64,000 nt of DNA from Chloroflexota bacterium (GTDB lineage: Bacteria; Chloroflexota; Dehalococcoidia; GIF9; UBA5629), in NCBI GenBank assembly GCA_016875875.1, contig VGOP01000005.1, forward strand, positions 1 through 64,000, read 5' to 3'. This document shows, piece by piece, positions 1-64,000 of the stretch. The translations under genes and the position numbers were made by a program. Numbering within the stretch: position 1 is the stretch's first letter; each line of letters opens with the position of its first letter. The notes under the pieces were generated by a model. That model was not told the DNA's origin and made no database searches. It saw nothing but the letters and a program-made list of their open reading frames with translations.

Positions 1-1
1 C

Positions 2-274
2 GCTGCCGAGGCTCTGAAGAAAATTGAAAGCCAGAAATACAACCTCATCCTGGCGGATATCAAGATGCCGGGCATGAGTGGCGTGACATTATACAAGCGT
101 ATTCAAAAGATAGATAAATCGCTAGCCCGGAGGGTGGTCTTCATCACCGGCGATATTATGGGCGCCGATACTGAAAAGTTCCTCTCCGAGACTAAAGTTG
201 CCCATATTGACAAGCCTTTTGATGCTGAGCAGTTAAGCACAGAGGTAAAGCGCGCTTTAGCTGGCGGTCATTAG
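2..274 (+). CDS. Response regulator receiver domain, C-terminal part (truncated by window start)
   Basis: The reading frame is open from base 2, so the gene starts outside the window. Only the last 90 or so residues of a CheY-like receiver domain are seen. The phosphoacceptor Asp is in LADIKMPGMSG (residue 19 of the visible part). The conserved Thr is in VVFITGD and the conserved Lys in HIDKPFD, so the acid, hydroxyl and Lys triad of an active receiver is complete. The protein ends soon after the domain. It is therefore either a single-domain regulator or the last domain of a hybrid sensor kinase; the sequence does not decide between these. The next gene is convergent, so this is the end of its transcription unit. 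Confidence 0.85.
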   Translation, partial: AAEALKKIESQKYNLILADIKMPGMSGVTLYKRIQKIDKSLARRVVFITGDIMGADTEKFLSETKVAHIDKPFDAEQLSTEVKRALAGGH

Positions 275-364
275 AAGGTAACGCTCGGCTGCACCTAAGT
301 CCACTTTGTTTAGGGGCGAGTACGATAACTATCTGGGGTGTCCATCAAAGGTATTCAGCCCGGC

Positions 365-1648
365 TTATAAAGTTCCTTCTAATCGGTTAATGACCAGGCC
401 GGTGGGCAATTTGGGGTAGAAGTAAGTTGATTTTCCCGGCATTTTGTCGTTGGCATCAGCGATTGCCTTAATGGTTGCCACTGGGATGGGATTCAACAGA
501 AAAGCCAGTTGATGCTCACCGCTTTCCACCAATCTGTGAGCCTCTATAATATTTGGGATATAGGTAACACTGCTGCTTTTGTCGAGGGCCATAAGTTTGT
601 CTATAACAAGGTGCTGAACAATGCTGACATCTAGCCTTTTATAGACTTCGGAATGCCCCTTAGGCATTATTTCCTTGAGTGCTGATGACTGGTGGAGTTT
701 CAGGGCTAGAACATTGCTTGGCTCCATCCCTAAGACCCTTGTAATGGCTCCTCTTACCTCAGGCAAACCAGTTTCACCTAATGGGGCAGATTCCACTTCG
801 AAAAGATTTTCCAAATGTTTTTTGAATTGAGCTATAGTCTTGGGAGATATGTCACGTACCAGACGGTGGACTGGCAAGACTGTGAGCCCGGGATCAAAGA
901 AGGATACCAGCGTCATCATGACAAAATTGAAGGCTTCTTCACCGGTGCCAGACGAAGTTTCTCGTCGTCTTTCATCCCGATAAGCTAGTGCGGTTTCGTA
1001 ACGGTGATGTCCGTCGGCGATATAAATAGGCTTGGAAGCTAGGAAGTGGCTGACTCTCTGGACGAATTCAGGTTCGTTAGCTACCCAGAGCTTGTGTGTT
1101 TCACCAGCTTCGGTAAAATCAATCGTCGGCTTACGACTGGCCTGTGAGGCTAATAACTTGGTAACTTTATGTCCTGGGTCTTCATAGAGGCCAAGGAGCG
1201 GACTGAAATTGGCGGCGCAGGCTCGCATCAATTCCAGGCGGTCGCTTTTAATCCCGGGAACAGTATTTTCATGAGGAAATATAATATTTTTCTCCCAGGG
1301 CTCCAGTCTGACGCAGGCCGTTAGGCCTAGACGCTTTCTTCTGATATTTTGATGGGTGAAGCTGTGTTCGTGAATGTAGAATGAAGGCACATGGTCAATC
1401 ACCAAAACTCGGTCTTTTAGCCATTGATTGAAGGTAGCGCTGGCCCGGCTGTGTTTATTGCTGGTTTTCGTATCCTTGGGCAGCACCATCCCATGCTCGA
1501 GACGAATGACGTTGTACTCGCTTCTCTCATAATAGGCTTTCTGCTCTTCTGGAGAAATAACATCGTAGGGCGGGCAAATAGCTGACGCCATATCTTCGAT
1601 AATTTCTTGATTGTAACGTGTGCCTTTAAAAGGACTGATCTCAGCCAA
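365..1648 (-). CDS. DUF1015 family protein
   Basis: A 427-residue protein of the DUF1015 family, widespread in anaerobes and often beside purine or serine metabolism genes; its biochemical role is not established. Recognisable features are the N-terminal ICPPYDVI segment (residues 24-31), the FPHENT motif near residue 125 and the family signature IADGHHRYETA (residues 210-220). The length is normal for the family. The start is TTG at 1648, preceded by GGAGGAAA at a good distance. It lies 14 bp downstream of purL on the same strand and is probably cotranscribed with purQ-purL. A link to purine metabolism is only suggested by this position. Confidence 0.85.
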   Translation of the reverse strand: MAEISPFKGTRYNQEIIEDMASAICPPYDVISPEEQKAYYERSEYNVIRLEHGMVLPKDTKTSNKHSRASATFNQWLKDRVLVIDHVPSFYIHEHSFTHQNIRRKRLGLTACVRLEPWEKNIIFPHENTVPGIKSDRLELMRACAANFSPLLGLYEDPGHKVTKLLASQASRKPTIDFTEAGETHKLWVANEPEFVQRVSHFLASKPIYIADGHHRYETALAYRDERRRETSSGTGEEAFNFVMMTLVSFFDPGLTVLPVHRLVRDISPKTIAQFKKHLENLFEVESAPLGETGLPEVRGAITRVLGMEPSNVLALKLHQSSALKEIMPKGHSEVYKRLDVSIVQHLVIDKLMALDKSSSVTYIPNIIEAHRLVESGEHQLAFLLNPIPVATIKAIADANDKMPGKSTYFYPKLPTGLVINRLEGTL

Positions 1649-1662
1649 GTGTTTCCTCCGAT

Positions 1663-3867
1663 TTATAGTAATTTCTCAAGACCATCCCGCCAAGCCTCCC
1701 CCATATGTTTTAGAGATAAGTTTATGTAGCCTTTCAATATCAGTCGTCTGCCACCTACTGTCCCAAGTTTTGTTGCTGCTATCTGATAATGAGCGGCGAG
1801 CCTCTCTAGTTTCCAGACGGATTTTGGTGCTATTGAGACTACAATCCTCGATTGAGCCTCACCGAAAAGAGATGCATCCAGTCTCCCTTCGGTCTCCCAG
1901 TCATAGCTAACAAAGCCGAGGCCGTTAGCTAGGCAACTCTCTGCCAGGGTAACGCCTAGTCCGCCTTCTGAACAATCATGGGCAGAATTTATGAGCCCTC
2001 GTCTGATTGCCTCCAGACAGCAGCGCTGCAACCGTTTCTCCATCCCTAAATCAATATAGGGGTTTCCCCTTATTATACCGTGAGCTAACTCGAGATATTC
2101 GCTGCTGCCAATACTGCTGTCAATGGTTTGGTTATCGCCCAGCAAAACCACAAAGTCTCCTTCATTTTTGAATCCAGAAGTGCAGTGTTTGGCTACATCA
2201 TCGATAAGCCCGACCATTCCGACTACCGGAGTCGGATATATGGCTTCGCCTCTGGTCTCGTTGTACAGGCTGACGTTGCCACTGATAACCGGAATTTTCA
2301 GTTCTCGACAGGCTCGAGCCATGCCAGTGATGCACTCTTTCAGTTGATAGTAAACGTCGTCTTTCTCTGGATTGCCGAAGTTGAGGCAGTCAGTGATAGC
2401 CAGGGGCTGAGCCCCGCTGCAGGCCAGGTTTCTAGCTGCTTCAGCTACAGCGATAGCACCACCGAGGTAAGGATTGACATAGCAGTACCGGGCATTGCCG
2501 TCGGTAGTTAATGAGATGGCCTTTTCTGTCCCTTTAATGCGCAGCACTGCCGCGTCACTGCCGGGGAGCACCACAGTGTTGTTGCCCACTTGGTGGTCGT
2601 ACTGGCGGTATACACAACGCTTGCTGGCGATGTTAGGCGATGCTAGCAGATGGAGGAGAGCCGAGTTCGCGTTCCTCCGCGATAAATCGGGAATTGAGGT
2701 GACATCAAAGTCTTGTAATTTGTTGAGCCACTCCGGTTTTTTAACCCGCCGTTGGTAAATGGGTGGTGAAGTCAGCAGATTTACAGGCACCTCAGCCACC
2801 ACTTTTTTGCCCTCTCTAATTCTGGCTAAGCTATCGCCAGTCACACGGCCGATTGTATCTGAGTGCAGGTCCCACCGGTCAAATAGAGCCTTTACCTTGC
2901 CTTCATAGCCTTTCTTAACCACCACCAACATCCTCTCCTGTGATTCAGATAGCATAACCTCGTAAGGGGTCATGCCTTTTTCACGGCGTGGCACCTTGAG
3001 GACATCGATTTCAATACCGCCGCCACCCCTGGCAGCTGATTCCACGGCTGAGCTGGTCAGTCCTGCCGCACCTAAATCCTGCATGCCGGCAATCCAATCC
3101 GTTTCAGCTAGTTCAAGGCAGGCTTCTATGAGCAGTTTCTCCAGAAAGGGATTGCCAACTTGGACTGTAGACCTCAGCTCTCGCTCCTCCTCAAACGTCC
3201 TCGAAGCCAGACCGGAGGCACCATGGAGTCCGTCACGGCCGGTATCGGCTCCTACTAGAATCAGCAAGTTGCCTTCTCCGTAAGCTCTGGCCTTAACCAG
3301 TTTATCGGCTTTGGCAATGCCCAGACAAAGTGCATTTACCAGCGGGTTGCCTGCATAGCAATCGGCAAAATAGATTTCGCCGCCCACGTCAGGTATCCCC
3401 AGGCAGTTGCCGTAGCCAGCAATGCCGCCGACCACCCCGCCGAAAAGGTATCTGTTGTGAGCGTCGTTCAGAGTACCGAAGCGAAGCGAATTCATAAGGG
3501 CAATCGGTCGAGCTCCCATGGTGAAAATATCACGGACGATGCCACCTACGCCGGTGGCTGCGCCTTGATATGGTTCAATTGCCGACGGATGATTGTGAGA
3601 CTCTATCTTCATCACTACCACCAGCCCATCTCCGATGTCCACCGCTCCAGCATTTTCCTCACCGGGCTTGACCAGTACCCGTTTGCTTTTGGAGGGCAGT
3701 TGCCTGAGCAAGGCTTTCGAATGTTTGTAGCCGCAGTGCTCGCTCCACAGCGAGCCGAACATACCCAGTTCGACCTCACTCGGCTCTCTACCAAGCTTTT
3801 CAACAATAAGCTGGTATTCCTTCTCGCTCAGCGCGACTTCATCGAGTATTTCTTTAGATACTGGCAA
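1663..3867 (-). CDS. purL: Phosphoribosylformylglycinamidine synthase, PurL subunit
   Basis: ATP-dependent synthetic subunit of FGAR amidotransferase: FGAR + Gln + ATP gives FGAM, step 4 of purine synthesis, in complex with PurQ and normally PurS. At 734 residues it is the small PurL form. Motifs seen are [10 protein letters not shown] (residues 41-50), [11 protein letters not shown] (89-99) with the following Gly-rich loop, and [10 protein letters not shown] in the second AIRS-like half. The start is TTG at 3867, with GGGAG 7 bases upstream; that ribosome site lies in a 31-bp repeat that also encodes the end of PurQ. It follows purQ on the same strand across about 110 bp that hold an inserted palindromic element. 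No purS is visible nearby. Confidence 0.96.
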
Positions 3868-3895
3868 TGATTGACTCCCAGATTAAGTTACCATC
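3865..3895. repeat. 31-bp direct repeat, copy A, at purL start
   Basis: It matches 4001-4031 at 28 of 31 positions. On the minus strand it reads as a second version of the PurQ C-terminus ([10 protein letters not shown]) and contains the purL ribosome site and start. Copies A and B flank the palindromic element, which looks like an insertion that duplicated the purQ/purL junction. Confidence 0.8.
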
Positions 3896-3900
3896 AGTTT

Positions 3901-3970
3901 TGTAGGGACAGACCTTCAGGTCTGTCCGCCATGTTATCTTCTCGGACAGGTCTAAAGACCTGTCCCTACA
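3901..3970. repeat. Double palindromic intergenic element between purQ and purL
   Basis: Two arms, 3901-3928 and 3943-3970, form an outer inverted repeat beginning TGTAGGGACA. Each arm is itself a hairpin with a 9-bp stem: GGACAGACC/GGTCTGTCC with loop TTCA, and GGACAGGTC/GACCTGTCC with loop TAAA. A related palindrome lies at 29707-29741. It resembles a REP- or MITE-like dispersed element; no coding potential is seen. Confidence 0.75.
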
Positions 3971-3980
3971 TTTTGTCTCA

Positions 3981-4676
3981 TTAATGGCATCTGATATAAC
4001 CAATGATTGACTCCCAGATAATATTACCATCGGTACTACCGAGTAGCGGCTCACAGGCTCGCTCAGGATGCGGCATCATGCCTAACACGTTGCCCTTCTT
4101 GTTGATAATACCGGCGATGTTGTTCATTGAACCGTTAGGGTTTGCCGGTTCGGTTATCCTGCCTGCTGGAGTCGAATAGCGGAAGATAATGCGTCTATCA
4201 GCCTCCAGTTCAGCCAGTGTGTCATCGTCTGCGTAGTATCTGCCTTCGTAATGGCCGATAGGAATCTTGAGCACCTGCCCGTTTTGACACTTTGAGGTGA
4301 AAACTGTCGAAGTGTTTTCTGTCTTGAGATGCGTCCATTGACAGCGGTATTGCAGGTTGTCATTGGTCAGTAAGGCGCCGGGGAGTAGCCCTGATTCGCA
4401 CAGTATCTGGAAGCCGTTGCAGATGCCGATGACCAGCTTACCTTGAGAAGTGAAATGCTCTAACGATGTCATCACCGGGGAAAACCTGGCGATAGCTCCA
4501 GAACGCAAGTAATCACCGTAGGAAAAGCCGCCGGGCAGGATGACGCAATCATACTCGGAAAGGTCTGTCTCCTTATGCCAGATATAGTTAACTTTCTGTT
4601 TCAGGATATCGCTGAGGGCATAATAACAGTCTCTGTCGCTCCAGGTGCCGGGAAAGATAATTATGCCGAACTTCAT
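3981..4676 (-). CDS. purQ: Phosphoribosylformylglycinamidine synthase, PurQ glutaminase subunit
   Basis: Class I glutamine amidotransferase subunit that supplies ammonia to PurL. The nucleophile is Cys86 in VIGICNGFQ, and the His and Glu of the triad are in MMPHPERA near residue 203. [15 protein letters not shown] (residues 47-60) is the PurQ oxyanion-loop signature. The length of 231 residues is normal. The start is ATG at 4676 with a weak GGAT site. The last six residues appear to come from sequence created when a palindromic element entered the purQ/purL junction; the original tail ([13 protein letters not shown]) is still readable just upstream of purL. Function should be unaffected, because the catalytic core is complete. 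Confidence 0.95.
4001..4031. repeat. 31-bp direct repeat, copy B, in purQ 3' end
   Basis: This is the counterpart of 3865-3895 (three mismatches). It encodes [10 protein letters not shown] near the PurQ C-terminus on the minus strand. After it the purQ frame runs on for only GYIRCH and stops at 3981, whereas copy A would continue into IASI and stop just inside purL. Confidence 0.8.
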
Positions 4677-4704
4677 GATTATATATCCCGAAGAATAACA
4701 AAGA

Positions 4705-4725
4705 TGGCGGCACTCTCTGCCGCCA
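4705..4725 (-). terminator. Stem-loop after yqeY, possible terminator
   Basis: An 8-bp perfect stem TGGCGGCA/TGCCGCCA with a 5-base loop. On the minus strand it is followed by a T-rich stretch (TCTTTGTTATT). It lies between yqeY and purQ and could end rpsU-yqeY transcripts. The T-tract is imperfect, so read-through into purQ is likely. Confidence 0.45.
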
Positions 4726-4761
4726 ACTATTATCTATGAGATAAGGGCGAAAATTCAATAC

Positions 4762-5211
4762 CTAGGTGTTGCTCAGCAGCTCTGAGACAACCTCACTAAC
4801 TTCTTGCCCTTGTGCTCTTCCTCTAAGCTGGGGCATAAGCTGGGACATAACTTTGCCCTTGTCCTTCGGGCTCGTTGCCCCCAGTTCGCTGATTACCCTA
4901 CGTGCTGTGGCTACGATTTCTTCCCGACCCATCTGCTCGGGCAGATACTCTAGAAGGATTGCCAACTCCGCCTTCTCGTTAGCCACTAAATCTGGGCGGT
5001 TGCCTTTTTCGAAAGCCTCAATGCTCTCACGTCGCATCTTGGCTTCTTTATCTATAACAACTAATGTCCCACTGTCGTCTAAAGTTTTTTGCTGGGCAAT
5101 TTCGGCGTTTCTTATACTAGCTAGAACCAGACGGAGCACCGAACAACGCCGCTTGTCCCTTTCCCTTAATGCCTGTTCTAGGTCAGTTCTAATTTTCTGA
5201 GCCATAGTCAT
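4762..5211 (-). CDS. yqeY: GatB/YqeY domain protein
   Basis: A 149-residue protein of the YqeY family, which resembles the tRNA-binding tail of the GatB amidotransferase subunit. The family is helical, and its exact role (possibly tRNA-related) is not settled. Typical features are the N-terminal helix MAQKIRTDLEQALRERDK, the RLVLASIRNAEI segment (residues 27-38), and the C-terminal LPEQM and KGKVMSQLMPQLRGRAQG segments. It follows rpsU by three bases on the same strand, the usual rpsU-yqeY pairing in bacteria. Two Met codons lie at the start (5211 and 5205); either could be used. Confidence 0.9.
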   Translation of the reverse strand: MTMAQKIRTDLEQALRERDKRRCSVLRLVLASIRNAEIAQQKTLDDSGTLVVIDKEAKMRRESIEAFEKGNRPDLVANEKAELAILLEYLPEQMGREEIVATARRVISELGATSPKDKGKVMSQLMPQLRGRAQGQEVSEVVSELLSNT

Positions 5212-5214
5212 CTT

Positions 5215-5397
5215 CTAGCTGCTCCTGGTGCTTTTTCGCCGTTTTGCCGCCTCCTTCCGCTTCCGCTTTACACTTGGCTTCTCGTAGAATCCACGACGGC
5301 GTGTTTCGCTAATGACACCTGCTTGTTGCACCTTCTTGGTGAAACGCCGTAGCAGGCTCTCAAAGCTTTCTCCTTGTGAAAGTCTTACTTCAGGCAC
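5215..5397 (-). CDS. rpsU: 30S ribosomal protein S21
   Basis: A 60-residue small-subunit protein that binds near the 3' end of 16S rRNA and aids initiation. It has the S21 core: [25 protein letters not shown], then [10 protein letters not shown], then a very basic tail ([17 protein letters not shown]). The start is GTG at 5397, ten bases after GGAAGG. It is the first gene of an rpsU-yqeY operon with a strong promoter at 5464-5492. Confidence 0.95.
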
Positions 5398-5463
5398 ACG
5401 AAATCACTTCCTTCCTAAACTAATTAAAAATACCTGCCCAACACAGGTAATCGGCAAAGACAA

Positions 5464-5492
5464 ATTTTAACCCTTCTCCTTCGTAGTGTCAA
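5464..5492 (-). promoter_or_regulatory. Sigma-70-type promoter of rpsU
   Basis: On the minus strand TTGACA (5492-5487) is followed after 17 bases by TAAAAT (5469-5464). Five of six -10 bases and all six -35 bases match consensus. It lies about 65 bases before the rpsU start. Confidence 0.75.
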
Positions 5493-5648
5493 GGCGAAGA
5501 TCATAAAAACTAGCTGGGTGGTGTAAAAACTACATGCTGTGCTAATCAAAAGAATTACTTAACTGGATGCCACCGAGTTTGGGTTGGCATTTCAGGGTGA
5601 CTGGGCATATAATAAGTGGCACAAAAATCTGACTAAGAGGAGGTAGCG

Positions 5649-5951
5649 ATGGCTGTTTATCTTATGTTGACAACTCTCACTGGGGAGGGCAGAAAAAAAA
5701 TGGAGGAGTATCCTGAGTGGCTTAAGGAGATTAATAAAGAAGTGGAATATATGGGGGTTAAAATACTGGCTCAGTACGGACTTCTGGGACAGTATGATTT
5801 CGTCAATATCGTCGAGGCACCGAGCGATGAGGTTGCCGCTAAATTGGCGATACATCTAAGCGCCCGAGGTGGCCTTCAGACCTTGACCTTGACCGCCATA
5901 CCCCTGGATAAATTAATCGCCACGCTGAAAAAGAAATCAGAACCATTTTAA
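5649..5951 (+). CDS. GYD domain protein
   Basis: A 100-residue protein of the GYD family (small ferredoxin-like alpha/beta fold, dimeric; role unknown). The eponymous segment is seen as [23 protein letters not shown] (about residues 45-67), and the N-terminal strand is [16 protein letters not shown] good ribosome site, AGGAGG, lies 7 bases before the ATG. It stands alone, divergent from rpsU, about 90 bp before the enoyl-CoA hydratase. Related proteins are common in archaea and Chloroflexota next to acyl-CoA metabolism genes, but no function should be assigned from this. Confidence 0.8.
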
Positions 5952-6043
5952 CACGTTACTTTACAATCGCACTTGCATTCTTACTGTGGCCTGATTATCT
6001 GGATTTAACCTTTGAAGGGGAAATATTGAAAGGAGAGATAGAG

Positions 6044-6832
6044 ATGACTGAGAACAAGAAGGTGCTGCTGGAAGTAGAGGACAAAGTGGCGATGATTACG
6101 CTTAACCGACCTGAAATTAGGAATGCCGTTGATGGTGGTGTGCTCGAGGGGCTTAGAGCGGCTGCCGAGCATATACTGTCTCAGACTGAAATCCGAGTTG
6201 CCATAATTACCGGGGCGGGCGACCGCTCTTTCACCTCTGGCTTGGATCTCAAGGCAGCCATGTCAGGCGAGGGCATAATACCTACCCATGCCGTTCGCTC
6301 CGAATTTGAAGCCCTTCAAATGGCGGGGCAAATTTACACCATATTTGAGACGCTTCCTGTACCTGTTATAGCGGCAATAAACGGCTACTGTTTGGGCATC
6401 GGCCTTGAATTGGCCCTAGCTTGCGATATCAGGCTTGCCTCGGAAACGGCTATCTTTAGTCTGCCCGAAGTGCAGATGGGCAGTATACCTGACGTTGGAG
6501 GTACGCAGCGCCTGACTAAGATTGTTGGCGCTGGGAAAGCTAAGGAGCTTATATTTACCGGCCGGAGAATAGATGCTGCTGAGGCTTTGAGGATCGGGCT
6601 GGTGCAGCATGTTTATCCGCTGGATAAGCTTATGGAGGAAGCCAGGAAACTGGCTCAGGAGATTGCCTCCGTCCCCCCGGCGCTAATCCAGGGCGCTAAA
6701 AGAGCCATCAATGTGGCTGTGTCTTATCCCCTGGATATAGGCTTATGCTACGAGGCAAGCACAGCGGTCAGCTGCCGGCAGGATATAAGGCAGGGTTCAG
6801 CTTCCCTCCTGGAGAAATCCAAATCAGCCTAG
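6044..6832 (+). CDS. Enoyl-CoA hydratase/isomerase (crotonase family)
   Basis: A 262-residue crotonase-fold enzyme of beta-oxidation-type pathways; it probably hydrates 2-enoyl-CoA. Oxyanion-hole segments are FTSGLDLKA (residues 63-71) and [16 protein letters not shown]. Both acid/base glutamates of true hydratases are present, E122 (GIGLELA) and E142 (LPEVQMG), followed by [10 protein letters not shown]. The frame is open from a TTG at 6026, but AGGAGAG sits just before the ATG at 6044, which is the better start. No CoA gene adjoins it. The substrate cannot be read from the sequence. Confidence 0.88.
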
Positions 6833-7002
6833 CATGACTGTTGAGCAATCATTCGTTTGTCAATGTTGTTACACAATATCAACAAGAGTGTTTCATTCGA
6901 GGTGGCATTGGTGAAATAGCGGCGTGCCGAATCATAAACTCGCGGTCGTCTCGGCATCTGTAACATAGAAAGGTACAATAACTGCCAGCAGGGGGTATTA
7001 AG

Positions 7003-8061
7003 ATGACAAAGATAAGACAGAGGAAACTACAACAAGTTCCACAGAGCTTGGTAACAGGTGGTCAGTTCAATTTCGGCACCTTTAACCGCCAGTTTCGGAG
7101 GGTGAATCCGCTCGACGCTGAAAAGCCCTTGGGTATCTGGTTACCCAAGCCGTTGCTCAACTTTAGGCTGAAGGAGTGGCAGGCATTCCAGCTTGGTAAT
7201 AGCAGATGGTTCATGCTTGCAGTGCTATACAACGCCAAGGTCTCTGCGCTGGCTCAGTTTATTGCATATGATAAGGAGCGTAAAAAGAAATACTTTTTCC
7301 AAAAAATGCTGCCCTCGTGGAAAATAAAGGTACCTGATTCGTTGTGGGATGCAAGGCAAGCCTACCGTGATCAAGATTGCCTCATCGAGTTGGTGAGCCA
7401 GCTTGGTAGAGGGCGGTTCTATATAGACGTACAGATACGTGGTTACAAGGGGCTGCCTGATGTTGCGGCACATTTCGAAGCATTTCATGATGATGGGCTG
7501 GTCGAACCGATAGTGGTTTCTATTCCATTCGGTAAGAACAGGGGAATGTACTCTCACAAATGCCTCATGCCCATGCAGGGCGGCCTCTCCATCGGGGATG
7601 AGAAGGTCGAGTTTTTACGCCAGGAAAGTTTCGCTATTATCGATGATCACAAGGGGTTTTACCCTTACGTGATGAAGTATGACTGGGTAACTGCTGCGGG
7701 CTTCGATGACCGGGGGCGATTAATCGGGTTTAACCTGACCGATAACCAGTCCATAGACCCCGAGAAGTTCAACGAGAATTGCCTGTGGCTTGATGGTAGG
7801 CTGGACTTACTACCGCCGGTGAAATTTAGCAGGCCAGACGGGGTTGAGGGCGACTGGTTGATACGTGACAAGTACGGCATGGTGGATTTAGTTTTCAAAC
7901 CTGTCACCATGGGCGTGATCAACATGAATTTCCTTGTCCTGAAGGTGAAATATAGGGGGCCATTTGGCTACTGCAACGGATTTATTAAGGACCGGGCGGG
8001 TAATAAGGTGATGTTAAAGCAATATTTCGGTATGGGTGAGGAGAAATATATCCGGGGATAA
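7003..8061 (+). CDS. DUF2804 family protein
   Basis: A 352-residue protein of the DUF2804 family, found in bacteria and fungi, without a known reaction. Features seen are the GTFNRQFRRVNPL region near residue 25, a Trp- and Phe-rich beta-type middle, and the conserved block DDHKGFYPYVMKYDWVTAAG (about 215-234), typical of the family. No signal peptide or membrane segment is visible. Upstream is a 170-bp gap with nothing recognisable; AGGGGGT precedes the ATG by about 6 bases. It probably forms a single-gene unit. A lipid- or hydroxysteroid-related role has been guessed for relatives because of a lipocalin-like fold, but nothing here tests that. Confidence 0.7.
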   Translation: MTKIRQRKLQQVPQSLVTGGQFNFGTFNRQFRRVNPLDAEKPLGIWLPKPLLNFRLKEWQAFQLGNSRWFMLAVLYNAKVSALAQFIAYDKERKKKYFFQKMLPSWKIKVPDSLWDARQAYRDQDCLIELVSQLGRGRFYIDVQIRGYKGLPDVAAHFEAFHDDGLVEPIVVSIPFGKNRGMYSHKCLMPMQGGLSIGDEKVEFLRQESFAIIDDHKGFYPYVMKYDWVTAAGFDDRGRLIGFNLTDNQSIDPEKFNENCLWLDGRLDLLPPVKFSRPDGVEGDWLIRDKYGMVDLVFKPVTMGVINMNFLVLKVKYRGPFGYCNGFIKDRAGNKVMLKQYFGMGEEKYIRG

Positions 8062-8176
8062 TTGTAGTTGAGACCTGCTCCAATTTACCCGATGCAGAAT
8101 TTTACCTTCGGTGTTTATACAGTTCCTAATGTAATTTGACCGGGAAAAGGCAAGTTTGAAAGGAGAAAAAATAAAC

Positions 8177-9439
8177 ATGGGCATAGCTGATAGAGACGAA
8201 GTAAAGCAGATTTTTGAATATCCTATCCTAGAAGCAATAGCCCGACGGAGGTCGCGTAGATTTCCGCTTGGTTGTACTTTGCCTGATGGCGCCTTGCAGC
8301 ACGCTTCTCAGAAGCCGCCTGTACCGCTGAATGACATCGAGACAGCTATACTTTGCTGGTCGGGAGCGGGGATAACCGGGGCAATTACCGGTGACCTTTC
8401 TACGAAAATAGGCGGCAGCGCATTTGGCACCTGGGTGGGAAGAGCTACGCCTTATCCGAGTAACGTACCTAATGCTAAGCTGTTCTTCACCAACGACAAC
8501 GGCACCTTTGTTTATGACCCCAAAAAAGCGACTAAACCTGTGGAAATAGACGCCGAAGCCGACAGGGAAAGGATAATGACCTACTACAAGGAGGATTGCG
8601 TTAAAGTGCTGGATGAGAGGGTGGAGTTTGTGCCCAGAGCCCTCTTAGGGGTCATGCACTGGAATACTAACCAGCCGGGTACCACCGTTTTTATTCCCAT
8701 TATCGACCAGTCGGAGGAGTATATTAACTTTTTACTCGCTATCTTCGCAGTCGAAGGCTATGGTTACAAGTTATTCGATGATATGAAAGGACAGTCAGCA
8801 GGGCTGCAGGAATGGATTGACGCCGGCAAGCTGAAAGGTCCTCAGGTTCCTCTGGCGTCATTTGAAAATAGCCTGATGCTGAGCGACTTGGCTCCGGCGT
8901 ATTTGATACTGGAGAATATACATCTTGTCGCTGAAGCCATGGGGCTCGGCTCGGTGATGTTTGGCGGTTACACCGGACAGATAATGCTGGGCATCACGCC
9001 GATGAGCAAAGGGCTCGGTTTCCGAGCGCAGATAGGGAAAGACGGCAGGCCTAATCCTGTCGGTCTGGATAAAATTTACGAGGCTTATTGCCCGCCTTAT
9101 TACAAAGATATGAACGAGGCTGTGGACGCCTTCGTTGACAAGAAGTTCGGTAGCGGTGGTTCCCATACTGCGGAATATAAAGGAGCTACCTCATTCAAAG
9201 ATTGGAAGACGATTCAGTCGGACTTCAACATTCCATCCAAGACGTCTATAAACCAGGTTAAGTCAATCTGTACTTATGTTTATGAGACCTACGGCAGATT
9301 TCCAGCCACCATCGATACAAAACTGCTGCCGGTCTGGCTCCAAGTCCATCATCTAGACCTGGATTTCTACGATAAAAACTTTGCCAAGGGAATAGTGACC
9401 AAAGAGCAGAGACAGCACATGCAGCTCTGGCACAAATAG
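8177..9439 (+). CDS. Nitroreductase-like flavoprotein, uncharacterised
   Basis: A 420-residue protein resembling the nitroreductase superfamily in its N-terminal ILEAIARRRSRRFPLG motif (the Arg-rich FMN phosphate-binding helix) and in a central helix LENIHLVAEAMGLGSVMFGG, where such proteins build the flavin pocket. It is about twice the length of a simple nitroreductase, with an inserted region at about 90-200 and a long C-terminal extension. FMN use is inferred from weak similarity only. The start chosen is ATG 8177, behind AAAGGAG; the frame also holds a TTG at 8156. It stands alone between DUF2804 and a convergent membrane-protein gene. Confidence 0.55.
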   Translation: MGIADRDEVKQIFEYPILEAIARRRSRRFPLGCTLPDGALQHASQKPPVPLNDIETAILCWSGAGITGAITGDLSTKIGGSAFGTWVGRATPYPSNVPNAKLFFTNDNGTFVYDPKKATKPVEIDAEADRERIMTYYKEDCVKVLDERVEFVPRALLGVMHWNTNQPGTTVFIPIIDQSEEYINFLLAIFAVEGYGYKLFDDMKGQSAGLQEWIDAGKLKGPQVPLASFENSLMLSDLAPAYLILENIHLVAEAMGLGSVMFGGYTGQIMLGITPMSKGLGFRAQIGKDGRPNPVGLDKIYEAYCPPYYKDMNEAVDAFVDKKFGSGGSHTAEYKGATSFKDWKTIQSDFNIPSKTSINQVKSICTYVYETYGRFPATIDTKLLPVWLQVHHLDLDFYDKNFAKGIVTKEQRQHMQLWHK

Positions 9440-9454
9440 CGGTTGCCTAAGTAG

Positions 9455-9790
9455 CTATTCAAACTCGTTCTTGGATAGTGCTGTAAAAACGATAGCTGCT
9501 ATCCCCAAGACCCAAGAGGGAAAGAAGGCAGCTATAGAGCCGGCAAGTGCCATGCCCCAATTTTTCCTCTGCAGTGCGTAGATGCCGCCCACTATAGCTA
9601 GTATTCCCACTATAGCCAATGGTATAGCCAGTCCCATGAAAAGAGGTGGTAAGAACCTAGGCACGTCTGGTATCATTCTCATGACACCGCCGCCAATAGT
9701 CAGGCCACAGACCCCGATGAGGCCTAAGCTACCAGCAACTATGTCCAGAATTCCCGCTGCCATTGGCATCCATGTCTTTTTGCCTGCCAT
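9455..9790 (-). CDS. Small multi-pass membrane protein, hypothetical
   Basis: A 111-residue hydrophobic protein with three or four membrane spans (about residues 8-30, 45-70 and 78-106) and a Lys-rich N-terminus (MAGKKTWMP). Short Gly-rich helices such as ILAIVGGIYALQRKNWG resemble small DUF4064-like integral membrane proteins. GGAGG lies before the ATG. It is convergent with the nitroreductase-like gene and has no partner. No function is assigned. Confidence 0.6.
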   Translation of the reverse strand: MAGKKTWMPMAAGILDIVAGSLGLIGVCGLTIGGGVMRMIPDVPRFLPPLFMGLAIPLAIVGILAIVGGIYALQRKNWGMALAGSIAAFFPSWVLGIAAIVFTALSKNEFE

Positions 9791-10052
9791 TTGTTACCTC
9801 CTTCGTTTAATTATTCTTGGTGTGATTGGTGTTTCCAGTTTCTAATAATACTATTTACCACAAGGAGCTTAGAATGTCCAGTGATTGTACTTGTCCAATG
9901 TGTTACTGACACTTCGCTTACTTGCATTTAGCCTGTAGTGGCGGGGTTTTAGTCCCACCTCGCTCAGCTACAATTACGCTAAAGGGAGTGTGGGGGGCAT
10001 TCTGTTTTGGTTTAGGCGAGTGTATAATCATTGCAATACAGAAAGGAGAGCA

Positions 10053-10169
10053 ATGCGAAGAATACGCAGGGCAAGAGGATGTCGGCCTAGGATACTCATC
10101 AACATAATAATAGCGATAGTTGTTATCGGCATAATATGGTTTGTGCTCACGAGATTCCTGTGTAGATGA
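10053..10169 (+). CDS. 38-residue single-span membrane peptide
   Basis: A short open frame, below usual gene-calling cut-offs, with a textbook layout. AGGAGAG lies 5 bases before the ATG and a TATAAT box about 30 bases upstream (10022-10027). The peptide has a strongly basic head (MRRIRRARGCRPR) and one hydrophobic span (ILINIIIAIVVIGIIWFVL), then TRFLCR and a TGA stop. The charge pattern predicts the N-terminus inside. Such small proteins can act as membrane regulators or toxins; nothing further can be said. Confidence 0.5.
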   Translation: MRRIRRARGCRPRILINIIIAIVVIGIIWFVLTRFLCR

Positions 10170-10241
10170 CGGGAATTTAGCTGTGCCAATCCGCCACGAG
10201 TGTGCAAAACCATTCACTATTGCCTATATATATTTTAATGT

Positions 10242-10266
10242 AGCCCCGACCCTTTAGGGTCGGGCT
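10242..10266 (-). terminator. Palindrome/terminator after the 168-residue gene
   Basis: A near-perfect stem AGCCCGACCCT/AGGGTCGGGGCT around AA on the minus strand, directly after the stop of the gene ending at 10267 and followed by an A/T-rich stretch. The centre CCCTAAAGGG resembles the dispersed palindromes at 28567 and 29707. Confidence 0.55.
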
Positions 10267-10773
10267 TTAATTCAAGAACGCAGTCTTGAACCAACTCCAG
10301 AGCTCTGCACCGTTCAGTTCCCAAATGTACAAGTTTAAGCCTTCATTTTCCGCTAGATTCCTTGATTGCCTTACAGAATCCAGAACCTTCTCAGCATCTT
10401 CCTTGGGTAATGGAGTAGGGTAGGCGTTCTTATAGACCAAAAAATATTTCTCGAATTGATTCTGCACATCCTCGGCGCCTAAGGCAGCTGCTGAGTACCT
10501 GATATACAACATTCTCTCGGGCCATATACTAGGTTCATAACCATCTTTTTTTGCCGCTTCTTTAAAATCACTAAGTATGTTCAGGAATTTGGCATAGTTT
10601 TTGTCGTAGGAGAAGGTATAGAGCAAACCTTCCTTGGCCAATGTTGGATTGGGATTTAAGAAGTATCCAACAATAGGAATTCGTACCGTTTCGCCAGCAA
10701 TTTGTACACTCATCAAGAAGTGTGCGTCAGCATAACTTTGACTAATCTTGCCTAAGTCATTCTTGACTATCAT
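10267..10773 (-). CDS. Hypothetical protein, possibly the 3' part of a frameshifted gene
   Basis: A 168-residue protein with no recognised domain. It begins MIVKNDLGKISQSYADAHF and is rich in aromatic residues; the C-terminus is YIWELNGAELWSWF. Its ATG overlaps the stop of the preceding gene (ATGA, 10770-10773). Read across the junction, the two proteins look like one: NWT, then GK, then MIVKND, an ordinary beta-strand run if one base were added before GGAAAAATG. It may be a real translationally coupled gene or the second half of one membrane-anchored protein. Base composition is more A+T-rich than the housekeeping neighbours. Confidence 0.55.
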   Translation of the reverse strand: MIVKNDLGKISQSYADAHFLMSVQIAGETVRIPIVGYFLNPNPTLAKEGLLYTFSYDKNYAKFLNILSDFKEAAKKDGYEPSIWPERMLYIRYSAAALGAEDVQNQFEKYFLVYKNAYPTPLPKEDAEKVLDSVRQSRNLAENEGLNLYIWELNGAELWSWFKTAFLN

Positions 10774-11036
10774 TTTTCCGTCCAGTTCTGGCTATACTCG
10801 TCTATATCTGAATAATATGAAGTGATGAGTGGCAGGTTGGTCTGCAGGGCAATATTGTAGGCTTTTTCAGCGATTATATTAGCGTTTTCGGCAGCGGCCG
10901 AAGCCTTTTCAGAAGCGGTCGTAGCTTTATCCGCAGTATCTGATGCTTGGCAGCTTACCTTCCAGCTGCCAATAGCCGCAATGGCTAATACACACGTTGC
11001 AATTATGTATATTTTTTGAAGTCTATTGCCGTTCAT
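10770..11036 (-). CDS. Hypothetical membrane-anchored coiled-coil protein (5' part of pair)
   Basis: An 88-residue protein with an N-terminal membrane span (IYIIATCVLAIAAIGSW, residues 9-25), then an Ala/Glu/Lys-rich helix with heptad-like spacing (about 33-62), then a short tail that ends abruptly at NWTEK. The tail resembles the start of a beta domain that continues in the overlapping downstream frame. It is therefore either a small anchored helix protein coupled to its neighbour or a gene broken by one base loss near the A-run at 10771-10780. No homologous family is recognised. Confidence 0.5.
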   Translation of the reverse strand: MNGNRLQKIYIIATCVLAIAAIGSWKVSCQASDTADKATTASEKASAAAENANIIAEKAYNIALQTNLPLITSYYSDIDEYSQNWTEK

Positions 11037-11178
11037 TGGGAGTCGGCGCCACTCCTTTCATTATAACACATATGATACATTCCAAAGATATATCGCACTT
11101 GCCTCTATGAAACCATTCGCTAATAACTGTTAATTTGACGTGTATTGGTTTGGTGGGTTAACCTAGCTTTGTAAGCAA

Positions 11179-11940
11179 ATGAATATGACATCAGTGCCGC
11201 TGCTTAAAGCTCTAGCTGAGGCTGGAGTTGGCTCCAGAAGGCGGATTGCTGATGCCATTAAAAATGGCCGGGTGGAAGTGAACGGCGAGCCGGTTGAGAA
11301 CTTCCGCCATCCGGTGAATCCGGAGACTGACCGCGTCTCGGTGAATGGCAAAATGGTTGACCTTGAGCCAAGACGCACAGTCTATCTAATGGTCAATAAG
11401 CCAGCGAATATCCTAACAACTACCAGCGATGAGCGAGGCTGCAAGACGGTTCTGGATATCCTGCCTGAGAAATATCGCCACCTGAGGTTATATCCCGTGG
11501 GGCGTCTGGATAAAGACAGCACCGGCCTCATGCTCCTGACCAATGATGGTGACCTCACCTATAAACTCACGCACCCCAGATTCGAGCACGAGAAAGAGTA
11601 CCTGATTCACATAGAAGGCAGGCTTAAGCCAGACGAGCAAAGAAAGCTGGAAAGGGGCGTTGAGCTTGAGGATGGCATGACCTATCCCGTGGTCGTTAAA
11701 GAGATGAAAGCACCACCGCCGTTTAACTACAGCATAACCATGCACGAGGGCAGGAAGCGGCAGGTGCGCCGCATGCTGGCAAACCTCGGTTACCAGGTGC
11801 TGGCACTCAAGCGCATAAGGATGGGCAGTCTCACACTGGGCAACCTCAAGGAAGGTGCCACCAGAGAACTAATCCCTGAAGAAGTCCGCGCGCTCTTAGC
11901 TGCCAAGCCACCAAAATCCGCAGGCCAAGGTAGAACATAG
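11179..11940 (+). CDS. rluB: rRNA pseudouridine synthase, RsuA/RluB family
   Basis: A 253-residue enzyme that isomerises a uridine in rRNA to pseudouridine. The N-terminal S4 RNA-binding domain (about residues 7-60) is followed by the catalytic domain with GRLDKDSTGLMLLTNDG (near 108-124), whose Asp is the nucleophile, and by HEGRKRQVRRML, a family signature. The family also contains RluE/RluF/RsuA, so the exact uridine is not certain. The start is ATG 11179 with a weak site; ATG 11185 is an alternative. It is a single-gene unit. Confidence 0.9.
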   Translation: MNMTSVPLLKALAEAGVGSRRRIADAIKNGRVEVNGEPVENFRHPVNPETDRVSVNGKMVDLEPRRTVYLMVNKPANILTTTSDERGCKTVLDILPEKYRHLRLYPVGRLDKDSTGLMLLTNDGDLTYKLTHPRFEHEKEYLIHIEGRLKPDEQRKLERGVELEDGMTYPVVVKEMKAPPPFNYSITMHEGRKRQVRRMLANLGYQVLALKRIRMGSLTLGNLKEGATRELIPEEVRALLAAKPPKSAGQGRT

Positions 11941-12094
11941 CCATCCGCCGCTTTTCTTTACCAAAAGCCGTCGCATTAGTATCGCATCTAAACAAAAAGG
12001 CTTTCATTTACGTTCTTATGTTTGTAACGTGGTGCATTGGCTTCAGAGGCAGCTAAGCTTATTTAATGGGTGCAAACTGAGAGCGAGTACGGAT

Positions 12095-12331
12095 ATGGAA
12101 CATATAGTAGCGTGTCCAACGTGTAACAAACCAAACAGGTTTGGTGAGCCATTATGTGGGTTTTGCGGTCAGAATTTGGCATATAGATGCGCTCATTGTC
12201 ATGTTGATATTGACCCAAGCATGACTTACTGTCCGCATTGTGGTGAAACGTCATTAGTATGGTCAATTGAGCAAAGTCTGGCAAATGATGAGCCATCCGA
12301 AAAACCGGATTTTGTCCTGGAACTTAATTGA
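12095..12331 (+). CDS. Double zinc-ribbon protein
   Basis: A small protein of 78 residues from ATG 12095; the frame is open from a GTG at 12029 that would add 22 residues. It contains four CxxC knuckles (CPTC, CGFC, CAHC, CPHC), forming two zinc ribbons of the DZANK/double zinc-ribbon kind, then an acidic tail. Such modules are usually protein- or nucleic-acid-binding adaptors. The function is unknown. A weak GAG-rich site precedes 12095. It stands alone between rluB and a convergent lipoprotein gene. Confidence 0.6.
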   Translation: MEHIVACPTCNKPNRFGEPLCGFCGQNLAYRCAHCHVDIDPSMTYCPHCGETSLVWSIEQSLANDEPSEKPDFVLELN

Positions 12332-12520
12332 CCTGGTGTACCTCCGCACAATTTCACAACCATAAAACCACTCACTAACAAGCTGTATCCTTATTAGTAT
12401 CACAGCGAATCACTTTATCTCATATATTGTTGGCGGTTTTTCACCGCTGTTATTCGGTTATCTATCAGGCGAGTATGTTTTAGTTTCGTCTTGCCTGGCA
12501 ATCAGCACCATAGTTTGGAT

Positions 12521-13129
12521 TTACTTGGGTACTATGATTTCTACAGCATCAACATAGATAATTGGCGTTGGCGGAGGTTCTGGCCCTCCTGTCGTTACAT
12601 CTGCGGCTGGGTTGCTTTCCCCGGAGGGGCTAATAGTCAGAATATGGTCAGCATATATTAAATCTGTTGCTATGCTTGTGATCTTGTTTTGAGGGGTAGC
12701 TGCGTATGCATCAATACTTGGATAATCCTTGCCGTCAATCTTGATATCGGTTATACCGCAAAAGGGAGCAGTTACATGTACTAGGGAAATACCAGTTCCC
12801 TTAAATTTAATATCAACTTTGGGAATAGCAACACCGCCATAGCCTTGAAAAGTTATAGCCCAAGAGCCACCACTTGCCCGTTCGTCTTTATCTCTCCGCC
12901 ATCCTTCGTCAAATTTAAATGAGGGGTCAGTTTCTTCAATGCGTATTTTCTCGTAGCTGGGTGCTGGAGCGGGAGGTGAAACGGGCTCTGTTTCGGGTTC
13001 TTGTGACTCAGTGGTTGGAGGTGTTCCTGATGGAGGCAATGGACTTGGAGTTGATGCAGTACAGGAAATAATCATCAAGGCCGCAGTCAACATGCAAGCC
13101 ACTGCCACATAAGAAAAAGCTTGTTTCAC
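12521..13129 (-). CDS. Putative lipoprotein with a carbohydrate-binding-like beta domain
   Basis: A 202-residue exported protein. From GTG 13129 (behind AGGGGGT) it has a short basic head, a hydrophobic core and the lipobox IISC, with the lipid-accepting Cys at residue 23. A Pro/Ser/Thr-rich linker (about 24-60) leads to a beta-rich domain with GTGISLVHVT, DIKIDGKDY and a closing YVDAVEI strand. That pattern is common in non-catalytic carbohydrate-binding modules of surface proteins; sugar binding is inference only. The frame runs upstream to 13189, but that extension would precede the signal peptide and lacks a good ribosome site. Confidence 0.6.
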   Translation of the reverse strand: MKQAFSYVAVACMLTAALMIISCTASTPSPLPPSGTPPTTESQEPETEPVSPPAPAPSYEKIRIEETDPSFKFDEGWRRDKDERASGGSWAITFQGYGGVAIPKVDIKFKGTGISLVHVTAPFCGITDIKIDGKDYPSIDAYAATPQNKITSIATDLIYADHILTISPSGESNPAADVTTGGPEPPPTPIIYVDAVEIIVPK

Positions 13130-13191
13130 TTGTCTTTTACCCCCTTTCTGATGCTTTAACATTCTATATATAATAAATTCATTTGGCAAGA

Positions 13192-13350
13192 ATGCACGTA
13201 AGCCTCGGTTTCATATCTGATGGCTGTACCGTCGGCAAACTTGGGCAAGAAACTGGGGCATTATTGGGTGGTCTTAAACTTAGATTACAGGAGAAAGAGA
13301 AAGCCGAAACAAAGAAGAATCAAATGGTAAAAGTCATGCAGATTGTTTAG
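13192..13350 (+). CDS. Possible small protein or gene remnant
   Basis: A 52-codon open frame from ATG 13192 to TAG 13348-13350, too short for most callers. The peptide begins MHVSLGFISDGCTVGKLGQE and ends in a Lys/Glu-rich helix. There is no clear ribosome site. It may be the tail of a decayed gene, or chance. It fills most of the gap before tRNA-Thr. Confidence 0.25.
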   Translation: MHVSLGFISDGCTVGKLGQETGALLGGLKLRLQEKEKAETKKNQMVKVMQIV

Positions 13351-13376
13351 TAAAACAGAAAACCTATAGCAGTCAA

Positions 13377-13406
13377 TTGCTCACTATTGCCCAATTCTAA
13401 TATAAT
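13377..13406 (+). promoter_or_regulatory. Promoter of tRNA-Thr
   Basis: TTGCTC (13377-13382), an 18-base spacer, and a perfect TATAAT (13401-13406), ending 11 bases before the mature tRNA 5' end at 13418. Confidence 0.6.
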
Positions 13407-13417
13407 ATCGGCTGGAT

Positions 13418-13492
13418 GCCAGCGTAGCTCAGTGGTAGAGCAGCGGTTTCGTAAACCGCCGGTCGTCGGTTCGACTCCGACCGCTGGCTCCA
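13418..13492 (+). tRNA. tRNA-Thr (CGT anticodon)
   Basis: A full cloverleaf: acceptor GCCAGCG/CGCTGGC, D arm GCTC...GAGC, anticodon stem GCGGT/ACCGC with loop TTCGTAA (anticodon CGT, reads ACG), T arm GGTCG/CGACC with TTCGACT-type loop, and an encoded CCA end. Its 3' 46 bases (13448-13493) recur at 14923-14968 with one mismatch. Confidence 0.95.
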
Positions 13493-13493
13493 C
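13448..13493 (+). repeat. Attachment-site-like repeat, left copy (3' half of tRNA-Thr)
   Basis: 46 bp, identical to 14923-14968 at 45 positions. It covers the anticodon loop to one base past CCA. Together the copies bracket 1.4 kb that includes a toxin-antitoxin pair, the geometry of an element integrated at a tRNA 3' end. Confidence 0.75.
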
Positions 13494-13498
13494 AGCTT

Positions 13499-13524
13499 CA
13501 AAAATGCCCCACAAGGGGGTTTTG
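13499..13524 (+). terminator. Terminator after tRNA-Thr
   Basis: The hairpin CAAAA-CCCC/GGGG-TTTTG (loop ACAA) directly follows the tRNA, ending in a short T-run. Confidence 0.5.
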
Positions 13525-13548
13525 TCCACAAAATGAGGTGAGCCAAAG

Positions 13549-13938
13549 ATGAGAAAATGGGGTTATGGCATAAACTCAATCCACATGACAGCACAGATTC
13601 ACACCGAAGAATCTTCATGGTGGGTATTTGCCTTAGACAGGACTATCGAATGGCTGTGTGGCATTATCCCCCATATTCGCTTTCCCAAAGTCAAAATGAG
13701 GCTTAAGGATGCTGAAGAAATTGAATTCAATGATGGGAGCAAATGGACAACACTGCAGGATTGGTACGGCAATACAAGCCACTTCTTCCATCTGCATGTT
13801 CACCTTCCAGTGTTCTATTTCTGTCAAAGAAGGATCAAATTTAAATCTATAGAAATTGATTACGACCGGGCCAGAGAGATGTTTTATGAAAGCGATAAGA
13901 AATTTTGGGATGAGGTAGTTGCATACGCCGCCGAATAA
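13549..13938 (+). CDS. Hypothetical protein in the tRNA-Thr mini-island
   Basis: A 129-residue protein of unknown family with many aromatic residues (WWVFALDRTIEWLC, HFFHLHVHLPVFYF). The two hydrophobic stretches are too interrupted to be confident membrane spans. GAGGTGAG lies before the ATG. It lies between the tRNA-Thr repeats, beside a toxin-antitoxin pair on the other strand, so it is probably cargo of the mini-element. No integrase motif is present. Confidence 0.55.
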   Translation: MRKWGYGINSIHMTAQIHTEESSWWVFALDRTIEWLCGIIPHIRFPKVKMRLKDAEEIEFNDGSKWTTLQDWYGNTSHFFHLHVHLPVFYFCQRRIKFKSIEIDYDRAREMFYESDKKFWDEVVAYAAE

Positions 13939-13983
13939 ACCAAAACGATCCTTTCCCTTCGCATGGGAGTCAAAACAAACAGA

Positions 13984-14304
13984 CTAACCTACTGAGTCCA
14001 CCTGCGCTGTAGCTACCTTACCCTTGCCCCTTGGCTTCAAGGTGATGTGCAAGTCAGCATCCAAAGCTTTGGCAACATCTGCAAGCGAAGCAAGGGTCGG
14101 GTTTGCCTCACCCCTCTCTAGCCTTGAGATAGCAGCTTGTCCCGTTCCTATCTTAGCAGCCAACTCTTCTTGACTCAGTTTGAGTTCCATGCGTCGCCTT
14201 ATAATCGACTCAATCAACTGGAACTCTGGCCCCAGTGCCTCGTATTCCTTACGGAATTCATGGTCAGCCAAGAACTTCTTCTTTACGTCCTTATATAGTC
14301 TCAT
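13984..14304 (-). CDS. higA: XRE/HTH antitoxin, HigA type
   Basis: A 106-residue antitoxin and autorepressor. The Cro/C1-type helix-turn-helix is LSQEELAAKIGTGQAAISRLERGEANPTLASLADVAKAL (about residues 42-80, seen in pieces), preceded by a helical N-terminus. It follows its toxin gene with 18 bp between (toxin first, then antitoxin, as in higBA). The start is ATG 14304 behind GGAGGGAA; a TTG at 14319 is less likely. In such systems the antitoxin binds the toxin and represses the shared promoter. The module lies in the mini-island. Confidence 0.8.
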   Translation of the reverse strand: MRLYKDVKKKFLADHEFRKEYEALGPEFQLIESIIRRRMELKLSQEELAAKIGTGQAAISRLERGEANPTLASLADVAKALDADLHITLKPRGKGKVATAQVDSVG

Positions 14305-14322
14305 GTTTCTTCCCTCCAATAG

Positions 14323-14679
14323 CTACTTAAACCTTGATTCGTAATCTTGCTTCCTCCTCCTCGCCTTCTCAATCTCTCGCCGTGGTGTTTCCTTCGATTT
14401 CTTGCTGAAAACGTGAAATATGGCCAATCGCTTGCCTTCATAAGGATAAAAGAAAACACGATAATAACTCCCCGCATGCAAGACCCTCAATTCAAAAAGG
14501 TCATAACCCTCAAGCTTGGTTATATAATCCCTCAAATCGCTTAGTCCGAATTTCTCCAGTAAGTCCAGCCATTTAAATATTTTTGCCCCTGCTTTCTTAG
14601 GGAAACGAGCAATATCATCTTCAACCGGAGACTCACCTCTCTCCGTGACGTAAAACTCTAAGCTCCAATTCATTATCAC
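14323..14679 (-). CDS. higB: RelE/HigB-family toxin (phage Gp49-like)
   Basis: A 118-residue toxin of the Gp49-like/HigB group of RelE-fold, ribosome-dependent mRNA interferases. Typical features are ITKLEGYDLFELRVLHAGSYYRVFFY (central beta sheet, about residues 52-77, with the Arg expected to contact RNA) and the C-terminal FSKKSKETPRREIEKARRR helix. The start is GTG 14679 or ATG 14673. It is the first gene of a toxin-antitoxin pair with the HTH protein downstream. Activity was not tested here; the core residues of the family are intact, so it is probably functional. Confidence 0.8.
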   Translation of the reverse strand: MIMNWSLEFYVTERGESPVEDDIARFPKKAGAKIFKWLDLLEKFGLSDLRDYITKLEGYDLFELRVLHAGSYYRVFFYPYEGKRLAIFHVFSKKSKETPRREIEKARRRKQDYESRFK

Positions 14680-15053
14680 TCAGTATGACATATATATCAT
14701 AATTTGTCAATCCTCTTAAGTCCACCTACAACTGTCGGCGCTAACTCAACCCTGTCTCTGTTAATAGTTGAAGAACCTATACCGGAATTACTTTGAATTT
14801 CCCGCCATTTTTCGCTATAATTTCCCCGAAATTGACCAGGAGGTTAATACCCTAACCACGCAAATCAGGGGCGGAACTGTGAAGCTATTTGGTGGCGGAA
14901 ACAGTCAAAATCAAATCTAGACTTCGTAAACCGCCGGTCGTCAGTTCGACTCCGACCGCTGGCTCCACCGAAATCGGAAGGCAATTTCAGTCGTTTCCTT
15001 ATTCCTGCCCTGTGTTCTAGGCAGATAACAAGTTGAACATTTAGACTATAGAC
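14680..15053. other. 374-bp intergenic stretch
   Basis: No gene is seen. It holds the promoter side of the toxin-antitoxin pair, a TATAAT at about 14816, and the right tRNA-Thr 3' repeat (14923-14968). The rest is featureless. Confidence 0.5.
14923..14968 (+). repeat. Attachment-site-like repeat, right copy
   Basis: Same as 13448-13493 except one base in the T loop arm (CAG for CGG). The 5' half of the tRNA is absent, so this is not a tRNA gene. It marks the right end of the 1.5-kb mini-island. Confidence 0.75.
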
Positions 15054-15821
15054 ATGAAACGAGAAACTTGGCATCAATTAGCCATGACAGAGAAATGTGA
15101 AACCAGTATTAATGGGCAGGCCATCACATATGCAGTAAAGCGAAGCCTTAGGGCAAAACATGTCCGGCTAGAGGTGAGACGAGAGACGGGGCTTACAGTA
15201 GTTGTTCCTTATTATTACAAGATTGGGCAACTACCTGGACTTTTAAAATCGAAGGAACGATGGATTTCAAGTAACCTGGCAAGATGTAGCCAGCTCAAAG
15301 CGCTTTCTGCAGAGAAGGAACTCAGGAGTGGTGATACCGTCCCGTATCTTGGTCGAGACTTGAAGTTGGTCAAGCGGGAAAACCACAGTGGCGTTGGAGG
15401 TGTAACGCTAGAGGGAAATACACTGGCAGTGAGCAACGAATTGTTCAAAAATGGTGTTTTGGAATTGGCTTTGGAACAGTGGTATCGGACAGAGGCTACT
15501 AAGCTGATAAGCGAGAGAATAGATAAACTGAGCTCTCAGATGGGCATTAGCTACAAACGAATTGTCATACGAGGTCAAAAGACCCGTTGGGGCAGCTGCT
15601 CTCATAAGAAAAATCTTAGCTTTAACTGGAAACTAATAATGGCGCCGGAACCTGTGGTCGACTATGTCATCATCCATGAGCTTACCCATCTGAAAGAGAT
15701 GAATCATTCAGGGAGGTTCTGGGAACTGGTAGCTCAGCACTGTCCCAGATGGCGAGAGTATAAAAAGTGGCTCAAACAACATGAGGCAGACCTTACTACC
15801 AAGCTCTGTGCCTGGAAATAG
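15054..15821 (+). CDS. YgjP-like (DUF45/M48-type) metallopeptidase
   Basis: A 255-residue protein of the YgjP/WrpA family. The zinc motif HELTHLKEMNHSGRFW (near residues 206-221) gives HExxH plus a downstream His. RGQKTRWGSCS (about 177-187) is the second family signature. The fold is that of gluzincin-like peptidases, usually cytoplasmic. It is often linked to type I restriction-modification loci, but here it sits just outside the tRNA-Thr mini-island. The start at 15054 has no strong ribosome site; ATG 15084 is an alternative. Confidence 0.85.
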   Translation: MKRETWHQLAMTEKCETSINGQAITYAVKRSLRAKHVRLEVRRETGLTVVVPYYYKIGQLPGLLKSKERWISSNLARCSQLKALSAEKELRSGDTVPYLGRDLKLVKRENHSGVGGVTLEGNTLAVSNELFKNGVLELALEQWYRTEATKLISERIDKLSSQMGISYKRIVIRGQKTRWGSCSHKKNLSFNWKLIMAPEPVVDYVIIHELTHLKEMNHSGRFWELVAQHCPRWREYKKWLKQHEADLTTKLCAWK

Positions 15822-15936
15822 TCATGATTGTACATTATGCTTTTTTGCGTGGGAAAAGAGGACCTCTTATCTCTGTGGGGTGAAGCCGCCTGGCTGCCCT
15901 CTAACAGGAACATTACAAAGCTGATGGTGGTGGCCT

Positions 15937-16338
15937 CTATGTCTCTGGCTTCTCCAACATCTCCTTCATCGGTATCCAGTAGTAGTCACGCCATCCTTGC
16001 GCGATGTCCTGGTAATGTTCCTCCGGGACTTCTGTCTGGGTGAAAGTGAGTCGCGTTACGCCTTTAATTTCTTCGAGTATGAAAGTAGCCTGTGAATAGT
16101 GGCCTTCCGGCCAATCGCTGTATCGCCACGATTGAATAATCTTATGGTCCGGCACCAGCTCAAGATTTACCCCCTCGATATCACCCTCGTAAATGCTGAA
16201 TTTGCTGCCCACTTCTCTGCTTATTTGCGCTTTCGAACCGGTAAGCTGTGAGTGTTTCTTCGAATCCATGAGAGTCTCGTATACCTCATGCGGAGTAGCT
16301 TTAAACGTCACTGTCTGGCGAATTGTTTTTGTCTTCAT
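15937..16338 (-). CDS. SRPBCC-fold protein, AHSA1 family
   Basis: A 133-residue START-like (SRPBCC) protein of the AHSA1 group. It begins IRQTVTFKATPHEVYETLMDSKKH, the usual first strand and helix, has VPDHKIIQSWRYSDWPEGHYSQATF in the centre and ends with a long helix (GWRDYYWIPMKEML). Such proteins bind hydrophobic ligands or assist Hsp90-like chaperones; the ligand is not known. It is a single-gene unit convergent with the peptidase gene. Confidence 0.85.
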   Translation of the reverse strand: MKTKTIRQTVTFKATPHEVYETLMDSKKHSQLTGSKAQISREVGSKFSIYEGDIEGVNLELVPDHKIIQSWRYSDWPEGHYSQATFILEEIKGVTRLTFTQTEVPEEHYQDIAQGWRDYYWIPMKEMLEKPET

Positions 16339-16448
16339 TTTGCTTATTTCTCCTAAGCTAACTTCTGCGCCTACCTAGCTTGTATAAATTGTATCATCAA
16401 TAAATAGCATCAAACAGTTCGTATTGTTGCTCTGCAGGCCAGCAAAAG

Positions 16449-17858
16449 TCACCCCAGGTAGTCTACGAACTTGCGGCTGTGTCTGGGATGGCGCAATTTT
16501 GCCAGTGTCTCTTTCTCAATCTGTCTTATCCGCTCCCTGGTAAAGCCTAGTTCTGTGCCCACCTCTTCGAGAGTTCGGCAGCCTTCGCCGTCCAAACCAA
16601 ACCTCATCTCGATGATGCGGCGTTCGCGGGTTGATAGTGAAGCAAGTGTCTTTGCTAGTTGCTCCCTGAGTAGGCCACTAGCAGCTTCGTCAGCGGGCTT
16701 TGTTAATGCCTGGTCCTCGACGAAATCGCTAAGTTGCCCTCCTTCATCACCTATGGGTGTTTCAAGGGAAATCGACTTGCTGGCATTCACCTGAAGTAAC
16801 AACTCCAGCTTTTCGGGCGAAATTCCCATTTCAGAAGCCAATTCCTTGCTCGTCGGTTTTCGGCCGTACTTTTGGTATAACTTCTGACGTATCTGTACCA
16901 GCCTCGTCATGTTATCAGCCATGTGTACCGGTATTCGTACGGTGCGTATTTGTTCGGAAATAGCTCGGCTTATTGCTTGTCGAATCCACCAATGCGCATA
17001 GGTGCTGAATTTGTAGCCTCGACGATGATCGAACTTCTTAACAGCCCGCATTAGCCCGATATTCCCCTCTTGAATAAGGTCAGCCAATGGCATACTCCCA
17101 GCCCTATACTTTCTGGCCACGCTAACCACCAGCCGTAAGTTGGCTTGAATCAAATGGCGAGTTGCCTGGCGGGCACTTTCTCTTATTCGCTCGAAGTGAA
17201 GACCTATCTCCGGTTGAAGCCTCTCTAGCTCACCTTGAAATCCTGGCGAATCCACTTTCTGCTCAAGCTCGGCTGGTGAGCTTGCTCTCACCAATCCTAC
17301 TATAACGTCCCATGGAATCAGCCGACTATCGAGGGACAGCTGAACTAGCCCCGGCGTGGTTTGAGCCTCACTTGCTCCGATTACGAGTGCTATGGCACTA
17401 GATAGTTGTTGGTCTATATGGCCATCAATTGCGCCTCGCAAGTTCGGATGCAACACCGTTTTTGCTATTCCTTCAGTCGACTGAAGGTTAAGATGCTGAC
17501 ACAGCGCCTCGAAAAGCGAGCCTGATTTAGAGAGACGCTTCATCAGTTCAAGCAGTAAATCAGTTTCTGATGGCGGAAAGCCATGTTTAGCAACCAACTC
17601 TTGCTCAAGCTGAGACAGATATTTACCATCCTCTATCGAGCTGCCAAGCGTTTTTTCCTCCTTAGCATTGAGAAGAGGGGTTTGGCCGCATTCAGCGAGA
17701 TATAAATTTATAGGATCCCCAAAAGGTTCGATTTCTACACCTTGAGAAACGCTCTTAACCTCAGGGAATTCTTCCTCGTTATCAATCCCCAAACTAGCCA
17801 TATGTAACTCCTCGTCGGAGAGGAGTTGCTCTATATCTTCAACGCTCTTTAAGACCAT
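16449..17858 (-). CDS. rpoD: RNA polymerase primary sigma factor (RpoD/SigA type)
   Basis: A 469-residue sigma-70 protein. Region 1.2 is INLYLAECGQTPLL (about residues 50-63). A non-conserved insert of some 170 residues follows. Region 2 has NLRLVVSVARKYRAG and LIQEGNIGLMRAVKKFD, with the -10-recognising FSTYAHWWIRQAI. Region 3 includes GRKPTSKELASEMG. Region 4 has the -35-recognising helix TLEEVGTELGFTRERIRQIE. This is a housekeeping-type set; the promoters noted in this window (TTGACA/TATAAT-like) suit it. It is a single gene; the promoter lies in 17859-17963 but is not clear. Confidence 0.92.
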   Translation of the reverse strand: MVLKSVEDIEQLLSDEELHMASLGIDNEEEFPEVKSVSQGVEIEPFGDPINLYLAECGQTPLLNAKEEKTLGSSIEDGKYLSQLEQELVAKHGFPPSETDLLLELMKRLSKSGSLFEALCQHLNLQSTEGIAKTVLHPNLRGAIDGHIDQQLSSAIALVIGASEAQTTPGLVQLSLDSRLIPWDVIVGLVRASSPAELEQKVDSPGFQGELERLQPEIGLHFERIRESARQATRHLIQANLRLVVSVARKYRAGSMPLADLIQEGNIGLMRAVKKFDHRRGYKFSTYAHWWIRQAISRAISEQIRTVRIPVHMADNMTRLVQIRQKLYQKYGRKPTSKELASEMGISPEKLELLLQVNASKSISLETPIGDEGGQLSDFVEDQALTKPADEAASGLLREQLAKTLASLSTRERRIIEMRFGLDGEGCRTLEEVGTELGFTRERIRQIEKETLAKLRHPRHSRKFVDYLG

Positions 17859-17963
17859 TTGTATCTCCCGCTAACTTTGCCGTTCCTCACCTTTTCATGA
17901 CCTCAAGCATATAGACCTGTATAATTTCGCATGGACGGTGTAAAGAGCCGAAACTTGTGCCGC

Positions 17964-18182
17964 TTAAACAGCGACTACCTCTTTAACTTCAGGCACTTGC
18001 TCTTTAAGCACTCGTTCGACGCCATGCCTCAATGTCATTGATGCCATAGGGCAACCGCCACAGGCGCCAGTCAACCTTACTTTGACTATACCATCGCTGG
18101 CGTCCACAAGTTCCACGTTACCACCATCCGCCGCCAGGCTAGGCCTTATTTGATTCAGAACTGCTTCCACTTTCTCGCGCAT
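17964..18182 (-). CDS. NifU-like Fe-S scaffold protein
   Basis: A 72-residue protein consisting only of the NifU C-terminal domain. The cluster-binding motif is GACGGCPMA (Cys residues at about 41 and 44). It is likely to be a carrier or scaffold for Fe-S cluster assembly. Its position near a ferredoxin gene fits an Fe-S context. GGAGA precedes the ATG. Confidence 0.9.
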   Translation of the reverse strand: MREKVEAVLNQIRPSLAADGGNVELVDASDGIVKVRLTGACGGCPMASMTLRHGVERVLKEQVPEVKEVVAV

Positions 18183-18206
18183 GCTATGTCTCCTCTCTGT
18201 TCGTTA

Positions 18207-18557
18207 TTAGACCAAATCCTTTTTCTTCTCTTCGTACTCTTTCTTACTTATCTCACCCTGCGCATATCGCCTCTTGAGCACTGCCAGAGCTGAGTCTGTT
18301 GCCGAAGAATCACAGTACCTTTGGTTGTTTAGACCACGGACCAGGGCCACGATTCCCCAGATAATCAGCCCCCAGAAGAGAATCATCGCCAGAGGCATAA
18401 ACCATCCCCATCCTAATCCTCCCATCATCCATGGTCCCATCATGCCCCAGCCGGTTCCTCGCCATCCCGAAATACCTCCCCATACCAGGGGAAGCACTAT
18501 CAGAATTGCCAGTACAACACCACCGACAATAATGCCTATCCTAAGATTCTTGTTCAT
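18207..18557 (-). CDS. SHOCT-domain membrane protein
   Basis: A 116-residue protein. It has one membrane span near the N-terminus (IGIIVGGVVLAILIVLPLVW), a Gly/Trp/Met-rich stretch, and a second span (FMPLAMILFWGLIIWGIVALV), then a C-terminal SHOCT module (LKRRYAQGEISKKEYEEKKKDL, about residues 92-113). SHOCT modules are short helical oligomerisation tags often found on membrane proteins. Function unknown. It is upstream of the NifU-like gene on the same strand, 24 bp away. Confidence 0.8.
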   Translation of the reverse strand: MNKNLRIGIIVGGVVLAILIVLPLVWGGISGWRGTGWGMMGPWMMGGLGWGWFMPLAMILFWGLIIWGIVALVRGLNNQRYCDSSATDSALAVLKRRYAQGEISKKEYEEKKKDLV

Positions 18558-18700
18558 AGTTCACCTCCAATTTCTACTATAGAGATTTTAGCCCAAACCA
18601 AAATCACTGTATGCGACTTTTATCTCATTAAACAGAAATAGCCAAAGAAGGGACAATGGAAAGTGGCGGGGACATTTATAGGTGGTATCTCAGCTTGACC

Positions 18701-18907
18701 TTAGGATTCCTCAATAACTATTTCGAATGGGAAGCTTAATGCCCCAGTGAGGCAAACGGCTTCGCAATCAATGCACCAATCGCACTCCTTTGTGGCAATC
18801 AAAGTAACAACGTTGTCAATCAGTACTAGGGCACCGCATTGGCATACGCTAACACATAAACCGCACCCGTTACACTTTTTGGGGTCTATCACAGGCAGTT
18901 CATTCAT
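18701..18907 (-). CDS. 4Fe-4S ferredoxin-like protein
   Basis: A 68-residue electron carrier. The first motif, CNGCGLCVSVCQCGAL, is a complete Cx2Cx2Cx3C cluster site; the second, CDWCIDCEAVCLTGAL, gives another. Two [4Fe-4S] clusters are therefore expected, as in small bacterial ferredoxins. A low-potential donor would suit enzymes such as the IorAB oxidoreductase at 38.6 kb, but there is no direct link. Confidence 0.88.
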   Translation of the reverse strand: MNELPVIDPKKCNGCGLCVSVCQCGALVLIDNVVTLIATKECDWCIDCEAVCLTGALSFPFEIVIEES

Positions 18908-18970
18908 TGCTGTGAATATCCATTTTTAATATTTTAATGATGGAGGCCATCTTTGTATGTGACCTTTGTC

Positions 18971-19642
18971 TCACGAAGGTGCCTCCATTATCTTTTTCAG
19001 GATTTCTTTGTTGGTAATTATTATTCGATGGCGATCAAACTTGATGGCACCTTCCTGTTCTAGAGTTTTGAGCGACCTGCCAACTATCTCCCGGACGGTA
19101 CCTGCCATAGCTGCCATGTCCTGCTGGGTGAGCCGCTGCCCAGTTCCTGTTCCATCACCGGCGTACTGGAGAAGTATCTTGGCTATCCTGCCGATAACAT
19201 GTTTGAAGGACAAATCCTCCACCAATGATAGAAGGTAACGTACCCGACTTGCCAGTATTTTGATGACATTCAAGGCTACATGTGGGTGATCCCGAAGGAT
19301 AATCTCCAGGTTGCTCTTTCTTATTCCGTAAAGAACGACAGACCCCATGGATTGGGCAGCAGCGGGATTTGGGCCGCCATCAAACGCAGCGACATCGTTA
19401 AACGAGTCGCCAGGGCGTGCGATATTCAGGATCTGCTCCTTCCCCTCAGCGGAGGTCTTCAGAACTTTCACCACGCCTGAGACGACAAAATATAGCACCT
19501 CATCCAATTCGCCTTCGAGCAGGAACATCTCTCCCCTCTCAGCCTTTTTCTCGAAGAAGAACTTGGCGACTGAATCAAGGTCAGTAAGGCTGAGGTCAGA
19601 AAAATATGGAGTGCGCTTTAGGAAATCGGTTTGAATAGCCAT
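18971..19642 (-). CDS. Crp/Fnr-family transcription regulator
   Basis: A 223-residue regulator with an N-terminal cyclic-nucleotide-binding-like beta barrel (FFEKKAERGEMFLLEGELDEVLYFVVSG, about residues 30-57) and a C-terminal winged helix (LTQQDMAAMAGTVREIVGRSLKTLEQEG, about 170-197). The N-terminus lacks the Cys cluster of true Fnr, so it is not an obvious O2 sensor. The start is taken as ATG 19642, because a promoter lies at 19656-19684, inside the longer frame that begins at 19687. It is divergent from the LIV-type operon at 19.97 kb and may control it. Confidence 0.85.
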   Translation of the reverse strand: MAIQTDFLKRTPYFSDLSLTDLDSVAKFFFEKKAERGEMFLLEGELDEVLYFVVSGVVKVLKTSAEGKEQILNIARPGDSFNDVAAFDGGPNPAAAQSMGSVVLYGIRKSNLEIILRDHPHVALNVIKILASRVRYLLSLVEDLSFKHVIGRIAKILLQYAGDGTGTGQRLTQQDMAAMAGTVREIVGRSLKTLEQEGAIKFDRHRIIITNKEILKKIMEAPS

Positions 19643-19655
19643 ATCCTGATAACTA

Positions 19656-19684
19656 ATCCTAGTTACAATGTATGTTTTTGTCAA
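19656..19684 (-). promoter_or_regulatory. Probable promoter of the Crp/Fnr gene
   Basis: On the minus strand TTGACA (19684-19679), 17 bases, then TAGGAT (19661-19656). The start ATG at 19642 is only about 13 bases beyond, so the transcript would have a very short leader. Confidence 0.5.
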
Positions 19685-19702
19685 CATTGCTGATGTGCGG
19701 TG

Positions 19703-19816
19703 CTGGTCGGTTTTTGTTGATAAAAACGAATCTAAATAAAGGTGAGTTTAATGGATAAGTCTCAATGAATTCAAGATTTTTAAAAGAAATAAATTCAATC
19801 AGCTAAGACCGACCAG
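19703..19816. promoter_or_regulatory. 9-bp inverted repeat in the divergent promoter region
   Basis: CTGGTCGGT at 19703-19711 and its reverse complement ACCGACCAG at 19808-19816, 96 bases apart, between the Crp/Fnr gene and the LIV-type operon. It could be a looping operator pair or chance. Confidence 0.3.
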
Positions 19817-19869
19817 AACCCAAAATTGCATTCGAGTGCTTTTCTTGAGAGTATGACTTGACAAGTATA

Positions 19870-19914
19870 GTATAATTAAGTAAATTTACTCGGTATAATT
19901 AAGTAAATTTACTC
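19870..19914. promoter_or_regulatory. Tandem 22-bp repeat, candidate operator of the first LIV operon
   Basis: Two exact copies, 19870-19891 and 19893-19914, offset by 23 bp (about two helix turns). Each contains TATAAT and the 12-bp palindrome AGTAAATTTACT. A TTGACA lies at 19858-19863. The position, just upstream of livG and near -10-like boxes, suggests a repressor or activator site. Confidence 0.5.
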
Positions 19915-19967
19915 ATCAATCCCGTTAAGCGATTTCTTGTGGTTCAAGTTCTTCTGAGGTTTTGTTT

Positions 19968-20741
19968 TTGAAGGGGCAGGATAGGGTCAAGCTTAAAGTC
20001 CAGGGCATCGGTTTGCAGTTTGGGCGGCTCCGTGCTTTGGATGATGTTGATATTGAGGTCAGAGGGACGGAGATATTAGCTATTATAGGCCCGAATGGCG
20101 CGGGGAAGAGCTGCCTCCTTAACTGCATAAACGGATTTTATCGCCCTCAAGAGGGCGATATTCTTTTTGAAGGAAAGAATATCACCAGACTGCCAATCCA
20201 CAAAATTGCCGAACTGGGCATCTCTCGGACATTCCAGAACATCGAACTCTATACGGGGTTGACCGTTTTGGACAATCTTATGGCAGCTCGACATGTTCGC
20301 ATGAAGCAAGGGGTATTGGCAGGTGCTCTGTACTTCGGCCCGGCCTATCGGGAGGAGATGGAACACCGCAAAGTAGTCGAAGATATAATAGACTTTCTCG
20401 AAATGGAACCAATAAGGAAGAAGGTGGTGGGGCTTCTTCCCTACGGAATGAGGAAGCGGGTGGAATTGGGCAGGGCTCTAGCTTTGGAGCCAAAGCTGCT
20501 TTTGCTTGATGAGCCTATGGCGGGGATGAACATAGACGAGAAAGAGGACATGGCTCGCTTCATTATAGATACTATAGAGCTTCGGCAAATTCCCATTGTC
20601 CTTGTTGAACATGATATGGAAGTGGTTATGGATATTGCTGATAGGGTGGTTGTCCTCGATTTCGGGCATAAAATTGCCGAGGGCTTTCCAGATGAAATAA
20701 AGGTCAATCCTGCGGTTATAAAGGCTTACTTGGGTGAATAG
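19968..20741 (+). CDS. livG: LIV-type ABC transporter ATP-binding protein LivG
   Basis: A 257-residue ATPase of the hydrophobic amino acid uptake family, which here may carry organic acids. Walker A is GPNGAGKS (about residue 42), the LivG signature region LLPYGMRKRVELGRAL, and Walker B LLLLDEPMAGM, with His in the switch loop VLVEHDM. The start is probably TTG 19968, 8 bases after GAGG; TTG 19962 is possible. It is the first gene of an operon with an acyl-CoA synthetase, livH, livM, two binding proteins, a lipoprotein and livF. Confidence 0.9.
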   Translation: MKGQDRVKLKVQGIGLQFGRLRALDDVDIEVRGTEILAIIGPNGAGKSCLLNCINGFYRPQEGDILFEGKNITRLPIHKIAELGISRTFQNIELYTGLTVLDNLMAARHVRMKQGVLAGALYFGPAYREEMEHRKVVEDIIDFLEMEPIRKKVVGLLPYGMRKRVELGRALALEPKLLLLDEPMAGMNIDEKEDMARFIIDTIELRQIPIVLVEHDMEVVMDIADRVVVLDFGHKIAEGFPDEIKVNPAVIKAYLGE

Positions 20742-20754
20742 GAGGGTATAAGAA

Positions 20755-22719
20755 GTGGCTGTGCCCGTTTTTGATACTGCTGCTAAATATTTAAAATACA
20801 ACTATGGAAAATGGGGCGATAAGAAAGTAGCCTTACGCGTAAAGGATCGGGGTATCTGGCAGTCGTATACCTGGAAAGACTACTACGAAAAGGTGAAGTA
20901 CCTCTCACTTGGCTTAATCAGCCTTGGCTTGGAACGGGGTGATAAGGTGGCGATTCTGGGGGAGAATAAGCCTGAGTGGTACTGTGCTGAGCTAGCTGCC
21001 GGAGCAGCCGGTGCCACTGTGACTGGCATATTTGTTGATTGTCTGCCTACCGAGGTTAAATTCTATGTTGAGGATTCTGAGTCTAGGTTTGTCATTGCCC
21101 ATGACCAGGAGCAGGTCGATAAGTTTCTGACTCCATACAAAGATAGGGAGGGCAACGAGCATCCACCCCTTAAAGATGAACTGTCCTTGCTGAAGAAGGT
21201 CATTTTCTGGGATCCTAAGGGGATACTTGGCTTTGAAGGGACTCCTATTGGTGACTATGCCGACCCGATTCTGACGAGCTTCGACCAGGTTGTCGAGTTG
21301 GGCAAGGATTACGAGAAAAATCATCCCGGCTTATTTGAAGAAAATATCGAGAAGACTAGCGGAGATGACATAGGCCTTTTCATGTATACATCCGGCACTA
21401 CTGGTTTACCCAAGGCTGCCATGCTGAGGAATAAGACTTCGCAATTGACCAACAGGGCGTGGAATTCGGTAGATAAGTGGCGACCTGACGAGCAATACGT
21501 CTCCTTCTTGCCACCGGCATGGGTGACGGAGCAAGGGCTTGGGGTAGGTGCCAACTTGCTTACGGGTATGGAGATAAACTTCCCTGAAGAACCGGAGACC
21601 GTACTGGAGAACATCAGGGAAATCGGGCCTGGTATCCTTTTCTGGGGGCCAGCCAACTGGGAAAGCGTCAGCCGGCTGATTCAAGCGAAGATACTTGACA
21701 CCGCTGCGCTGAGAAGATTACTGTATCACCTTTTCCTGCCAGTGGGCTACAAGGTGGGTGATTTGCGAATAGCCGAGAAGAGGGTTAACTGGCTGTGGCG
21801 AGCGCTTTATGCTATTGCTGACATGGTAGTTTTCCGACAGCTTAAGGATAAAGTTGGCCTGTTAAAGGTCAGAATTGCCTACAGTGCCGGGTCGGCAATA
21901 AGCCCTGAGATATTTCGTTACTTCCAGGCCCTTGGCGTGAAACTCAAGCAGCTATACGGCAGCACAGAAATGGGTCTGGTCACCATTCACCCTGATGATG
22001 ATATCCGGCCAGAAACCTGTGGTCCTCTCATGCCCGGGTATGAATGCCGACTGGCTGATGACGGTGAGATCCTGGTAAGAAGCGAGATGCTCTTCGCCGG
22101 CTATTACAGGAAGCCCCAAGCCACTAAGGAAAAATACTTGGGCGACTGGTATACTAGCGGTGATTTCGGCCACATCGAAGAGCATGGTCACCTCATCTGT
22201 ATTGACAGGATGGACCACTTGAAGGAATTAAGCGGCGGTCGCAAGTTTTCGCCACAATTTGCTGAAATCAGGCTGAGGTTCAGCCCTTATATCAAAGGGG
22301 CCTTGATTGTGGGGAGCGAGGACAAGGATTTTGTCACCGCCATAATAAATATTGACTTGGACAATATGGGACGCTGGGCTGAAGCCAGGCGTATCCCTTA
22401 TACCACCTTTACTGACCTGTCCCAGAAGCCGGAAGTGATTAATGTGATAAAGGGCGAGATATTGAGGGTTAATAGGCACCTCCCTGAATGGACGAGGATA
22501 AAGAGATTTGTCAATTTGCACAAGGAATTTGATGCCGATGATGCTGAACTTACCCGAACCAGAAAACTGCGGCGCGATTTTATCGAAGAACGATATGGAT
22601 ATCTGATAGACGCACTCTATGGGGATAAGGGTGAGTTGAAGGTGGAAGCTCCGATTACTTACCGCGATGGTCGGACAGGGACAATGCATACAAGCGTCAA
22701 AGTCAACACTGTTGAATAG
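20755..22719 (+). CDS. AMP-forming acyl-CoA synthetase (long-chain type) in LIV operon 1
   Basis: A 654-residue adenylate-forming enzyme: carboxylate + ATP + CoA gives acyl-CoA + AMP + PPi. The P-loop-like motif YTSGTTGLPKA lies at residues 211-221, the adenylate-binding segment is QLYGSTEMGL, and YTSGDFGHIE follows. The usual hinge Lys region is present as DRMDHLKELSGGRKFSP. It resembles the FadD15-like group used for long-chain and aromatic acids; the substrate is not readable. The start is GTG 20755 behind AGGAGGG. Embedded between livG and livH, it probably activates what the transporter brings in. A paralogue lies at 49.9 kb. Confidence 0.9.
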   Translation: MAVPVFDTAAKYLKYNYGKWGDKKVALRVKDRGIWQSYTWKDYYEKVKYLSLGLISLGLERGDKVAILGENKPEWYCAELAAGAAGATVTGIFVDCLPTEVKFYVEDSESRFVIAHDQEQVDKFLTPYKDREGNEHPPLKDELSLLKKVIFWDPKGILGFEGTPIGDYADPILTSFDQVVELGKDYEKNHPGLFEENIEKTSGDDIGLFMYTSGTTGLPKAAMLRNKTSQLTNRAWNSVDKWRPDEQYVSFLPPAWVTEQGLGVGANLLTGMEINFPEEPETVLENIREIGPGILFWGPANWESVSRLIQAKILDTAALRRLLYHLFLPVGYKVGDLRIAEKRVNWLWRALYAIADMVVFRQLKDKVGLLKVRIAYSAGSAISPEIFRYFQALGVKLKQLYGSTEMGLVTIHPDDDIRPETCGPLMPGYECRLADDGEILVRSEMLFAGYYRKPQATKEKYLGDWYTSGDFGHIEEHGHLICIDRMDHLKELSGGRKFSPQFAEIRLRFSPYIKGALIVGSEDKDFVTAIINIDLDNMGRWAEARRIPYTTFTDLSQKPEVINVIKGEILRVNRHLPEWTRIKRFVNLHKEFDADDAELTRTRKLRRDFIEERYGYLIDALYGDKGELKVEAPITYRDGRTGTMHTSVKVNTVE

Positions 22720-22744
22720 AGCAAGATGAGCTAAAGGAGGAGAA

Positions 22745-23629
22745 GTGCAGTTTTTTCTGGAGCTAAGTCTCAATGGTTTGGTCATCGGGGCGCTTTATGC
22801 TCTGGTGGCACTGGCAATAGTCCTCGTTTGTAAAGCCACTGAGGTGGTGAGTCTAGCCCACGGTCAGTTGCTAGCCTTCGGTGCCCTGTTTTTCTATGTG
22901 GGCTATATATTGTTGGGATTGCCCCTCTGGGTAGGTTGGCTTGTAGGTTTGGCAATGGGCGCTGTTCTTGGATTTGCTGTCGAGCGCATTTGCCTGCGGC
23001 CGCTAATCGGTCAGCCACTTTTCTCGGGTTTCCTTATGACTTTTGCTGTATTCATGGTGCTTGATGGGATTTTCGCGCTCATCTTGAAAGGCGAGGCCTG
23101 GGGATTTCCTGACTTTTTGCCCAAGGGTAATATTACCATTGCCGGTTCTAGTGTGCCCGTAGGTGGTTTATATAGTCTTGGTATTTGTCTAGTGGTGTTC
23201 CTGTTGACGGTGCTCTTCTTTCGCTATACCAAGGTTGGCCTGGGGATGCGGGCTACTGCCGAGTCACACCAGCTAGCCCAAAGTGCGGGCATAAACGTCA
23301 GGACGATTTTTTCCCTTGTCTGGATTCTATCGGCGGTGGTGGCCGTTGTCGCCGGCGTCATGCTGGCGAGGTATTACGATATCCGCTTCATGTTGACTAT
23401 GGTAGCCTTTAAGGGTCTGGTTGTAGCCATGGTTGGCGGTCTGGACTCATTGCCTGGTGCTCTTGTCGGTGGGCTCTTGTTGGGCTGGGTGGAAAATGTG
23501 GCTTCAGGCTATTTAGACCCGATTGTTGGCGGCGGTATTCAGGAGGTAGCGGGTTATATCATGCTTCTCCTCGTTCTCTTAGTTAGACCCTATGGTATCT
23601 TCGGCTTAGTCAGAATAGAGAGGGTGTGA
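22745..23629 (+). CDS. livH: LIV-type ABC permease LivH
   Basis: A 294-residue inner-membrane permease with about eight spans. It has the family start LNGLVIGALYALVALAIVLV and the conserved loop MRATAESHQLAQSAGIN (about 173-189), which contacts the ATPases. The start is GTG 22745 behind AAAGGAGGAG. It follows the acyl-CoA synthetase by 25 bp and runs into livM with one base between, so the two permeases are cotranslated. Confidence 0.93.
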   Translation: MQFFLELSLNGLVIGALYALVALAIVLVCKATEVVSLAHGQLLAFGALFFYVGYILLGLPLWVGWLVGLAMGAVLGFAVERICLRPLIGQPLFSGFLMTFAVFMVLDGIFALILKGEAWGFPDFLPKGNITIAGSSVPVGGLYSLGICLVVFLLTVLFFRYTKVGLGMRATAESHQLAQSAGINVRTIFSLVWILSAVVAVVAGVMLARYYDIRFMLTMVAFKGLVVAMVGGLDSLPGALVGGLLLGWVENVASGYLDPIVGGGIQEVAGYIMLLLVLLVRPYGIFGLVRIERV

Positions 23630-23630
23630 C

Positions 23631-24677
23631 ATGCTTCCCTGCGGTACTTTCAACCAAGATTACGGCAGAGATACGGCGGTTATCAGGACAAGGCTGCAAT
23701 GGATTATTACCATCCTAGCCCTTGTGGTACTGCTTACGTTTCCACTTTACGGCGACCATTATTTAATAGGCTTAATCAACAAGATGTCCATTACCATCGT
23801 CGCTGTGTTGGGGTTGCAGCTGATGATGGGTTATTGCGGGCTGATCTCATTCGGTCAGGTGGCATTTGTGGCAATAGGTGCCTTCACCTCAGCTATTCTC
23901 ACTGCTACTTATGGTTGGCCGTTCTGGCTGGCGTTGCCGGTTTCAGGCATCGTTGCTGGGCTGGTTGGCATTGTCGGCGGTACCCCGGCTCTGAGGATTA
24001 AAGGCTTCTATCTCGCCCTGGCCACTCTGGCTATCCACTACATTGTCACCTGGCTGATATTGCATCTGAAAATCACCGGTGGTGTCGTAGGCTTACATGC
24101 GCCACCACCTACGGCGTTTGGTTTTGCTTTCGATACAGATGAAACGATGTACTACATTATTGTGCCCGTGATGCTGCTGATGACCTATTTCGCCAAGAAT
24201 TTGGCCAGGTCAAGGATAGGCAGAGCTTTTGTAGCTATCAGGGATAATGACCTTGCAGCTTCGGTAATGGGAGTGAGCCTATTTAGATACAAATTAGTTG
24301 CTTTCTTCATCGGTTGTTTCTTTGCTGGCATCGCTGGCTCGCTGTTTGCTCACTGGATGATGTTTGTCCACGTGGAGCAGTTTCCGCTGGCTGATGCCGT
24401 TTTCTACATCGGTATGCTTATCGTTGGTGGCCTGGGGACAATAGTGGGGGTCTTCTTCGGCACTGTTTTTATCAGCTTGCTAATTGAAGCGGTTACCTTT
24501 GCCTCGCCGACGTTGACCGGGTGGTTCCCAGCTTTGGGCATTGCGCCGGCGGCAGCGCTAGGTGCCAGCGCCTTTGGCGTCATAATTGTGCTCTTCTTAA
24601 TTTTTGAGCCCAGAGGGCTAGCCCATCGCTGGGCTATTTTCAAAGCATCCTACAGACTTTTCCCGTTTGCGTATTAG
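23631..24677 (+). CDS. livM: LIV-type ABC permease LivM
   Basis: A 348-residue permease partner of LivH. Before the first membrane span is an N-terminal tail (PCGTFNQDYGRDTAVIRT) that recurs nearly unchanged in the second operon. The core has LLMGYCGLISFGQVAFVAIGA, the LivM signature, and the coupling loop RSRIGRAFVAIRDNDLAA (about 194-211). The shared N-terminal tail may mark a subfamily tied to the acyl-CoA synthetase operons. It ends about 40 bp before the binding protein gene. Confidence 0.93.
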   Translation: MLPCGTFNQDYGRDTAVIRTRLQWIITILALVVLLTFPLYGDHYLIGLINKMSITIVAVLGLQLMMGYCGLISFGQVAFVAIGAFTSAILTATYGWPFWLALPVSGIVAGLVGIVGGTPALRIKGFYLALATLAIHYIVTWLILHLKITGGVVGLHAPPPTAFGFAFDTDETMYYIIVPVMLLMTYFAKNLARSRIGRAFVAIRDNDLAASVMGVSLFRYKLVAFFIGCFFAGIAGSLFAHWMMFVHVEQFPLADAVFYIGMLIVGGLGTIVGVFFGTVFISLLIEAVTFASPTLTGWFPALGIAPAAALGASAFGVIIVLFLIFEPRGLAHRWAIFKASYRLFPFAY

Positions 24678-24717
24678 CTAATAGGGGATATAAAACAAAA
24701 TAGATGGGAGGTTGGAA

Positions 24718-25977
24718 ATGGGAAAGACAAAGTCTCTAGTATTCAGTGTTATTGTGCTCCTGATATTGCTGACGTTGTCGTCAGTACTTGGATGTGCCCC
24801 TAAGGTACCGCTCAAAGAAAAGGTAGTCACCTTCCTAGACCTGGCGGATTATACCGGGCCGATAGCTGGACTCAATGTTCCGGCTGCGACAGCGGCCGAG
24901 GATATGTTCAAGGAGGTAAACTCCAAGGGTGGTGTTGGGGTGAAGATAAATTATATCAGTGTTGACACTCGTTACGATATCGCCCGCGGTGTATCAGCCT
25001 ATAAAAGGTATCGAACCGAGCCCAAGCTCATGACGGTGGTTGCTATTAGCACGGCGCTTAGCAAGGCTATCACACCTATGACAGCGAGAGACAAAGTAGT
25101 GCAGAATGTGACAGGCGATGGTGAACCTCAAGCCCGCCTCGGTTGGGTGTTCATCATAGGTGCTGCTTACCAGAATGCTTTTGGGGCCAGCATTGATTTC
25201 CTGTTAGAAGACTGGAAGAATAATGGTAAGTCTGGTATGCCTATTGTTGGCTACATGAATTGGGACAGCGCCTATGGCAGGGAGCTGCTGCGTGGCGGCC
25301 AGGAATATGCCGAGAAGCTTGGTGTAAAACTGCTACCGCCGGAGTTCTTTCCTACTGGGGCTCCTGACCACACTGTTTGGCTACAACGACTTGCTACAGG
25401 TAATCCCGATTATATCCTCATTGCCGGCGTGGACCCAACGCCGAGTAATGTCTTACGTGATGCCTATAAGCTGGGCCTGACCAAGAAGATCCAGTTTATT
25501 GATACCAGTTATTGGGGGCCCACTGAAGCAGTCGGCATTAAGCTACATCCTGAGGCTACAGAAGGGTGCTGGATGAATTCTTATTATCTCCGTGGTGACG
25601 AAGCCTGGACACATCCTCTGGCTGCCTATATGGTGCCGAAGTATCATGGCAAAAGCGTTGAAGAGTTCCGTAAGGAGACAGCAGCAATCTATGTTGCTGG
25701 ACTGACGCGGCCACTTACCTTCGCCAAAGCTTTAGAGATAGCCCTTGAAAAAGTTGGCTATGATAAACTGGATGGCGAAGCTATGAAAGCAGGTATGGAG
25801 GCAATTACCGGCATCGATGTAGGTGATGGTCTAACAGGACCCATTGCTTACAGCCCTACCAGTCGACAAAGTGTCGATCAAACCAAATTCTACCAAGTGA
25901 AGAACGGCAAAGAGGTGCCTATCAGTGGTTGGAGAAAGGTACCTGATTGTGTATCGCTACATGACTGGAATGAGTAA
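24718..25977 (+). CDS. LIV-type substrate-binding lipoprotein, copy 1
   Basis: A 419-residue periplasmic-type binding protein. The signal peptide ends at the lipobox VLGC (Cys26), so it is membrane-anchored. The mature part starts with a strand and a DYTGPIAG loop that often contacts ligand in this family, and has two Rossmann-like lobes. It is a close relative of the next gene, with long identical blocks such as FFPTGAPDHTVWLQRLAT. The start is ATG 24718 behind GGGAGG; the TTG at 24712 is unlikely. It is a binding partner for the LivHM transporter encoded upstream. Confidence 0.9.
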   Translation: MGKTKSLVFSVIVLLILLTLSSVLGCAPKVPLKEKVVTFLDLADYTGPIAGLNVPAATAAEDMFKEVNSKGGVGVKINYISVDTRYDIARGVSAYKRYRTEPKLMTVVAISTALSKAITPMTARDKVVQNVTGDGEPQARLGWVFIIGAAYQNAFGASIDFLLEDWKNNGKSGMPIVGYMNWDSAYGRELLRGGQEYAEKLGVKLLPPEFFPTGAPDHTVWLQRLATGNPDYILIAGVDPTPSNVLRDAYKLGLTKKIQFIDTSYWGPTEAVGIKLHPEATEGCWMNSYYLRGDEAWTHPLAAYMVPKYHGKSVEEFRKETAAIYVAGLTRPLTFAKALEIALEKVGYDKLDGEAMKAGMEAITGIDVGDGLTGPIAYSPTSRQSVDQTKFYQVKNGKEVPISGWRKVPDCVSLHDWNE

Positions 25978-26060
25978 AATGGAAGGGGGTGATAATGGGC
26001 ATTGCATGAATGGAGACTTAAAAGCGAGAGACTAAAATGAAGGAGGTGAAAAGTCTGCAA

Positions 26061-27323
26061 ATGAGCAAAAGAAAGTATCTATTATTTGGTGCAATTCTGC
26101 TTGTGGTAGTGCTGGCGTTGCCAGCAGTCTCTGCCTGCGCACCTAAAGCACCGGCACAGGAGAAGGTGATCAGCTACTTGAGCCTGGGTGATTATACCGG
26201 GCCGATAGCCGGGCTAAATGTCCCTGCCGATATGGGTTGTGGGGACATGTTCAAGGAGATAAATGCTACCGGTGGTGTTGACGGGGTAAAATGCAATTTT
26301 ATCGGCGTGGATACCCGCTATGATACCGCGCGCGGTGTGTCGGCCTACAAGAGATACCGGACTGAGCCCAAGCTGTTGGTGGTGAATGCCATCAGCACAC
26401 CGTTCGGCAAGGCTATCATGCCGATGACCATGAAAGACAAGGTAGTCCAGCTGGCTCCGGGTGACGGTGAGGCTCAGGCCAAAATAGGCTGGGTGTTCCC
26501 CTGGGGTGTCTGCTATCAGAATGCCTTCGGAGCCACCATAGACTTCATCCTGAAAGACTGGAAGGATAAGGGCAAGACCGGCAGCCCTGTAATCGGTTAC
26601 ATGAGCTGGGACAGCGCCTACGGCAGAGAGCCACTTCGTGGCGGCAAGGAATACGCTGAGAAGCTCGGTGTAAAATTGCTGCCGCCGGAGTTCTTCCCCA
26701 CGGGTGCTCCTGACCATACCGTCTGGCTCCAGAGACTCGCCACAGCTGGCGCCAACTATATCATCATCGGTGGTGTTGACCCGACGCCGAGCAACATCAT
26801 GCGTGACGCTTACAAGCTGGGTATTACTAAGACGATTCAATTTGTTGATTCCACTTTCTGGGGTCCTACTGAAGCGGTTGGCATCAAGCTGCATCCGGAA
26901 GCTACTGAAGGTTGCTGGATGAACAGCTATTATCTCCGTGGTGACGAGTGCTGGTCGCACCCGCTGGCTGCTAAGATGATACCGAAGTACCGTGGAGTGA
27001 GCGTTGACGAGTTCCGCAAGAACACACCGTCGAACTATGTAACCGGAATGGTATGGGCGCTTGTTTACAAAGAGGGCGCGAAGAGAGCCATAGCTGCCGT
27101 TGGCTACGACAAACTTGATGGTGAGGCGATGAAGACGGCTTACGAGTCGCTCACTGGCATGGATATTTCACAAGGACTGGTAGGGCCTTGCACCTACAGT
27201 CCCACTAACCGCCAGGGCAGCGATGTGACCAAGTTCTACGCAGTGAAGGGTGGCAAGGAGGTGTCTATTAGTGGTTTCGTGAAGGTTCCCGATTGCGTAG
27301 CCCTCTATGACTGGAGTAAATAG
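26061..27323 (+). CDS. LIV-type substrate-binding lipoprotein, copy 2
   Basis: A 420-residue paralogue of the preceding binding protein, likewise anchored through Cys26 (VSAC). Most of the fold-defining segments match copy 1 closely, while scattered positions differ in the lobe interface, so ligand preference may be divided. The start is taken as ATG 26061; AAGGAGGTG lies 12 bases before it, slightly far, and the frame also contains an ATG at 26037. It is a tandem duplication within the operon. Confidence 0.9.
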   Translation: MSKRKYLLFGAILLVVVLALPAVSACAPKAPAQEKVISYLSLGDYTGPIAGLNVPADMGCGDMFKEINATGGVDGVKCNFIGVDTRYDTARGVSAYKRYRTEPKLLVVNAISTPFGKAIMPMTMKDKVVQLAPGDGEAQAKIGWVFPWGVCYQNAFGATIDFILKDWKDKGKTGSPVIGYMSWDSAYGREPLRGGKEYAEKLGVKLLPPEFFPTGAPDHTVWLQRLATAGANYIIIGGVDPTPSNIMRDAYKLGITKTIQFVDSTFWGPTEAVGIKLHPEATEGCWMNSYYLRGDECWSHPLAAKMIPKYRGVSVDEFRKNTPSNYVTGMVWALVYKEGAKRAIAAVGYDKLDGEAMKTAYESLTGMDISQGLVGPCTYSPTNRQGSDVTKFYAVKGGKEVSISGFVKVPDCVALYDWSK

Positions 27324-27341
27324 GAGTAAGGAGGCAGAATA

Positions 27342-28412
27342 ATGATGAAATTATGTAATTTTAGGACGCTAGTTTTTGTAGCTATGGTAGCACTTCTGGT
27401 GTTGCCAATATCGGCCTGTGCTCCTAAGGCGCCCCCACCACCTCCAGCAGGAACACTAACTGTGGAACCAGCGAAAATTGACCAGGCTGCGCTCAAAGCG
27501 GTATTGCCAGCGCTTGCCAAGGCGATGGGGTTACCTGAGGCTGCGGCAGCAGGTCTTCCGCCTCAAATGGGAATTCTGGCTGTACCTGTGAAGTTTAAGG
27601 GTACCGGCTGGCAGCCCAACGAGATAATTACTGTGGACCTGGTTGTACCCCCCGATGTGGAAATGAAGGGGCTCGACCGTGAGCGCGGTGAGGACAGTGT
27701 TGGCATTGCTTATGCCACTGCCAATGACAAAGGTGATTTTGAGGTGACGCTGGAAAGGGTAGCGAAAGTTGACTGGCTGTTGCGTGGTAGCTTTCTGCCC
27801 ACGATGGCGCTCGATACAAAGTCACTCGGCAATCCATTACCAAATGGCACCTATACGCTAAAGGCTGTTGGTGAGGACCTCCGCTCTGTTGCTACGACAA
27901 CGTGGGAGCTAGAGTTGGTGGCGGCACCAGCGCCGCCAACGCCACCGGCACCACCACCAGCGCCCTCAGAGCCAGGAAAGCTCTCCTTTGAAGCTGCTGA
28001 ATATACCAATGCCGAGCTTGGTTTCTCGGTTAAATATCCCAAAGATTGGGCAAAGCAGCCGTCCGATGTCCTTCTGTTCTATGCGGCATCACCAGCTCAG
28101 GTTCCAGTTCTGTTTGTTGATGCTGAGGAGGGAGCCACTTTTGCTGAGACGCTTAAAAATTCACTGGAGGCAGCTGGCGGCTCAGGCTTCAAAGTTGTTT
28201 CTGAGAAAGAGACTACTTTAGCTGATGGCACTAAAGCCACCGAGGCGGCGATTGAAGTAACACTGAGAGGGTTTGGAGCTAAAGGTTTTGCCCTGGGTGC
28301 GAAGAAGGATACCAAGTGGGTATTGGTCACAGTAGGCACCGTAGAGCTATTGGCTAAGTACGACGAAGCTAAGTTTTCAGAGATCGTTCATACCTTACAA
28401 TTCAAGAAGTAA
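27342..28412 (+). CDS. Lipoprotein with a PsbP/DUF1795-like C-terminal domain
   Basis: A 356-residue lipoprotein (lipobox ISAC, Cys26). The N-terminal domain (about 35-190) is a beta-rich unit of unknown family (GTGWQPNEIITVDLVVPP). A Pro-rich linker (about 190-212) joins it to a domain that begins YTNAELGFSVKYPKDWAKQP, the opening of PsbP-like/DUF1795 domains. The signal peptide closely resembles those of the two upstream binding proteins, so it is probably exported to the same place. It may be an accessory surface protein of the transporter; the role is not known. Confidence 0.7.
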   Translation: MMKLCNFRTLVFVAMVALLVLPISACAPKAPPPPPAGTLTVEPAKIDQAALKAVLPALAKAMGLPEAAAAGLPPQMGILAVPVKFKGTGWQPNEIITVDLVVPPDVEMKGLDRERGEDSVGIAYATANDKGDFEVTLERVAKVDWLLRGSFLPTMALDTKSLGNPLPNGTYTLKAVGEDLRSVATTTWELELVAAPAPPTPPAPPPAPSEPGKLSFEAAEYTNAELGFSVKYPKDWAKQPSDVLLFYAASPAQVPVLFVDAEEGATFAETLKNSLEAAGGSGFKVVSEKETTLADGTKATEAAIEVTLRGFGAKGFALGAKKDTKWVLVTVGTVELLAKYDEAKFSEIVHTLQFKK

Positions 28413-28452
28413 GTGCTGGGCTAAAGGGGTTAATTGTCAACGAGTGACAAGG

Positions 28453-28490
28453 AAAGGAGAAGCCTTTCCGAAAGGTGGGGTTTCTCCTTT
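28453..28490 (+). terminator. Intrinsic-terminator-like hairpin after the lipoprotein gene
   Basis: A 9-bp stem AAAGGAGAA/TTCTCCTTT around a 20-base interior, followed by a short T-run (TTTTCG). It could end or attenuate the main operon before livF. Confidence 0.55.
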
Positions 28491-28566
28491 TCGCCTCGAC
28501 CTTATAGTATTTTACGTGGATGGGAGTGTCTACTAATATTATAGCGCCAGGCGTTAGCTTCGCTGA

Positions 28567-28588
28567 CCTCGACCCTAAAGGGTGGAGG
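28567..28588. repeat. Palindrome of the CCCTAAAGGG type
   Basis: CCTC-ACCCT / AGGGT-GAGG around AA with one internal mismatch. It has the same centre as the palindrome at 10242-10266. Confidence 0.4.
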
Positions 28589-28784
28589 ATATATGTGTGG
28601 TGATAGGCTACCCTAAAGAGTCGTACTACATGGGGCAATAAATTGTTATGGCTGTTTTGTGAAGATTGATGGGGGGCTAAGAGGCGTAAAAGTGGTTAAT
28701 GATATGATGGCATGATTGAGAAATATACTAACAACAGGGTACAACCTGTCTTGACTATAGAAACGACTATAGAAGGGGTACAGC

Positions 28785-29579
28785 ATGTTAAAGTTAAACA
28801 GTATTGAAGTTATCTATCTCAATGTCATACTGGTGCTGAAAGGAGTTTCACTGGAAGTACCAGAAGGGGCGATTGTAACACTGCTTGGTGGTAATGGCGC
28901 CGGCAAGACGACCACGCTTAAGGCAATTTCTGGATTGCTTTATACGGAGGAAGGTGAAGTAACCGATGGCAGCATTGAGTGGGATGGCCAGAGAATAGAC
29001 AGGATGAACCCTGAAGATGTGGTCAAGTTGGGAATTGTCCAGGTTATGGAGGGGCGTCCCATGTTTGAGCACCTTAGTGTAGAAGAAGAATTGAAAGTAG
29101 GCGCCTACATTCGGAGGGACGCTGCAGGCGTGCGAAGAGATTTGGATATGGTCTATGGTTATTTCCCAAAGCTGAAAGACTTGCGTCATGCAACAACAGG
29201 TTATCTTTCCGGAGGTGAAAGGCAGATGGTAGTGATGGGGCGGGCGCTCATGGCACGCCCGAAGCTGATGCTTTTGGATGAGCCGTCCCTGGGGCTTAGC
29301 CCGATACTGGTGAAAGAGATCTTTGACATAGTGAAAAGGATTAACGCCGAGGAAAAAACATCCATTTTAGTGGTGGAACAGAATGCTAAGGCTGCACTGG
29401 AGTTGGCTGATTACGGCTACGTGATGGAGAATGGCCGTGTGGTTATGGATGGGCCGGCTGAGAAACTGAGAGATAACGAGGACATAAAGGAATTCTACCT
29501 GGGTTTGAGTAAAGTGGGGCAACGAAGGAGCTATCGTGAAGTGAAGCACTACAAGCGGCGGAAGCGGTGGCTGGCATGA
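28785..29579 (+). CDS. livF: LIV-type ABC transporter ATP-binding protein LivF
   Basis: A 264-residue second ATPase of the transporter. Walker A is GGNGAGKTT (about residues 34-42), the ABC signature LSGGERQMV, and Walker B LMLLDEPSLGL; the D-loop and switch region VVEQNAK follow. The C-terminus ends in a basic tail (KHYKRRKRWLA) that is almost identical in the second LivF of this window. It is separated from the main operon by 372 bp with a possible terminator, so its expression may be partly independent. Confidence 0.93.
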   Translation: MLKLNSIEVIYLNVILVLKGVSLEVPEGAIVTLLGGNGAGKTTTLKAISGLLYTEEGEVTDGSIEWDGQRIDRMNPEDVVKLGIVQVMEGRPMFEHLSVEEELKVGAYIRRDAAGVRRDLDMVYGYFPKLKDLRHATTGYLSGGERQMVVMGRALMARPKLMLLDEPSLGLSPILVKEIFDIVKRINAEEKTSILVVEQNAKAALELADYGYVMENGRVVMDGPAEKLRDNEDIKEFYLGLSKVGQRRSYREVKHYKRRKRWLA

Positions 29580-29640
29580 TTGAATGATGGAGCTATAATA
29601 ACACCCACTACCTATTTAGCTGCGACTTTTTAAAGTCATA

Positions 29641-29664
29641 GTGGCGAGGTTTAAGCCTCGCCAC
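29641..29664. repeat. Palindrome between convergent operons
   Basis: A perfect 9-bp stem GTGGCGAGG/CCTCGCCAC with loop TTTAAG. It is one of several intergenic palindromes in the window. It lacks a strong T-tract. Confidence 0.5.
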
Positions 29665-29706
29665 TGCATTTCCTAATGCGGAAATCCCAAACCCCAATTT
29701 CCATCA

Positions 29707-29741
29707 ATGCAGGGACAGGTTCTAAAGACCTGTCCCTGCAT
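29707..29741. terminator. Palindrome and probable bidirectional terminator
   Basis: A perfect 14-bp stem ATGCAGGGACAGGT/ACCTGTCCCTGCAT with a 7-base loop and a run of six T after it. It lies between the end of livF and the end of the minus-strand acyl-CoA operon. Its sequence is a relative of the purQ/purL element at 3901-3970. Confidence 0.65.
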
Positions 29742-29810
29742 TTTTTACGGCAGACTCTGCGTTTGCAGCAGGATTGCTATATGCTCGTTGCACTGACGAA
29801 AACGGTTGAG

Positions 29811-30944
29811 CTATAGGCCTAACTCCTGGGCTACAATCGCCCGCTGGAAGTCGCCGTCGCCGAACATTATCTCACCAGCTTTCGCGCGCCTGTAGTACAG
29901 GTGGATATCGTGGTCCATGGTGAAGCCGATTGCTCCAAATATTTGATGGGCTAAGAGGGTAACCCGTCCGCAGGCTTCACTGGTCCAGGCCTTAGCTATG
30001 GCTACATCCATATCAGACGGCAGCCCTTCATTTACTTTCCATGCTGCTTTGTACGTGATGAATCGCGCACCATCAACATCGGTTACCATGTTGGCACAGT
30101 AATGCTGGATGGCCTGAAAGCTGCCAATAGGTCGGTTAAACTGGACTCTGTCCTTGGCATACTGGACAGCCATCTCTAGCGCAGCCTGAGCACCGCCGAC
30201 CATCTCAGCGCATTTAGCTACAGTAGCCTTCTGGAGGGTATCTTTTACTGTTGGCCAGCCCTGGTCTGGTTTTCCTAATATGTTGCTTTGTGGCACACTC
30301 ACGTTGTCGAAGACAACCTCACATTGCTTATCACGAGCTAGAGTTTTCAGGAGAGTGCCTTTAACTCCAGGGCTTTTGGCATTAACCAGGAAAATGGTGA
30401 TTCCGTCCTCGGGGTTTTTCCCCTTTTTTGTCCTGGCCACGCATAGTATATAGTCAGCCACGTTAGCATCAGGGATAAAAAGTTTAGTGCCGTTGATAAC
30501 ATGTCCATCGGTACCAGCCACGGCTTTGGTCTTGACTGATGGTGCGTCATATCTGGCACTTGGCTCTGTTAATGCCAAGGTGAGGAGCATGTCCCCACTG
30601 GCAATTTTGGGCAGGATATCCTTCTTTTGCTCTTCGCTTCCTGCCGCCAAGACGGTTAGACCGCCGAGGACCACAGTTGAAAAAAACGGGCCAGGCAGTA
30701 TATTGTGTCCCATCTCCTCAAGGAGGACAATCAAATCTAAGAAGCTACCGCCACTACCGCCATATTTCTCTGGGAATACCAGCCCCGTCCAGCCCAGTTT
30801 CGCCATTTTTTGCCATAGTTCAGAGGAATAGCCGGTGTCGCTCTCATCTAATTGCCTGACCAGTTGCTTGGGGCATTCCTTTTGCAGAAAGTCACGGGCT
30901 GATGTCTTCAGCATCTCCTGTTCTTCACTCAGACCAAGTTCCAT
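29811..30944 (-). CDS. Acyl-CoA dehydrogenase family protein 1 (possible non-catalytic subunit)
   Basis: A 377-residue FAD-dependent acyl-CoA dehydrogenase fold. It has PEKYGGSGGSFLDLIVLLEEMG (about 57-78), LALTEPSARYDA (FAD/substrate loop) and a C-terminus AGEIMFGDGDFQRAIVAQELGL. The Glu of the EGT motif in short/medium-chain enzymes is absent (FGDGD in that place), and the alternative Glu of isovaleryl/long-chain enzymes is also not evident (ATVAKCAEM). It may pair with the next enzyme as a heteromer in which only one subunit has the base, as in known FadE pairs. Last gene of an eight-gene minus-strand operon. Confidence 0.85.
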   Translation of the reverse strand: MELGLSEEQEMLKTSARDFLQKECPKQLVRQLDESDTGYSSELWQKMAKLGWTGLVFPEKYGGSGGSFLDLIVLLEEMGHNILPGPFFSTVVLGGLTVLAAGSEEQKKDILPKIASGDMLLTLALTEPSARYDAPSVKTKAVAGTDGHVINGTKLFIPDANVADYILCVARTKKGKNPEDGITIFLVNAKSPGVKGTLLKTLARDKQCEVVFDNVSVPQSNILGKPDQGWPTVKDTLQKATVAKCAEMVGGAQAALEMAVQYAKDRVQFNRPIGSFQAIQHYCANMVTDVDGARFITYKAAWKVNEGLPSDMDVAIAKAWTSEACGRVTLLAHQIFGAIGFTMDHDIHLYYRRAKAGEIMFGDGDFQRAIVAQELGL

Positions 30945-30993
30945 TTTCTACCTCCAATAATATGTGAATTTGCATAATAAGCATAAGACTTGG

Positions 30994-32190
30994 CTATGCA
31001 CGTGGCAGCCCAAGTCCCCTCATAGCAATGATGTTGCGCTGGATTTCGGAAGTGCCGGCACCAACTAGGGCTGAGATACAATCCAGGTATCCAGCCTGGA
31101 CTCTCCCTCTTAGGGATGCCCATTTGGATTCCCTTTCCAGCGGTCCATAATGTCCCATAACCTGCATCCCGGTGTTGGCTAGTTTTTGGCTTAGCTGGGT
31201 GGTAAACAGCTTCAACACAGATGCCTCGATATTCGGGACGAGTCCTTTGTCAAGCATCCAGGCTGTTTGCCAGAAGAACATGTAGGCTACTTCAATCTCG
31301 ACTGCCATCTCGGCTAGTTTATTTCGTATTAAGGGATTCTGGCTCAAGGATTGTCCATTGTGTTTTGTTTCTTTGGTGTACTGCGTTATTTCTTCGAAGG
31401 TTCGCTTGAAGCCTCCTATGGGGATTACAAGCCTCTCGAAGTCCAGAGCTACCATTACGTAATACCAGCCCCTATTTTTCTCACCGACGATGTTCTTTTT
31501 TGGCACCACTACATTGTCAAAAAACACTTCATTAAAAGACTGAGAGCCACATATGTTTGTCAAGGGGCGGATAGTAACACCTGGTGATTGGTTGTCTACA
31601 ATAAGCAATGTAATCCCTCTGTGAGGGGCAGCATTAGGGTCTGTCCTGGCAATCATCCAGGCATAATGTGACACGTGGGCCGCAGTGCTCCAGATTTTTT
31701 GTCCATTGATGATAAGGTCATCGCCATCTTCAACAGCACGAGTCTGAATAGAGGCAAGGTCAGAACCAGCGTTTGGTTCACTGTAAGCCAGCCAGAACCT
31801 TGCTTCACCTCTGGCTATTTTAGGCAGCCATTCTTTCTTCATTTCGTCGCTGCCGAAGAGCATGATGGTGGGACCGCCGATTAGCGTGGCTACTTCACCA
31901 CCGGGTGCTCTATAGTAGCTCATGCGCTCGTGGAAGATGGCCTGTTCAATATTGGTACGTCCTGCGCCACCATATTCTTTGGGCCATGAGATATTAAGCC
32001 AGCTTCTCTCAGCTAACTGGTGTCTGAATTGCTCAATATGGGGGTTAGCTTCTTCAAATTCTGATAAGGTGCCGTACCCCCCAGGCCAGTAAATGTTTTT
32101 CTCGGTCCAGCCTGCAGGTAGCTCCTTTTTTATGAAATCCTCGACCTCTGTTCGAAATGCTTCTTCTCGGTCGCTAAATCGAAAATCCAT
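30994..32190 (-). CDS. Acyl-CoA dehydrogenase 2
   Basis: A 398-residue acyl-CoA dehydrogenase: acyl-CoA is oxidised to the 2-enoyl-CoA with FAD, electrons going to ETF. The N-terminal helical domain has WPKEYGGAGRTNIEQAIFHERM; the FAD loop is LAYSEPNAGSDLASIQTRA; the C-terminus is GTSEIQRNIIAMRGLGLPRA. The EGT-type base is replaced by Ala, but ALDFERLV carries a Glu where isovaleryl- and long-chain-type enzymes have theirs. It lies between dehydrogenases 1 and 3, with short spacers. Confidence 0.9.
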   Translation of the reverse strand: MDFRFSDREEAFRTEVEDFIKKELPAGWTEKNIYWPGGYGTLSEFEEANPHIEQFRHQLAERSWLNISWPKEYGGAGRTNIEQAIFHERMSYYRAPGGEVATLIGGPTIMLFGSDEMKKEWLPKIARGEARFWLAYSEPNAGSDLASIQTRAVEDGDDLIINGQKIWSTAAHVSHYAWMIARTDPNAAPHRGITLLIVDNQSPGVTIRPLTNICGSQSFNEVFFDNVVVPKKNIVGEKNRGWYYVMVALDFERLVIPIGGFKRTFEEITQYTKETKHNGQSLSQNPLIRNKLAEMAVEIEVAYMFFWQTAWMLDKGLVPNIEASVLKLFTTQLSQKLANTGMQVMGHYGPLERESKWASLRGRVQAGYLDCISALVGAGTSEIQRNIIAMRGLGLPRA

Positions 32191-32236
32191 ATTTATCCTT
32201 TCTGAAAGCTTCGCTGGTTTAAAGAGCTAGAGCAGT

Positions 32237-33427
32237 TTACCCTCGTGGTAATCCCAATCCTCTCATAGCGATAATGTTACGTTGAATCTCGTTGGAGCCA
32301 CCACCGACACCTATAGAGAGGGAGCTTAGATACAGTCGCATTATCCTAGCATTGAGCGGGGCCCATTTAGAATCCCTGTCCAGCTCCCCATAATGACCTA
32401 GAATACGCATACCTACGTTGGCTAACCGTCTCATTACTTCGCTGCCAAATATCATTGTCATGGAAGATTCATAGCTGGGATGGAGGCCTTTACTATACAT
32501 CCAAGCGATGCGATAACACATCAAACGGAGAACTTCATTTTCGATTGCCATTTCTGCCAGTTCATTCTTGAGCAGGGGGTCATTGGCAATAGGTTCTCCG
32601 TTACGTTTGGTTTCTTTGGCGTATCGAACTAAGTCTTCGATGGTTCGTTGCTGTGCCGCAGCGGTGCCAACTGAGGAGCGTTCATAATCTAAAGCTATAA
32701 CTAGTTGATACCAGCCGTTGTTTTTCTGCCCTACCAGGTTGTCTTTGGGGATGCGCACATCATCGAAGAAGACCTCATTGAAAGAATGTCGGTTCAAGAT
32801 GTTTATCAGGGGACGAATAGTAATTCCCGGCGTCTTCATATCAACGATAAACATGCTCATTCCTTTGTGCTTGGATGCATCTGGGTCAGTTCTGGCAGCG
32901 AGCCAGCAATAGTCGGCTAGATGCCCGTAGCTACACCATATCTTCTGGCCGTTAATCACATACTCATCGCCAACTTCAACAGCGCGGGTTTGTAGTGCGG
33001 CGAGGTCGGAGCCAGCGTTTGGCTCACTATAGCCAAGGCAGAAAATTATATCGCCTTTTGCCACCGGGGTTACATAGTCCTTCTTTTGCTTTTCGGTGCC
33101 AAAGAGCGCAATGGTGGGGGCCACCCAGTTTACCGTTATCTCTACCTCCACGCTTATCGGTGCCCTGTTGTAAGCCAGTTCTTCAGCTAGTATAAGCCGT
33201 TTGGTGTGGCTCAATTCCAGCCCACCGTATTCTTTAGGATATGCTGGTGCTAGCCAGCCCTTCTGACCCAGTTTGCGCTGGAACTGACGGGAAAGTGCCC
33301 ATGATTCCTCGGTTTCCTCCCATATGCCTGGGTCGAGTTCAAACCACCTTTGAGGAATCTCCTGCTTCAGCCATTGGCGAACCTCTTTCCTGAAGGCCTC
33401 CTCATCTTCGGTAAATCTGAAGTCCAT
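32237..33427 (-). CDS. Acyl-CoA dehydrogenase 3
   Basis: A 396-residue acyl-CoA dehydrogenase closely related to dehydrogenase 2: same FAD loop (GYSEPNAGSDLAALQTRA) and same C-terminal ending NEIQRNIIAMRGLGLPRG. The catalytic Glu is likely in ALDYERSS. A Trp-rich N-terminus (RWFELDPGIWEETEESW) distinguishes it. The start is ATG 33427 behind GGGAGG. Three such enzymes in one operon point to more than one oxidation step or to heteromeric enzymes. Confidence 0.9.
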   Translation of the reverse strand: MDFRFTEDEEAFRKEVRQWLKQEIPQRWFELDPGIWEETEESWALSRQFQRKLGQKGWLAPAYPKEYGGLELSHTKRLILAEELAYNRAPISVEVEITVNWVAPTIALFGTEKQKKDYVTPVAKGDIIFCLGYSEPNAGSDLAALQTRAVEVGDEYVINGQKIWCSYGHLADYCWLAARTDPDASKHKGMSMFIVDMKTPGITIRPLINILNRHSFNEVFFDDVRIPKDNLVGQKNNGWYQLVIALDYERSSVGTAAAQQRTIEDLVRYAKETKRNGEPIANDPLLKNELAEMAIENEVLRLMCYRIAWMYSKGLHPSYESSMTMIFGSEVMRRLANVGMRILGHYGELDRDSKWAPLNARIMRLYLSSLSIGVGGGSNEIQRNIIAMRGLGLPRG

Positions 33428-33463
33428 GCTTGTCCTCCCTGTTATAAGTCAGGTTATGCGTGC

Positions 33464-33676
33464 CTACTCGATGATGGCGATAATGTCATCTTCCAGGATG
33501 GAGTCACCCTCTTTCACTCTGATTTCTACCACCTTCCCGTTGTGAGGAGATTTCACCCGGATTTCCATTTTCATGGATTCAAGAATAACAATAGTGTCGC
33601 CCTCGTTAACTTGTGAACCAGGCTCTACCACGATTTTCCAGATGCTACCTGTAATTGGTGAAACAACTTCTGTCAT
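33464..33676 (-). CDS. Biotinyl carrier domain protein (BCCP-like)
   Basis: A 70-residue free-standing biotinyl domain. The biotin-accepting Lys36 is in the canonical ESMKMEI motif. The rest is the flattened beta barrel (PITGSIWKIVVEPGSQVNEGD; PHNGKVVEIRVKEGDSI). It carries carboxybiotin between the biotin carboxylase (36950) and the carboxyltransferase (35386) of the same operon. Separate, tiny carrier subunits like this are typical of anaerobic acyl-CoA carboxylases and decarboxylases. Confidence 0.93.
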   Translation of the reverse strand: MTEVVSPITGSIWKIVVEPGSQVNEGDTIVILESMKMEIRVKSPHNGKVVEIRVKEGDSILEDDIIAIIE

Positions 33677-33705
33677 AGCTGGCTTAACTCGCTTTACCTT
33701 TTATT

Positions 33706-34572
33706 TTATTTAGCCTTTGTTTGACTCAAGCCCAGAATGATTTTAGCCTCTTGCACAGTTGCTGGCTCCCTGCCAACATCTCGTGTCATTCTTGCTGCTT
33801 TTTCCACCAGTGGGCCGTTTCCTTCTCCCATAACCCCCGGCGATAGATAGAAGTTATCTTCGAGTCCAACTCTGATATTCCCACCAAGAGCCAGAGCAGT
33901 AGCTACCAGTAACCATTGGTCTTCACTGATACCTATTACCTGCCATTGCACTCCTGGAGGTACTACACTAGACACATGGGTTAGATTTCTAGCGGTGGCA
34001 GCCATTCCTCCAACTACACCAAAAATGAGGCTTACTTGAAAGTTCTTGATCGATCCCATATCAACCAATGGGAATAAGCTTTCCAAATGACCAAGGTCGA
34101 AGCATTCGCACTCTGGCTTTACACCGCTTTTGTTCATGGTGTCCAAAAAGAACATTATATCATCGAATGGGTTCTGGAAAACCATAGAGAAAACGAAATT
34201 CTTCCGCCTGGGACTGTATTTGGCATAATTCATTGTGCCCATATTGAGGGCGGCGATGTCTGGCTTTACCTCCCGGATATGAGCGATTCTATTCTCTCTG
34301 TCTATACCTACAGCGCCGGTAGAGAAGTTAACTATAATGGGGCACCTTTTCCGAACCTCCTCCATAATTTCCCGAAAAATCTCCACTCTCCAGGACGGCC
34401 GGCCGTCATATTCTCTGCCGTGAATATGTACTATTGAAGCTCCAGCATTGTAGGCACTTAGCGCCTCTTCAGCGATTTCCTGAGGGGTATAAGGGATCCA
34501 CTTGCATTGTTCTCTGTTAGCTGCGACACCGGTCAAGGCAGCAGTTATTACCACTTTGTCTTGTAAACCCAT
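33706..34572 (-). CDS. BKACE (DUF849) beta-keto acid cleavage enzyme
   Basis: A 288-residue TIM-barrel enzyme of the BKACE family. Members condense a 3-keto acid with acetyl-CoA and release acetoacetate and a new acyl-CoA; the type member cleaves 3-keto-5-aminohexanoate in lysine fermentation. Zinc ligands are visible: H49 and H51 in VHIHGRE and E238 in VGLEDN. The upstream extension of the frame to 34644 lacks a ribosome site; ATG 34572 has GAGGAGA. It lies between the crotonase and the biotinyl protein genes. The substrate is unknown; family specificity is broad. Confidence 0.85.
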   Translation of the reverse strand: MGLQDKVVITAALTGVAANREQCKWIPYTPQEIAEEALSAYNAGASIVHIHGREYDGRPSWRVEIFREIMEEVRKRCPIIVNFSTGAVGIDRENRIAHIREVKPDIAALNMGTMNYAKYSPRRKNFVFSMVFQNPFDDIMFFLDTMNKSGVKPECECFDLGHLESLFPLVDMGSIKNFQVSLIFGVVGGMAATARNLTHVSSVVPPGVQWQVIGISEDQWLLVATALALGGNIRVGLEDNFYLSPGVMGEGNGPLVEKAARMTRDVGREPATVQEAKIILGLSQTKAK

Positions 34573-34588
34573 GGTTTCTCCTCTCGCG

Positions 34589-35374
34589 TTATTTTCCTTT
34601 CCATACTGGTTCACGCTTTTCCAGAAAAGCGGCAATCCCTTCACCTACATCTTCAGCCATCATATTAATCGCCAGCATTGATGCCAGGTATTCCAGGGCT
34701 TTCTCATATTCCATATCGCGCATGGTGTAAAATGCTCTTCTGCCGAGCCTAAGAATAGCCGGGCTTTTATTGACTATTTTCTTGGCGATTTCATCAACTT
34801 TGGCATCCAATTGGTCTCTGGGCACAACATAGTTCACCAGGCCAAGTTGTTGCGCCTCTTTGGCAGGAATTCTTTCTCCGGTGAGCATCATCTCGAGCAG
34901 TCTTTTTGGAGCTGAAGCAAAGCGGGCTAAAGTTGCCATGATGATATAAGGGAATAGCGCCACGTTTATTTCCGGTGTTCCAAAGAGACAATCATCGGCA
35001 GCGATTACTATGTCACAGGCACAAGCCAGACCAAGTCCACCACCCAGGGCATGGCCATTCATCCGACCGATCAAAGGCTTCTTTAAGTCTCTGATTATCT
35101 TAAAGAGCTCGGCAAAATTTCTCTGACCCTCATAGCGGTCGAGAAAACTCGTTGTAGCACCCATAGATTCGGCAAAGTCAGCACCGGCACAGAAGACCTT
35201 ACTGCCGGCACCGGTGAGAACAATGGCGACTACTGCTGGGTCATCGTCATATTTCTTGAAGGCATCCAGGAGTTCGGTCATCATCGTTGGTGAAATCGCA
35301 TTTCTTCGCTCCTCACGAGATAGGGTGATTGTGGTTACTTTGTCTTTTACCTCTGTTGTTATAGTTTGGTACAT
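34589..35374 (-). CDS. Crotonase-family enzyme lacking one hydratase Glu
   Basis: A 261-residue crotonase. Oxyanion segments FCAGADFAES (61-70) and NGHALGGGLGLA (106-117) are present. In true hydratases a Glu follows the GGG; here the residue is G115. The second acid, E135 in GTPEINVALFP, is kept. It may therefore be an isomerase, hydrolase or a hydratase that uses one acid. AGGAGG precedes the ATG. It lies between the carboxyltransferase and BKACE genes, the position methylglutaconyl-CoA hydratase has in leucine-degradation operons. Confidence 0.85.
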   Translation of the reverse strand: MYQTITTEVKDKVTTITLSREERRNAISPTMMTELLDAFKKYDDDPAVVAIVLTGAGSKVFCAGADFAESMGATTSFLDRYEGQRNFAELFKIIRDLKKPLIGRMNGHALGGGLGLACACDIVIAADDCLFGTPEINVALFPYIIMATLARFASAPKRLLEMMLTGERIPAKEAQQLGLVNYVVPRDQLDAKVDEIAKKIVNKSPAILRLGRRAFYTMRDMEYEKALEYLASMLAINMMAEDVGEGIAAFLEKREPVWKGK

Positions 35375-35385
35375 TTGCGGCCTCC

Positions 35386-36957
35386 TTACACTGGATAAAC
35401 TCCATGCTTTCTGGGATGCCTGAGTATCTTCTTATCTTTGGTAAATTCGAGAGCTCTGATTAAGACCTTTCTGGTTTCCCTGGGGTCGATGACGTCATCT
35501 ACTACGCCTAATCTGGCTGGCTTGTGAATGTCAAATTGAGGCCTTATGTCATCGGCAAGGCGCTCTACCATCTCCTGAGGGTTTTCAGCCTCTGCTAGCT
35601 GCTTTCTGGCGAAGATGGACACCATACCCTCAGGGCCCATAACCGATATCTCAGCCCCGGGGTAGGCGATCAGCAAATCGGGGTCAAAAGACCTGCCGCA
35701 CATGGCATAGTACCCGGCACCGTAGGATTTTCTTACAATTATGGTGAATTTAGGGACGGTAGCTTCAGCAACGGTATGAATCATCTTGGCGCCATGCCTG
35801 ATAATCCCCGATTTCTCTGCTTTAGACCCCACCATGAAGCCAGGGACATCAGAGAGGAAGAGAAGTGGGATATTGAAAGCATCGCAGAGCCAAATGAAGC
35901 GGGCAGCTTTGTCGGCGGCATCAATGTCGATGACCCCACCATAGAAGATGGGGTTATTGCCGATAATTCCTATTGAATAACCAGCTATCCTCCCGAATCC
36001 GACAATGATATTCCTTCCCCATTTTGGTTTGATTTCAAACAAATAACCGTCGTCAACTATATGTTTTATGAGGTCGTGCATATCAAAGGCTTCCCGAGGG
36101 CTGTCCGGGATAACATTCAGTATACCGTCAGGGATTAAAGCTTCAGGGTCTCCAGACCAATTCTTTCGAGGCGGTTTGTCATCGTAATTTTGGGGGAAGA
36201 AAGACAGATATGCTTTTATTGCTTTAATACATTCCTCGTCGCTAGCTACTTCAAGATCACCACAGCCGCTTATCTCACAGTGAACTTTAGAGCCCCCCAG
36301 TTCATCCTCGGTAAGTGTTTCTCGAATCACCATTTTAACCAAGGATGGTCCACCTAGACCCATAAAGCTAGTTCCTTTAACCATAGGCACGAAATCGGAA
36401 AGGCCCGGGATATAGGCGGTACCAGCATATCCTGGCCCCATCATGGCCGCAACCAGAGGTATTACGCCTGACATCAGAGATTCTTCTTTGAAGAGATAGC
36501 CAGAATCAGCAAACATTGGTATCATTTCACCAGAGAGGCCTCCGCCGCTTACTCTGGCACCTCCAGAATCTCCCAGCCATATCATTGGGATTCTCTGTTT
36601 TAGAGCGATTTCCCTTATACGGGACACCTTTCTTTCATTTGTTATGCCCATGGAGCCGCCCCTCACAGTAAAATCATAAGCTGCCACAGCTACATCTCTA
36701 ACTCTGACCCCGTCATCCATCTTGCCATATCCGGTGATGACCCCGTCAGCTGGGACAAGCTCGCTCACACCAAATTCACCACCAAGCATACCAACTTCAA
36801 CAAATGTCCCCTTTTCAATCAAGAGGTCAAGACGTTCCCGTGCGGTCAATTTCCCTCTGTCATGGTGTTTTTTGACGGCTTCCTCGCCGCCCATCTTATT
36901 GATTTCCTCGCGGAGGTCGTGAAGTTCTTTAACCTCCTTCTTCATCCTGTCACCCAT
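35386..36957 (-). CDS. Acyl-CoA carboxylase carboxyltransferase subunit
   Basis: A 523-residue crotonase-like carboxyltransferase of the PccB/MmdA/MccB group. It transfers carboxyl from carboxybiotin to an acyl-CoA (or the reverse). Features are GKLTARERLDLLIEKGTFVE (about 34-53), WLGDSGGARVSGG (oxyanion region, near 130) and the second half GFGRIAGYSIGIIGN and FLSDVPGFMVGSKAEKSGI. The acyl group (propionyl, methylcrotonyl or other) cannot be told from sequence by eye. The start is ATG 36957, behind GGAGG. It overlaps the end of the biotin carboxylase gene by 8 bases. Confidence 0.92.
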   Translation of the reverse strand: MGDRMKKEVKELHDLREEINKMGGEEAVKKHHDRGKLTARERLDLLIEKGTFVEVGMLGGEFGVSELVPADGVITGYGKMDDGVRVRDVAVAAYDFTVRGGSMGITNERKVSRIREIALKQRIPMIWLGDSGGARVSGGGLSGEMIPMFADSGYLFKEESLMSGVIPLVAAMMGPGYAGTAYIPGLSDFVPMVKGTSFMGLGGPSLVKMVIRETLTEDELGGSKVHCEISGCGDLEVASDEECIKAIKAYLSFFPQNYDDKPPRKNWSGDPEALIPDGILNVIPDSPREAFDMHDLIKHIVDDGYLFEIKPKWGRNIIVGFGRIAGYSIGIIGNNPIFYGGVIDIDAADKAARFIWLCDAFNIPLLFLSDVPGFMVGSKAEKSGIIRHGAKMIHTVAEATVPKFTIIVRKSYGAGYYAMCGRSFDPDLLIAYPGAEISVMGPEGMVSIFARKQLAEAENPQEMVERLADDIRPQFDIHKPARLGVVDDVIDPRETRKVLIRALEFTKDKKILRHPRKHGVYPV

Positions 36958-38296
36958 TTTTCACCTCCAATAATTTTGATATGAAATGCGTATCATAGGT
37001 TCCTGACTTGAACATTGCAGAATCGAAAGCTTTCTTCAGAAAGGGGATGTTGTTCTTAATGCCAGTGATTTCATAATCCTCTAGAGCTTTTAACATTTTC
37101 ATTATCGCTTCATCTCTATCTTTGCCCCAAACAACCAACTTAGCAATCAAAGGGTCGTAGAACTGGCTAATAGTGTCACCAGCTTTGTAGCCGGAGTCAA
37201 CTCTTACACCATCACCTTGGGGTTCTACGTAAGAGAGCAGCTTGCCTGGAGAGGGGTAGAAATTCTCTGAGTCCTCGGCATAAATGCGGGCTTCAAGAGC
37301 CCACCCCTTCCACTTCAAGTCATCTTCTTTAATAGAAAGAGGCTGGTCTGATGCGATCCCGATTTGCTCTGCAACCAGGTCGAAACCTGTAATCATTTCT
37401 GTAATCGGGTGCTCCACTTGAAGCCTGGTATTTATCTCTAGAAAATAGAAGTTCCGATGTTTGTCAACCACAAACTCTACAGTGCCGGCATTACTGTAGC
37501 CAAGCTCTTGAGCCAGTCGCTTGGCTGCTTGCCTAAGCCCCAGTCTCAACTCAGGAGTGGCAAAAGGTGATGGTGACTCCTCGATTACTTTCTGATGTCT
37601 TCTTTGCACAGAGCATTCTCTTTCCGGGAAGGTGACCACGTTACCGTCGTTGTCCCCCAGGATTTGGATTTCTATATGATGAGGCGACTCAAGATACTTT
37701 TCGATGTAGACTCTGTTGTCGCCAAAGGCTAACATAGCCCGATTTGAGGCCTCATCGAAGGCTTCTGCTACCTCCTCCAGTTTTTCCACTTTTCTCATGC
37801 CTATCCCGCCACCACCGGCTGATGCTTTAAAAATGACAGGGAAAGAAAGCTTTGCTGCCCATTCTTTTGCCTCATCCACATTGCTTAATATTCCGCTCCC
37901 CGGTGGGATTGGTATGTCCAGAGTGGTAGCGATTTCTCGGGAGCGTGCCTTGTCCCCCATTTTATTGATGACATCAGAATTTGGTCCGATAAATATGAAG
38001 CCTTCGCTTTCACACCGCTGGGCGAATTCCCACCTTTCCGCTAAGAAGCCATATCCGGGATGAATAGCGCTTGCCTCTGCCCCTTTGGCTATTTCAATAA
38101 TACTGTCGATATTAAGGTAGCTGTCTTTGGGTTTGGCGCCACTAACCCTTATCGCCTTATCTGCTTCTTTGACAAATAGAGCTGTCTCGTCTGCGTCCGA
38201 ATATATGGCTATGGTCTCAATACCTAATTTTTTAGCGGTTCTGATTATCCGCCGCGCAATCTCTCCGCGGTTGACAATGAGTATAGATTTAAGCAT
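36950..38296 (-). CDS. accC: Biotin carboxylase subunit
   Basis: A 448-residue ATP-grasp enzyme: biotin-BCCP + HCO3- + ATP gives carboxybiotin-BCCP. Motifs are ILIVNRGEIARRIIRTAKKLG at the N-terminus (shown in part), FKASAGGGGIGMRKV (ATP loop, about 155-169), RECSVQRRHQKVIEESPSP and EINTRLQVEHPITE. ATG 38296 is preferred; a frame extension to 38323 has no ribosome site. First gene of the operon that runs down to the three dehydrogenases. It serves the carboxyltransferase it overlaps and the biotinyl protein at 33464. Confidence 0.93.
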   Translation of the reverse strand: MLKSILIVNRGEIARRIIRTAKKLGIETIAIYSDADETALFVKEADKAIRVSGAKPKDSYLNIDSIIEIAKGAEASAIHPGYGFLAERWEFAQRCESEGFIFIGPNSDVINKMGDKARSREIATTLDIPIPPGSGILSNVDEAKEWAAKLSFPVIFKASAGGGGIGMRKVEKLEEVAEAFDEASNRAMLAFGDNRVYIEKYLESPHHIEIQILGDNDGNVVTFPERECSVQRRHQKVIEESPSPFATPELRLGLRQAAKRLAQELGYSNAGTVEFVVDKHRNFYFLEINTRLQVEHPITEMITGFDLVAEQIGIASDQPLSIKEDDLKWKGWALEARIYAEDSENFYPSPGKLLSYVEPQGDGVRVDSGYKAGDTISQFYDPLIAKLVVWGKDRDEAIMKMLKALEDYEITGIKNNIPFLKKAFDSAMFKSGTYDTHFISKLLEVKNG

Positions 38297-38623
38297 GAGA
38301 GGAACCTTACACGAATGTGGCAAGTTGACATAGATAGTAGTCTAAAGTCTGACCTCTAAAAATAGCATTAGGAAGATTTGTCATCAGTTTTTACAAATTC
38401 AGCAGCACGCCAGGAAATAAGCATTTTGGAGATTTTCCCCGATTGATAAATATACCTTAGTTTTCTGAGAACTGTCAACATATCTGCCGCTGTATTCTAA
38501 ATCGCATCTAAATATAATTTGCTATTCGAGGTATTGGGTGGCATAATTTATCTCGATTTACCAACTGCCGGTTGTCAGTTTGGACCTGACCGCTGGCTAC
38601 ATTTTTGGGTAAGCAGGTAATTG
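38297..38623. other. 327-bp divergent intergenic region before iorA
   Basis: It separates the minus-strand accC operon from iorA. A TATAAT is at 38512-38517 and a degraded copy of the tRNA-Thr 3' half at 38563-38601. No leader peptide or riboswitch was found. Confidence 0.5.
38563..38601 (+). pseudogene. Degenerate tRNA-Thr 3'-half remnant
   Basis: The run ending GACCGCTGGCTACA matches the tRNA-Thr 3' half at roughly three positions in four, and like the 14923 copy has CAG in the T arm. The tRNA 5' half is lacking. It may be an old attachment-site duplicate. Confidence 0.45.
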
Positions 38624-40441
38624 ATGAAGAAACTACTCTCCGGAAACGAGGCCTTTGCCTTAGGGGCTTATCATGCTGGTGTCATGGTGGCAGCAGCCTA
38701 TCCCGGGACGCCAAGCACTGAGATACTCGAATCAATAGCTCGCTTCGATGATATTTATGCCGAGTGGTCAACAAATGAGAAGGTGGCTATGGAGGTGGGT
38801 CTGGGAGCGGCCTATGCTGGTGTTCGAGCCCTGGTGTCTATGAAGCAGGTGGGGCTGAATGTGGCCAGCGACCCCTTTATGGCTGCCTCGATAACCGGCA
38901 TTAATGGTGGGCTGGTGGTGATTGTGGCCGATGACCCGGGAGCATTTAGTACCCAGAACGAGCAGGACACACGCCATTATGCCAAACTGTCTAAGGTGCC
39001 CATGCTCGAGCCCAGCGACAGCCAGGAAGCCTATGACCTGATGGCGGTTGCCTTTGAGATCAGCGAGAAGTTTGATACGCCGGTGCTGGTGCGCTCCAGC
39101 ACCCGCATTTCTCATTCTAAGTCGGTGGTAGTGACGAATCGGAGTCTGGTCACATCGGCGAAACAAGCAAGCTTCAAGCATGATGTAGAGAAGTACGTCA
39201 TGCTGCCGGTCCATGTTCGACTCAGGCGTCCGTTGATAGAGGAACGCCTAGTCAGGCTAACGGCCTATGCCGAGACCTTTCCTCGCAATCATATATTTTG
39301 GGGCGAGCTTAAACTGGGTGTGGTGAGCAGTGGTGTTGCCTACCAGTACGCCAGAGAAGTTTTTCCAAACGCTTGCTTCCTTAAGCTCGGCATGACTTAT
39401 CCTCTGCCGCAGAATTTGCTGCGCCAATTTGCCGAAGGTGTAGAAAGACTAATCGTTGTCGAAGAGCTCGACCCGTTTCTTGAGGAAAATATACTGGCCA
39501 TGGGTATAAAAGTTGCCGGAAAGGAATTTATACCCAGAATAGGCGAGCTGAATACGGGCATTGTTGAGGAAGCGGGTCACCGTGCTGGATTGGTAGCAGA
39601 ACCTTCGCGGAGGAAGATAGCTCTGCCTCAGGGGTTACCGGGACGCCCTCCCGTTCTGTGCGCTGGTTGTCCACATGCTGGCATATTCTTTGTTCTCAAC
39701 ACTGTAGGACAGCGGTCTAAGCTGCTGGATGCTAGAGGCAAGGCAGAAGAGGAAGGCAAATTGATTATCACCGGCGATATCGGTTGCTATACTCTGGCCA
39801 CCTATCCCCCGCTCCGTGCTATGGATACTACCGCCTGCATGGGGGCTGGCATCGGTCAGGCTTTGGGAATGGAGAAGGCCGGCGTTGGCAGCAAGGTGGT
39901 AGCTGTTATCGGCGATTCCACGTTTCTACATTCCGGCATTACCGGCCTGGTGGACGCAGTGTACAACAAAGCGGGGGTGACGATTATAATCCTGGATAAT
40001 GGTACTACTGCTATGACCGGCCATCAAGACCACCCAGGAACCGGCATTTCAGCGAAGGGTAAAAAGACTGAGGCGGTTGAACTGGAGAGACTGGTTAGGG
40101 GGGTTGGAGTTGACGACGTCAAAGTGGTAAATGCCTTTGATATGAAAGCTCTGAGGTCGGCGGTGAGAAGTTCTCTGGATAATACTGAGCTTTCTGTCAT
40201 AATAGTCCGCGGGGCTTGCTCGGTACGGCTGCGGAAACGCTCCGGCCACAGAGCTGTTGATATGGATAAATGCGACGGTTGTGAGGTCTGCCTGAGAATC
40301 GGATGCCCGGCTATACAGAAGCTCGACGAACAGGTTTGCATAGATGCCACTCTGTGTGCTGGAGATGCCTGTACTATCTGTGAGCAGCTTTGCCCCAAGA
40401 AGGCGATAGGCCCGTTGACTGCTGTCGGAGAGTCGAAGTGA
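38624..40441 (+). CDS. iorA: Indolepyruvate:ferredoxin oxidoreductase, alpha subunit
   Basis: A 605-residue thiamine-diphosphate enzyme. IorAB converts arylpyruvate + CoA + oxidised ferredoxin to arylacetyl-CoA + CO2 + reduced ferredoxin, reversibly. The N-terminal pyrimidine-binding domain is GNEAFALGAYHAGVMVAAAYPGTPS (seen in part); the ThDP site is TGDIGCYTL...GAGIGQALG with VAVIGDSTF. The C-terminus has two ferredoxin-type Cys clusters (CDGCEVCLRIGCPA and CAGDACTICEQLCPK). Overlaps iorB by four bases (GTGA), so the subunits are translationally coupled. Confidence 0.95.
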   Translation: MKKLLSGNEAFALGAYHAGVMVAAAYPGTPSTEILESIARFDDIYAEWSTNEKVAMEVGLGAAYAGVRALVSMKQVGLNVASDPFMAASITGINGGLVVIVADDPGAFSTQNEQDTRHYAKLSKVPMLEPSDSQEAYDLMAVAFEISEKFDTPVLVRSSTRISHSKSVVVTNRSLVTSAKQASFKHDVEKYVMLPVHVRLRRPLIEERLVRLTAYAETFPRNHIFWGELKLGVVSSGVAYQYAREVFPNACFLKLGMTYPLPQNLLRQFAEGVERLIVVEELDPFLEENILAMGIKVAGKEFIPRIGELNTGIVEEAGHRAGLVAEPSRRKIALPQGLPGRPPVLCAGCPHAGIFFVLNTVGQRSKLLDARGKAEEEGKLIITGDIGCYTLATYPPLRAMDTTACMGAGIGQALGMEKAGVGSKVVAVIGDSTFLHSGITGLVDAVYNKAGVTIIILDNGTTAMTGHQDHPGTGISAKGKKTEAVELERLVRGVGVDDVKVVNAFDMKALRSAVRSSLDNTELSVIIVRGACSVRLRKRSGHRAVDMDKCDGCEVCLRIGCPAIQKLDEQVCIDATLCAGDACTICEQLCPKKAIGPLTAVGESK

Positions 40442-41037
40442 AAAAGCGAGATTTGCTTATGGTGGGCATGGGTGGGCAGGGTATAGTTTTGGCGAGCGAC
40501 ATATTGGGCGAGGTAGCTCTGGCTGCTGGATATGATGTCAAGAAAACAGATACGCTTGGCATGGCGCAACGAGGAGGCAGTGTGGTAAGTCATGTGCGGA
40601 TAGCTGATAAGGTGTGGTCTCCTTTAATAAAAGAGGGCGAGGTTGACCTTCTGGTCGCTTTTGAGAAATTAGAGGCGGCTAGATGGAGCTACTACCTGCG
40701 TGAGGGCAGTGTGGCGATTGTCAATAATCAGTCAACGCCTCCACTGTCTGTAAGTTTGGGAACTCATCGCTATCCTGGCGATAAAGATATAGAGGACACT
40801 TTGAAGCGATGGGCAGGCCGCGTTTGTTTTGTTAACGGAACACATAAGGCTGAAAAGTTGGGGGATCTCAGGACGCTCAATATGCTTATGCTGGGCTGTG
40901 TGTCGTCCTTTCTGCCCATTGATGTTGATATTTGGAAAGATTGTATTTCTCAACGGCTATCACCGAATATCCTGAAAATGAACATGGCTGCCTTTGACCA
41001 AGGTAGGGAGGAGATGTCAAGTGCCAATCTCAGATAA
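40438..41037 (+). CDS. iorB: Indolepyruvate:ferredoxin oxidoreductase, beta subunit
   Basis: A 199-residue gamma-type domain of 2-oxoacid:ferredoxin oxidoreductases. The family signature GMGGQGIVLASDILGEVA (about residues 10-27) and KKTDTLGMAQRGGSVVSHVRI are clear. The start is GTG 40438, whose last two bases form the iorA stop; an earlier in-frame ATG at 40390 lies in iorA and is unlikely. Its end overlaps the aminotransferase gene by 17 bases. The chain completes the IorAB heterodimer. Confidence 0.95.
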   Translation: MKKRDLLMVGMGGQGIVLASDILGEVALAAGYDVKKTDTLGMAQRGGSVVSHVRIADKVWSPLIKEGEVDLLVAFEKLEAARWSYYLREGSVAIVNNQSTPPLSVSLGTHRYPGDKDIEDTLKRWAGRVCFVNGTHKAEKLGDLRTLNMLMLGCVSSFLPIDVDIWKDCISQRLSPNILKMNMAAFDQGREEMSSANLR

Positions 41038-42208
41038 TGTCAGCAAACGTATGATGGAGGGGTCGTGGATACGGAGGATGTTTGAAGAAGGGGCGAATCT
41101 CAAAAAGCGCTACGGCGAGGAGAATGTTTTCGACCTTTCTATAGGCAATCCGGTCATGGAGCCGCCGCCTGAGTTGAACCAGGAATTGAAGAAGCTGATG
41201 AAAAAACCCATGCCCGGGATGCATAGATACATGGAGAACGCCGGTTATGCGGACACAAGGGCTGCCGTGGCGGTTCAGCTCTCACATGAAACCGGTATCA
41301 AATTCTGCGGAAATGACATTGTCATGACCTGCGGTGCTGCCGGAGGCATGAACGTGGTGCTGAAGACAATACTGAATCCCGGAGACGAGGTGATTGTGTT
41401 CGCTCCTTACTTTATGGAGTTTGGCAACTACATAGACAACCACGGTGGGGTTATCAGGGTTTTGCCTACAAATGAACACTTTATACCGAAGCTCGATGCT
41501 CTGGAAGCTGCCATTACGGCTAAAACAAAGGGTGTAATTATTAATTCTCCCAATAACCCAACCGGCGTTGTCTATAGCCAGGACTTTGTGCGCCAGCTTG
41601 GCGAACTGCTCCGTAGGAAAGAGGCGCAATACGGGACGCAGGTTTTTCTTATAAGCGACGAGGCATACCGGAAAATTATATATGACGGATTACCATACCC
41701 TCCCGTTTTCCATCATTATCGTCACAGTATAGTTGTAACCTCTCATTCTAAAGACCTGGCGCTCCCCGGTGAGCGTATCGGCTATATCGCCATACATCCG
41801 GATTGTAGCCAGCGTGAGGAGCTGGTGAATGGCTTCGTTTTCTGTAACCGGGTATTGGGATTTGTCAACGCACCTGCCTTGATGCAGCACTTGGTAAAGA
41901 ACCTGCAGCATATCACTGTCTCGGTAGCCGATTATCAGAAGAAGAGGGATTTTTTATACGGCAATCTTGTTGACATGGGCTATTCGGTGGTAAAGCCACA
42001 GGGGGCTTTCTATATGTTTCCTAAGTCCCCGCTGAAGGACGACGTTGACTTTGTCAACGAATTGCGACAGTGGAATGTGTTGGTTGTGCCCGGTCGGGGC
42101 TTTGGCACGCCGGGATATTTTCGCATCTCGTACTGCGTTGGCGACAAAACCTTGAAAGGTTCGCTGGCCGGCTTCAAAAAAGCGGCTAAAAAATTTAAAC
42201 TGTGTTAG
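41021..42208 (+). CDS. PLP-dependent aminotransferase, class I/II
   Basis: A 395-residue fold-type I aminotransferase. The PLP Lys is K244 in SHSKDLALPGERIG; INSPNNPTGVVY (about 170) is the Asn/Pro motif and the phosphate-binding Arg is in the same loop. It resembles aspartate/aromatic aminotransferases. In operon with iorAB it most simply interconverts aromatic amino acids and arylpyruvates. The start is GTG 41021, behind GGGAGGAG; the longer frame from 40994 is within iorB. Confidence 0.92.
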   Translation: MPISDNVSKRMMEGSWIRRMFEEGANLKKRYGEENVFDLSIGNPVMEPPPELNQELKKLMKKPMPGMHRYMENAGYADTRAAVAVQLSHETGIKFCGNDIVMTCGAAGGMNVVLKTILNPGDEVIVFAPYFMEFGNYIDNHGGVIRVLPTNEHFIPKLDALEAAITAKTKGVIINSPNNPTGVVYSQDFVRQLGELLRRKEAQYGTQVFLISDEAYRKIIYDGLPYPPVFHHYRHSIVVTSHSKDLALPGERIGYIAIHPDCSQREELVNGFVFCNRVLGFVNAPALMQHLVKNLQHITVSVADYQKKRDFLYGNLVDMGYSVVKPQGAFYMFPKSPLKDDVDFVNELRQWNVLVVPGRGFGTPGYFRISYCVGDKTLKGSLAGFKKAAKKFKLC

Positions 42209-42214
42209 GAAATC

Positions 42215-42667
42215 ATGACAAAGAAAGATAAAGAAAACAGTCAGGCGAGTGCTGTTGATAAAGGCATTGCCTGTGACAGCCTGGCGGAATTAAAGGCGAA
42301 AGCAGGCCGAGAGCCCATTGCCTCCTTCCTGGATATGAGATTGTTGGAGTTATCTCAGGGCTATGCCAAAGTGTCGGCTAAGTTGAAGCCTGAATACCTT
42401 AACTTCAATAATCTGGTCTTCGGCGGCATCGTCATGGCGGTAGCCGACCAGGCTTTTGCCTACGGTACCAACTCGGTAATTACCCCTAACGTGGCCTCGC
42501 AGTTCAACATACATTTTGTCGCCAGCGCCGATGTAAAAGATGAGCTTATCGCCGAATGTCGTGTAGTCAGAGCCGGCAGGCGGGTCTGCATCTCGGAGAT
42601 GACAGTGACCAACCAGGACGGCAAGCTCATAGCCAAAGCCACGGGTACAACTATCCCCCTGGTCTAG
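42215..42667 (+). CDS. PaaI-like hotdog-fold thioesterase
   Basis: A 150-residue acyl-CoA thioesterase of the PaaI/YbgC hotdog superfamily. It has the FNNLVFGGIVMAVADQAFAYGTNS signature (about 64-87, shown in pieces), where the Asn/Asp residues hold the catalytic water, and VASQFNIHFVASADV. PaaI members hydrolyse phenylacetyl-CoA or its ring derivatives. Placed after iorAB and the aminotransferase, it probably frees the arylacetate or buffers its CoA ester. It closes the four-gene operon. Confidence 0.85.
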   Translation: MTKKDKENSQASAVDKGIACDSLAELKAKAGREPIASFLDMRLLELSQGYAKVSAKLKPEYLNFNNLVFGGIVMAVADQAFAYGTNSVITPNVASQFNIHFVASADVKDELIAECRVVRAGRRVCISEMTVTNQDGKLIAKATGTTIPLV

Positions 42668-42724
42668 TGCTGCGCCTCTTACTGGCTGTCATTGCAAGCG
42701 AAGCGTGGCAATCGCAAGGAGCAA

Positions 42725-42855
42725 AATAAAAGGTAAAAAGTTAAAAATCAAAATGACAGATAAAAATGCAAAATTGTTATGGACACGCTTCTTTCATTGG
42801 AATTTGGATATTTGAATTTGTTTAGGATTTAGAAATTCGGATTTGGGATTTCTGG
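42725..42855. repeat. A+T-rich dispersed intergenic repeat, copy A
   Basis: It shares AAGTTAAAAA, AAATGCAAAA, GAATTTGTTTA-GATTTAG and ATTTGGGATTT blocks, in order, with 63541-63655. Related shorter stretches lie at 55949-56040 and about 56915-56990. No coding function; an antisense frame across it is spurious. Confidence 0.55.
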
Positions 42856-42883
42856 TTTCACCATCAGGGGGAAACACAGCAAG

Positions 42884-42913
42884 TTGACAAGCTTTTACGG
42901 TTGTTGCTATTAT
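42884..42913 (+). promoter_or_regulatory. Promoter of the aroF leader
   Basis: TTGACA (42884-42889), an 18-base spacer, TATTAT (42908-42913). The leader ATG is 20 bases downstream. The arrangement is almost the same as at 49677-49705. Confidence 0.75.
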
Positions 42914-42932
42914 TTTAGGGATGAAGGTCGAA

Positions 42933-43022
42933 ATGCATAACTTGGCTCGCAGCCATAGCTGGTATTTCTTCGGCTTTTGGTTTGGCACGCCTCGGCGCGG
43001 GTCTGGGATGGCATTGACCTAA
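42933..43022 (+). CDS. aroL-like leader (unnamed): Aromatic-rich leader peptide of the aroF attenuator
   Basis: A 29-codon frame, too short for normal calling. It begins MHNLARSHS, continues WYFFGFWFG (two Trp, one Tyr and four Phe within nine codons) and ends GMALT before TAA at 43020. AAGG lies 6 bases before its ATG. By the trp/phe attenuation principle, a ribosome stalled at the W/Y/F codons would let an antiterminator form (42997-43012 with 43056-43068), whereas one that reaches the stop covers it. The gene controlled is DAHP synthase, the entry to aromatic biosynthesis, which fits. The peptide itself probably has no other function. The symbol field holds a description, not an established name. 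Confidence 0.85.
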   Translation: MHNLARSHSWYFFGFWFGTPRRGSGMALT

Positions 43023-43055
43023 TAAAAAAGTAGTAGAACATCCGAAGCAAGAAAA

Positions 43056-43080
43056 GCCTCCCGCCCGCGGGAGGCTTTTT
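43056..43080 (+). terminator. Intrinsic terminator of the aroF attenuator
   Basis: A 9-bp stem GCCTCCCGC/GCGGGAGGC with a 2-base apex, then TTTTTCTTTTT. It lies 41 bp before the aroF start and 34 bases after the leader stop. Its 5' arm can instead pair with the leader's tail (GCGGG, GGGA and GGC at 42997-43012). Confidence 0.9.
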
Positions 43081-43121
43081 CTTTTTGGGAATTAGCATTA
43101 AATTCAAGGGGGTAAACAGCC

Positions 43122-44138
43122 ATGATAGTTGAAATGAGGACAGGCGCTGCTCAGCAAGAGGTAGACGACGTAGTGCAGCGGGCTAAGAAGCTGGGGCTGG
43201 GTGTCCAGTTGAATCTGGGCACCAACAAGACGGTTGTAGCTCTGCTGGGGCCCAATACCGGCCAGTTGCCTATAGACACTTTTGCCGTTCTCCCCGGTGT
43301 GGAACGTGTTACCAGGATTATGAAACCCTACAAGCTCGCCGCTCGGGATTTCAAGTCGGAGGACACCGTAGTTTCTGTTAATGGGGTTAAAATCGGCGGT
43401 AAGCGCATCGTGGTCATGGCTGGCCCCTGTGCCGTCGAAGGCGAGAAGCAGCTCATGGCAGCCGCTATGGTGGTAAAGGAGGCTGGAGCCTGTATTCTGC
43501 GAGGTGGTGCCTATAAACCACGTACCTCACCTTTTGCATTTCAAGGCCTGGAGGAGCTCGGTCTGGACTTGTTGCGACAAACCAAGGCGCAGTTCGGCAT
43601 GCCCGTGGTCACCGAGGTGGTGGCACCTCATGACGTCGCCAGGGTATCGCAGTATGCCGACATACTCCAGGTCGGGGCCAGGAATATGCAGAACTATGCT
43701 CTGCTCACCGAGATTGGCAAGAGCAAATGTCCTGTTCTCCTGAAACGAGGCTTATCGGCTACTGTCACCGAGTGGCTCACCGCCGCCGACTATCTATTAG
43801 CTGGTGGAAATGACCAGGTTATACTGTGCGAGAGGGGCATCAGGACATTCGAGGACAGCACCCGTTTCTCTCTGGATATCGGCTCGATCCCGGTAATCAA
43901 GAAATCCAGCCACCTGCCCTTAATTGTTGACCCCAGCCATGCTGCCGGTCACTACTCTTTAGTGCCGGCACTGGCCAAAGCAGCCATAGCCGCTGGGGCT
44001 GACGGTCTGCTCATCGAAGCCCATCCCAATCCCAAGGAGGCCCTGGTGGACGGTCTTCAATCTCTTACACCGTCAGACTTCGCCCGGTTGATGAAGGAGC
44101 TTAAGTCCATTGCCGAAGCAGTGGGAAGGTATATTTAG
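43122..44138 (+). CDS. aroF: DAHP synthase (class I beta type)
   Basis: A 338-residue 3-deoxy-7-phosphoheptulonate synthase: PEP + erythrose-4-phosphate gives DAHP, the first step to chorismate. The N-terminal ferredoxin-like regulatory domain (about 1-70) is typical of the AroA-I-beta form in Thermotoga-like bacteria. The barrel has MAGPCAVEGEKQL (about 105-117), ACILRGGAYKPRTSPFAFQG, LQVGARNMQNYALL and VDPSHAAGHYSLV, with metal and PEP ligands. Transcription is predicted to be attenuated through the W/Y/F leader just upstream; feedback by the N-terminal domain may add control. Single gene. Confidence 0.95.
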   Translation: MIVEMRTGAAQQEVDDVVQRAKKLGLGVQLNLGTNKTVVALLGPNTGQLPIDTFAVLPGVERVTRIMKPYKLAARDFKSEDTVVSVNGVKIGGKRIVVMAGPCAVEGEKQLMAAAMVVKEAGACILRGGAYKPRTSPFAFQGLEELGLDLLRQTKAQFGMPVVTEVVAPHDVARVSQYADILQVGARNMQNYALLTEIGKSKCPVLLKRGLSATVTEWLTAADYLLAGGNDQVILCERGIRTFEDSTRFSLDIGSIPVIKKSSHLPLIVDPSHAAGHYSLVPALAKAAIAAGADGLLIEAHPNPKEALVDGLQSLTPSDFARLMKELKSIAEAVGRYI

Positions 44139-44243
44139 AGAAAAGCATAGTGATATGCGGAATTTTACTAGACTTAAATTGAATTAAATGGCAGAACCTG
44201 CAAACAAATTGATGAAATCTAGCCAACCAAGATGAGATAAAAA

Positions 44244-44270
44244 AGAGGTTCTGTTCGGTTCAGAACCTCT
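44244..44270 (-). terminator. Terminator of the tRNA-Gly transcript
   Basis: A 10-bp perfect stem AGAGGTTCTG/CAGAACCTCT with a 7-base loop; on the minus strand it is followed by TTTTTT. It also lies about 105 bp past the end of aroF. Confidence 0.75.
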
Positions 44271-44276
44271 GTGATT

Positions 44277-44349
44277 TTCCTGAGTGGGACTCGAACCCAC
44301 GACAACCCCCTTCGGCAAAGGGGTGCTCTAGCCACTGAGCTACCAGGGG
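44277..44349 (-). tRNA. tRNA-Gly (GCC anticodon), acceptor stem imperfect
   Basis: D arm GCTC...GAGC, anticodon stem CCCCT/AGGGG with loop TTGCCGA (anticodon GCC), T stem GTGGG/CCCAC with TTCGAGT. The acceptor 5' strand CCCCTGG pairs with TCAGGAA over five positions; the first two pairs are C-A mismatches. No CCA is encoded. It may be a functional tRNA with an odd end, or a decaying copy. Confidence 0.7.
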
Positions 44350-44459
44350 ACAAATTATTATATGTATTGTAGCAAAAATGCCCAAAAATTTCAAGTTTGA
44401 GACTACAAACTGTATGAGAAGACCTTCAAGATTCTGTTGAGTCCTGTTGATACAGTAAT

Positions 44460-46073
44460 CTACAATAACTTGGCAGTTTTACCTTTTTCATGTTTGTGTT
44501 TAGGTGGTGCTTGGATGGGGGCTATCCAAGGTGGAATATCTGGCCTCTTATCGTTTAATAATTCCTCTATCATTAAAATTTGCATCCTTGGGTAATCTTT
44601 ACCTAAAGGTGAATGATAGAATCCTTTTCCAATTGCTTCAACTTCCATAGGTCTGGTGGGTTTTTCTAATGTGAGAAATATGCCCATCTCTGCTTTTTCT
44701 CTGTCAATGACATGCCCCAAATCTCTAATATCTTTTACAGAGGTGCTGCCACCTTTGACCGATATTATTGCTTTTTTTACCTTATCTTTTTCGTCCATAA
44801 AATACAAATAGCCATCTATACCTGTATCAGCACCTTTTTTCTTATCCCCATAAGGTTGGCCACCTGCAAGTGATACTACCCACCATTGAAATTCAAATTT
44901 ATTATTCTTTGCTAGTTCTTTTGCCCCCCCTAAGTCTTTAGGTTCACCAATGACTTTATATTTAATCCCAGGAAAGATTTTATCTAAACGCCATTTCATT
45001 ATACCTATTGCTAAATGTGTTATATCAATACCAATCCATGTTCGGTTTAGTTTTTGTGCTGCTACCAATGCTGTGCCACAACCACAGAAGGGGTCAAGAA
45101 TAATATTTCCTTCTTTTGAGCTTGCTCGGATAATTCTTTCCAATAGAGTTTCAGGTTTTTGTGTGGGGTAACCGAGTCGCTCTGCATCAGCAGCCTGCAA
45201 ATTCGGTATATCTGTCCATAGAGATTGGATTGATACACCTTTTCCCTCGTCTAAATAATATTTACGATGTGGTACAGCTTTTGGACTCGGTTGTATCACC
45301 ACTCCTTTATCTATTAATTCCTGCATTTTCTTTTGTGAATAACGCCAGTAGCGAGTTACACCCATAACTTCGTAACTAGGATTTCCTTTAGATGCACCAC
45401 CGGGGCCAATCATACTTACTAAGCGATAACGACGCCCAGTTTCAGGTTCGGTATATCGATATGCTTTTGTCTTGTATTCTTCAGAATAGTCTACAAAAGG
45501 TTGATTGAAAATATAATTGTCTGTCTTTGTATAGAATAGTAATGAATCAATTGTTTGCCCCCATAATTTACTACCTTGCCCCACATTGCCTTTTACTGTT
45601 GTAGTGCGTTTCCACACAATTTCGTTACGGAAGTTTTTAGGATTAAATACGACATCCATCAGTAGTTTTAGATAATGGCTCGCTGTAGGGTCACAATGTA
45701 AATATATGGAACCTGAGTTTTTTAGTACCCGTCTTAACTCTATGAGCCTAATGCACATCATTACAAGATAAGCCATCATGTCATTCTGGTGAATAAAATT
45801 CCTGAAGGCTGTTATCAATTCTGCCGTATTTACAGGAGCATGCATTATTATTTCTTGAAATATTCGCTCTGATTCATTGCCCCAATGCCAAGTATCATCA
45901 AAAGCTGCTATTTGGGCCTGTGAAGGAGCTCCTGATGGTTCTTTAAACAAAACATTATAAGTTGCCTTGCTATTAAAAGGCGGGTCGAGATATATTAAAT
46001 CTATTGAATTATCCGGAATATATTTGCGTAGGATTTCCAAATTATCGCCGTAGTAAAGAACATTGGTTTCCAT
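44460..46073 (-). CDS. DNA methyltransferase fused to a restriction-like nuclease domain
   Basis: A 537-residue protein. The N-terminal two-thirds is a beta-class (N4/N6) DNA methyltransferase: catalytic DPPF at residues 30-33 (LIYLDPPFNS) and the AdoMet site DPFCGCGTALVAA near 325-337, in the circularly permuted order typical of type III Mod proteins. Residues about 395-505 look like a PD-(D/E)xK fold: GADTGIDGYL, then AIISVKGGSTSV with the expected Asp and Lys. It may be a one-chain restriction-modification enzyme or a methyltransferase with a DNA-binding relic. It is clearly more A+T-rich than its neighbours, suggesting transfer. No separate restriction gene is seen. Confidence 0.82.
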   Translation of the reverse strand: METNVLYYGDNLEILRKYIPDNSIDLIYLDPPFNSKATYNVLFKEPSGAPSQAQIAAFDDTWHWGNESERIFQEIIMHAPVNTAELITAFRNFIHQNDMMAYLVMMCIRLIELRRVLKNSGSIYLHCDPTASHYLKLLMDVVFNPKNFRNEIVWKRTTTVKGNVGQGSKLWGQTIDSLLFYTKTDNYIFNQPFVDYSEEYKTKAYRYTEPETGRRYRLVSMIGPGGASKGNPSYEVMGVTRYWRYSQKKMQELIDKGVVIQPSPKAVPHRKYYLDEGKGVSIQSLWTDIPNLQAADAERLGYPTQKPETLLERIIRASSKEGNIILDPFCGCGTALVAAQKLNRTWIGIDITHLAIGIMKWRLDKIFPGIKYKVIGEPKDLGGAKELAKNNKFEFQWWVVSLAGGQPYGDKKKGADTGIDGYLYFMDEKDKVKKAIISVKGGSTSVKDIRDLGHVIDREKAEMGIFLTLEKPTRPMEVEAIGKGFYHSPLGKDYPRMQILMIEELLNDKRPDIPPWIAPIQAPPKHKHEKGKTAKLL

Positions 46074-46256
46074 TGACGTTACCCCCCCGCTTCTTGTTCT
46101 ATTATATGCTTCGCGACCTCCAAGCTCAATACCTAAAGCGAGCAGAAATTCTTAGAGTTAGCCCCAATCAATAAACTGACCACGGGGGCACTTTGGCAAC
46201 GGCCAAACACAAATATACAATGGCGTCTGATTCCATTTTCTATCGTGAGGTGTAAC

Positions 46257-46407
46257 ATGCTGCCAGAAGAGGTGACCAAATTCATCGGGAAAAGCACTGG
46301 CGTTGTGGTTTGCGAGGTGGAGAAGGGGGCTGTTAAGAAGTTCGCCGATGCCGTAGACGACCCGACTCCATTCTACTGGGACGAAAAATACGCCAGAAAT
46401 TCGAAAA
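46257..46407 (+). pseudogene. MaoC-like/FAS1-type dehydratase, N-terminal fragment
   Basis: The first 50 residues from ATG 46257 (GAGGTG before it) match the N-terminal MaoC-like dehydratase: EVEKGAVKKFADAVDDPTPF, then YWDEKYARNS. After about 46407 the similarity stops and the frame runs into unrelated A+T-rich sequence, ending at 46487 inside the tail of the convergent gene. About two-thirds of a normal 150-residue domain is missing, so it was probably cut by a deletion or insertion. Confidence 0.65.
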
Positions 46408-46431
46408 GTATATATGTTAAAATTTCGCCGA

Positions 46432-49400
46432 TTATTCTTTTCCGGTATCTCTGCTCCAGTAGCTCTGAGTTTGCTTCAGCACGGTAACTGTGGGGTCCAG
46501 AAATAGTTCCCTGACTACTATCCTGACCTCCTCATGTGAGGCGATGTAGGCAGCGGCAGGTGGACTGACCTGGTAATAAAACTTGACAAGAGCCGTGCCA
46601 GGCTCGCTTTGCAGCAGGACCTTATCCCGGAATGCCCGCAGGGTGTCCAGCTCTTCAGCAGTGTGGCTGCCGTAAGCTGCCGTAGCGATAAAGCATTGCG
46701 GAATCTTTATCGTTATTTCGGGGAAACCACCCGAGTCATCTGTGTCATCTCCGATAATCTTAATTTTCTTTGAATAGGAGTCTTCCCCACCCCTGCCATC
46801 GTCCACCTCCAGGCGCATTACATGTCCGCCAGCCTGTGGTTTTTTCCATTTCCAGCTTGCTGAGTCTGTATATTCGTCCATAAGCTGTCCGTCGAGGTGC
46901 CAGGTGAATCCAAGCTTGTCTCCATCGGCATCAGTTGACTGGCTGACTATCTTGATGCTATCGCCGGCTTCAGGTTGAGGGGGTTCAATCACAAAATATG
47001 CCTTGGGCGGACTATTAACTCCCGGTATTGGCCCCGGACCTGGTTGGGGTTGTGCCTGAGTTACGTTGACCTGCGTCTGTACGGCGCCTGTTCCGCCCTT
47101 ACCATCGCTTATCGATAGACGGATGGTGTGCATTCCAGCGGTTGGATTTGGCCAGATACAGGAGGGCACGTTATTGAATTCATTGGCCTGGATCCCATCT
47201 CGGAACCAGGCGTATGTCAAGGGGTCACCATCGGGGTCAGTCGATGTACTGGTGGCTATGATGGTATCGCTGGTTGTCGGTGCTTGCGGTGTTATGGAGA
47301 AGGAAGCAATGGGAATCCGGTTAGTTTCTGGCGTAGGTCCCGGTGGAATGGGTTGTGGCGCCTGAGATACAGTGATTTGCGCCTGGAAGGAAGATGTACC
47401 GCCCTTACCATCGCTTATCAACAGACGGATGGTGTGTACTCCGGCTGTTGGGTTCTGCCAGATGAAGTAAGGCATATTATTGTATTGGCTGGCAGTTGTT
47501 CCATCAAGCGACCATGAATATGACAGAGGGTCACCGTCGGGGTCGGATGATTGGCTTATGGTTGTAACTATATCACTTGTTGTCGGTGATTGCGGAGTGG
47601 TAAGAAAAGAGGCAATAGGTGGATGGTTTTCAGGTTGGGGTTGTACATCCTGTTCGATTAAGGTGCCATCCCAGTCACCGTTCCAGTCGTCACAAGAGCC
47701 GTATCTCCAGTTACCGATGAATTCCATCCGGTTTTTGGAAATTTGGAATTCGAAATTACCGGCGTCATCCGGTTCGGAGTAGGACGGAGACTTAGACCAG
47801 GTACCGGTTAAAAAATTGCCGGAAGTGGTACCCTCTATTTCGCCGTCGTTATACTCGTATGTGCCGCTTACCTGTTCACCGTCTTGGGAAAGCTGCATCT
47901 CGCCCCAGTCCGTGTTCCAGGTTCCGCCCCAGTCCACCAGTATTGTGACATCAGATTGTGGCGAGGTCACCCTTACGGCTGGCGCAGGCAGGGTGTACCA
48001 GGTAGGGCTAGATGAAAGGCTATGGCTGTAACGCCCAGTAAACGAGTTACAGTCTGCTGAAATGGTAAGCTGCATACGCCCCGTTCTAGTTTGTTCTGTC
48101 CAGGTTCCCTCAAACGCGTTTCCAGACACAGTCCCATCGATAGTTCCTGTATAGTTCCAGCCGCCCGGGATATATGTGCCGGTTACATGATTGCCTGTTT
48201 GCACGAGCTTTAATTCATTCGACCAGTCGAAGTCCCAGGTACCGCTCCAGTCACAGGTGGAGGTGACAGTAATTGGTTGTGGTGTGCTCGTTTTGGTGCC
48301 TGTCCAACCGCCCCAGGTGCCTGAAGTACCGTATCTCCAGTGACCGGTAAAGGACTGTCCGTCAGCAGACAGGGTAAACTCCATATCTCCGGCGTCTTTG
48401 GGTGGAGCGTAAGAAGGATATTCGGACCACCAGCCGCTCAACATGTTACCTGTTACGGTACCGGATATTTTGCCGCTGTCATGTGCGTAGCTGCCTGTCA
48501 CCTGATTACCGCTCTGAGACAGTGTCATCTGGCCCGCGCTTGTCTGCCATGTTCCGCTCCAGCCGCCGGTTGGGGTTATGGGTGTGGGTGTGGGTGTCGG
48601 CGTAGGTGTTGGGGGTGCTGGTTGCTCAGCTCTTGTTCCCCTGATGTCGCCATCCCAATCGCAGGGGCCAGATGTCCACTCGCCGGTGAATGATTTACAA
48701 TCAGGTGAAAGTTTGAATATGAAGTCTCCGGTATAAAGCGGAGGCTGGTACGATAGTCCTTCGCTCCAGGTGCCGGTAGCCGTATTACCGTCGACGGTTC
48801 CTGCAATTTTGCCGTCCCCGTTGTCATAAGTACCTGTCAGGGTATTGCCAACCTGGCGAAGGTTTATCTCTCCATATTCAGTATCCCATTTTCCGGTGAA
48901 CTGGCAACCGACTCCTGGAGTAGGTGTTGGTGTGGGAGTAGGACTAGGCGTGGGAGTAGGAGTAGGCGTGGGAGTAGGAGTAGGCGTAGGCGCAGGTGTT
49001 GGTGTAGGTGTAGGTGTAGGTGGAATATATGGTGGTTGTACGGGACTTGTTTCAGTCCTTTTCCCGGTTACCACGAAGCGTGCATCCCAAGTATAGTGAT
49101 ATTGGCCCTTGAAAATACCGTTGAAGCTTATTCCTGAAGGGTCCAGCGTAAGCTGAACCTCTCCGGATATATGTGGAGCCGCAATATAGGTACTGGTGTT
49201 AGGATCCCAAATTGGCGGTAAGTCAGGAGCAGACCAGGTGCCGGTTAACGAGTTGCCCGATACGGTGCCGTTCAGTTGCCAATTGTAGTAGCTGGAGGTA
49301 CCGGTTACCGTGCTACCCGATTGTGCAAGTGTCATGTCGAATTGGTAGGTCTTGAAGGAACCATATTCCATGATGGTCCAGCTGGTTTGCCAGACTCCAT

Positions 49401-49518
49401 TCCATGCCATCTCAGGACGTCCACCATTGGCAAAAGCAGGAGTGGGTGGTGTGCTGAAGCTGGCCATTGAGAATAGCAGGGCTAATAGTCCCAGAGCGTA
49501 CATTATCCTTTTCAACAT
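46432..49518 (-). CDS. Large secreted repeat protein with CFI-box C-terminus
   Basis: A 1028-residue exported protein. The signal peptide is MYALGLLALLFSMASF (within residues 1-31). Five modules of about 90 residues follow, each GTW...L.QSGN.VTGTY...G.I.GTVSGN...GTW, the first separated from the rest by a Pro-Thr linker (PTPTPT repeats, near 163-203). Then come three Ig/PKD-like domains (SSDPDGDPLSYSW, STDPDGDPLTYAW, STDADGDKLGFTW), and last a CFI-box (CFIATAAYGSHTAEELDTLR, near 940) with the usual helix that follows. Such C-termini are thought to serve surface sorting. It is probably a surface adhesin- or carbohydrate-binding-like protein; function unproven. AAGGAGG precedes the ATG. Confidence 0.8.
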   Translation of the reverse strand: MLKRIMYALGLLALLFSMASFSTPPTPAFANGGRPEMAWNGVWQTSWTIMEYGSFKTYQFDMTLAQSGSTVTGTSSYYNWQLNGTVSGNSLTGTWSAPDLPPIWDPNTSTYIAAPHISGEVQLTLDPSGISFNGIFKGQYHYTWDARFVVTGKRTETSPVQPPYIPPTPTPTPTPAPTPTPTPTPTPTPTPSPTPTPTPTPGVGCQFTGKWDTEYGEINLRQVGNTLTGTYDNGDGKIAGTVDGNTATGTWSEGLSYQPPLYTGDFIFKLSPDCKSFTGEWTSGPCDWDGDIRGTRAEQPAPPTPTPTPTPTPITPTGGWSGTWQTSAGQMTLSQSGNQVTGSYAHDSGKISGTVTGNMLSGWWSEYPSYAPPKDAGDMEFTLSADGQSFTGHWRYGTSGTWGGWTGTKTSTPQPITVTSTCDWSGTWDFDWSNELKLVQTGNHVTGTYIPGGWNYTGTIDGTVSGNAFEGTWTEQTRTGRMQLTISADCNSFTGRYSHSLSSSPTWYTLPAPAVRVTSPQSDVTILVDWGGTWNTDWGEMQLSQDGEQVSGTYEYNDGEIEGTTSGNFLTGTWSKSPSYSEPDDAGNFEFQISKNRMEFIGNWRYGSCDDWNGDWDGTLIEQDVQPQPENHPPIASFLTTPQSPTTSDIVTTISQSSDPDGDPLSYSWSLDGTTASQYNNMPYFIWQNPTAGVHTIRLLISDGKGGTSSFQAQITVSQAPQPIPPGPTPETNRIPIASFSITPQAPTTSDTIIATSTSTDPDGDPLTYAWFRDGIQANEFNNVPSCIWPNPTAGMHTIRLSISDGKGGTGAVQTQVNVTQAQPQPGPGPIPGVNSPPKAYFVIEPPQPEAGDSIKIVSQSTDADGDKLGFTWHLDGQLMDEYTDSASWKWKKPQAGGHVMRLEVDDGRGGEDSYSKKIKIIGDDTDDSGGFPEITIKIPQCFIATAAYGSHTAEELDTLRAFRDKVLLQSEPGTALVKFYYQVSPPAAAYIASHEEVRIVVRELFLDPTVTVLKQTQSYWSRDTGKE
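48920..49025. repeat. Simple-sequence run coding the Pro-Thr linker
   Basis: A GTAGGT/GTGGGA-type hexamer run inside the large repeat-protein gene. On the coding strand it encodes alternating Pro and Thr. It is prone to slippage, so linker length may vary between strains. Confidence 0.7.
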
Positions 49519-49676
49519 GCGGCCTCCTTGTAATTGCGATTTTGTGCGTGAGCAGTGTGATGATTTAAAGATAACAAAACGTGCTATTGTAGCATTCCAA
49601 CTATTTCGAAGTAAAGCTAAAGCGTCTGCAATTAGACTGTTGGTCGTTTCGTACTCCCCCGTATATATACAAACTA

Positions 49677-49705
49677 TTGACAGGCTTTGCTCCTTGTGCT
49701 ATTAT
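49677..49705 (+). promoter_or_regulatory. Promoter of the Phe leader
   Basis: TTGACA (49677-49682), a 17-base spacer, TATTAT (49700-49705). It is an excellent match to consensus. The leader ATG is 21 bases further on. It closely resembles the aroF promoter. Confidence 0.8.
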
Positions 49706-49725
49706 GATTTCTCGTGAGTTTCGAA

Positions 49726-49812
49726 ATGCATACTCAGGTTCGCAGCTTTAACTTCTTTTTCTTCTTTTTCTTTAGCATGCCTGCTGGCGAGCCTGGGAGG
49801 ACATTGGCCTAA
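49726..49812 (+). CDS. Phe-rich leader peptide of the LIV operon 2 attenuator
   Basis: A 28-codon frame: MHTQVRS, then F-N, then seven consecutive Phe codons, then SMPAGEPGRTLA and TAA at 49810. The start context (TCGAAATGCAT), CGCAGC and the end (ACATTGGCCTAA) resemble the aroF leader, so the two share ancestry. The arm GCCTGGGAGG (49791-49800), inside the last codons, can pair with CCTCCC-AGGC of the terminator (49855-49865) with a single bulge. A ribosome stalled on Phe codons leaves this free; a ribosome at the stop codon covers it. Thus low charged tRNA-Phe should switch on the acyl-CoA synthetase/LIV genes. No clear ribosome site precedes the ATG. Confidence 0.88.
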   Translation: MHTQVRSFNFFFFFFFSMPAGEPGRTLA

Positions 49813-49853
49813 ACGGAGAAGAAACAGGAAGAGCAGTACACCGAAAGAAAAAA

Positions 49854-49878
49854 GCCTCCCCAGGCGGGAGGCTTTTTT
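49854..49878 (+). terminator. Intrinsic terminator of the Phe attenuator
   Basis: A 7-bp stem GCCTCCC/GGGAGGC with loop CAGGC, preceded by a run of A and followed by six T. It lies 40 bp before the acyl-CoA synthetase start and 41 bases after the leader stop. It competes with the antiterminator described for the leader. Confidence 0.9.
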
Positions 49879-49918
49879 GTTAGGGGTAAAGTTGGCAGTA
49901 GATTAAGGCAAAAAGTAT

Positions 49919-51814
49919 ATGGTGGCTAGAGAGACAATACCGCAACTTATCAAGAGCAACTACGAGAACTGGGGGCAGAGAACTGCCATGTCCAGGAAGT
50001 ACCGTGGCGTCTGGCGGCAGTATAACTGGAAAGAATGCTACGAAAAAGTGAAATATTTTTCCCTGGGGCTGATAAGCCTCGGCTTTAAGCCTGGAGATGT
50101 GCTCTGCATAATCGGCGATAATGAGCCTGAATGGTTCTGGGGAGAATTCGCGGCTCAAGCCGCCGGCGGTATCGCCACCGGAATTTTCGTTGATGCTATT
50201 CCTTCTGAGGTTAAATATGTTGCCGCTCACTCAGGCGCTAAGTTCGCCCTGGTTAATGACCAGGAGCAGACCGATAAATTCCTGGAGATTAAAGATGAGC
50301 TGCCTTCACTGAAGAAAGTTATTTACTGGGACCCGAAAGGCTTGAAAAACTACGATGACCCCATCTTAATCAGCTTCGCCGAAGTAGTAGAAATGGGCGG
50401 AAAATATGAGAAAAAGCATCCGAAATTATTTGAGCAGAATTTGAAGAAGGGGAAGGGTGGCGACAATGCCTTTATTTACTACACATCAGGTACTACCGGC
50501 TTGCCCAAAGGGGCAGTGCTTACCCATAAAGCGCTGATAAATACCGCACAAGGGTTTGTCAGTCGTTTTCCGCTAACGGAGAACGATGATTTAGTCTCCA
50601 ACTTTCCGCCGGCATGGGTGGGCGATAGTTTCTTTGCCACTATTCCCCATCTGCTTACCGGAGCCAAGCTTAATTTCCCCGAAGAGCCGGAGACCATCGC
50701 TGAAGATACTCGGGAGGTCGGCCCTGAATTTGTCATATATGGCCCGCGTCAGTGGGAGAGCCTGGTCAGTGAGATTCAAGTGAAAATGACCGATGCTAAT
50801 CCTATAAAGCGCTTCTTCTACAGACTGTTCATGCCGGTAGGCTATAAGATTGCTGACATTAGCTTCGAGGACAAAACACCGGGTTTGTTGTGGCGGGCGC
50901 TTCATGGGGTAGCGCATGCATTTCTGTTCCGACCGCTTAAGGATAAGCTGGGATTAAGCAAGGTCAGGTTGGCTGTTACCGGCAGCTCTGTGTTGAGCCT
51001 GGATACCTTTCGCCTCATCCATGCCATAGGCATTGAGCTCAGGCAGAACTATGCCAGCACCGAAGCCGGCTTTATCTCGTCTCATGGTAAGAGAGAGATT
51101 GACTTCCAGAGTGTAGGCAGGCCGGCAGCGGGCGTGGAAGTCAGGTTAACTAATGAAGGGGAATTGCTGGTCAGAAGTGATTGCCTCTTCAAAGAATACT
51201 ATAAAGACCCGGAGAAGACGACGGCTGTAGTGGTAAACGGGTGGTGTCGGACCGGGGATGCAGTCAATATAAATGACGCGGGACACTTAATATTTATGGA
51301 CCGGCTGGAGCACATGGGAGAGCTGGCTTCCGGCACCAGGTATGCGCCTCAGTATATCGAGGGCAGGCTTAGGTTCAGCCCCTACATTAAGGATGCCATG
51401 GTTGTGGGTGGCAAGGATAGAGAGTTCGTCTGTGCCATGGTGAACATGGATTTTGCTATGGTAGGCAAGTGGGCTGAGCGCAATAGCATTCCCTATACCA
51501 CTTTCGTTGACCTGTCTCAGAAAAAAGAGGTTGCTGATTTGGTGCAGAAAGACCTGGTTCGTGTGAACAGCTATTTACCGGAGGCATCCAGGGTTAAGAA
51601 ATTCGTCCTGTTGCATAAGGAGTTCGACCCCGATGAAGCTGAGCTTACTCGGACCAGAAAACTGAGAAGGGACTTTATGGAGCAACGGTACAAGGATTTA
51701 ATCGACGCCATGTACAGCGATAAAAAGAGCGTGATTGTAGAGGCGCCGATAACATACAGGGACGGTAGAAAAGGTGTGGTGAGCACAGATATCTATGTTA
51801 GAAAGGTGAACTGA
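49919..51814 (+). CDS. AMP-forming acyl-CoA synthetase in LIV operon 2
   Basis: A 631-residue paralogue of the enzyme at 20.8 kb, with the same layout: YYTSGTTGLPKGAVLTHKA (motif from about residue 187), NYASTEAGFI, CRTGDAVNINDAGH and DRLEHMGELASGTRYAPQ, and the shared C-terminal block AELTRTRKLRRDFMEQRYKDLI. It forms acyl-CoA from a carboxylate. Control by a Phe leader suggests the natural substrate is an aryl acid such as phenylacetate, but the protein looks long-chain-like, so this is open. The ATG at 49919 has a weak site (AAGGC). It is followed directly by livH. Confidence 0.9.
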   Translation: MVARETIPQLIKSNYENWGQRTAMSRKYRGVWRQYNWKECYEKVKYFSLGLISLGFKPGDVLCIIGDNEPEWFWGEFAAQAAGGIATGIFVDAIPSEVKYVAAHSGAKFALVNDQEQTDKFLEIKDELPSLKKVIYWDPKGLKNYDDPILISFAEVVEMGGKYEKKHPKLFEQNLKKGKGGDNAFIYYTSGTTGLPKGAVLTHKALINTAQGFVSRFPLTENDDLVSNFPPAWVGDSFFATIPHLLTGAKLNFPEEPETIAEDTREVGPEFVIYGPRQWESLVSEIQVKMTDANPIKRFFYRLFMPVGYKIADISFEDKTPGLLWRALHGVAHAFLFRPLKDKLGLSKVRLAVTGSSVLSLDTFRLIHAIGIELRQNYASTEAGFISSHGKREIDFQSVGRPAAGVEVRLTNEGELLVRSDCLFKEYYKDPEKTTAVVVNGWCRTGDAVNINDAGHLIFMDRLEHMGELASGTRYAPQYIEGRLRFSPYIKDAMVVGGKDREFVCAMVNMDFAMVGKWAERNSIPYTTFVDLSQKKEVADLVQKDLVRVNSYLPEASRVKKFVLLHKEFDPDEAELTRTRKLRRDFMEQRYKDLIDAMYSDKKSVIVEAPITYRDGRKGVVSTDIYVRKVN

Positions 51815-52699
51815 ATGGCAGAATTGCTTCAATATACGATTACTGGCATAGCCGTGGGCATGGTTTATGCTCTTATTGCTCTGGGTTTTGCCTTAATCTG
51901 GAAGTCCAGCAGTGTGGCAAATCTGGCTTTAGGACAGCTTGTGTTGATTTCCTCCTGGTTCACCTACGGTATGCTAGTGCAGGCGAAGTTACCCTACTGG
52001 ATTGGCTTCCCCCTGACCATACTTTTTGCCATATTTCTCGGCTGGATGATTGAAAGATTCACTTTGCGCCCCCTGATTGCTCAACCTATCCTGGCGCTAA
52101 TCACAGTGACCTTGGGAGTAGGCTACTTTCTCGAGGGTGTGGTCACTTTTATCTGGCCTATGAGCGTGGCCGCTTTGCCTCGCCTTTTCCCACAGGAGCC
52201 GGTTCATATTGGTCCAGCGGTAGTTTCTCAGGAGTATATTTGGGCGGCGGGAATATCGCTGCTTCTCTTCGGCATATTATCCTTGTTCTTCAAGTATCAC
52301 AAGATGGGTATTGCCATGCGGGCGACAGCCGATGACCAGATGGCGGTTCAAGCCTGTGCTATTCCGGTGACCAGTGTCTTTTCTATGTCATGGATTTTCG
52401 CCTGTGTAGTAGCCGCCATCGGCGGCGTTCTGGTATCCAGCATCGGCGGCATTACCTTTGGTCTGGTTGAAACCGGGTTGAAATCGTTCTCGGTGGTGAT
52501 ACTTGGCGGCCTGGATTCCTTCATCGGCTGCATGGTGGCTGGACCGATAATAGGGCTGTGCGAGAACCTCGGCGGTGGCTATCTCACTCCGCTGATTGGT
52601 CCTGGAATTAAAGACATCATCCCGTTCATTATCATAATAATCGTTATGATTGTTAAGCCTTACGGCCTATTTGGAGAGACACGTATAGAGAGGATATAA
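51815..52699 (+). CDS. livH: LIV-type ABC permease LivH, operon 2
   Basis: A 294-residue permease with the same span pattern as the operon 1 LivH and the coupling loop MRATADDQMAVQACAIP. It begins immediately after the synthetase stop (no gap), so translation is probably coupled. LGGGYLTPLIGPGIKDIIPF lies before the last span. It is the partner of LivM, three bases downstream. Confidence 0.93.
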   Translation: MAELLQYTITGIAVGMVYALIALGFALIWKSSSVANLALGQLVLISSWFTYGMLVQAKLPYWIGFPLTILFAIFLGWMIERFTLRPLIAQPILALITVTLGVGYFLEGVVTFIWPMSVAALPRLFPQEPVHIGPAVVSQEYIWAAGISLLLFGILSLFFKYHKMGIAMRATADDQMAVQACAIPVTSVFSMSWIFACVVAAIGGVLVSSIGGITFGLVETGLKSFSVVILGGLDSFIGCMVAGPIIGLCENLGGGYLTPLIGPGIKDIIPFIIIIIVMIVKPYGLFGETRIERI

Positions 52700-52703
52700 G
52701 GGC

Positions 52704-53753
52704 ATGGATTTACCCTGTGGTACCCGTAATTACGACTATGCCAGAGATATGGCTGTCTTGCGAACCAAGACCCATTGGGCACTTTTTATTGGCCTGCTGG
52801 TTATTGTTTTCGCGGCTCCACTGTATTTAGGTAACTACTGGCTGGGTGTATGCAACTTAATTGGCATTACCATAATCACTATCACCGGTTTGAACATACT
52901 TACTGGCTACTGTGGGCAGCTATCCATTGGTCATGCTGGCTTCATGGCTGTAGGCGCCTATACTACCGCGATTTTGACTAATAAGCTTGGTTTTCCATTC
53001 TTAGCCGGGCTTATCTGTTCTGGCTTCAGTGCCGGGCTGATAGGACTTATCTTTGGCCTTCCCTCAGTGCGCGTTAAAGGTTTCTATCTGGCAATTACCA
53101 CTATTGCGGCTCAATTTATCATCATCTGGGTTATCAATCACTGGTCACTAACCGGTGGCTTTGTTGGCATAAGCGTTCCGCCTGCCTCAATTGGTGGTTT
53201 CGTGTTCAAAACTGAGGCCAGCCAGTTCTACCTGATAATGGTAATCACAGCAATCTGTATATTGTTCGCCAAAAACCTGGCCAGGAGCAGAGTTGGCAGA
53301 GCCTTTATTGCTGTCAGGGATAATGACCTGGCTGCCGAAGTTATGGGGATTAATCTGCTCTACTATAAGCTTCTGGCTTTCTTTATCGGTTGTTTTCTTG
53401 CTGGAATCGCCGGTGCCCTGCTTGCCCATTGGACCGGATTCCTGAATGCCGAGAACTTTACCCTCACCGATTCCATACTGTATATAGGCATGGTGATTAT
53501 CGGCGGGCTGGGCACAACCATCGGTCCTATACTGGGCGCGGCTCTAATTCGGCTTTTACAACAGGGCATAATGTATATTTCTCCGGTCCTGGAAAGCGCT
53601 TTTCCTGCAATACCGGCTGGCTTTACCAGTGGCATAGCGCCGATGGTATTCGGTCTGGTGATTATCCTGTTTCTGATACTTGAGCCGCGGGGGCTGGCAC
53701 GCCGCTGGACATTGTTCAGGGCTGCCTATCGCCTGTGGCCATTCTCATATTAA
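52704..53753 (+). CDS. livM: LIV-type ABC permease LivM, operon 2
   Basis: A 349-residue permease. Its N-terminal tail MDLPCGTRNYDYARDMAVLR corresponds to that in operon 1, a shared mark of the two systems. ILTGYCGQLSIGHAGFMAVGA and the coupling loop RSRVGRAFIAVRDNDLAAEV are the LivM signatures. Ends with RRWTLFRAAYRLWPFSY. It forms the channel with LivH. Confidence 0.93.
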   Translation: MDLPCGTRNYDYARDMAVLRTKTHWALFIGLLVIVFAAPLYLGNYWLGVCNLIGITIITITGLNILTGYCGQLSIGHAGFMAVGAYTTAILTNKLGFPFLAGLICSGFSAGLIGLIFGLPSVRVKGFYLAITTIAAQFIIIWVINHWSLTGGFVGISVPPASIGGFVFKTEASQFYLIMVITAICILFAKNLARSRVGRAFIAVRDNDLAAEVMGINLLYYKLLAFFIGCFLAGIAGALLAHWTGFLNAENFTLTDSILYIGMVIIGGLGTTIGPILGAALIRLLQQGIMYISPVLESAFPAIPAGFTSGIAPMVFGLVIILFLILEPRGLARRWTLFRAAYRLWPFSY

Positions 53754-53826
53754 ACGAGGGAGGTATAGAGATGTAGTGTTTGAAAATAAGCTTACAGCAG
53801 TCAAAAAATTTTGAAGGAGGAAACAG

Positions 53827-55092
53827 GTGACAAGAAAATCATTTATAGTAACTGGAATTTTATGCCTGGCACTGATAGTGGCGGTATTGCCCTTTGCCGG
53901 TGCCTGCGCTCCCAAAGCCCAGCCGGGGCAGGTATTGAAAGTGGGCATGATGAACCCTACCACCGGCCCGGCGGCTGAGAAGGGGAGCGTGATGACTCAT
54001 GCCAACCTTGATGCCATCAAATACATTAATGACGAGCTCGGCGGCGCTGGAGGATACGCTATTGAAGTGTTGTCTTTAGACAGTAACTACGATGCCGCCA
54101 AAGCGGTTACCATCGTTAAGAGATTTATGGACGAAGGCTGCTTGCTGTTCACCACCGCGTCATCCAAGGAGATGTCGGCGGCCATGACATCGGCTAATAC
54201 GGCTGGATTTCCTGGCATCTCTTGCTTTAACGCACCTTCATTGTACCGTCCCCCGCAGCACATCTACGGCCAAACGCCTGACTATGGCGATGATGCTTTA
54301 GCCTTCGCCAACTTCTATATGAAGAACATCTGGAAGGGGACGGGCAAGCCAAAGTTCGCCCTGCATCTGCTCAATAATACTACCGGTTACGGAGCCCGCG
54401 ATGCCTTTAAGGCTAAGGCTGACGAACTGGGTATTGAGATTGTTTCTACCGATGAGCATGCTGCTACAACCACCTCCGAGATCGAGTCATTGACCCGCAT
54501 TAAGGGAAAAAACCCCGATGTGTTATATATCTCTAGCACGCCGGCACCCACTGCCGTCATTATTAAAAATGCCAAAGACCTTGGTATGTATCCAGGTATA
54601 ACCATCGGCTGCTGCCACGCTGGCTTGACTAAAGCTCTCATTGACTTAGCCGGTGCCGATGTTGTTGAAGGCGTTTATGGCGCATTTCCTACGGTGCTGT
54701 GGGGAGAGGATGTGCCTGGCATGGCTAAGATGGCGGAATATTGTCAGAAGTTGCACCCCAACGACTACGGAAACGGCGACTATATTACCTCGTGGGCACA
54801 AAGCCTGATTGTGGCCAAGATTCTTGAGCTGGCGGTAAAAAATGCCGGCTATGATGCACTGGCAAAGGGAGATGTGTCAGCATGGCAGGCTGTCGAGACG
54901 AAGGGTATACAGAAGCTGAAGAATTATGATGTTGGCGGCCTTCATGGACCAGTCAGTTATACTGTGGGGGACAATAGACTTGATAAGTCCAATCGGATTT
55001 ACAAGATAGTAGGCGGTAAAATAGCCGAACCAAGCGCATGGGTTGAAGCGCCTATGGTTAAATATGAAGAGTATGATTGGTTTGGTAAGTGA
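53827..55092 (+). CDS. LIV-type substrate-binding lipoprotein, operon 2
   Basis: A 421-residue binding protein anchored through Cys27 (AGAC). It is only distantly related to the pair in operon 1, so it probably binds a different ligand. Family features are VGMMNPTTGPAAEKGS near the mature N-terminus, NTAGFPGISCFNAPS and TGYGARDAFKAKADELG. The start is GTG 53827 behind AAGGAGGAA. The ligand is not deducible by eye; an aryl acid or aromatic amino acid would agree with the Phe leader upstream. Confidence 0.9.
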   Translation: MTRKSFIVTGILCLALIVAVLPFAGACAPKAQPGQVLKVGMMNPTTGPAAEKGSVMTHANLDAIKYINDELGGAGGYAIEVLSLDSNYDAAKAVTIVKRFMDEGCLLFTTASSKEMSAAMTSANTAGFPGISCFNAPSLYRPPQHIYGQTPDYGDDALAFANFYMKNIWKGTGKPKFALHLLNNTTGYGARDAFKAKADELGIEIVSTDEHAATTTSEIESLTRIKGKNPDVLYISSTPAPTAVIIKNAKDLGMYPGITIGCCHAGLTKALIDLAGADVVEGVYGAFPTVLWGEDVPGMAKMAEYCQKLHPNDYGNGDYITSWAQSLIVAKILELAVKNAGYDALAKGDVSAWQAVETKGIQKLKNYDVGGLHGPVSYTVGDNRLDKSNRIYKIVGGKIAEPSAWVEAPMVKYEEYDWFGK

Positions 55093-55107
55093 CGATTGCT
55101 GAGTTAA

Positions 55108-55140
55108 GTAGGGTCTCCCTCTTGCAGGGGGAGACCCTAC
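55108..55140. repeat. Palindrome between the binding protein gene and livF
   Basis: A 12-bp stem GTAGGGTCTCCC/GGGAGACCCTAC with a 9-base loop; no T-tract, so more likely a dispersed or mRNA-stabilising palindrome than a terminator. Confidence 0.5.
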
Positions 55141-55156
55141 CAAGAATAGATCCAAT

Positions 55157-55948
55157 ATGCTTAAACTGAACAACATCGAAGTTGCCTATCTGAACGTGAT
55201 AAGGGTATTGCATGGCATCTCCATGGCTGTGGAGAACTGCTCTGTTGTTGCTTTGCTCGGAGCCAATGGTGCCGGCAAGACCACCACGCTCAAGGCGATA
55301 TCCGGCCTGCTCCAGGTCGAGGAGGGTGAGGTGGTTGACGGCAGCATTGAGTGGGACGGCCAGAGAATTGACAAAAAGAGCGCTGTTGATATAGGCAAGC
55401 TGGGCATTGTCCAGGCACTGGAAGGACGGCGTGTCTTCGGTCATCTGACTACGGAGGAGAACCTGATGGTGGGCGCTCATAACCGCAACGACCGCCATGA
55501 CATCAGAGAAGACTTGAGCATGGTTTATGATTACTTCCCCCGGCTCAAGAATCTGCGACATAACATCGCCGGCTATCTTTCCGGCGGTGAGCAGCAGATG
55601 CTGGTTATAGGCAGAGCAATGATGTCGGCTCCGAAGCTTATGATGCTCGATGAGCCGTCATTGGGACTGGCACCGATGCTGGTTGAAGAGATTTACGACA
55701 TCATACAGCGATTCAATACCGAGAAGAAAACATCTATTCTGCTCGTGGAGCAGAATGTCAGAATTGCCCTCAATATCGCCCATTACGGCTACGTGATGGA
55801 AAATGGACGGGTTGTCCTCGATGGCACTGCCGATTTCCTGAAGAATAACGAGGATGTGAAGGAGTTTTACATGGGATTATCGGCAGTTGGCGCCAAGAAG
55901 AGTTATCGCTCGGTCAAGCATTACAAAAGGCGCAAGCGATGGCTTTAA
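55157..55948 (+). CDS. livF: LIV-type ABC ATPase LivF, operon 2
   Basis: A 263-residue ATPase with Walker A GANGAGKTT, signature LSGGEQQMLV, Walker B MMLDEPSLGLAPML and LVEQNVR. Its C-terminus (KHYKRRKRWL) matches the operon 1 LivF, so the two arose by duplication of a whole cassette. It ends the plus-strand operon, 85 bp from the convergent livG. Confidence 0.93.
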   Translation: MLKLNNIEVAYLNVIRVLHGISMAVENCSVVALLGANGAGKTTTLKAISGLLQVEEGEVVDGSIEWDGQRIDKKSAVDIGKLGIVQALEGRRVFGHLTTEENLMVGAHNRNDRHDIREDLSMVYDYFPRLKNLRHNIAGYLSGGEQQMLVIGRAMMSAPKLMMLDEPSLGLAPMLVEEIYDIIQRFNTEKKTSILLVEQNVRIALNIAHYGYVMENGRVVLDGTADFLKNNEDVKEFYMGLSAVGAKKSYRSVKHYKRRKRWL

Positions 55949-56040
55949 AAGTTAAAATGTAAAATACAAAAGTCAAATTTGCAAGCTAAAATGTAAAGCG
56001 GCAGTTTTATTTGTATTGGTGCTTTTTGGTTTTTAACTTT
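55949..56040. repeat. A+T-rich repeat, copy C, between convergent livF and livG
   Basis: Terminal inverted words AAAAGTTAAAA and TTTTTAACTTTTGAC lie at each edge and reach into the stop codons of both genes. It is related to copies at 42725 and 63541. Confidence 0.4.
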
Positions 56041-56860
56041 TGACTTGTTCCGTTCCCAGATACGCTGATATGACCTGCGGGTTGGTTTTGATTTCATCTG
56101 GCGTGCCCTCGGCAATCTTGCGCCCGAAATCAAGAACCACGATCCTGTCAGCAATATCCATCACCACCCCCATGTCATGCTCCACCAGGACTATACAGCT
56201 AACCCCGTCTCTTAATGCTGGCGTTTCGGGATATGTTTCTCCCTGTCCCTCGAATATATCTATGATGAACCGGGCGATGTCTTCCTTTTCTTCCAAGTTC
56301 ATGCCTGCCATCGTTTCGTCGAGTAGCAGTATTTTTGGCTCCAGCGCCAGTGCCCTGCCCAGTTCAACTCGCTTCCGCATTCCGTAAGGCAGAGCGCCGA
56401 CCACCTTTTTTCTAATTGGTTCTATTTCCAGGAAGTCGATGATATCCTCCACTGCTTTACGGTGTTCAATTTCCTCCTTGTGGGCCGGGCCGAAATATAG
56501 AGCGCTGCTGAGCGTGCTTTGCTTCATCAGGACATGCCTGGCAGCCATTAGATTGTCTAAGGTGCTCAGGCCGGAATAAAGCTCGATATTCTGGAAAGTT
56601 CTGGCTATGCCCATTTTGGCTATCTTGTCCGGGCGAAGCCGGGTTATTTTTCGTCCTTCGTAGTATATTTCCCCTTCTTGTGGCTTATAGAAGCCGTTTA
56701 TGCAGTTGAGTATGCACGTCTTGCCGGCGCCGTTAGGCCCGATGATAGCCAAAATCTCCTTGTCTCGTACATCCAGGCTTACATCTACAAGGGCTCTAAC
56801 TCCGCCGAAGGAGAGGCAGAGGTTTTCAATACGCATCTTTACGTTATTCTGGCTCGTCAT
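56033..56860 (-). CDS. livG: LIV-type ABC ATPase LivG, inverted relative to operon 2
   Basis: A 275-residue ATPase resembling the operon 1 LivG (GPNGAGKT, INGFYKPQEGEIYYEGRKITRL, ALPYGMRKRVELGRAL). Walker B reads LLLDETMAGM: Thr for the usual Pro after DE. A short insert (FEGQGETYPETPALRDG, near 210-226) separates the core from VLVEHDMGV. It lies on the opposite strand, convergent to the operon that needs it, so it must be expressed from its own promoter and is outside Phe-leader control. Confidence 0.9.
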   Translation of the reverse strand: MTSQNNVKMRIENLCLSFGGVRALVDVSLDVRDKEILAIIGPNGAGKTCILNCINGFYKPQEGEIYYEGRKITRLRPDKIAKMGIARTFQNIELYSGLSTLDNLMAARHVLMKQSTLSSALYFGPAHKEEIEHRKAVEDIIDFLEIEPIRKKVVGALPYGMRKRVELGRALALEPKILLLDETMAGMNLEEKEDIARFIIDIFEGQGETYPETPALRDGVSCIVLVEHDMGVVMDIADRIVVLDFGRKIAEGTPDEIKTNPQVISAYLGTEQVKS

Positions 56861-57032
56861 CTAATCTGGTCATAGTAGCATTACACCGCTCATAATTCAA
56901 ACCGCCCGCATAGGAAAACCTAAACAAATACAAACATCTAAACTCGAGTTTTGTCGTTCAGTTTTTGGATTTCAGTTTGTTTTGCTTTTCCTGCAAATTT
57001 TGCCTACAATATGCCATCGATTGTGAATTGAC

Positions 57033-57797
57033 ATGAGCAAGTTTACAGACAAGCTACAACGTATCTATCGGGGCTTAACACCTACTATGGGCTTCCGCAA
57101 GACCGATGCAGCGGAAATTCCTCCACTGTTAATCGTTGCCAATCTGGCGAAGGTGAGCGCCACGGAAGCTAAAGCTCTCGCCAACGCTGGTATCGATGCC
57201 GGGATTGTGAGCATTAAGGGTCTTACTGCCAAGAGCTTTGGACAGCTGGCCAATGCCGTGAATTATATTCCCCTGGGGTTAGCCCTGGAAAGCACTGAAA
57301 CGGCGGCGATTGCTAAGTCTATTGACATGGGCTGCGATTTTGTAGTTTTTGGTTTGAAGACACCGCTTGAAGCGGTGAACAAGGAGGGGGTGAGCAAAGT
57401 TCTTAAGATAGAACCCTCACTGGAACCAGGTCTGGTCAGGGCGATAAATGGGCTACCGCTGTCGATTGATGCCGTACTTGTAACTGGTGACGAACCTGTG
57501 ATTACCGTTGAGCGTTTGCTAATTTACCAACGTTTTGCTGAGTTGCTGGACAAACCGTTGCTGGTAACTTTGAGTTCAATGGTAACTGTAGACGAGCTTA
57601 GTGGTTTATTCCAAGCCGGGGTCAATGGGTTGGTACTACCTGAAGGATTCTCTGCAGAGGCGCTTGCGGACCTCAAAAGGTCAGCAGGTCGCCTATCTAA
57701 GACTGTTAAGCGGAAAACCAGGACTGCTGCAATATTGCCTCGGCTTGGTGGTGAGTTAGAGGCTGGGGTGGAAGAAGAAGAGGAAGAGGAGATTTAG
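57033..57797 (+). CDS. Uncharacterised TIM-barrel-like protein with Glu tail
   Basis: A 254-residue protein of no family I recognise. The pattern of strands and helices (LLIVANLAKVSATEAKALANAG, FVVFGLKTPLEAV, KPLLVTLSSMVTVDELSGLFQAG, NGLVLPEGF) suggests a small TIM-barrel similar to phosphate-binding barrels. It ends in an acidic tail (EAGVEEEEEEEI). It probably belongs with the LysE-type gene 11 bp downstream. Function is not known. Confidence 0.55.
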   Translation: MSKFTDKLQRIYRGLTPTMGFRKTDAAEIPPLLIVANLAKVSATEAKALANAGIDAGIVSIKGLTAKSFGQLANAVNYIPLGLALESTETAAIAKSIDMGCDFVVFGLKTPLEAVNKEGVSKVLKIEPSLEPGLVRAINGLPLSIDAVLVTGDEPVITVERLLIYQRFAELLDKPLLVTLSSMVTVDELSGLFQAGVNGLVLPEGFSAEALADLKRSAGRLSKTVKRKTRTAAILPRLGGELEAGVEEEEEEEI

Positions 57798-57808
57798 GCG
57801 TCTCGCTA

Positions 57809-58423
57809 ATGGAGGCAAGTCTCGGCCTATTTCTACTTTCAGCCGCTGGTATATCCCTTTCCGGTGTTATGATGCCCGGCCCTCTTACTGCAGCCACCAT
57901 TGCTAAAGGCTACCGGGAGCAAAACGCCGGCATCTTTATCGCTCTGGGGCATGCAGTTATCGAACTGCCCCTAATGGCACTTATCTATTTCGGTTTTGCC
58001 CAGTTCTTTGCCTCTCCGGAGATTAAAAAGGTCATCGGTCTGGCTGGCGGCCTGATGCTGATTGTTATGGGTGTGATGGTGCTGCGGAGTATGCGAAAAA
58101 ACCTGGGAGAAGCTGCTGATTTACCATATAGCTCCCTAGTTACCGGGATTATGTTGACTGGGGCTAACCCGTATTTCTTTTTGTGGTGGGCGACTATTGG
58201 GATAGCCCTGATAGTCACTGCTGCTCAGTTTGGCATCTGGGGCTTGCTGATTTTCGCTGTGGTGCACTGGTCGTGTGATTTAGTTTGGGAACAGTGCGTT
58301 TCAATGAGTGTGTTCAGGACAAGGCATCTTTGGACGCAGAAAGTGCAGCGTATTGTCTTTGGTATCTGCTCTGCTGTTCTGGTCGGCTTTGGCGTCTGGT
58401 TCTGTGTTTCCGTTTTTGTTTAG
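57809..58423 (+). CDS. LysE-family exporter
   Basis: A 204-residue membrane protein with five or six spans. It opens with LFLLSAAGISLSGVMMPGPLTAATIAKGYREQNAG, the LysE/RhtB start that includes the PGP motif (shown in part in nature: MPGPL), and has LTGANPYFFLWWATIG, the second family segment (about 112-127). Members export amino acids or related solutes. The substrate is unknown. It lies next to the hypothetical protein gene and is convergent with the guaB3-like gene. Confidence 0.85.
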   Translation: MEASLGLFLLSAAGISLSGVMMPGPLTAATIAKGYREQNAGIFIALGHAVIELPLMALIYFGFAQFFASPEIKKVIGLAGGLMLIVMGVMVLRSMRKNLGEAADLPYSSLVTGIMLTGANPYFFLWWATIGIALIVTAAQFGIWGLLIFAVVHWSCDLVWEQCVSMSVFRTRHLWTQKVQRIVFGICSAVLVGFGVWFCVSVFV

Positions 58424-58429
58424 AAGTTT

Positions 58430-59581
58430 CTAGCTGGAGCACATTCCCTGTATTGCCTGGAAATACTTGCCTTCGGTCTTTATGGCCGGGGCGATAACCA
58501 TCTTGACCTTGTGCATGTCCTTAATGGTAAGGGCACCGCAGGTGCCCATAGCCGTGCGCAAAGCACCGACGAAGTTTTCAGTGCCGTCGGTAACCGAGGT
58601 GGGACCGAAGAGGAGGCGTTCCAGCGGAGCCCGTATGCCCGCCTTAATTCTGGTGCCTCTGGGTAATGAGGGGTGAGGATGAGACATACCCCAGTGGTAG
58701 CCCTTACCTGGAGCTTCTGTGGACTGTGCCATGATTGAGCCGAGCATCACTGCATCAGCTCCTGAGGCGAAGGCCTTGCACAGGTCGCTGCCGGTCCGTA
58801 TGCCGCCGTCGGTGATCAATGCCACATATTTATCGGTTTCCTTGAAGTAAGCTTCGCGGGCAGCGGCGCAATTCATTGTGGCTGTTACTTGTGGAACGCC
58901 GACGCCGAGGACCTCTCTGGTAGTACAAGCAGCTCCGGGACCAACGCCAACCAGGATGCCATCGATGCCAGTTCTCATTAATTCCAGGGCAGCGCTATAG
59001 GTAACGCAATTACCAACTATGATGGGCAGGCCTAGGGTCTGGCATAGTTCAGAGAAGATGAGGCCGCGGTAGCTTTTAGAGATGTGGCGGGCGGTGGTGA
59101 CTGTAGACTGAACTACAACTATATCGGCACCGGCTTCTTTGGCAACCATTGACAGTCGTTTGGTGGTGGCTGGAATTAGGGAGACGGCGCAGGTAGCCCC
59201 GGCCCGCTTTATTGTCTGAATGCGCTCGCCGATAAGCTCCTCTTTGATAGGCTCTGAGTAGACCTTCTGGAGCAGCGAGGTTACCTCAGTATCAGGAGCT
59301 TGAACAATTTGAGCCAGAATCTCTTCGGGCTTTTTATATCTTGCCTGGACACCGTCAAGATTGAGAACCGCCAGTCCGCCAAGCTTATGCATGAGAATGG
59401 CAAAGTTCGGGTCAACCGCAGCGTCCATAGCTGCCGCCAGAATAGGGATGGAGAAGGTGAAGTTCCCGATTTTGAAATCTGTATTTGCCTGGTCAGGATT
59501 GATGGTTATGTCCCCGGGGACAATGGCAACCTCTTCAAAGCCGTAAGCGCGTTCCATATCTTTAAATTTCGGTGCTGCCAT
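58430..59581 (-). CDS. guaB3: IMP dehydrogenase-related protein, GuaB3 type
   Basis: A 383-residue TIM-barrel protein of the IMP dehydrogenase/GMP reductase family without CBS domains. The catalytic loop is [15 protein letters not shown] (Cys near residue 219), and the phosphate/monovalent cation region is [26 protein letters not shown]. The N-terminus [15 protein letters not shown] is typical of the GuaB3 branch common in Actinobacteria and Chloroflexota. That branch may reduce GMP or act as IMP dehydrogenase; not clear here. The start is ATG 59581, behind GGAGACAGGAAC. Confidence 0.88.
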
Positions 59582-59834
59582 GTTCCTGTCTCCGGGTTAT
59601 TGTTGCAGACTATAGCAAAGAAGAAGAGCCGAAGTCAAGAGAAAGCTCTGTTGTGCCAAACTTTGAAAAATTGGATAAAAAAGTCGGCACCGAGACTCGG
59701 ATGAGGCTTCAAGTTTAAGATGTAGGGGCTTGCGGCTCGCGTGATAGGGATGGGATTACCAGGCACTCTGAGTTTGATTGGGTGCTAAAGGGCTAGACCC
59801 ATTCCCAAAGGTGGGCTATAATTAAGGTCAAATT

Positions 59835-60656
59835 GTGACGGCGCTCTATATTGTTGCTACACCGATTGGCAATTTAGAAGATGTCTCTCTGCGGGCTTTA
59901 CGTTTGTTGAAACAGGTAAATTTGATTGCTGCTGAAGATACGCGTACCGCACGCAAGCTGCTTAACGCATATGATATAAAGACGCCGCTGACCAGCTATC
60001 ACGAGCATAATAAGCGTGCTAAGCTTGGTTATCTCTTGGACTGCCTTAAGGAAAAGGATGTGGCTTTGGTCTCCGAAGCGGGAATGCCGGGATTGAGCGA
60101 TCCTGGCTATGAGCTTATTGCCACAGCTATTGAGCACGGGATTCCTGTGGTGCCTGTTCCTGGTGCCTCGGCGGTAATTACGGCTCTGGTGGTTTCCGGG
60201 CTGCCGGCTAATCAGTTTCTATACCTCGGCTTTTTGCCCCGTCGCAAGGGAGCCAGGCGGCGCCTTTTCAAGTCCTTGGCCGATGAACCGTGGACTTTGG
60301 TTGCTTTTGAAGCGCCGCATCGTCTTTTGGAGACATTGAGCGATGCTCTGGGGGTCTTTGGGAATAGGAAAGTGGCTGTCTGCCGTGAGCTTACTAAGGT
60401 TTATGAGGAAGTGTTCAGGGGTATATTGAGCCAGGCGATAGAGCATTTTGGCCAGCCCAGGGGTGAGTTTACAGTGGTCATCGAGGGTAAAGCAAGACAG
60501 GAACCTGAGATCAGCCAGCAAGTTGAAAAGGAACTCCGTAAGCTTTATGAGCAGGGAGCTGGTGCTAAGGAGGCAGTAGCCCGGCTGTCTGAGGCCAGCG
60601 GTGTATCGAAAAAGAAACTTTATCAAGCGTGGTTAAAGGCGACTAAAGGAGATTGA
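59835..60656 (+). CDS. rsmI: 16S rRNA (cytidine-1402-2'-O)-methyltransferase
   Basis: A 273-residue tetrapyrrole-methylase-fold enzyme that methylates C1402 of 16S rRNA at the ribose. The N-terminal LYIVATPIGNLEDVSLRAL, then EDTRTARKLL and SEAGMPGLSDPGYEL, are family markers. The start is GTG 59835; a TATAAT box lies about 15 bases before. It overlaps the frame of the next small gene only at its end. It heads the rsmI-small protein-metG-polyprenyl synthase cluster. Confidence 0.93.
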   Translation: MTALYIVATPIGNLEDVSLRALRLLKQVNLIAAEDTRTARKLLNAYDIKTPLTSYHEHNKRAKLGYLLDCLKEKDVALVSEAGMPGLSDPGYELIATAIEHGIPVVPVPGASAVITALVVSGLPANQFLYLGFLPRRKGARRRLFKSLADEPWTLVAFEAPHRLLETLSDALGVFGNRKVAVCRELTKVYEEVFRGILSQAIEHFGQPRGEFTVVIEGKARQEPEISQQVEKELRKLYEQGAGAKEAVARLSEASGVSKKKLYQAWLKATKGD

Positions 60657-60658
60657 AA

Positions 60659-60874
60659 ATGAATCGTGGATGTGTTGCTGCAGGCGAAATCAAATGTGAT
60701 AGTTGTCAGAGCCTTATCGAGCAGGGACAGCGGTATTTGGTCACGGAGGAGAAAGAAGGTGAGAAGTCGCGTTTATGCGTAGAATGTTGTTTAGCCAAAG
60801 GCTACGCCGCTCACGTAAAGGAAAAGGGCGAACAGGTGCTGACCTTTTTCCCAACAAAAGTGGATTCAGAGTAG
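60659..60874 (+). CDS. Small Cys-rich protein between rsmI and metG
   Basis: A 71-residue protein with CDSC and CVECC knuckles that could hold one zinc or be redox-active. It starts at ATG 60659, 8 bases after GGAG; a TTG at 60653 is less likely, and either overlaps or abuts rsmI. It ends with a mixed basic/acidic tail (KVDSE). No family is recognised, but its place in the translation-related operon looks stable. Confidence 0.6.
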   Translation: MNRGCVAAGEIKCDSCQSLIEQGQRYLVTEEKEGEKSRLCVECCLAKGYAAHVKEKGEQVLTFFPTKVDSE

Positions 60875-60910
60875 AATCCAGGATTAGAATTTTAATCATG
60901 AGGCGTAATA

Positions 60911-62593
60911 ATGACTGAGACTGTTTTTATTGGGGTTGCCTGGCCTTATGCCAATGGTTCGCTTCATCTGGGGCATATCGCTGGGGCTTACCTGCCGGCG
61001 GATATCTTCGCTCGGTATCATCGGCTCAAGGGTGATAAGGTTTTGATGGTTTCAGGTAGTGACCAGCACGGGACGCCAATTACTCTGCGCGCCGAGCAGG
61101 AAAAGAAGTCCCCTCGGGAGATAGTGAGCAAATATCATAAGGAGTTTCTCGATTGCTGGCAGAAGTTGGGCATTTCCTGGGATTTGTTCACTACTACTGG
61201 CACTCCGAATCACGCTGAGACCGCTCATGATATTTTCCTTAAACTTCTGAAAGAAGACTATATTTATAAGGATGCTGTGCCTCAGGCCTATTGTCCGCAA
61301 TGCCAGCGTTTTCTACCTGACCGCTATGTTGAAGGTACCTGCCCTTACTGCCGATTCCCACAGGCACGAGGTGACCAGTGTGATGAGTGTGGCCGGACTA
61401 TGAATCCCAGCGACCTTCTTGACCTTCGCTGCCGGCTTTGTTCTGCCATCCCACGCTTTGAGGTTTCTGAGCATTTCTTTCTTCGCCTCAGCGCCTTTGA
61501 GGACAGGCTGAAATCATGGATGAAGGAGCAGACTCACTGGCGGCAAAATGTGCTGAATTTTACCTTAGGCTTTCTGGAGGGGGGGCTCAAAGACCGGGCG
61601 ATAACTCGAGATATAGATTGGGGTGTTACAGTGCCTCAACCCGGCTTTGAGGGCAAGCGCATCTATGTCTGGTTTGAAGCTGTCATAGGCTATTTTTCAG
61701 CTAGCAAGGAATGGGCAAAATCGCATGGTGATAATGCTGCCTGGCAGCCTTTCTGGAGCGGTGATGCCAAGAGTTACTACTTTATCGGCAAGGACAACAT
61801 ACCGTTCCATACGCTTATCTGGCCGGCAATGCTCATGGGCTATGGAGGGCTTAACCTTCCCTATGATGTCCCAGCAAACGAGTTTCTGACCATCGAGGGG
61901 AAAAGGCTGTCTACCAGTCGTAACTGGGCAGTATGGCTTCCTGATTATTTGCAGCTTTATGACCCTGACGCTCTGCGGTATCTCTTATCTATAAACATGC
62001 CGGAAACCGGGGACACTGATTTCTCTTGGCGCGAATTTCTGCGTCGCAACAACGATGAGCTGGTAGCCACTTACGGTAATTTAGCTCATCGCGTTCTCAC
62101 TTTTGCCTACCGTAATTTCGATGGGGCAGTGCCGACACCAGGAGAGTTTGATGGTCAAGATAAAGGGCTTCTGGCTAAGTCCCAGGCGGCGTTGCAGGAT
62201 GTTGATAACCTCCTTCACGGGTGCCACTTCAAGGAGGGGATTAAGGCGGCTATGGCATTAGCTCAAGAGGCTAACCGCTATCTCGATGACAAAGCTCCGT
62301 GGAAAGCCATCAAGCAGGACAGTCAGGCTTCAGCTACAGCTGTTTATGTAGCCTTGTCGGCGCTTGCAGCTTTGAAGACCATTCTCTATCCATTTCTGCC
62401 TTTTAGTTCTGGGAGACTTCATAAATTTCTCGGCTTCGATGGCAGCATTGAGACAACTGGCTGGAAGGCTCAATCGCCGGTGCCGGGGCGTAAGCTGCCG
62501 GTGCCGGAGCCACTGTTCCATAAGCTGGATGACAGCGTTGTTGCTGAGGGAACCAGTCGCCTGGGGTCTGGTGGATCAAGTGAATCTCAGTGA
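60911..62593 (+). CDS. metG: Methionyl-tRNA synthetase
   Basis: A 560-residue class I synthetase that charges tRNA-Met. The HIGH-type site is YANGSLHLGHIAGA (about 14-27). A zinc domain has four knuckles (CPQC, CPYC, CDEC, CRLC, about 127-177). The KMSKS loop is replaced by KRLSTSR (near 331), a known variant form in some bacteria. The anticodon domain runs to the end. There is no EMAP-like C-terminal domain. The frame of the following polyprenyl synthase begins inside its last codons. Confidence 0.93.
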   Translation: MTETVFIGVAWPYANGSLHLGHIAGAYLPADIFARYHRLKGDKVLMVSGSDQHGTPITLRAEQEKKSPREIVSKYHKEFLDCWQKLGISWDLFTTTGTPNHAETAHDIFLKLLKEDYIYKDAVPQAYCPQCQRFLPDRYVEGTCPYCRFPQARGDQCDECGRTMNPSDLLDLRCRLCSAIPRFEVSEHFFLRLSAFEDRLKSWMKEQTHWRQNVLNFTLGFLEGGLKDRAITRDIDWGVTVPQPGFEGKRIYVWFEAVIGYFSASKEWAKSHGDNAAWQPFWSGDAKSYYFIGKDNIPFHTLIWPAMLMGYGGLNLPYDVPANEFLTIEGKRLSTSRNWAVWLPDYLQLYDPDALRYLLSINMPETGDTDFSWREFLRRNNDELVATYGNLAHRVLTFAYRNFDGAVPTPGEFDGQDKGLLAKSQAALQDVDNLLHGCHFKEGIKAAMALAQEANRYLDDKAPWKAIKQDSQASATAVYVALSALAALKTILYPFLPFSSGRLHKFLGFDGSIETTGWKAQSPVPGRKLPVPEPLFHKLDDSVVAEGTSRLGSGGSSESQ

Positions 62594-63542
62594 TATTTAC
62601 AAACCCGTACAAGAGGACCTGGAGAAGGTCGAGCGAAGCTTAGAAGAGATAGCTGATTCTGAATTTCCCTTGCTGGCACAGTTGCTGGCGTATACTTTGA
62701 AGAATGGCGGGAAACGCATTCGGCCAGCCCTTACTTTGCTTGCCGGTAAGTTTTATGTCTATGACGCCGCTCTGATTGTTCTGATGGCGATGGCGATAGA
62801 ACTTCTCCATACTGCTACTCTAGTTCATGATGATATTGTGGATAATTCACCGGTTCGGCGTGGTAAGCCGACGGTTAGCCGTGCCTGGGGTGAGAACAGG
62901 GCCTTGCTCCTCGGTGATTACCTTTTTGCTAAAGCCGGCAGTCTAGCGGCGAGCACGAGGAATTTGAGAGTTGTAAAGCTGTTCTCCCAGACACTGATGA
63001 CTATTTCCGGTGGTGAATTAAAGCAGACCGGTGTCTCCTTCGACTTGGCAAGCGCTCGTGAATATTACTTTGCCTGGATTGGCGCCAAGACAGCCTGCCT
63101 TTTTTCAGCGGCAACTGAGTCTGGCGCTATTTTAAGTCAGGCGCCTGAAGATGCTATTGAGGCGATGAGGGACTATGGCCATAATCTTGGGATGGCATTT
63201 CAGGTTGTGGATGATGTTCTAGACTTTGTGGGTGAAGAAAATGAGCTGGGTAAGCCAGTAGGTTCTGATTTGCGTGAAGGGACAATGACCTTGCCGTCCA
63301 TATTGTTTGCTGAGTCTCATCCTGAGGATAACCTAATAAAGAGCGTTGTTGAAAAGAGGGATACGGAAAGCGTGGCACTGGCCGTGGAGAGGATTCGTAA
63401 TTCGCCGGTTATCGATGAGTGCCTGGCATTGGCTTCGGAATTTTGCTCACGAGCCAGACTAGCTTTGGAAAAGCTTCCTGATAATAGTGCCCGTCAGTCT
63501 CTACTGGGGTTGGCAGCCTACATTGTCGAACGCCAGAAATAG
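62571..63542 (+). CDS. Polyprenyl diphosphate synthase
   Basis: A 323-residue trans-prenyltransferase that lengthens allylic diphosphates with IPP (heptaprenyl/octaprenyl class, the chain length not determinable). The first Asp-rich motif is HDDIVDNSPVRRGKP (about 88-102) and the second is VDDVLDFVG. GGKRIRPALTLLAG is the IPP-binding segment. The start is taken as GTG 62571 (GTG 62580 is possible), within the end of metG; the frame upstream is open further but is shadow. Likely product is a quinone or carrier lipid side chain. Confidence 0.9.
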   Translation: MDQVNLSDIYKPVQEDLEKVERSLEEIADSEFPLLAQLLAYTLKNGGKRIRPALTLLAGKFYVYDAALIVLMAMAIELLHTATLVHDDIVDNSPVRRGKPTVSRAWGENRALLLGDYLFAKAGSLAASTRNLRVVKLFSQTLMTISGGELKQTGVSFDLASAREYYFAWIGAKTACLFSAATESGAILSQAPEDAIEAMRDYGHNLGMAFQVVDDVLDFVGEENELGKPVGSDLREGTMTLPSILFAESHPEDNLIKSVVEKRDTESVALAVERIRNSPVIDECLALASEFCSRARLALEKLPDNSARQSLLGLAAYIVERQK

Positions 63543-63655
63543 ATTAAAAGCCACAAGTTAAAAAGACAAATAGAAATGCAAAAATTACCGTTTTGGATTT
63601 TGACTTGTAAATTTCGAATTTGTTTATGATTTAGGGATTGTGGTATTTGGGATTT
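63541..63655. repeat. A+T-rich dispersed repeat, copy B
   Basis: It shares AAGTTAAAAA, AAATGCAAAAATTA, GAATTTGTTTATGATTTAG and ATTTGGGATTT words, in order, with 42725-42855. It lies between the convergent ends of the polyprenyl synthase gene and ftsH. Confidence 0.55.
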
Positions 63656-63660
63656 GCCTA

Positions 63661-64000
63661 TCAGGAGGCTGGTGTGGCTTGTAGTTGAGGTGAAGGCAGA
63701 GGCTCTTTGAGCAAGGTCTCAAATTCTGCTTCTTCTATGGTCTCCGTAGTCATGAGGCGTGCTGCAATTAACTTCAGCCTTTCTTTGTTATCAGTCAAAA
63801 TCTTCTTGGCAGTGTTGTGAGCATGCTGAATAAGTGTATTGACCTCTTCATCAATTTCGTCGGCCACCTTGTCACCGTAATTGCGCTGCTCGTGGATTTC
63901 ACGGCCGAGGAAAACCAGCTCCTCTCGTTTGCCGAAGGTGCGTGGTCCTAGCTTGTCGCTCATTCCGTATTCGGTCACCATCTTTCGGGCAAGGCCAGTT
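63661..64000 (-). CDS. ftsH: ATP-dependent zinc metalloprotease FtsH, C-terminal part (cut by window end)
   Basis: Only the C-terminal 112 codons lie in the window. The segment from TGLARKMVTEYGMSD through KREELVFLGREIHEQRNY and VADEIDEEVNTLIQ is the FtsH peptidase-domain tail, then a helix and a Pro-rich end. The zinc-binding HEAGH and the AAA+ parts lie beyond 64000. The frame is open to the last base. The membrane-bound protease degrades misfolded and regulatory proteins. Confidence 0.92.
   Translation of the reverse strand, partial: TGLARKMVTEYGMSDKLGPRTFGKREELVFLGREIHEQRNYGDKVADEIDEEVNTLIQHAHNTAKKILTDNKERLKLIAARLMTTETIEEAEFETLLKEPLPSPQLQATPAS

Follow-up and report, generated by a model that had tools for sequence, protein, structure and literature searches.

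Why does a leader with a run of Phe codons stand before an operon for an acyl-CoA synthetase and a LIV-type transporter? The question arises in a stretch of 64,000 nucleotides (the window) of an uncultured Chloroflexota bacterium from the class Dehalococcoidia. Its genome has 1.97 Mb in 20 contigs. A sequence-only reading of this DNA had proposed ribosome-mediated attenuation at the site, and saw no tie between the controlled genes and Phe metabolism. Taken as a whole, the locus is probably best explained by an attenuator that senses Phe-tRNA, placed before an operon for the salvage of aryl acids.

The leader in the window and its folding

A sigma-70-type promoter, TTGACA-17-TATTAT, is present at 49677-49705 of the plus strand, with 11 of the 12 consensus matches. 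Its boxes occupy 49677-49682 (TTGACA) and 49700-49705 (TATTAT), and the spacer has 17 nt. The ORF of the leader peptide follows at 49726-49812 (plus strand). It encodes MHTQVRSFNFFFFFFFSMPAGEPGRTLA in 28 codons plus the stop and has orthologous leaders in relatives. Eight codons are for Phe, and seven of them are consecutive, forming the putative sensor (49753-49773, plus strand). The last leader codons contain the antiterminator arm GCCTGGGAGG (49791-49800, plus strand). It is complementary to CCTCCCCAGGC at 49855-49865, with a computed duplex energy of -18.9 kcal/mol. This second stretch is the 5' arm and loop of an intrinsic terminator, GCCTCCC-CAGGC-GGGAGGC plus T6 (49854-49878, plus strand). 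More precisely, the hairpin spans 49854-49872 and the T6 tract 49873-49878. Promoter, leader, arm and terminator had all been described by the sequence-only reading, and every coordinate that it gives agrees to the base. A simple terminator scan of the window did not call the hairpin at 49854-49878, most likely because its A-tract can pair with the T-run as well. The hairpin is clear once the RNA is folded.

A run of Phe codons might also lie next to an ordinary terminator by chance. Folding at equilibrium, described below, would fit such a coincidence, as it always gives the terminator. Nevertheless, the run of seven occurs a single time when all 64 kb are read in six frames, and none of 40 simulated windows (order-2 Markov) contains it. 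Moreover, the Phe codons, the spacing and the pairing are conserved across several genera. A chance origin was rejected on these grounds, and we regard it as extremely improbable.

The sequence-only reading had suggested folding the region with a ribosome at the Phe run and at the stop codon. At equilibrium, the terminator of the full-length RNA fully outcompetes the antiterminator, whatever the position of the ribosome. For this reason, equilibrium folding was dropped as proof of the switch. It follows that the switch must be kinetic, and kinetic switching is usual for such attenuators. Staged folding separates the two states. When the ribosome waits at the last Phe codon, the antiterminator gains about 10 pairs while the terminator still lacks its 3' arm, and it keeps them until the RNA end is at about 49870-49872. 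With the ribosome at the stop codon, no antiterminator pairs form. As for a 1:2 protector, the window has only a small hairpin that leaves the arm uncovered; a protector hairpin is present in the type B relatives described in the next section.

Very likely, the region 49677-49878 is an attenuator of transcription that is mediated by the ribosome and responds to the charging of tRNA-Phe. Stalling among the Phe codons would keep the arm 49791-49800 free. The free arm would then pair with the emerging 5' arm and loop of the terminator, and the polymerase would enter the operon. A ribosome at the stop codon would cover the arm; the terminator would form, and transcription would end. Phe shortage would thus raise the expression of the operon. 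We infer the stalling and the control of termination, whereas the anatomy is observed directly. If the operon is raised at Phe shortage, its products should supply Phe.

The enterobacterial pheA and pheST leaders combine a short Phe-rich ORF, competing antiterminator and terminator structures, and derepression at Phe-tRNA shortage. The leader in the window has the same kind of ORF and the same competition, and derepression is expected. However, it comes from another phylum, its target is an uptake and CoA-activation operon, and it belongs to no Rfam leader family at threshold. The 1:2 protector hairpin is also not established in poly-Phe leaders, unlike in pheA and pheST.

The Rfam search of the window returned two tRNAs only, with no leader or T-box family at gathering score. 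In Dehalococcoides, of the same class, a survey lists three T-boxes per genome, for ileS, trpE and trpB-like genes and none for Phe (PMC2494555). These T-boxes also act at the RNA level through tRNA charging. Nevertheless, their contact with the tRNA is direct and requires no leader peptide, and no T-box reaches threshold in the window. The actinobacterial trp, leuS and ilvB attenuators likewise have repeated regulatory codons and a terminator. They concern other amino acids in another phylum, and the excerpt of PMC1262725 that describes them reports no Phe leader. The sequence-only reading knew of no Phe leader before such an operon. We likewise found no paper describing one, nor any that ties leader peptides or attenuation in Dehalococcoides or Chloroflexi to Phe (subscription papers lay outside the search).

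Phe leaders at the orthologous operons

The Chloroflexota records contain 76 orthologous loci. Eight carry a poly-Phe leader (type A) and 47 a Phe-x-Phe leader (type B). Neither is recognised in the other 21, which include some loci without upstream DNA. The closest named relatives of the synthetase are from metagenome-assembled Dehalococcoidia or Chloroflexi (for example, L147, 90%; L220, 85%; L207, 83%).

Type A leaders occupy eight distinct genomic loci, at the same place before the orthologous operon. The set consists of G000, G026 (two copies), G018, G011, G021, G027 and the second copy of G028; the leader peptide of G027 is identical in G028. They have seven or eight Phe codons, with TTT and TTC mixed. 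These codons are kept, and the remainder of the peptide varies except for the end that forms the pairing arm. The last Phe codon and the arm are 18 nt apart in seven of the eight leaders and 17 nt apart in one. Another 10-11 nt separate the arm from the stop. With this spacing, a ribosome waiting for Phe would leave the arm free, and one at the stop would cover it.

The pairing between leader and terminator is specific. Own pairs reach -22.0 kcal/mol and swapped pairs -20.0 kcal/mol, and 0.4% of the permutations are as good (relatedness uncontrolled). In G011, both pairing partners changed together (CCCGGGAGG/CCTCCCGGG). The sequence-only reading had suggested an alignment of related genomes, in which a lack of conserved Phe codons or paired arms would speak against the attenuator. 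The comparison gives the opposite result. The Phe codons, the arm spacing and the matched arm and terminator are all conserved in the relatives.

Type B leaders are found in 47 Dehalococcoidia orthologs at the same position as type A (for example, L153 9790-9959). Their layout is an ATG, about 11 variable codons, TTC-NNN-TTT, ACC, a hairpin GCGCAC/GTGCGC, the arm GGGAGG and the terminator CCTCCC/GGGAGG. Over the 47 leaders, 53 ATGs are in frame, against 4 and 3 off frame. Likewise, a stop interrupts the leader frame in one of the 47, against 24 and 23 in the other two frames. By these ATG and stop statistics, the type B leader is translated. The antiterminator is again specific (own -17.3, swapped -15.7; 0 of 20000 permutations as good, relatedness uncontrolled). 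In L170 and L175, arm and terminator are altered together (TTAGAGG with CCTCTAA). The outer pairs of the type B hairpin take up the arm, making a 1:2 protector as in trp leaders. The pairing test of this 1:2 hairpin has little power (6% of the permutations as good), since its stem hardly varies. An Rfam search of five type B loci, to E 0.5, gave no match at the leader. With no Rfam match there or at the leader in the window, a T-box, riboswitch or other described RNA was rejected for the leader.

Both Phe residues of the Phe-x-Phe motif are present in 47 of 47 type B leaders, and the middle residue is free. The third codon of the motif is TTT in all of them. The hairpin core GCGCA/TGCGC is nearly invariant, without covariation, and Glu and Lys are favoured ahead of the motif. 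The invariance of the TTT codon and of the core is greater than codon sensing needs. Each of these features, together with the presence of two Phe codons only, would agree with a nascent-chain arrest peptide or a sequence-specific RNA element. Type B would then not count Phe codons, and type A would be a later re-invention. We consider this unlikely. At the same locus, poly-Phe replaced Phe-x-Phe. Furthermore, the same platform bears Val/Ile codons before ilvE, Tyr codons before a hisC-like gene, Met codons before an ilvE paralog and Trp/Tyr/Phe codons before aroF. The sensing of Phe codons is thus the likelier reading for type B as well.

In the synthetase tree, type A and a leaderless group form one supported clade (97/81) amid type B sequences. 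Because of this position, type A probably replaced type B once. It was probably lost later, upon the joining of the synthetase to the aminotransferase gene. In 11 orthologs the synthetase is joined behind iorAB and the aminotransferase, and they have no leader at all.

Related leaders before other genes

The window contains a paralogous leader 6.8 kb upstream of the Phe leader. It encodes MHNLARSHSWYFFGFWFGTPRRGSGMALT, ending in a stop (42933-43022, plus strand), and has Trp, Tyr and Phe codons. Its terminator, GCCTCCCGCCCGCGGGAGGC with a T-run, is at 43056-43080 (plus strand). The gene behind it encodes a DAHP synthase of the aroF type (43122-44138, plus strand; TIGR01361, NF006421). In a DNA search, the leader region 42928-43080 is 69% identical to the Phe leader. 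In the DAHP synthase leaders, the arm CGCGGG faces the loop CCCGCG. We delimit this putative second attenuator as 42884-43080. Between the DAHP synthase and the Phe attenuator, the minus strand encodes a large secreted protein (46432-49518), in which domains are repeated and long runs of Thr-Pro occur.

Two models were searched at order and class level. R1 is a covariance model of the Phe and DAHP synthase leaders, and R2 is the type B model. With R1, most of the family's genomes, and some outside the family, show similar leaders with Trp, Tyr and Phe codons ahead of DAHP synthase. The R1 and R2 searches also gave a leader with Tyr and Phe codons before DAHP synthase, and leaders with Val and Ile codons before ilvE (IlvE 324.5 bits, cut-off 245.55). 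The Val/Ile leaders are those of L231, L233, L234, L235, L249 and L253 (for example, MIAPVVLVTIVVAAAILIVRTDGAHGRILQPAR). In L247 and L248, the leader has a run of Met codons (GAMMMRPMLTHGR) and precedes an ilvE paralog, which may be a methionine-related aminotransferase. In L283 (G319:C9:54549-54712), eight consecutive Tyr codons precede a hisC-like aminotransferase gene that follows his genes.

Phe-x-Phe leaders occur in other contexts too. One separates the gene of a TrpX-like binding protein from those of its permease and ATPase and of a Na-dependent symporter (L252, G032:C113). Another precedes two family III CoA-transferases (L287, G319:C21:24000-42000). The cluster of L287 includes 2-hydroxyacyl-CoA dehydratase-like proteins, activases and a GlcD-like oxidase, and adjoins iorAB. 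It is possibly an aryllactate route to Phe. In L246 and L250 (G082:C2), an aminotransferase of the ior-linked family, with its gene in two frames, stands behind a short ORF that contains codons for Tyr, Phe and Trp (VYYFFRLWSKSA). Leaders containing Tyr also precede a molybdopterin oxidoreductase gene (L282) and the gene of a TRAP-type binding protein (L285).

The codon content of these leaders follows the pathway of the gene behind them. This is our strongest single argument that Phe is what the leader in the window senses. The leaders would form a natural series, with one RNA platform whose sensor codons changed between pathways. Ribosome-mediated attenuation is thereby indicated as common in a class where the survey of PMC2494555 reports only T-boxes.

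The downstream operon and its probable link to Phe

The first gene of the operon encodes an AMP-forming acyl-CoA synthetase (49919-51814; PF00501, PF23562), with only generic relatedness to characterised ligases. It is followed by LivH-like (51815-52699) and LivM-like (52704-53753) permeases, both PF02653. A LivJ-like substrate-binding protein (53827-55092; PF13458) and a LivF-like ATPase (55157-55948) come next, all on the plus strand. A LivG-like ATPase is on the minus strand (56033-56860), an arrangement common to many relatives. The fold relatives of the LivJ-like protein bind branched-chain amino acids or aromatic acids. Its AlphaFold model (pLDDT 85) matches binders of valine, leucine, urea, p-coumarate, phenylpyruvate and 4-hydroxybenzoate about equally, and the best fold match is a valine-bound protein. 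The ligand is thus not assignable from structure, since amino acid and aromatic acid binders match about equally.

A PaaK-like ligase gene lies directly behind livF in 33 loci, nearly all of type B. Its best models are those of phenylacetate-CoA ligase, with 195 bits, far below the cut-off of 646. The operon in the window has no PaaK-like gene behind livF; such genes of the genome are at other places and share about 42-47% identity with the type B copy. The window also contains a second acyl-CoA synthetase/LIV-type operon at 19962-29579. Its synthetase is 51% identical, and it has two similar binding proteins and no leader. Since this operon and other paralogs of about 50% identity have no leader, we rejected the possibility that the leader is general to acyl-CoA synthetase/LIV operons.

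Four genes on the plus strand, 7-11 kb upstream of the operon, bear on its role. The first is iorA, for the alpha subunit of indolepyruvate:ferredoxin oxidoreductase (38621-40441; TIGR03336 700.5 bits, equivalog cut-off 650.9). The second is iorB, for the beta subunit (40390-41037; 234.9 against 237, just below the cut-offs). They are followed by a class I aminotransferase (40994-42208), with orthologs directly before the acyl-CoA synthetase in 11 relatives, and by a PaaI-like hotdog thioesterase (42215-42667; TIGR02286 78.3 bits, below cut-off).

The linkage is observed in relatives too. The genes iorA, iorB, aminotransferase, synthetase and liv form one run in G025, G024, G019, G020, G016, G004, G010 and G014. 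Upstream DNA of at least 4 kb is available for 48 loci. In 32 of them it includes both iorA and iorB, and in 39 it includes any of the four genes. G095 is a complete genome of 1.5 Mb that belongs to another family. Here a single intergenic region, with the leader MKYAGYTYFYFMFTGRTLCALSGAADE, lies between the synthetase-liv-PaaK operon and iorAB, which are oriented divergently. The sequence-only reading had correctly named the controlled genes as an acyl-CoA synthetase/LIV-type operon. It did not see their tie to Phe metabolism through the linked iorAB, the aminotransferase and, in type B operons, the PaaK-like ligase. No leader was seen before iorA or prephenate dehydratase in the loci inspected. 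With prephenate dehydratase encoded in its genome, the host can synthesise Phe de novo.

From these data we infer the substrate and the direction of the pathway. The LIV-type transporter would import an aryl acid, phenylacetate or similar, and the acyl-CoA synthetase would activate it to the CoA thioester. The neighbouring IorAB would reductively carboxylate arylacetyl-CoA to arylpyruvate (phenylpyruvate), and the neighbouring aminotransferase would convert phenylpyruvate to Phe. This salvage would supplement the cell's own Phe synthesis, for which prephenate dehydratase is retained. In Methanococcus maripaludis, aryl acids reportedly enter aromatic amino acids through IOR (PMC3462420). The route proposed here likewise uses IorAB. 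It differs in being bacterial and tied to a LIV-type transporter, AMP-forming ligases and a Phe attenuator. Import and CoA thioester formation, both induced at Phe shortage, would adjoin iorAB and an aminotransferase. For this reason, salvage of aryl acids to Phe, derepressed at Phe-tRNA shortage, seems the likelier role of the operon.

The attenuator could also be real while the transporter imports Phe or other amino acids, with an unrelated role for the synthetase. The families are LIV-type throughout, the binding protein is closest in fold to a valine-bound protein, and a Phe-x-Phe leader also precedes the TrpX-like amino acid transporter. However, the synthetase is always the first gene, and the operon either adjoins iorAB and the aminotransferase or is continuous with them. 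In addition, type B operons have the second, PaaK-like ligase, and one Phe-x-Phe leader precedes CoA-transferases near iorAB instead. Amino acid import is therefore a possibility to which we give limited weight.

The cluster might instead degrade Phe through phenylpyruvate and phenylacetyl-CoA to phenylacetate, with the leader serving another purpose. IorAB has been discussed as catabolic in the fermentation of aromatic amino acids (PMC5817080), and a PaaI-like thioesterase is present. Nevertheless, attenuation would raise expression at Phe shortage, whereas an operon for degradation would need the reverse. An AMP-forming ligase also spends ATP to make a CoA thioester rather than gaining it, and related leaders precede the biosynthetic aroF and ilvE. 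Degradation is thus quite improbable, and salvage remains our preferred role for the operon.

The mechanism would be a known one, ribosome-mediated attenuation. The target is unexpected and suggests aryl-acid salvage. In this case the leader would name the amino acid served by an orphan transporter/CoA-ligase operon, which homology cannot do. The prediction is that these anaerobes rebuild Phe from aryl acids when Phe is short. A wider proposal concerns the Dehalococcoidia in general, and here we see the chances as evenly balanced. The class would have an undescribed modular platform of leader attenuators with exchanged sensor codons (Phe, Trp/Tyr/Phe, Tyr, Val/Ile and perhaps Met). With it would go a salvage route under Phe control, in which scavenged aryl acids are activated with CoA and reductively carboxylated to give Phe. 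This would include Dehalococcoides-like organisms, as which we take G095 and its kin, and Dehalogenimonas-like ones, presumably g91. Another RNA element was seen near the operon of one relative, where the minus strand of L204 carries a molybdenum/tungsten cofactor riboswitch at 3069-3212 (RF01055, 55.7 bits).
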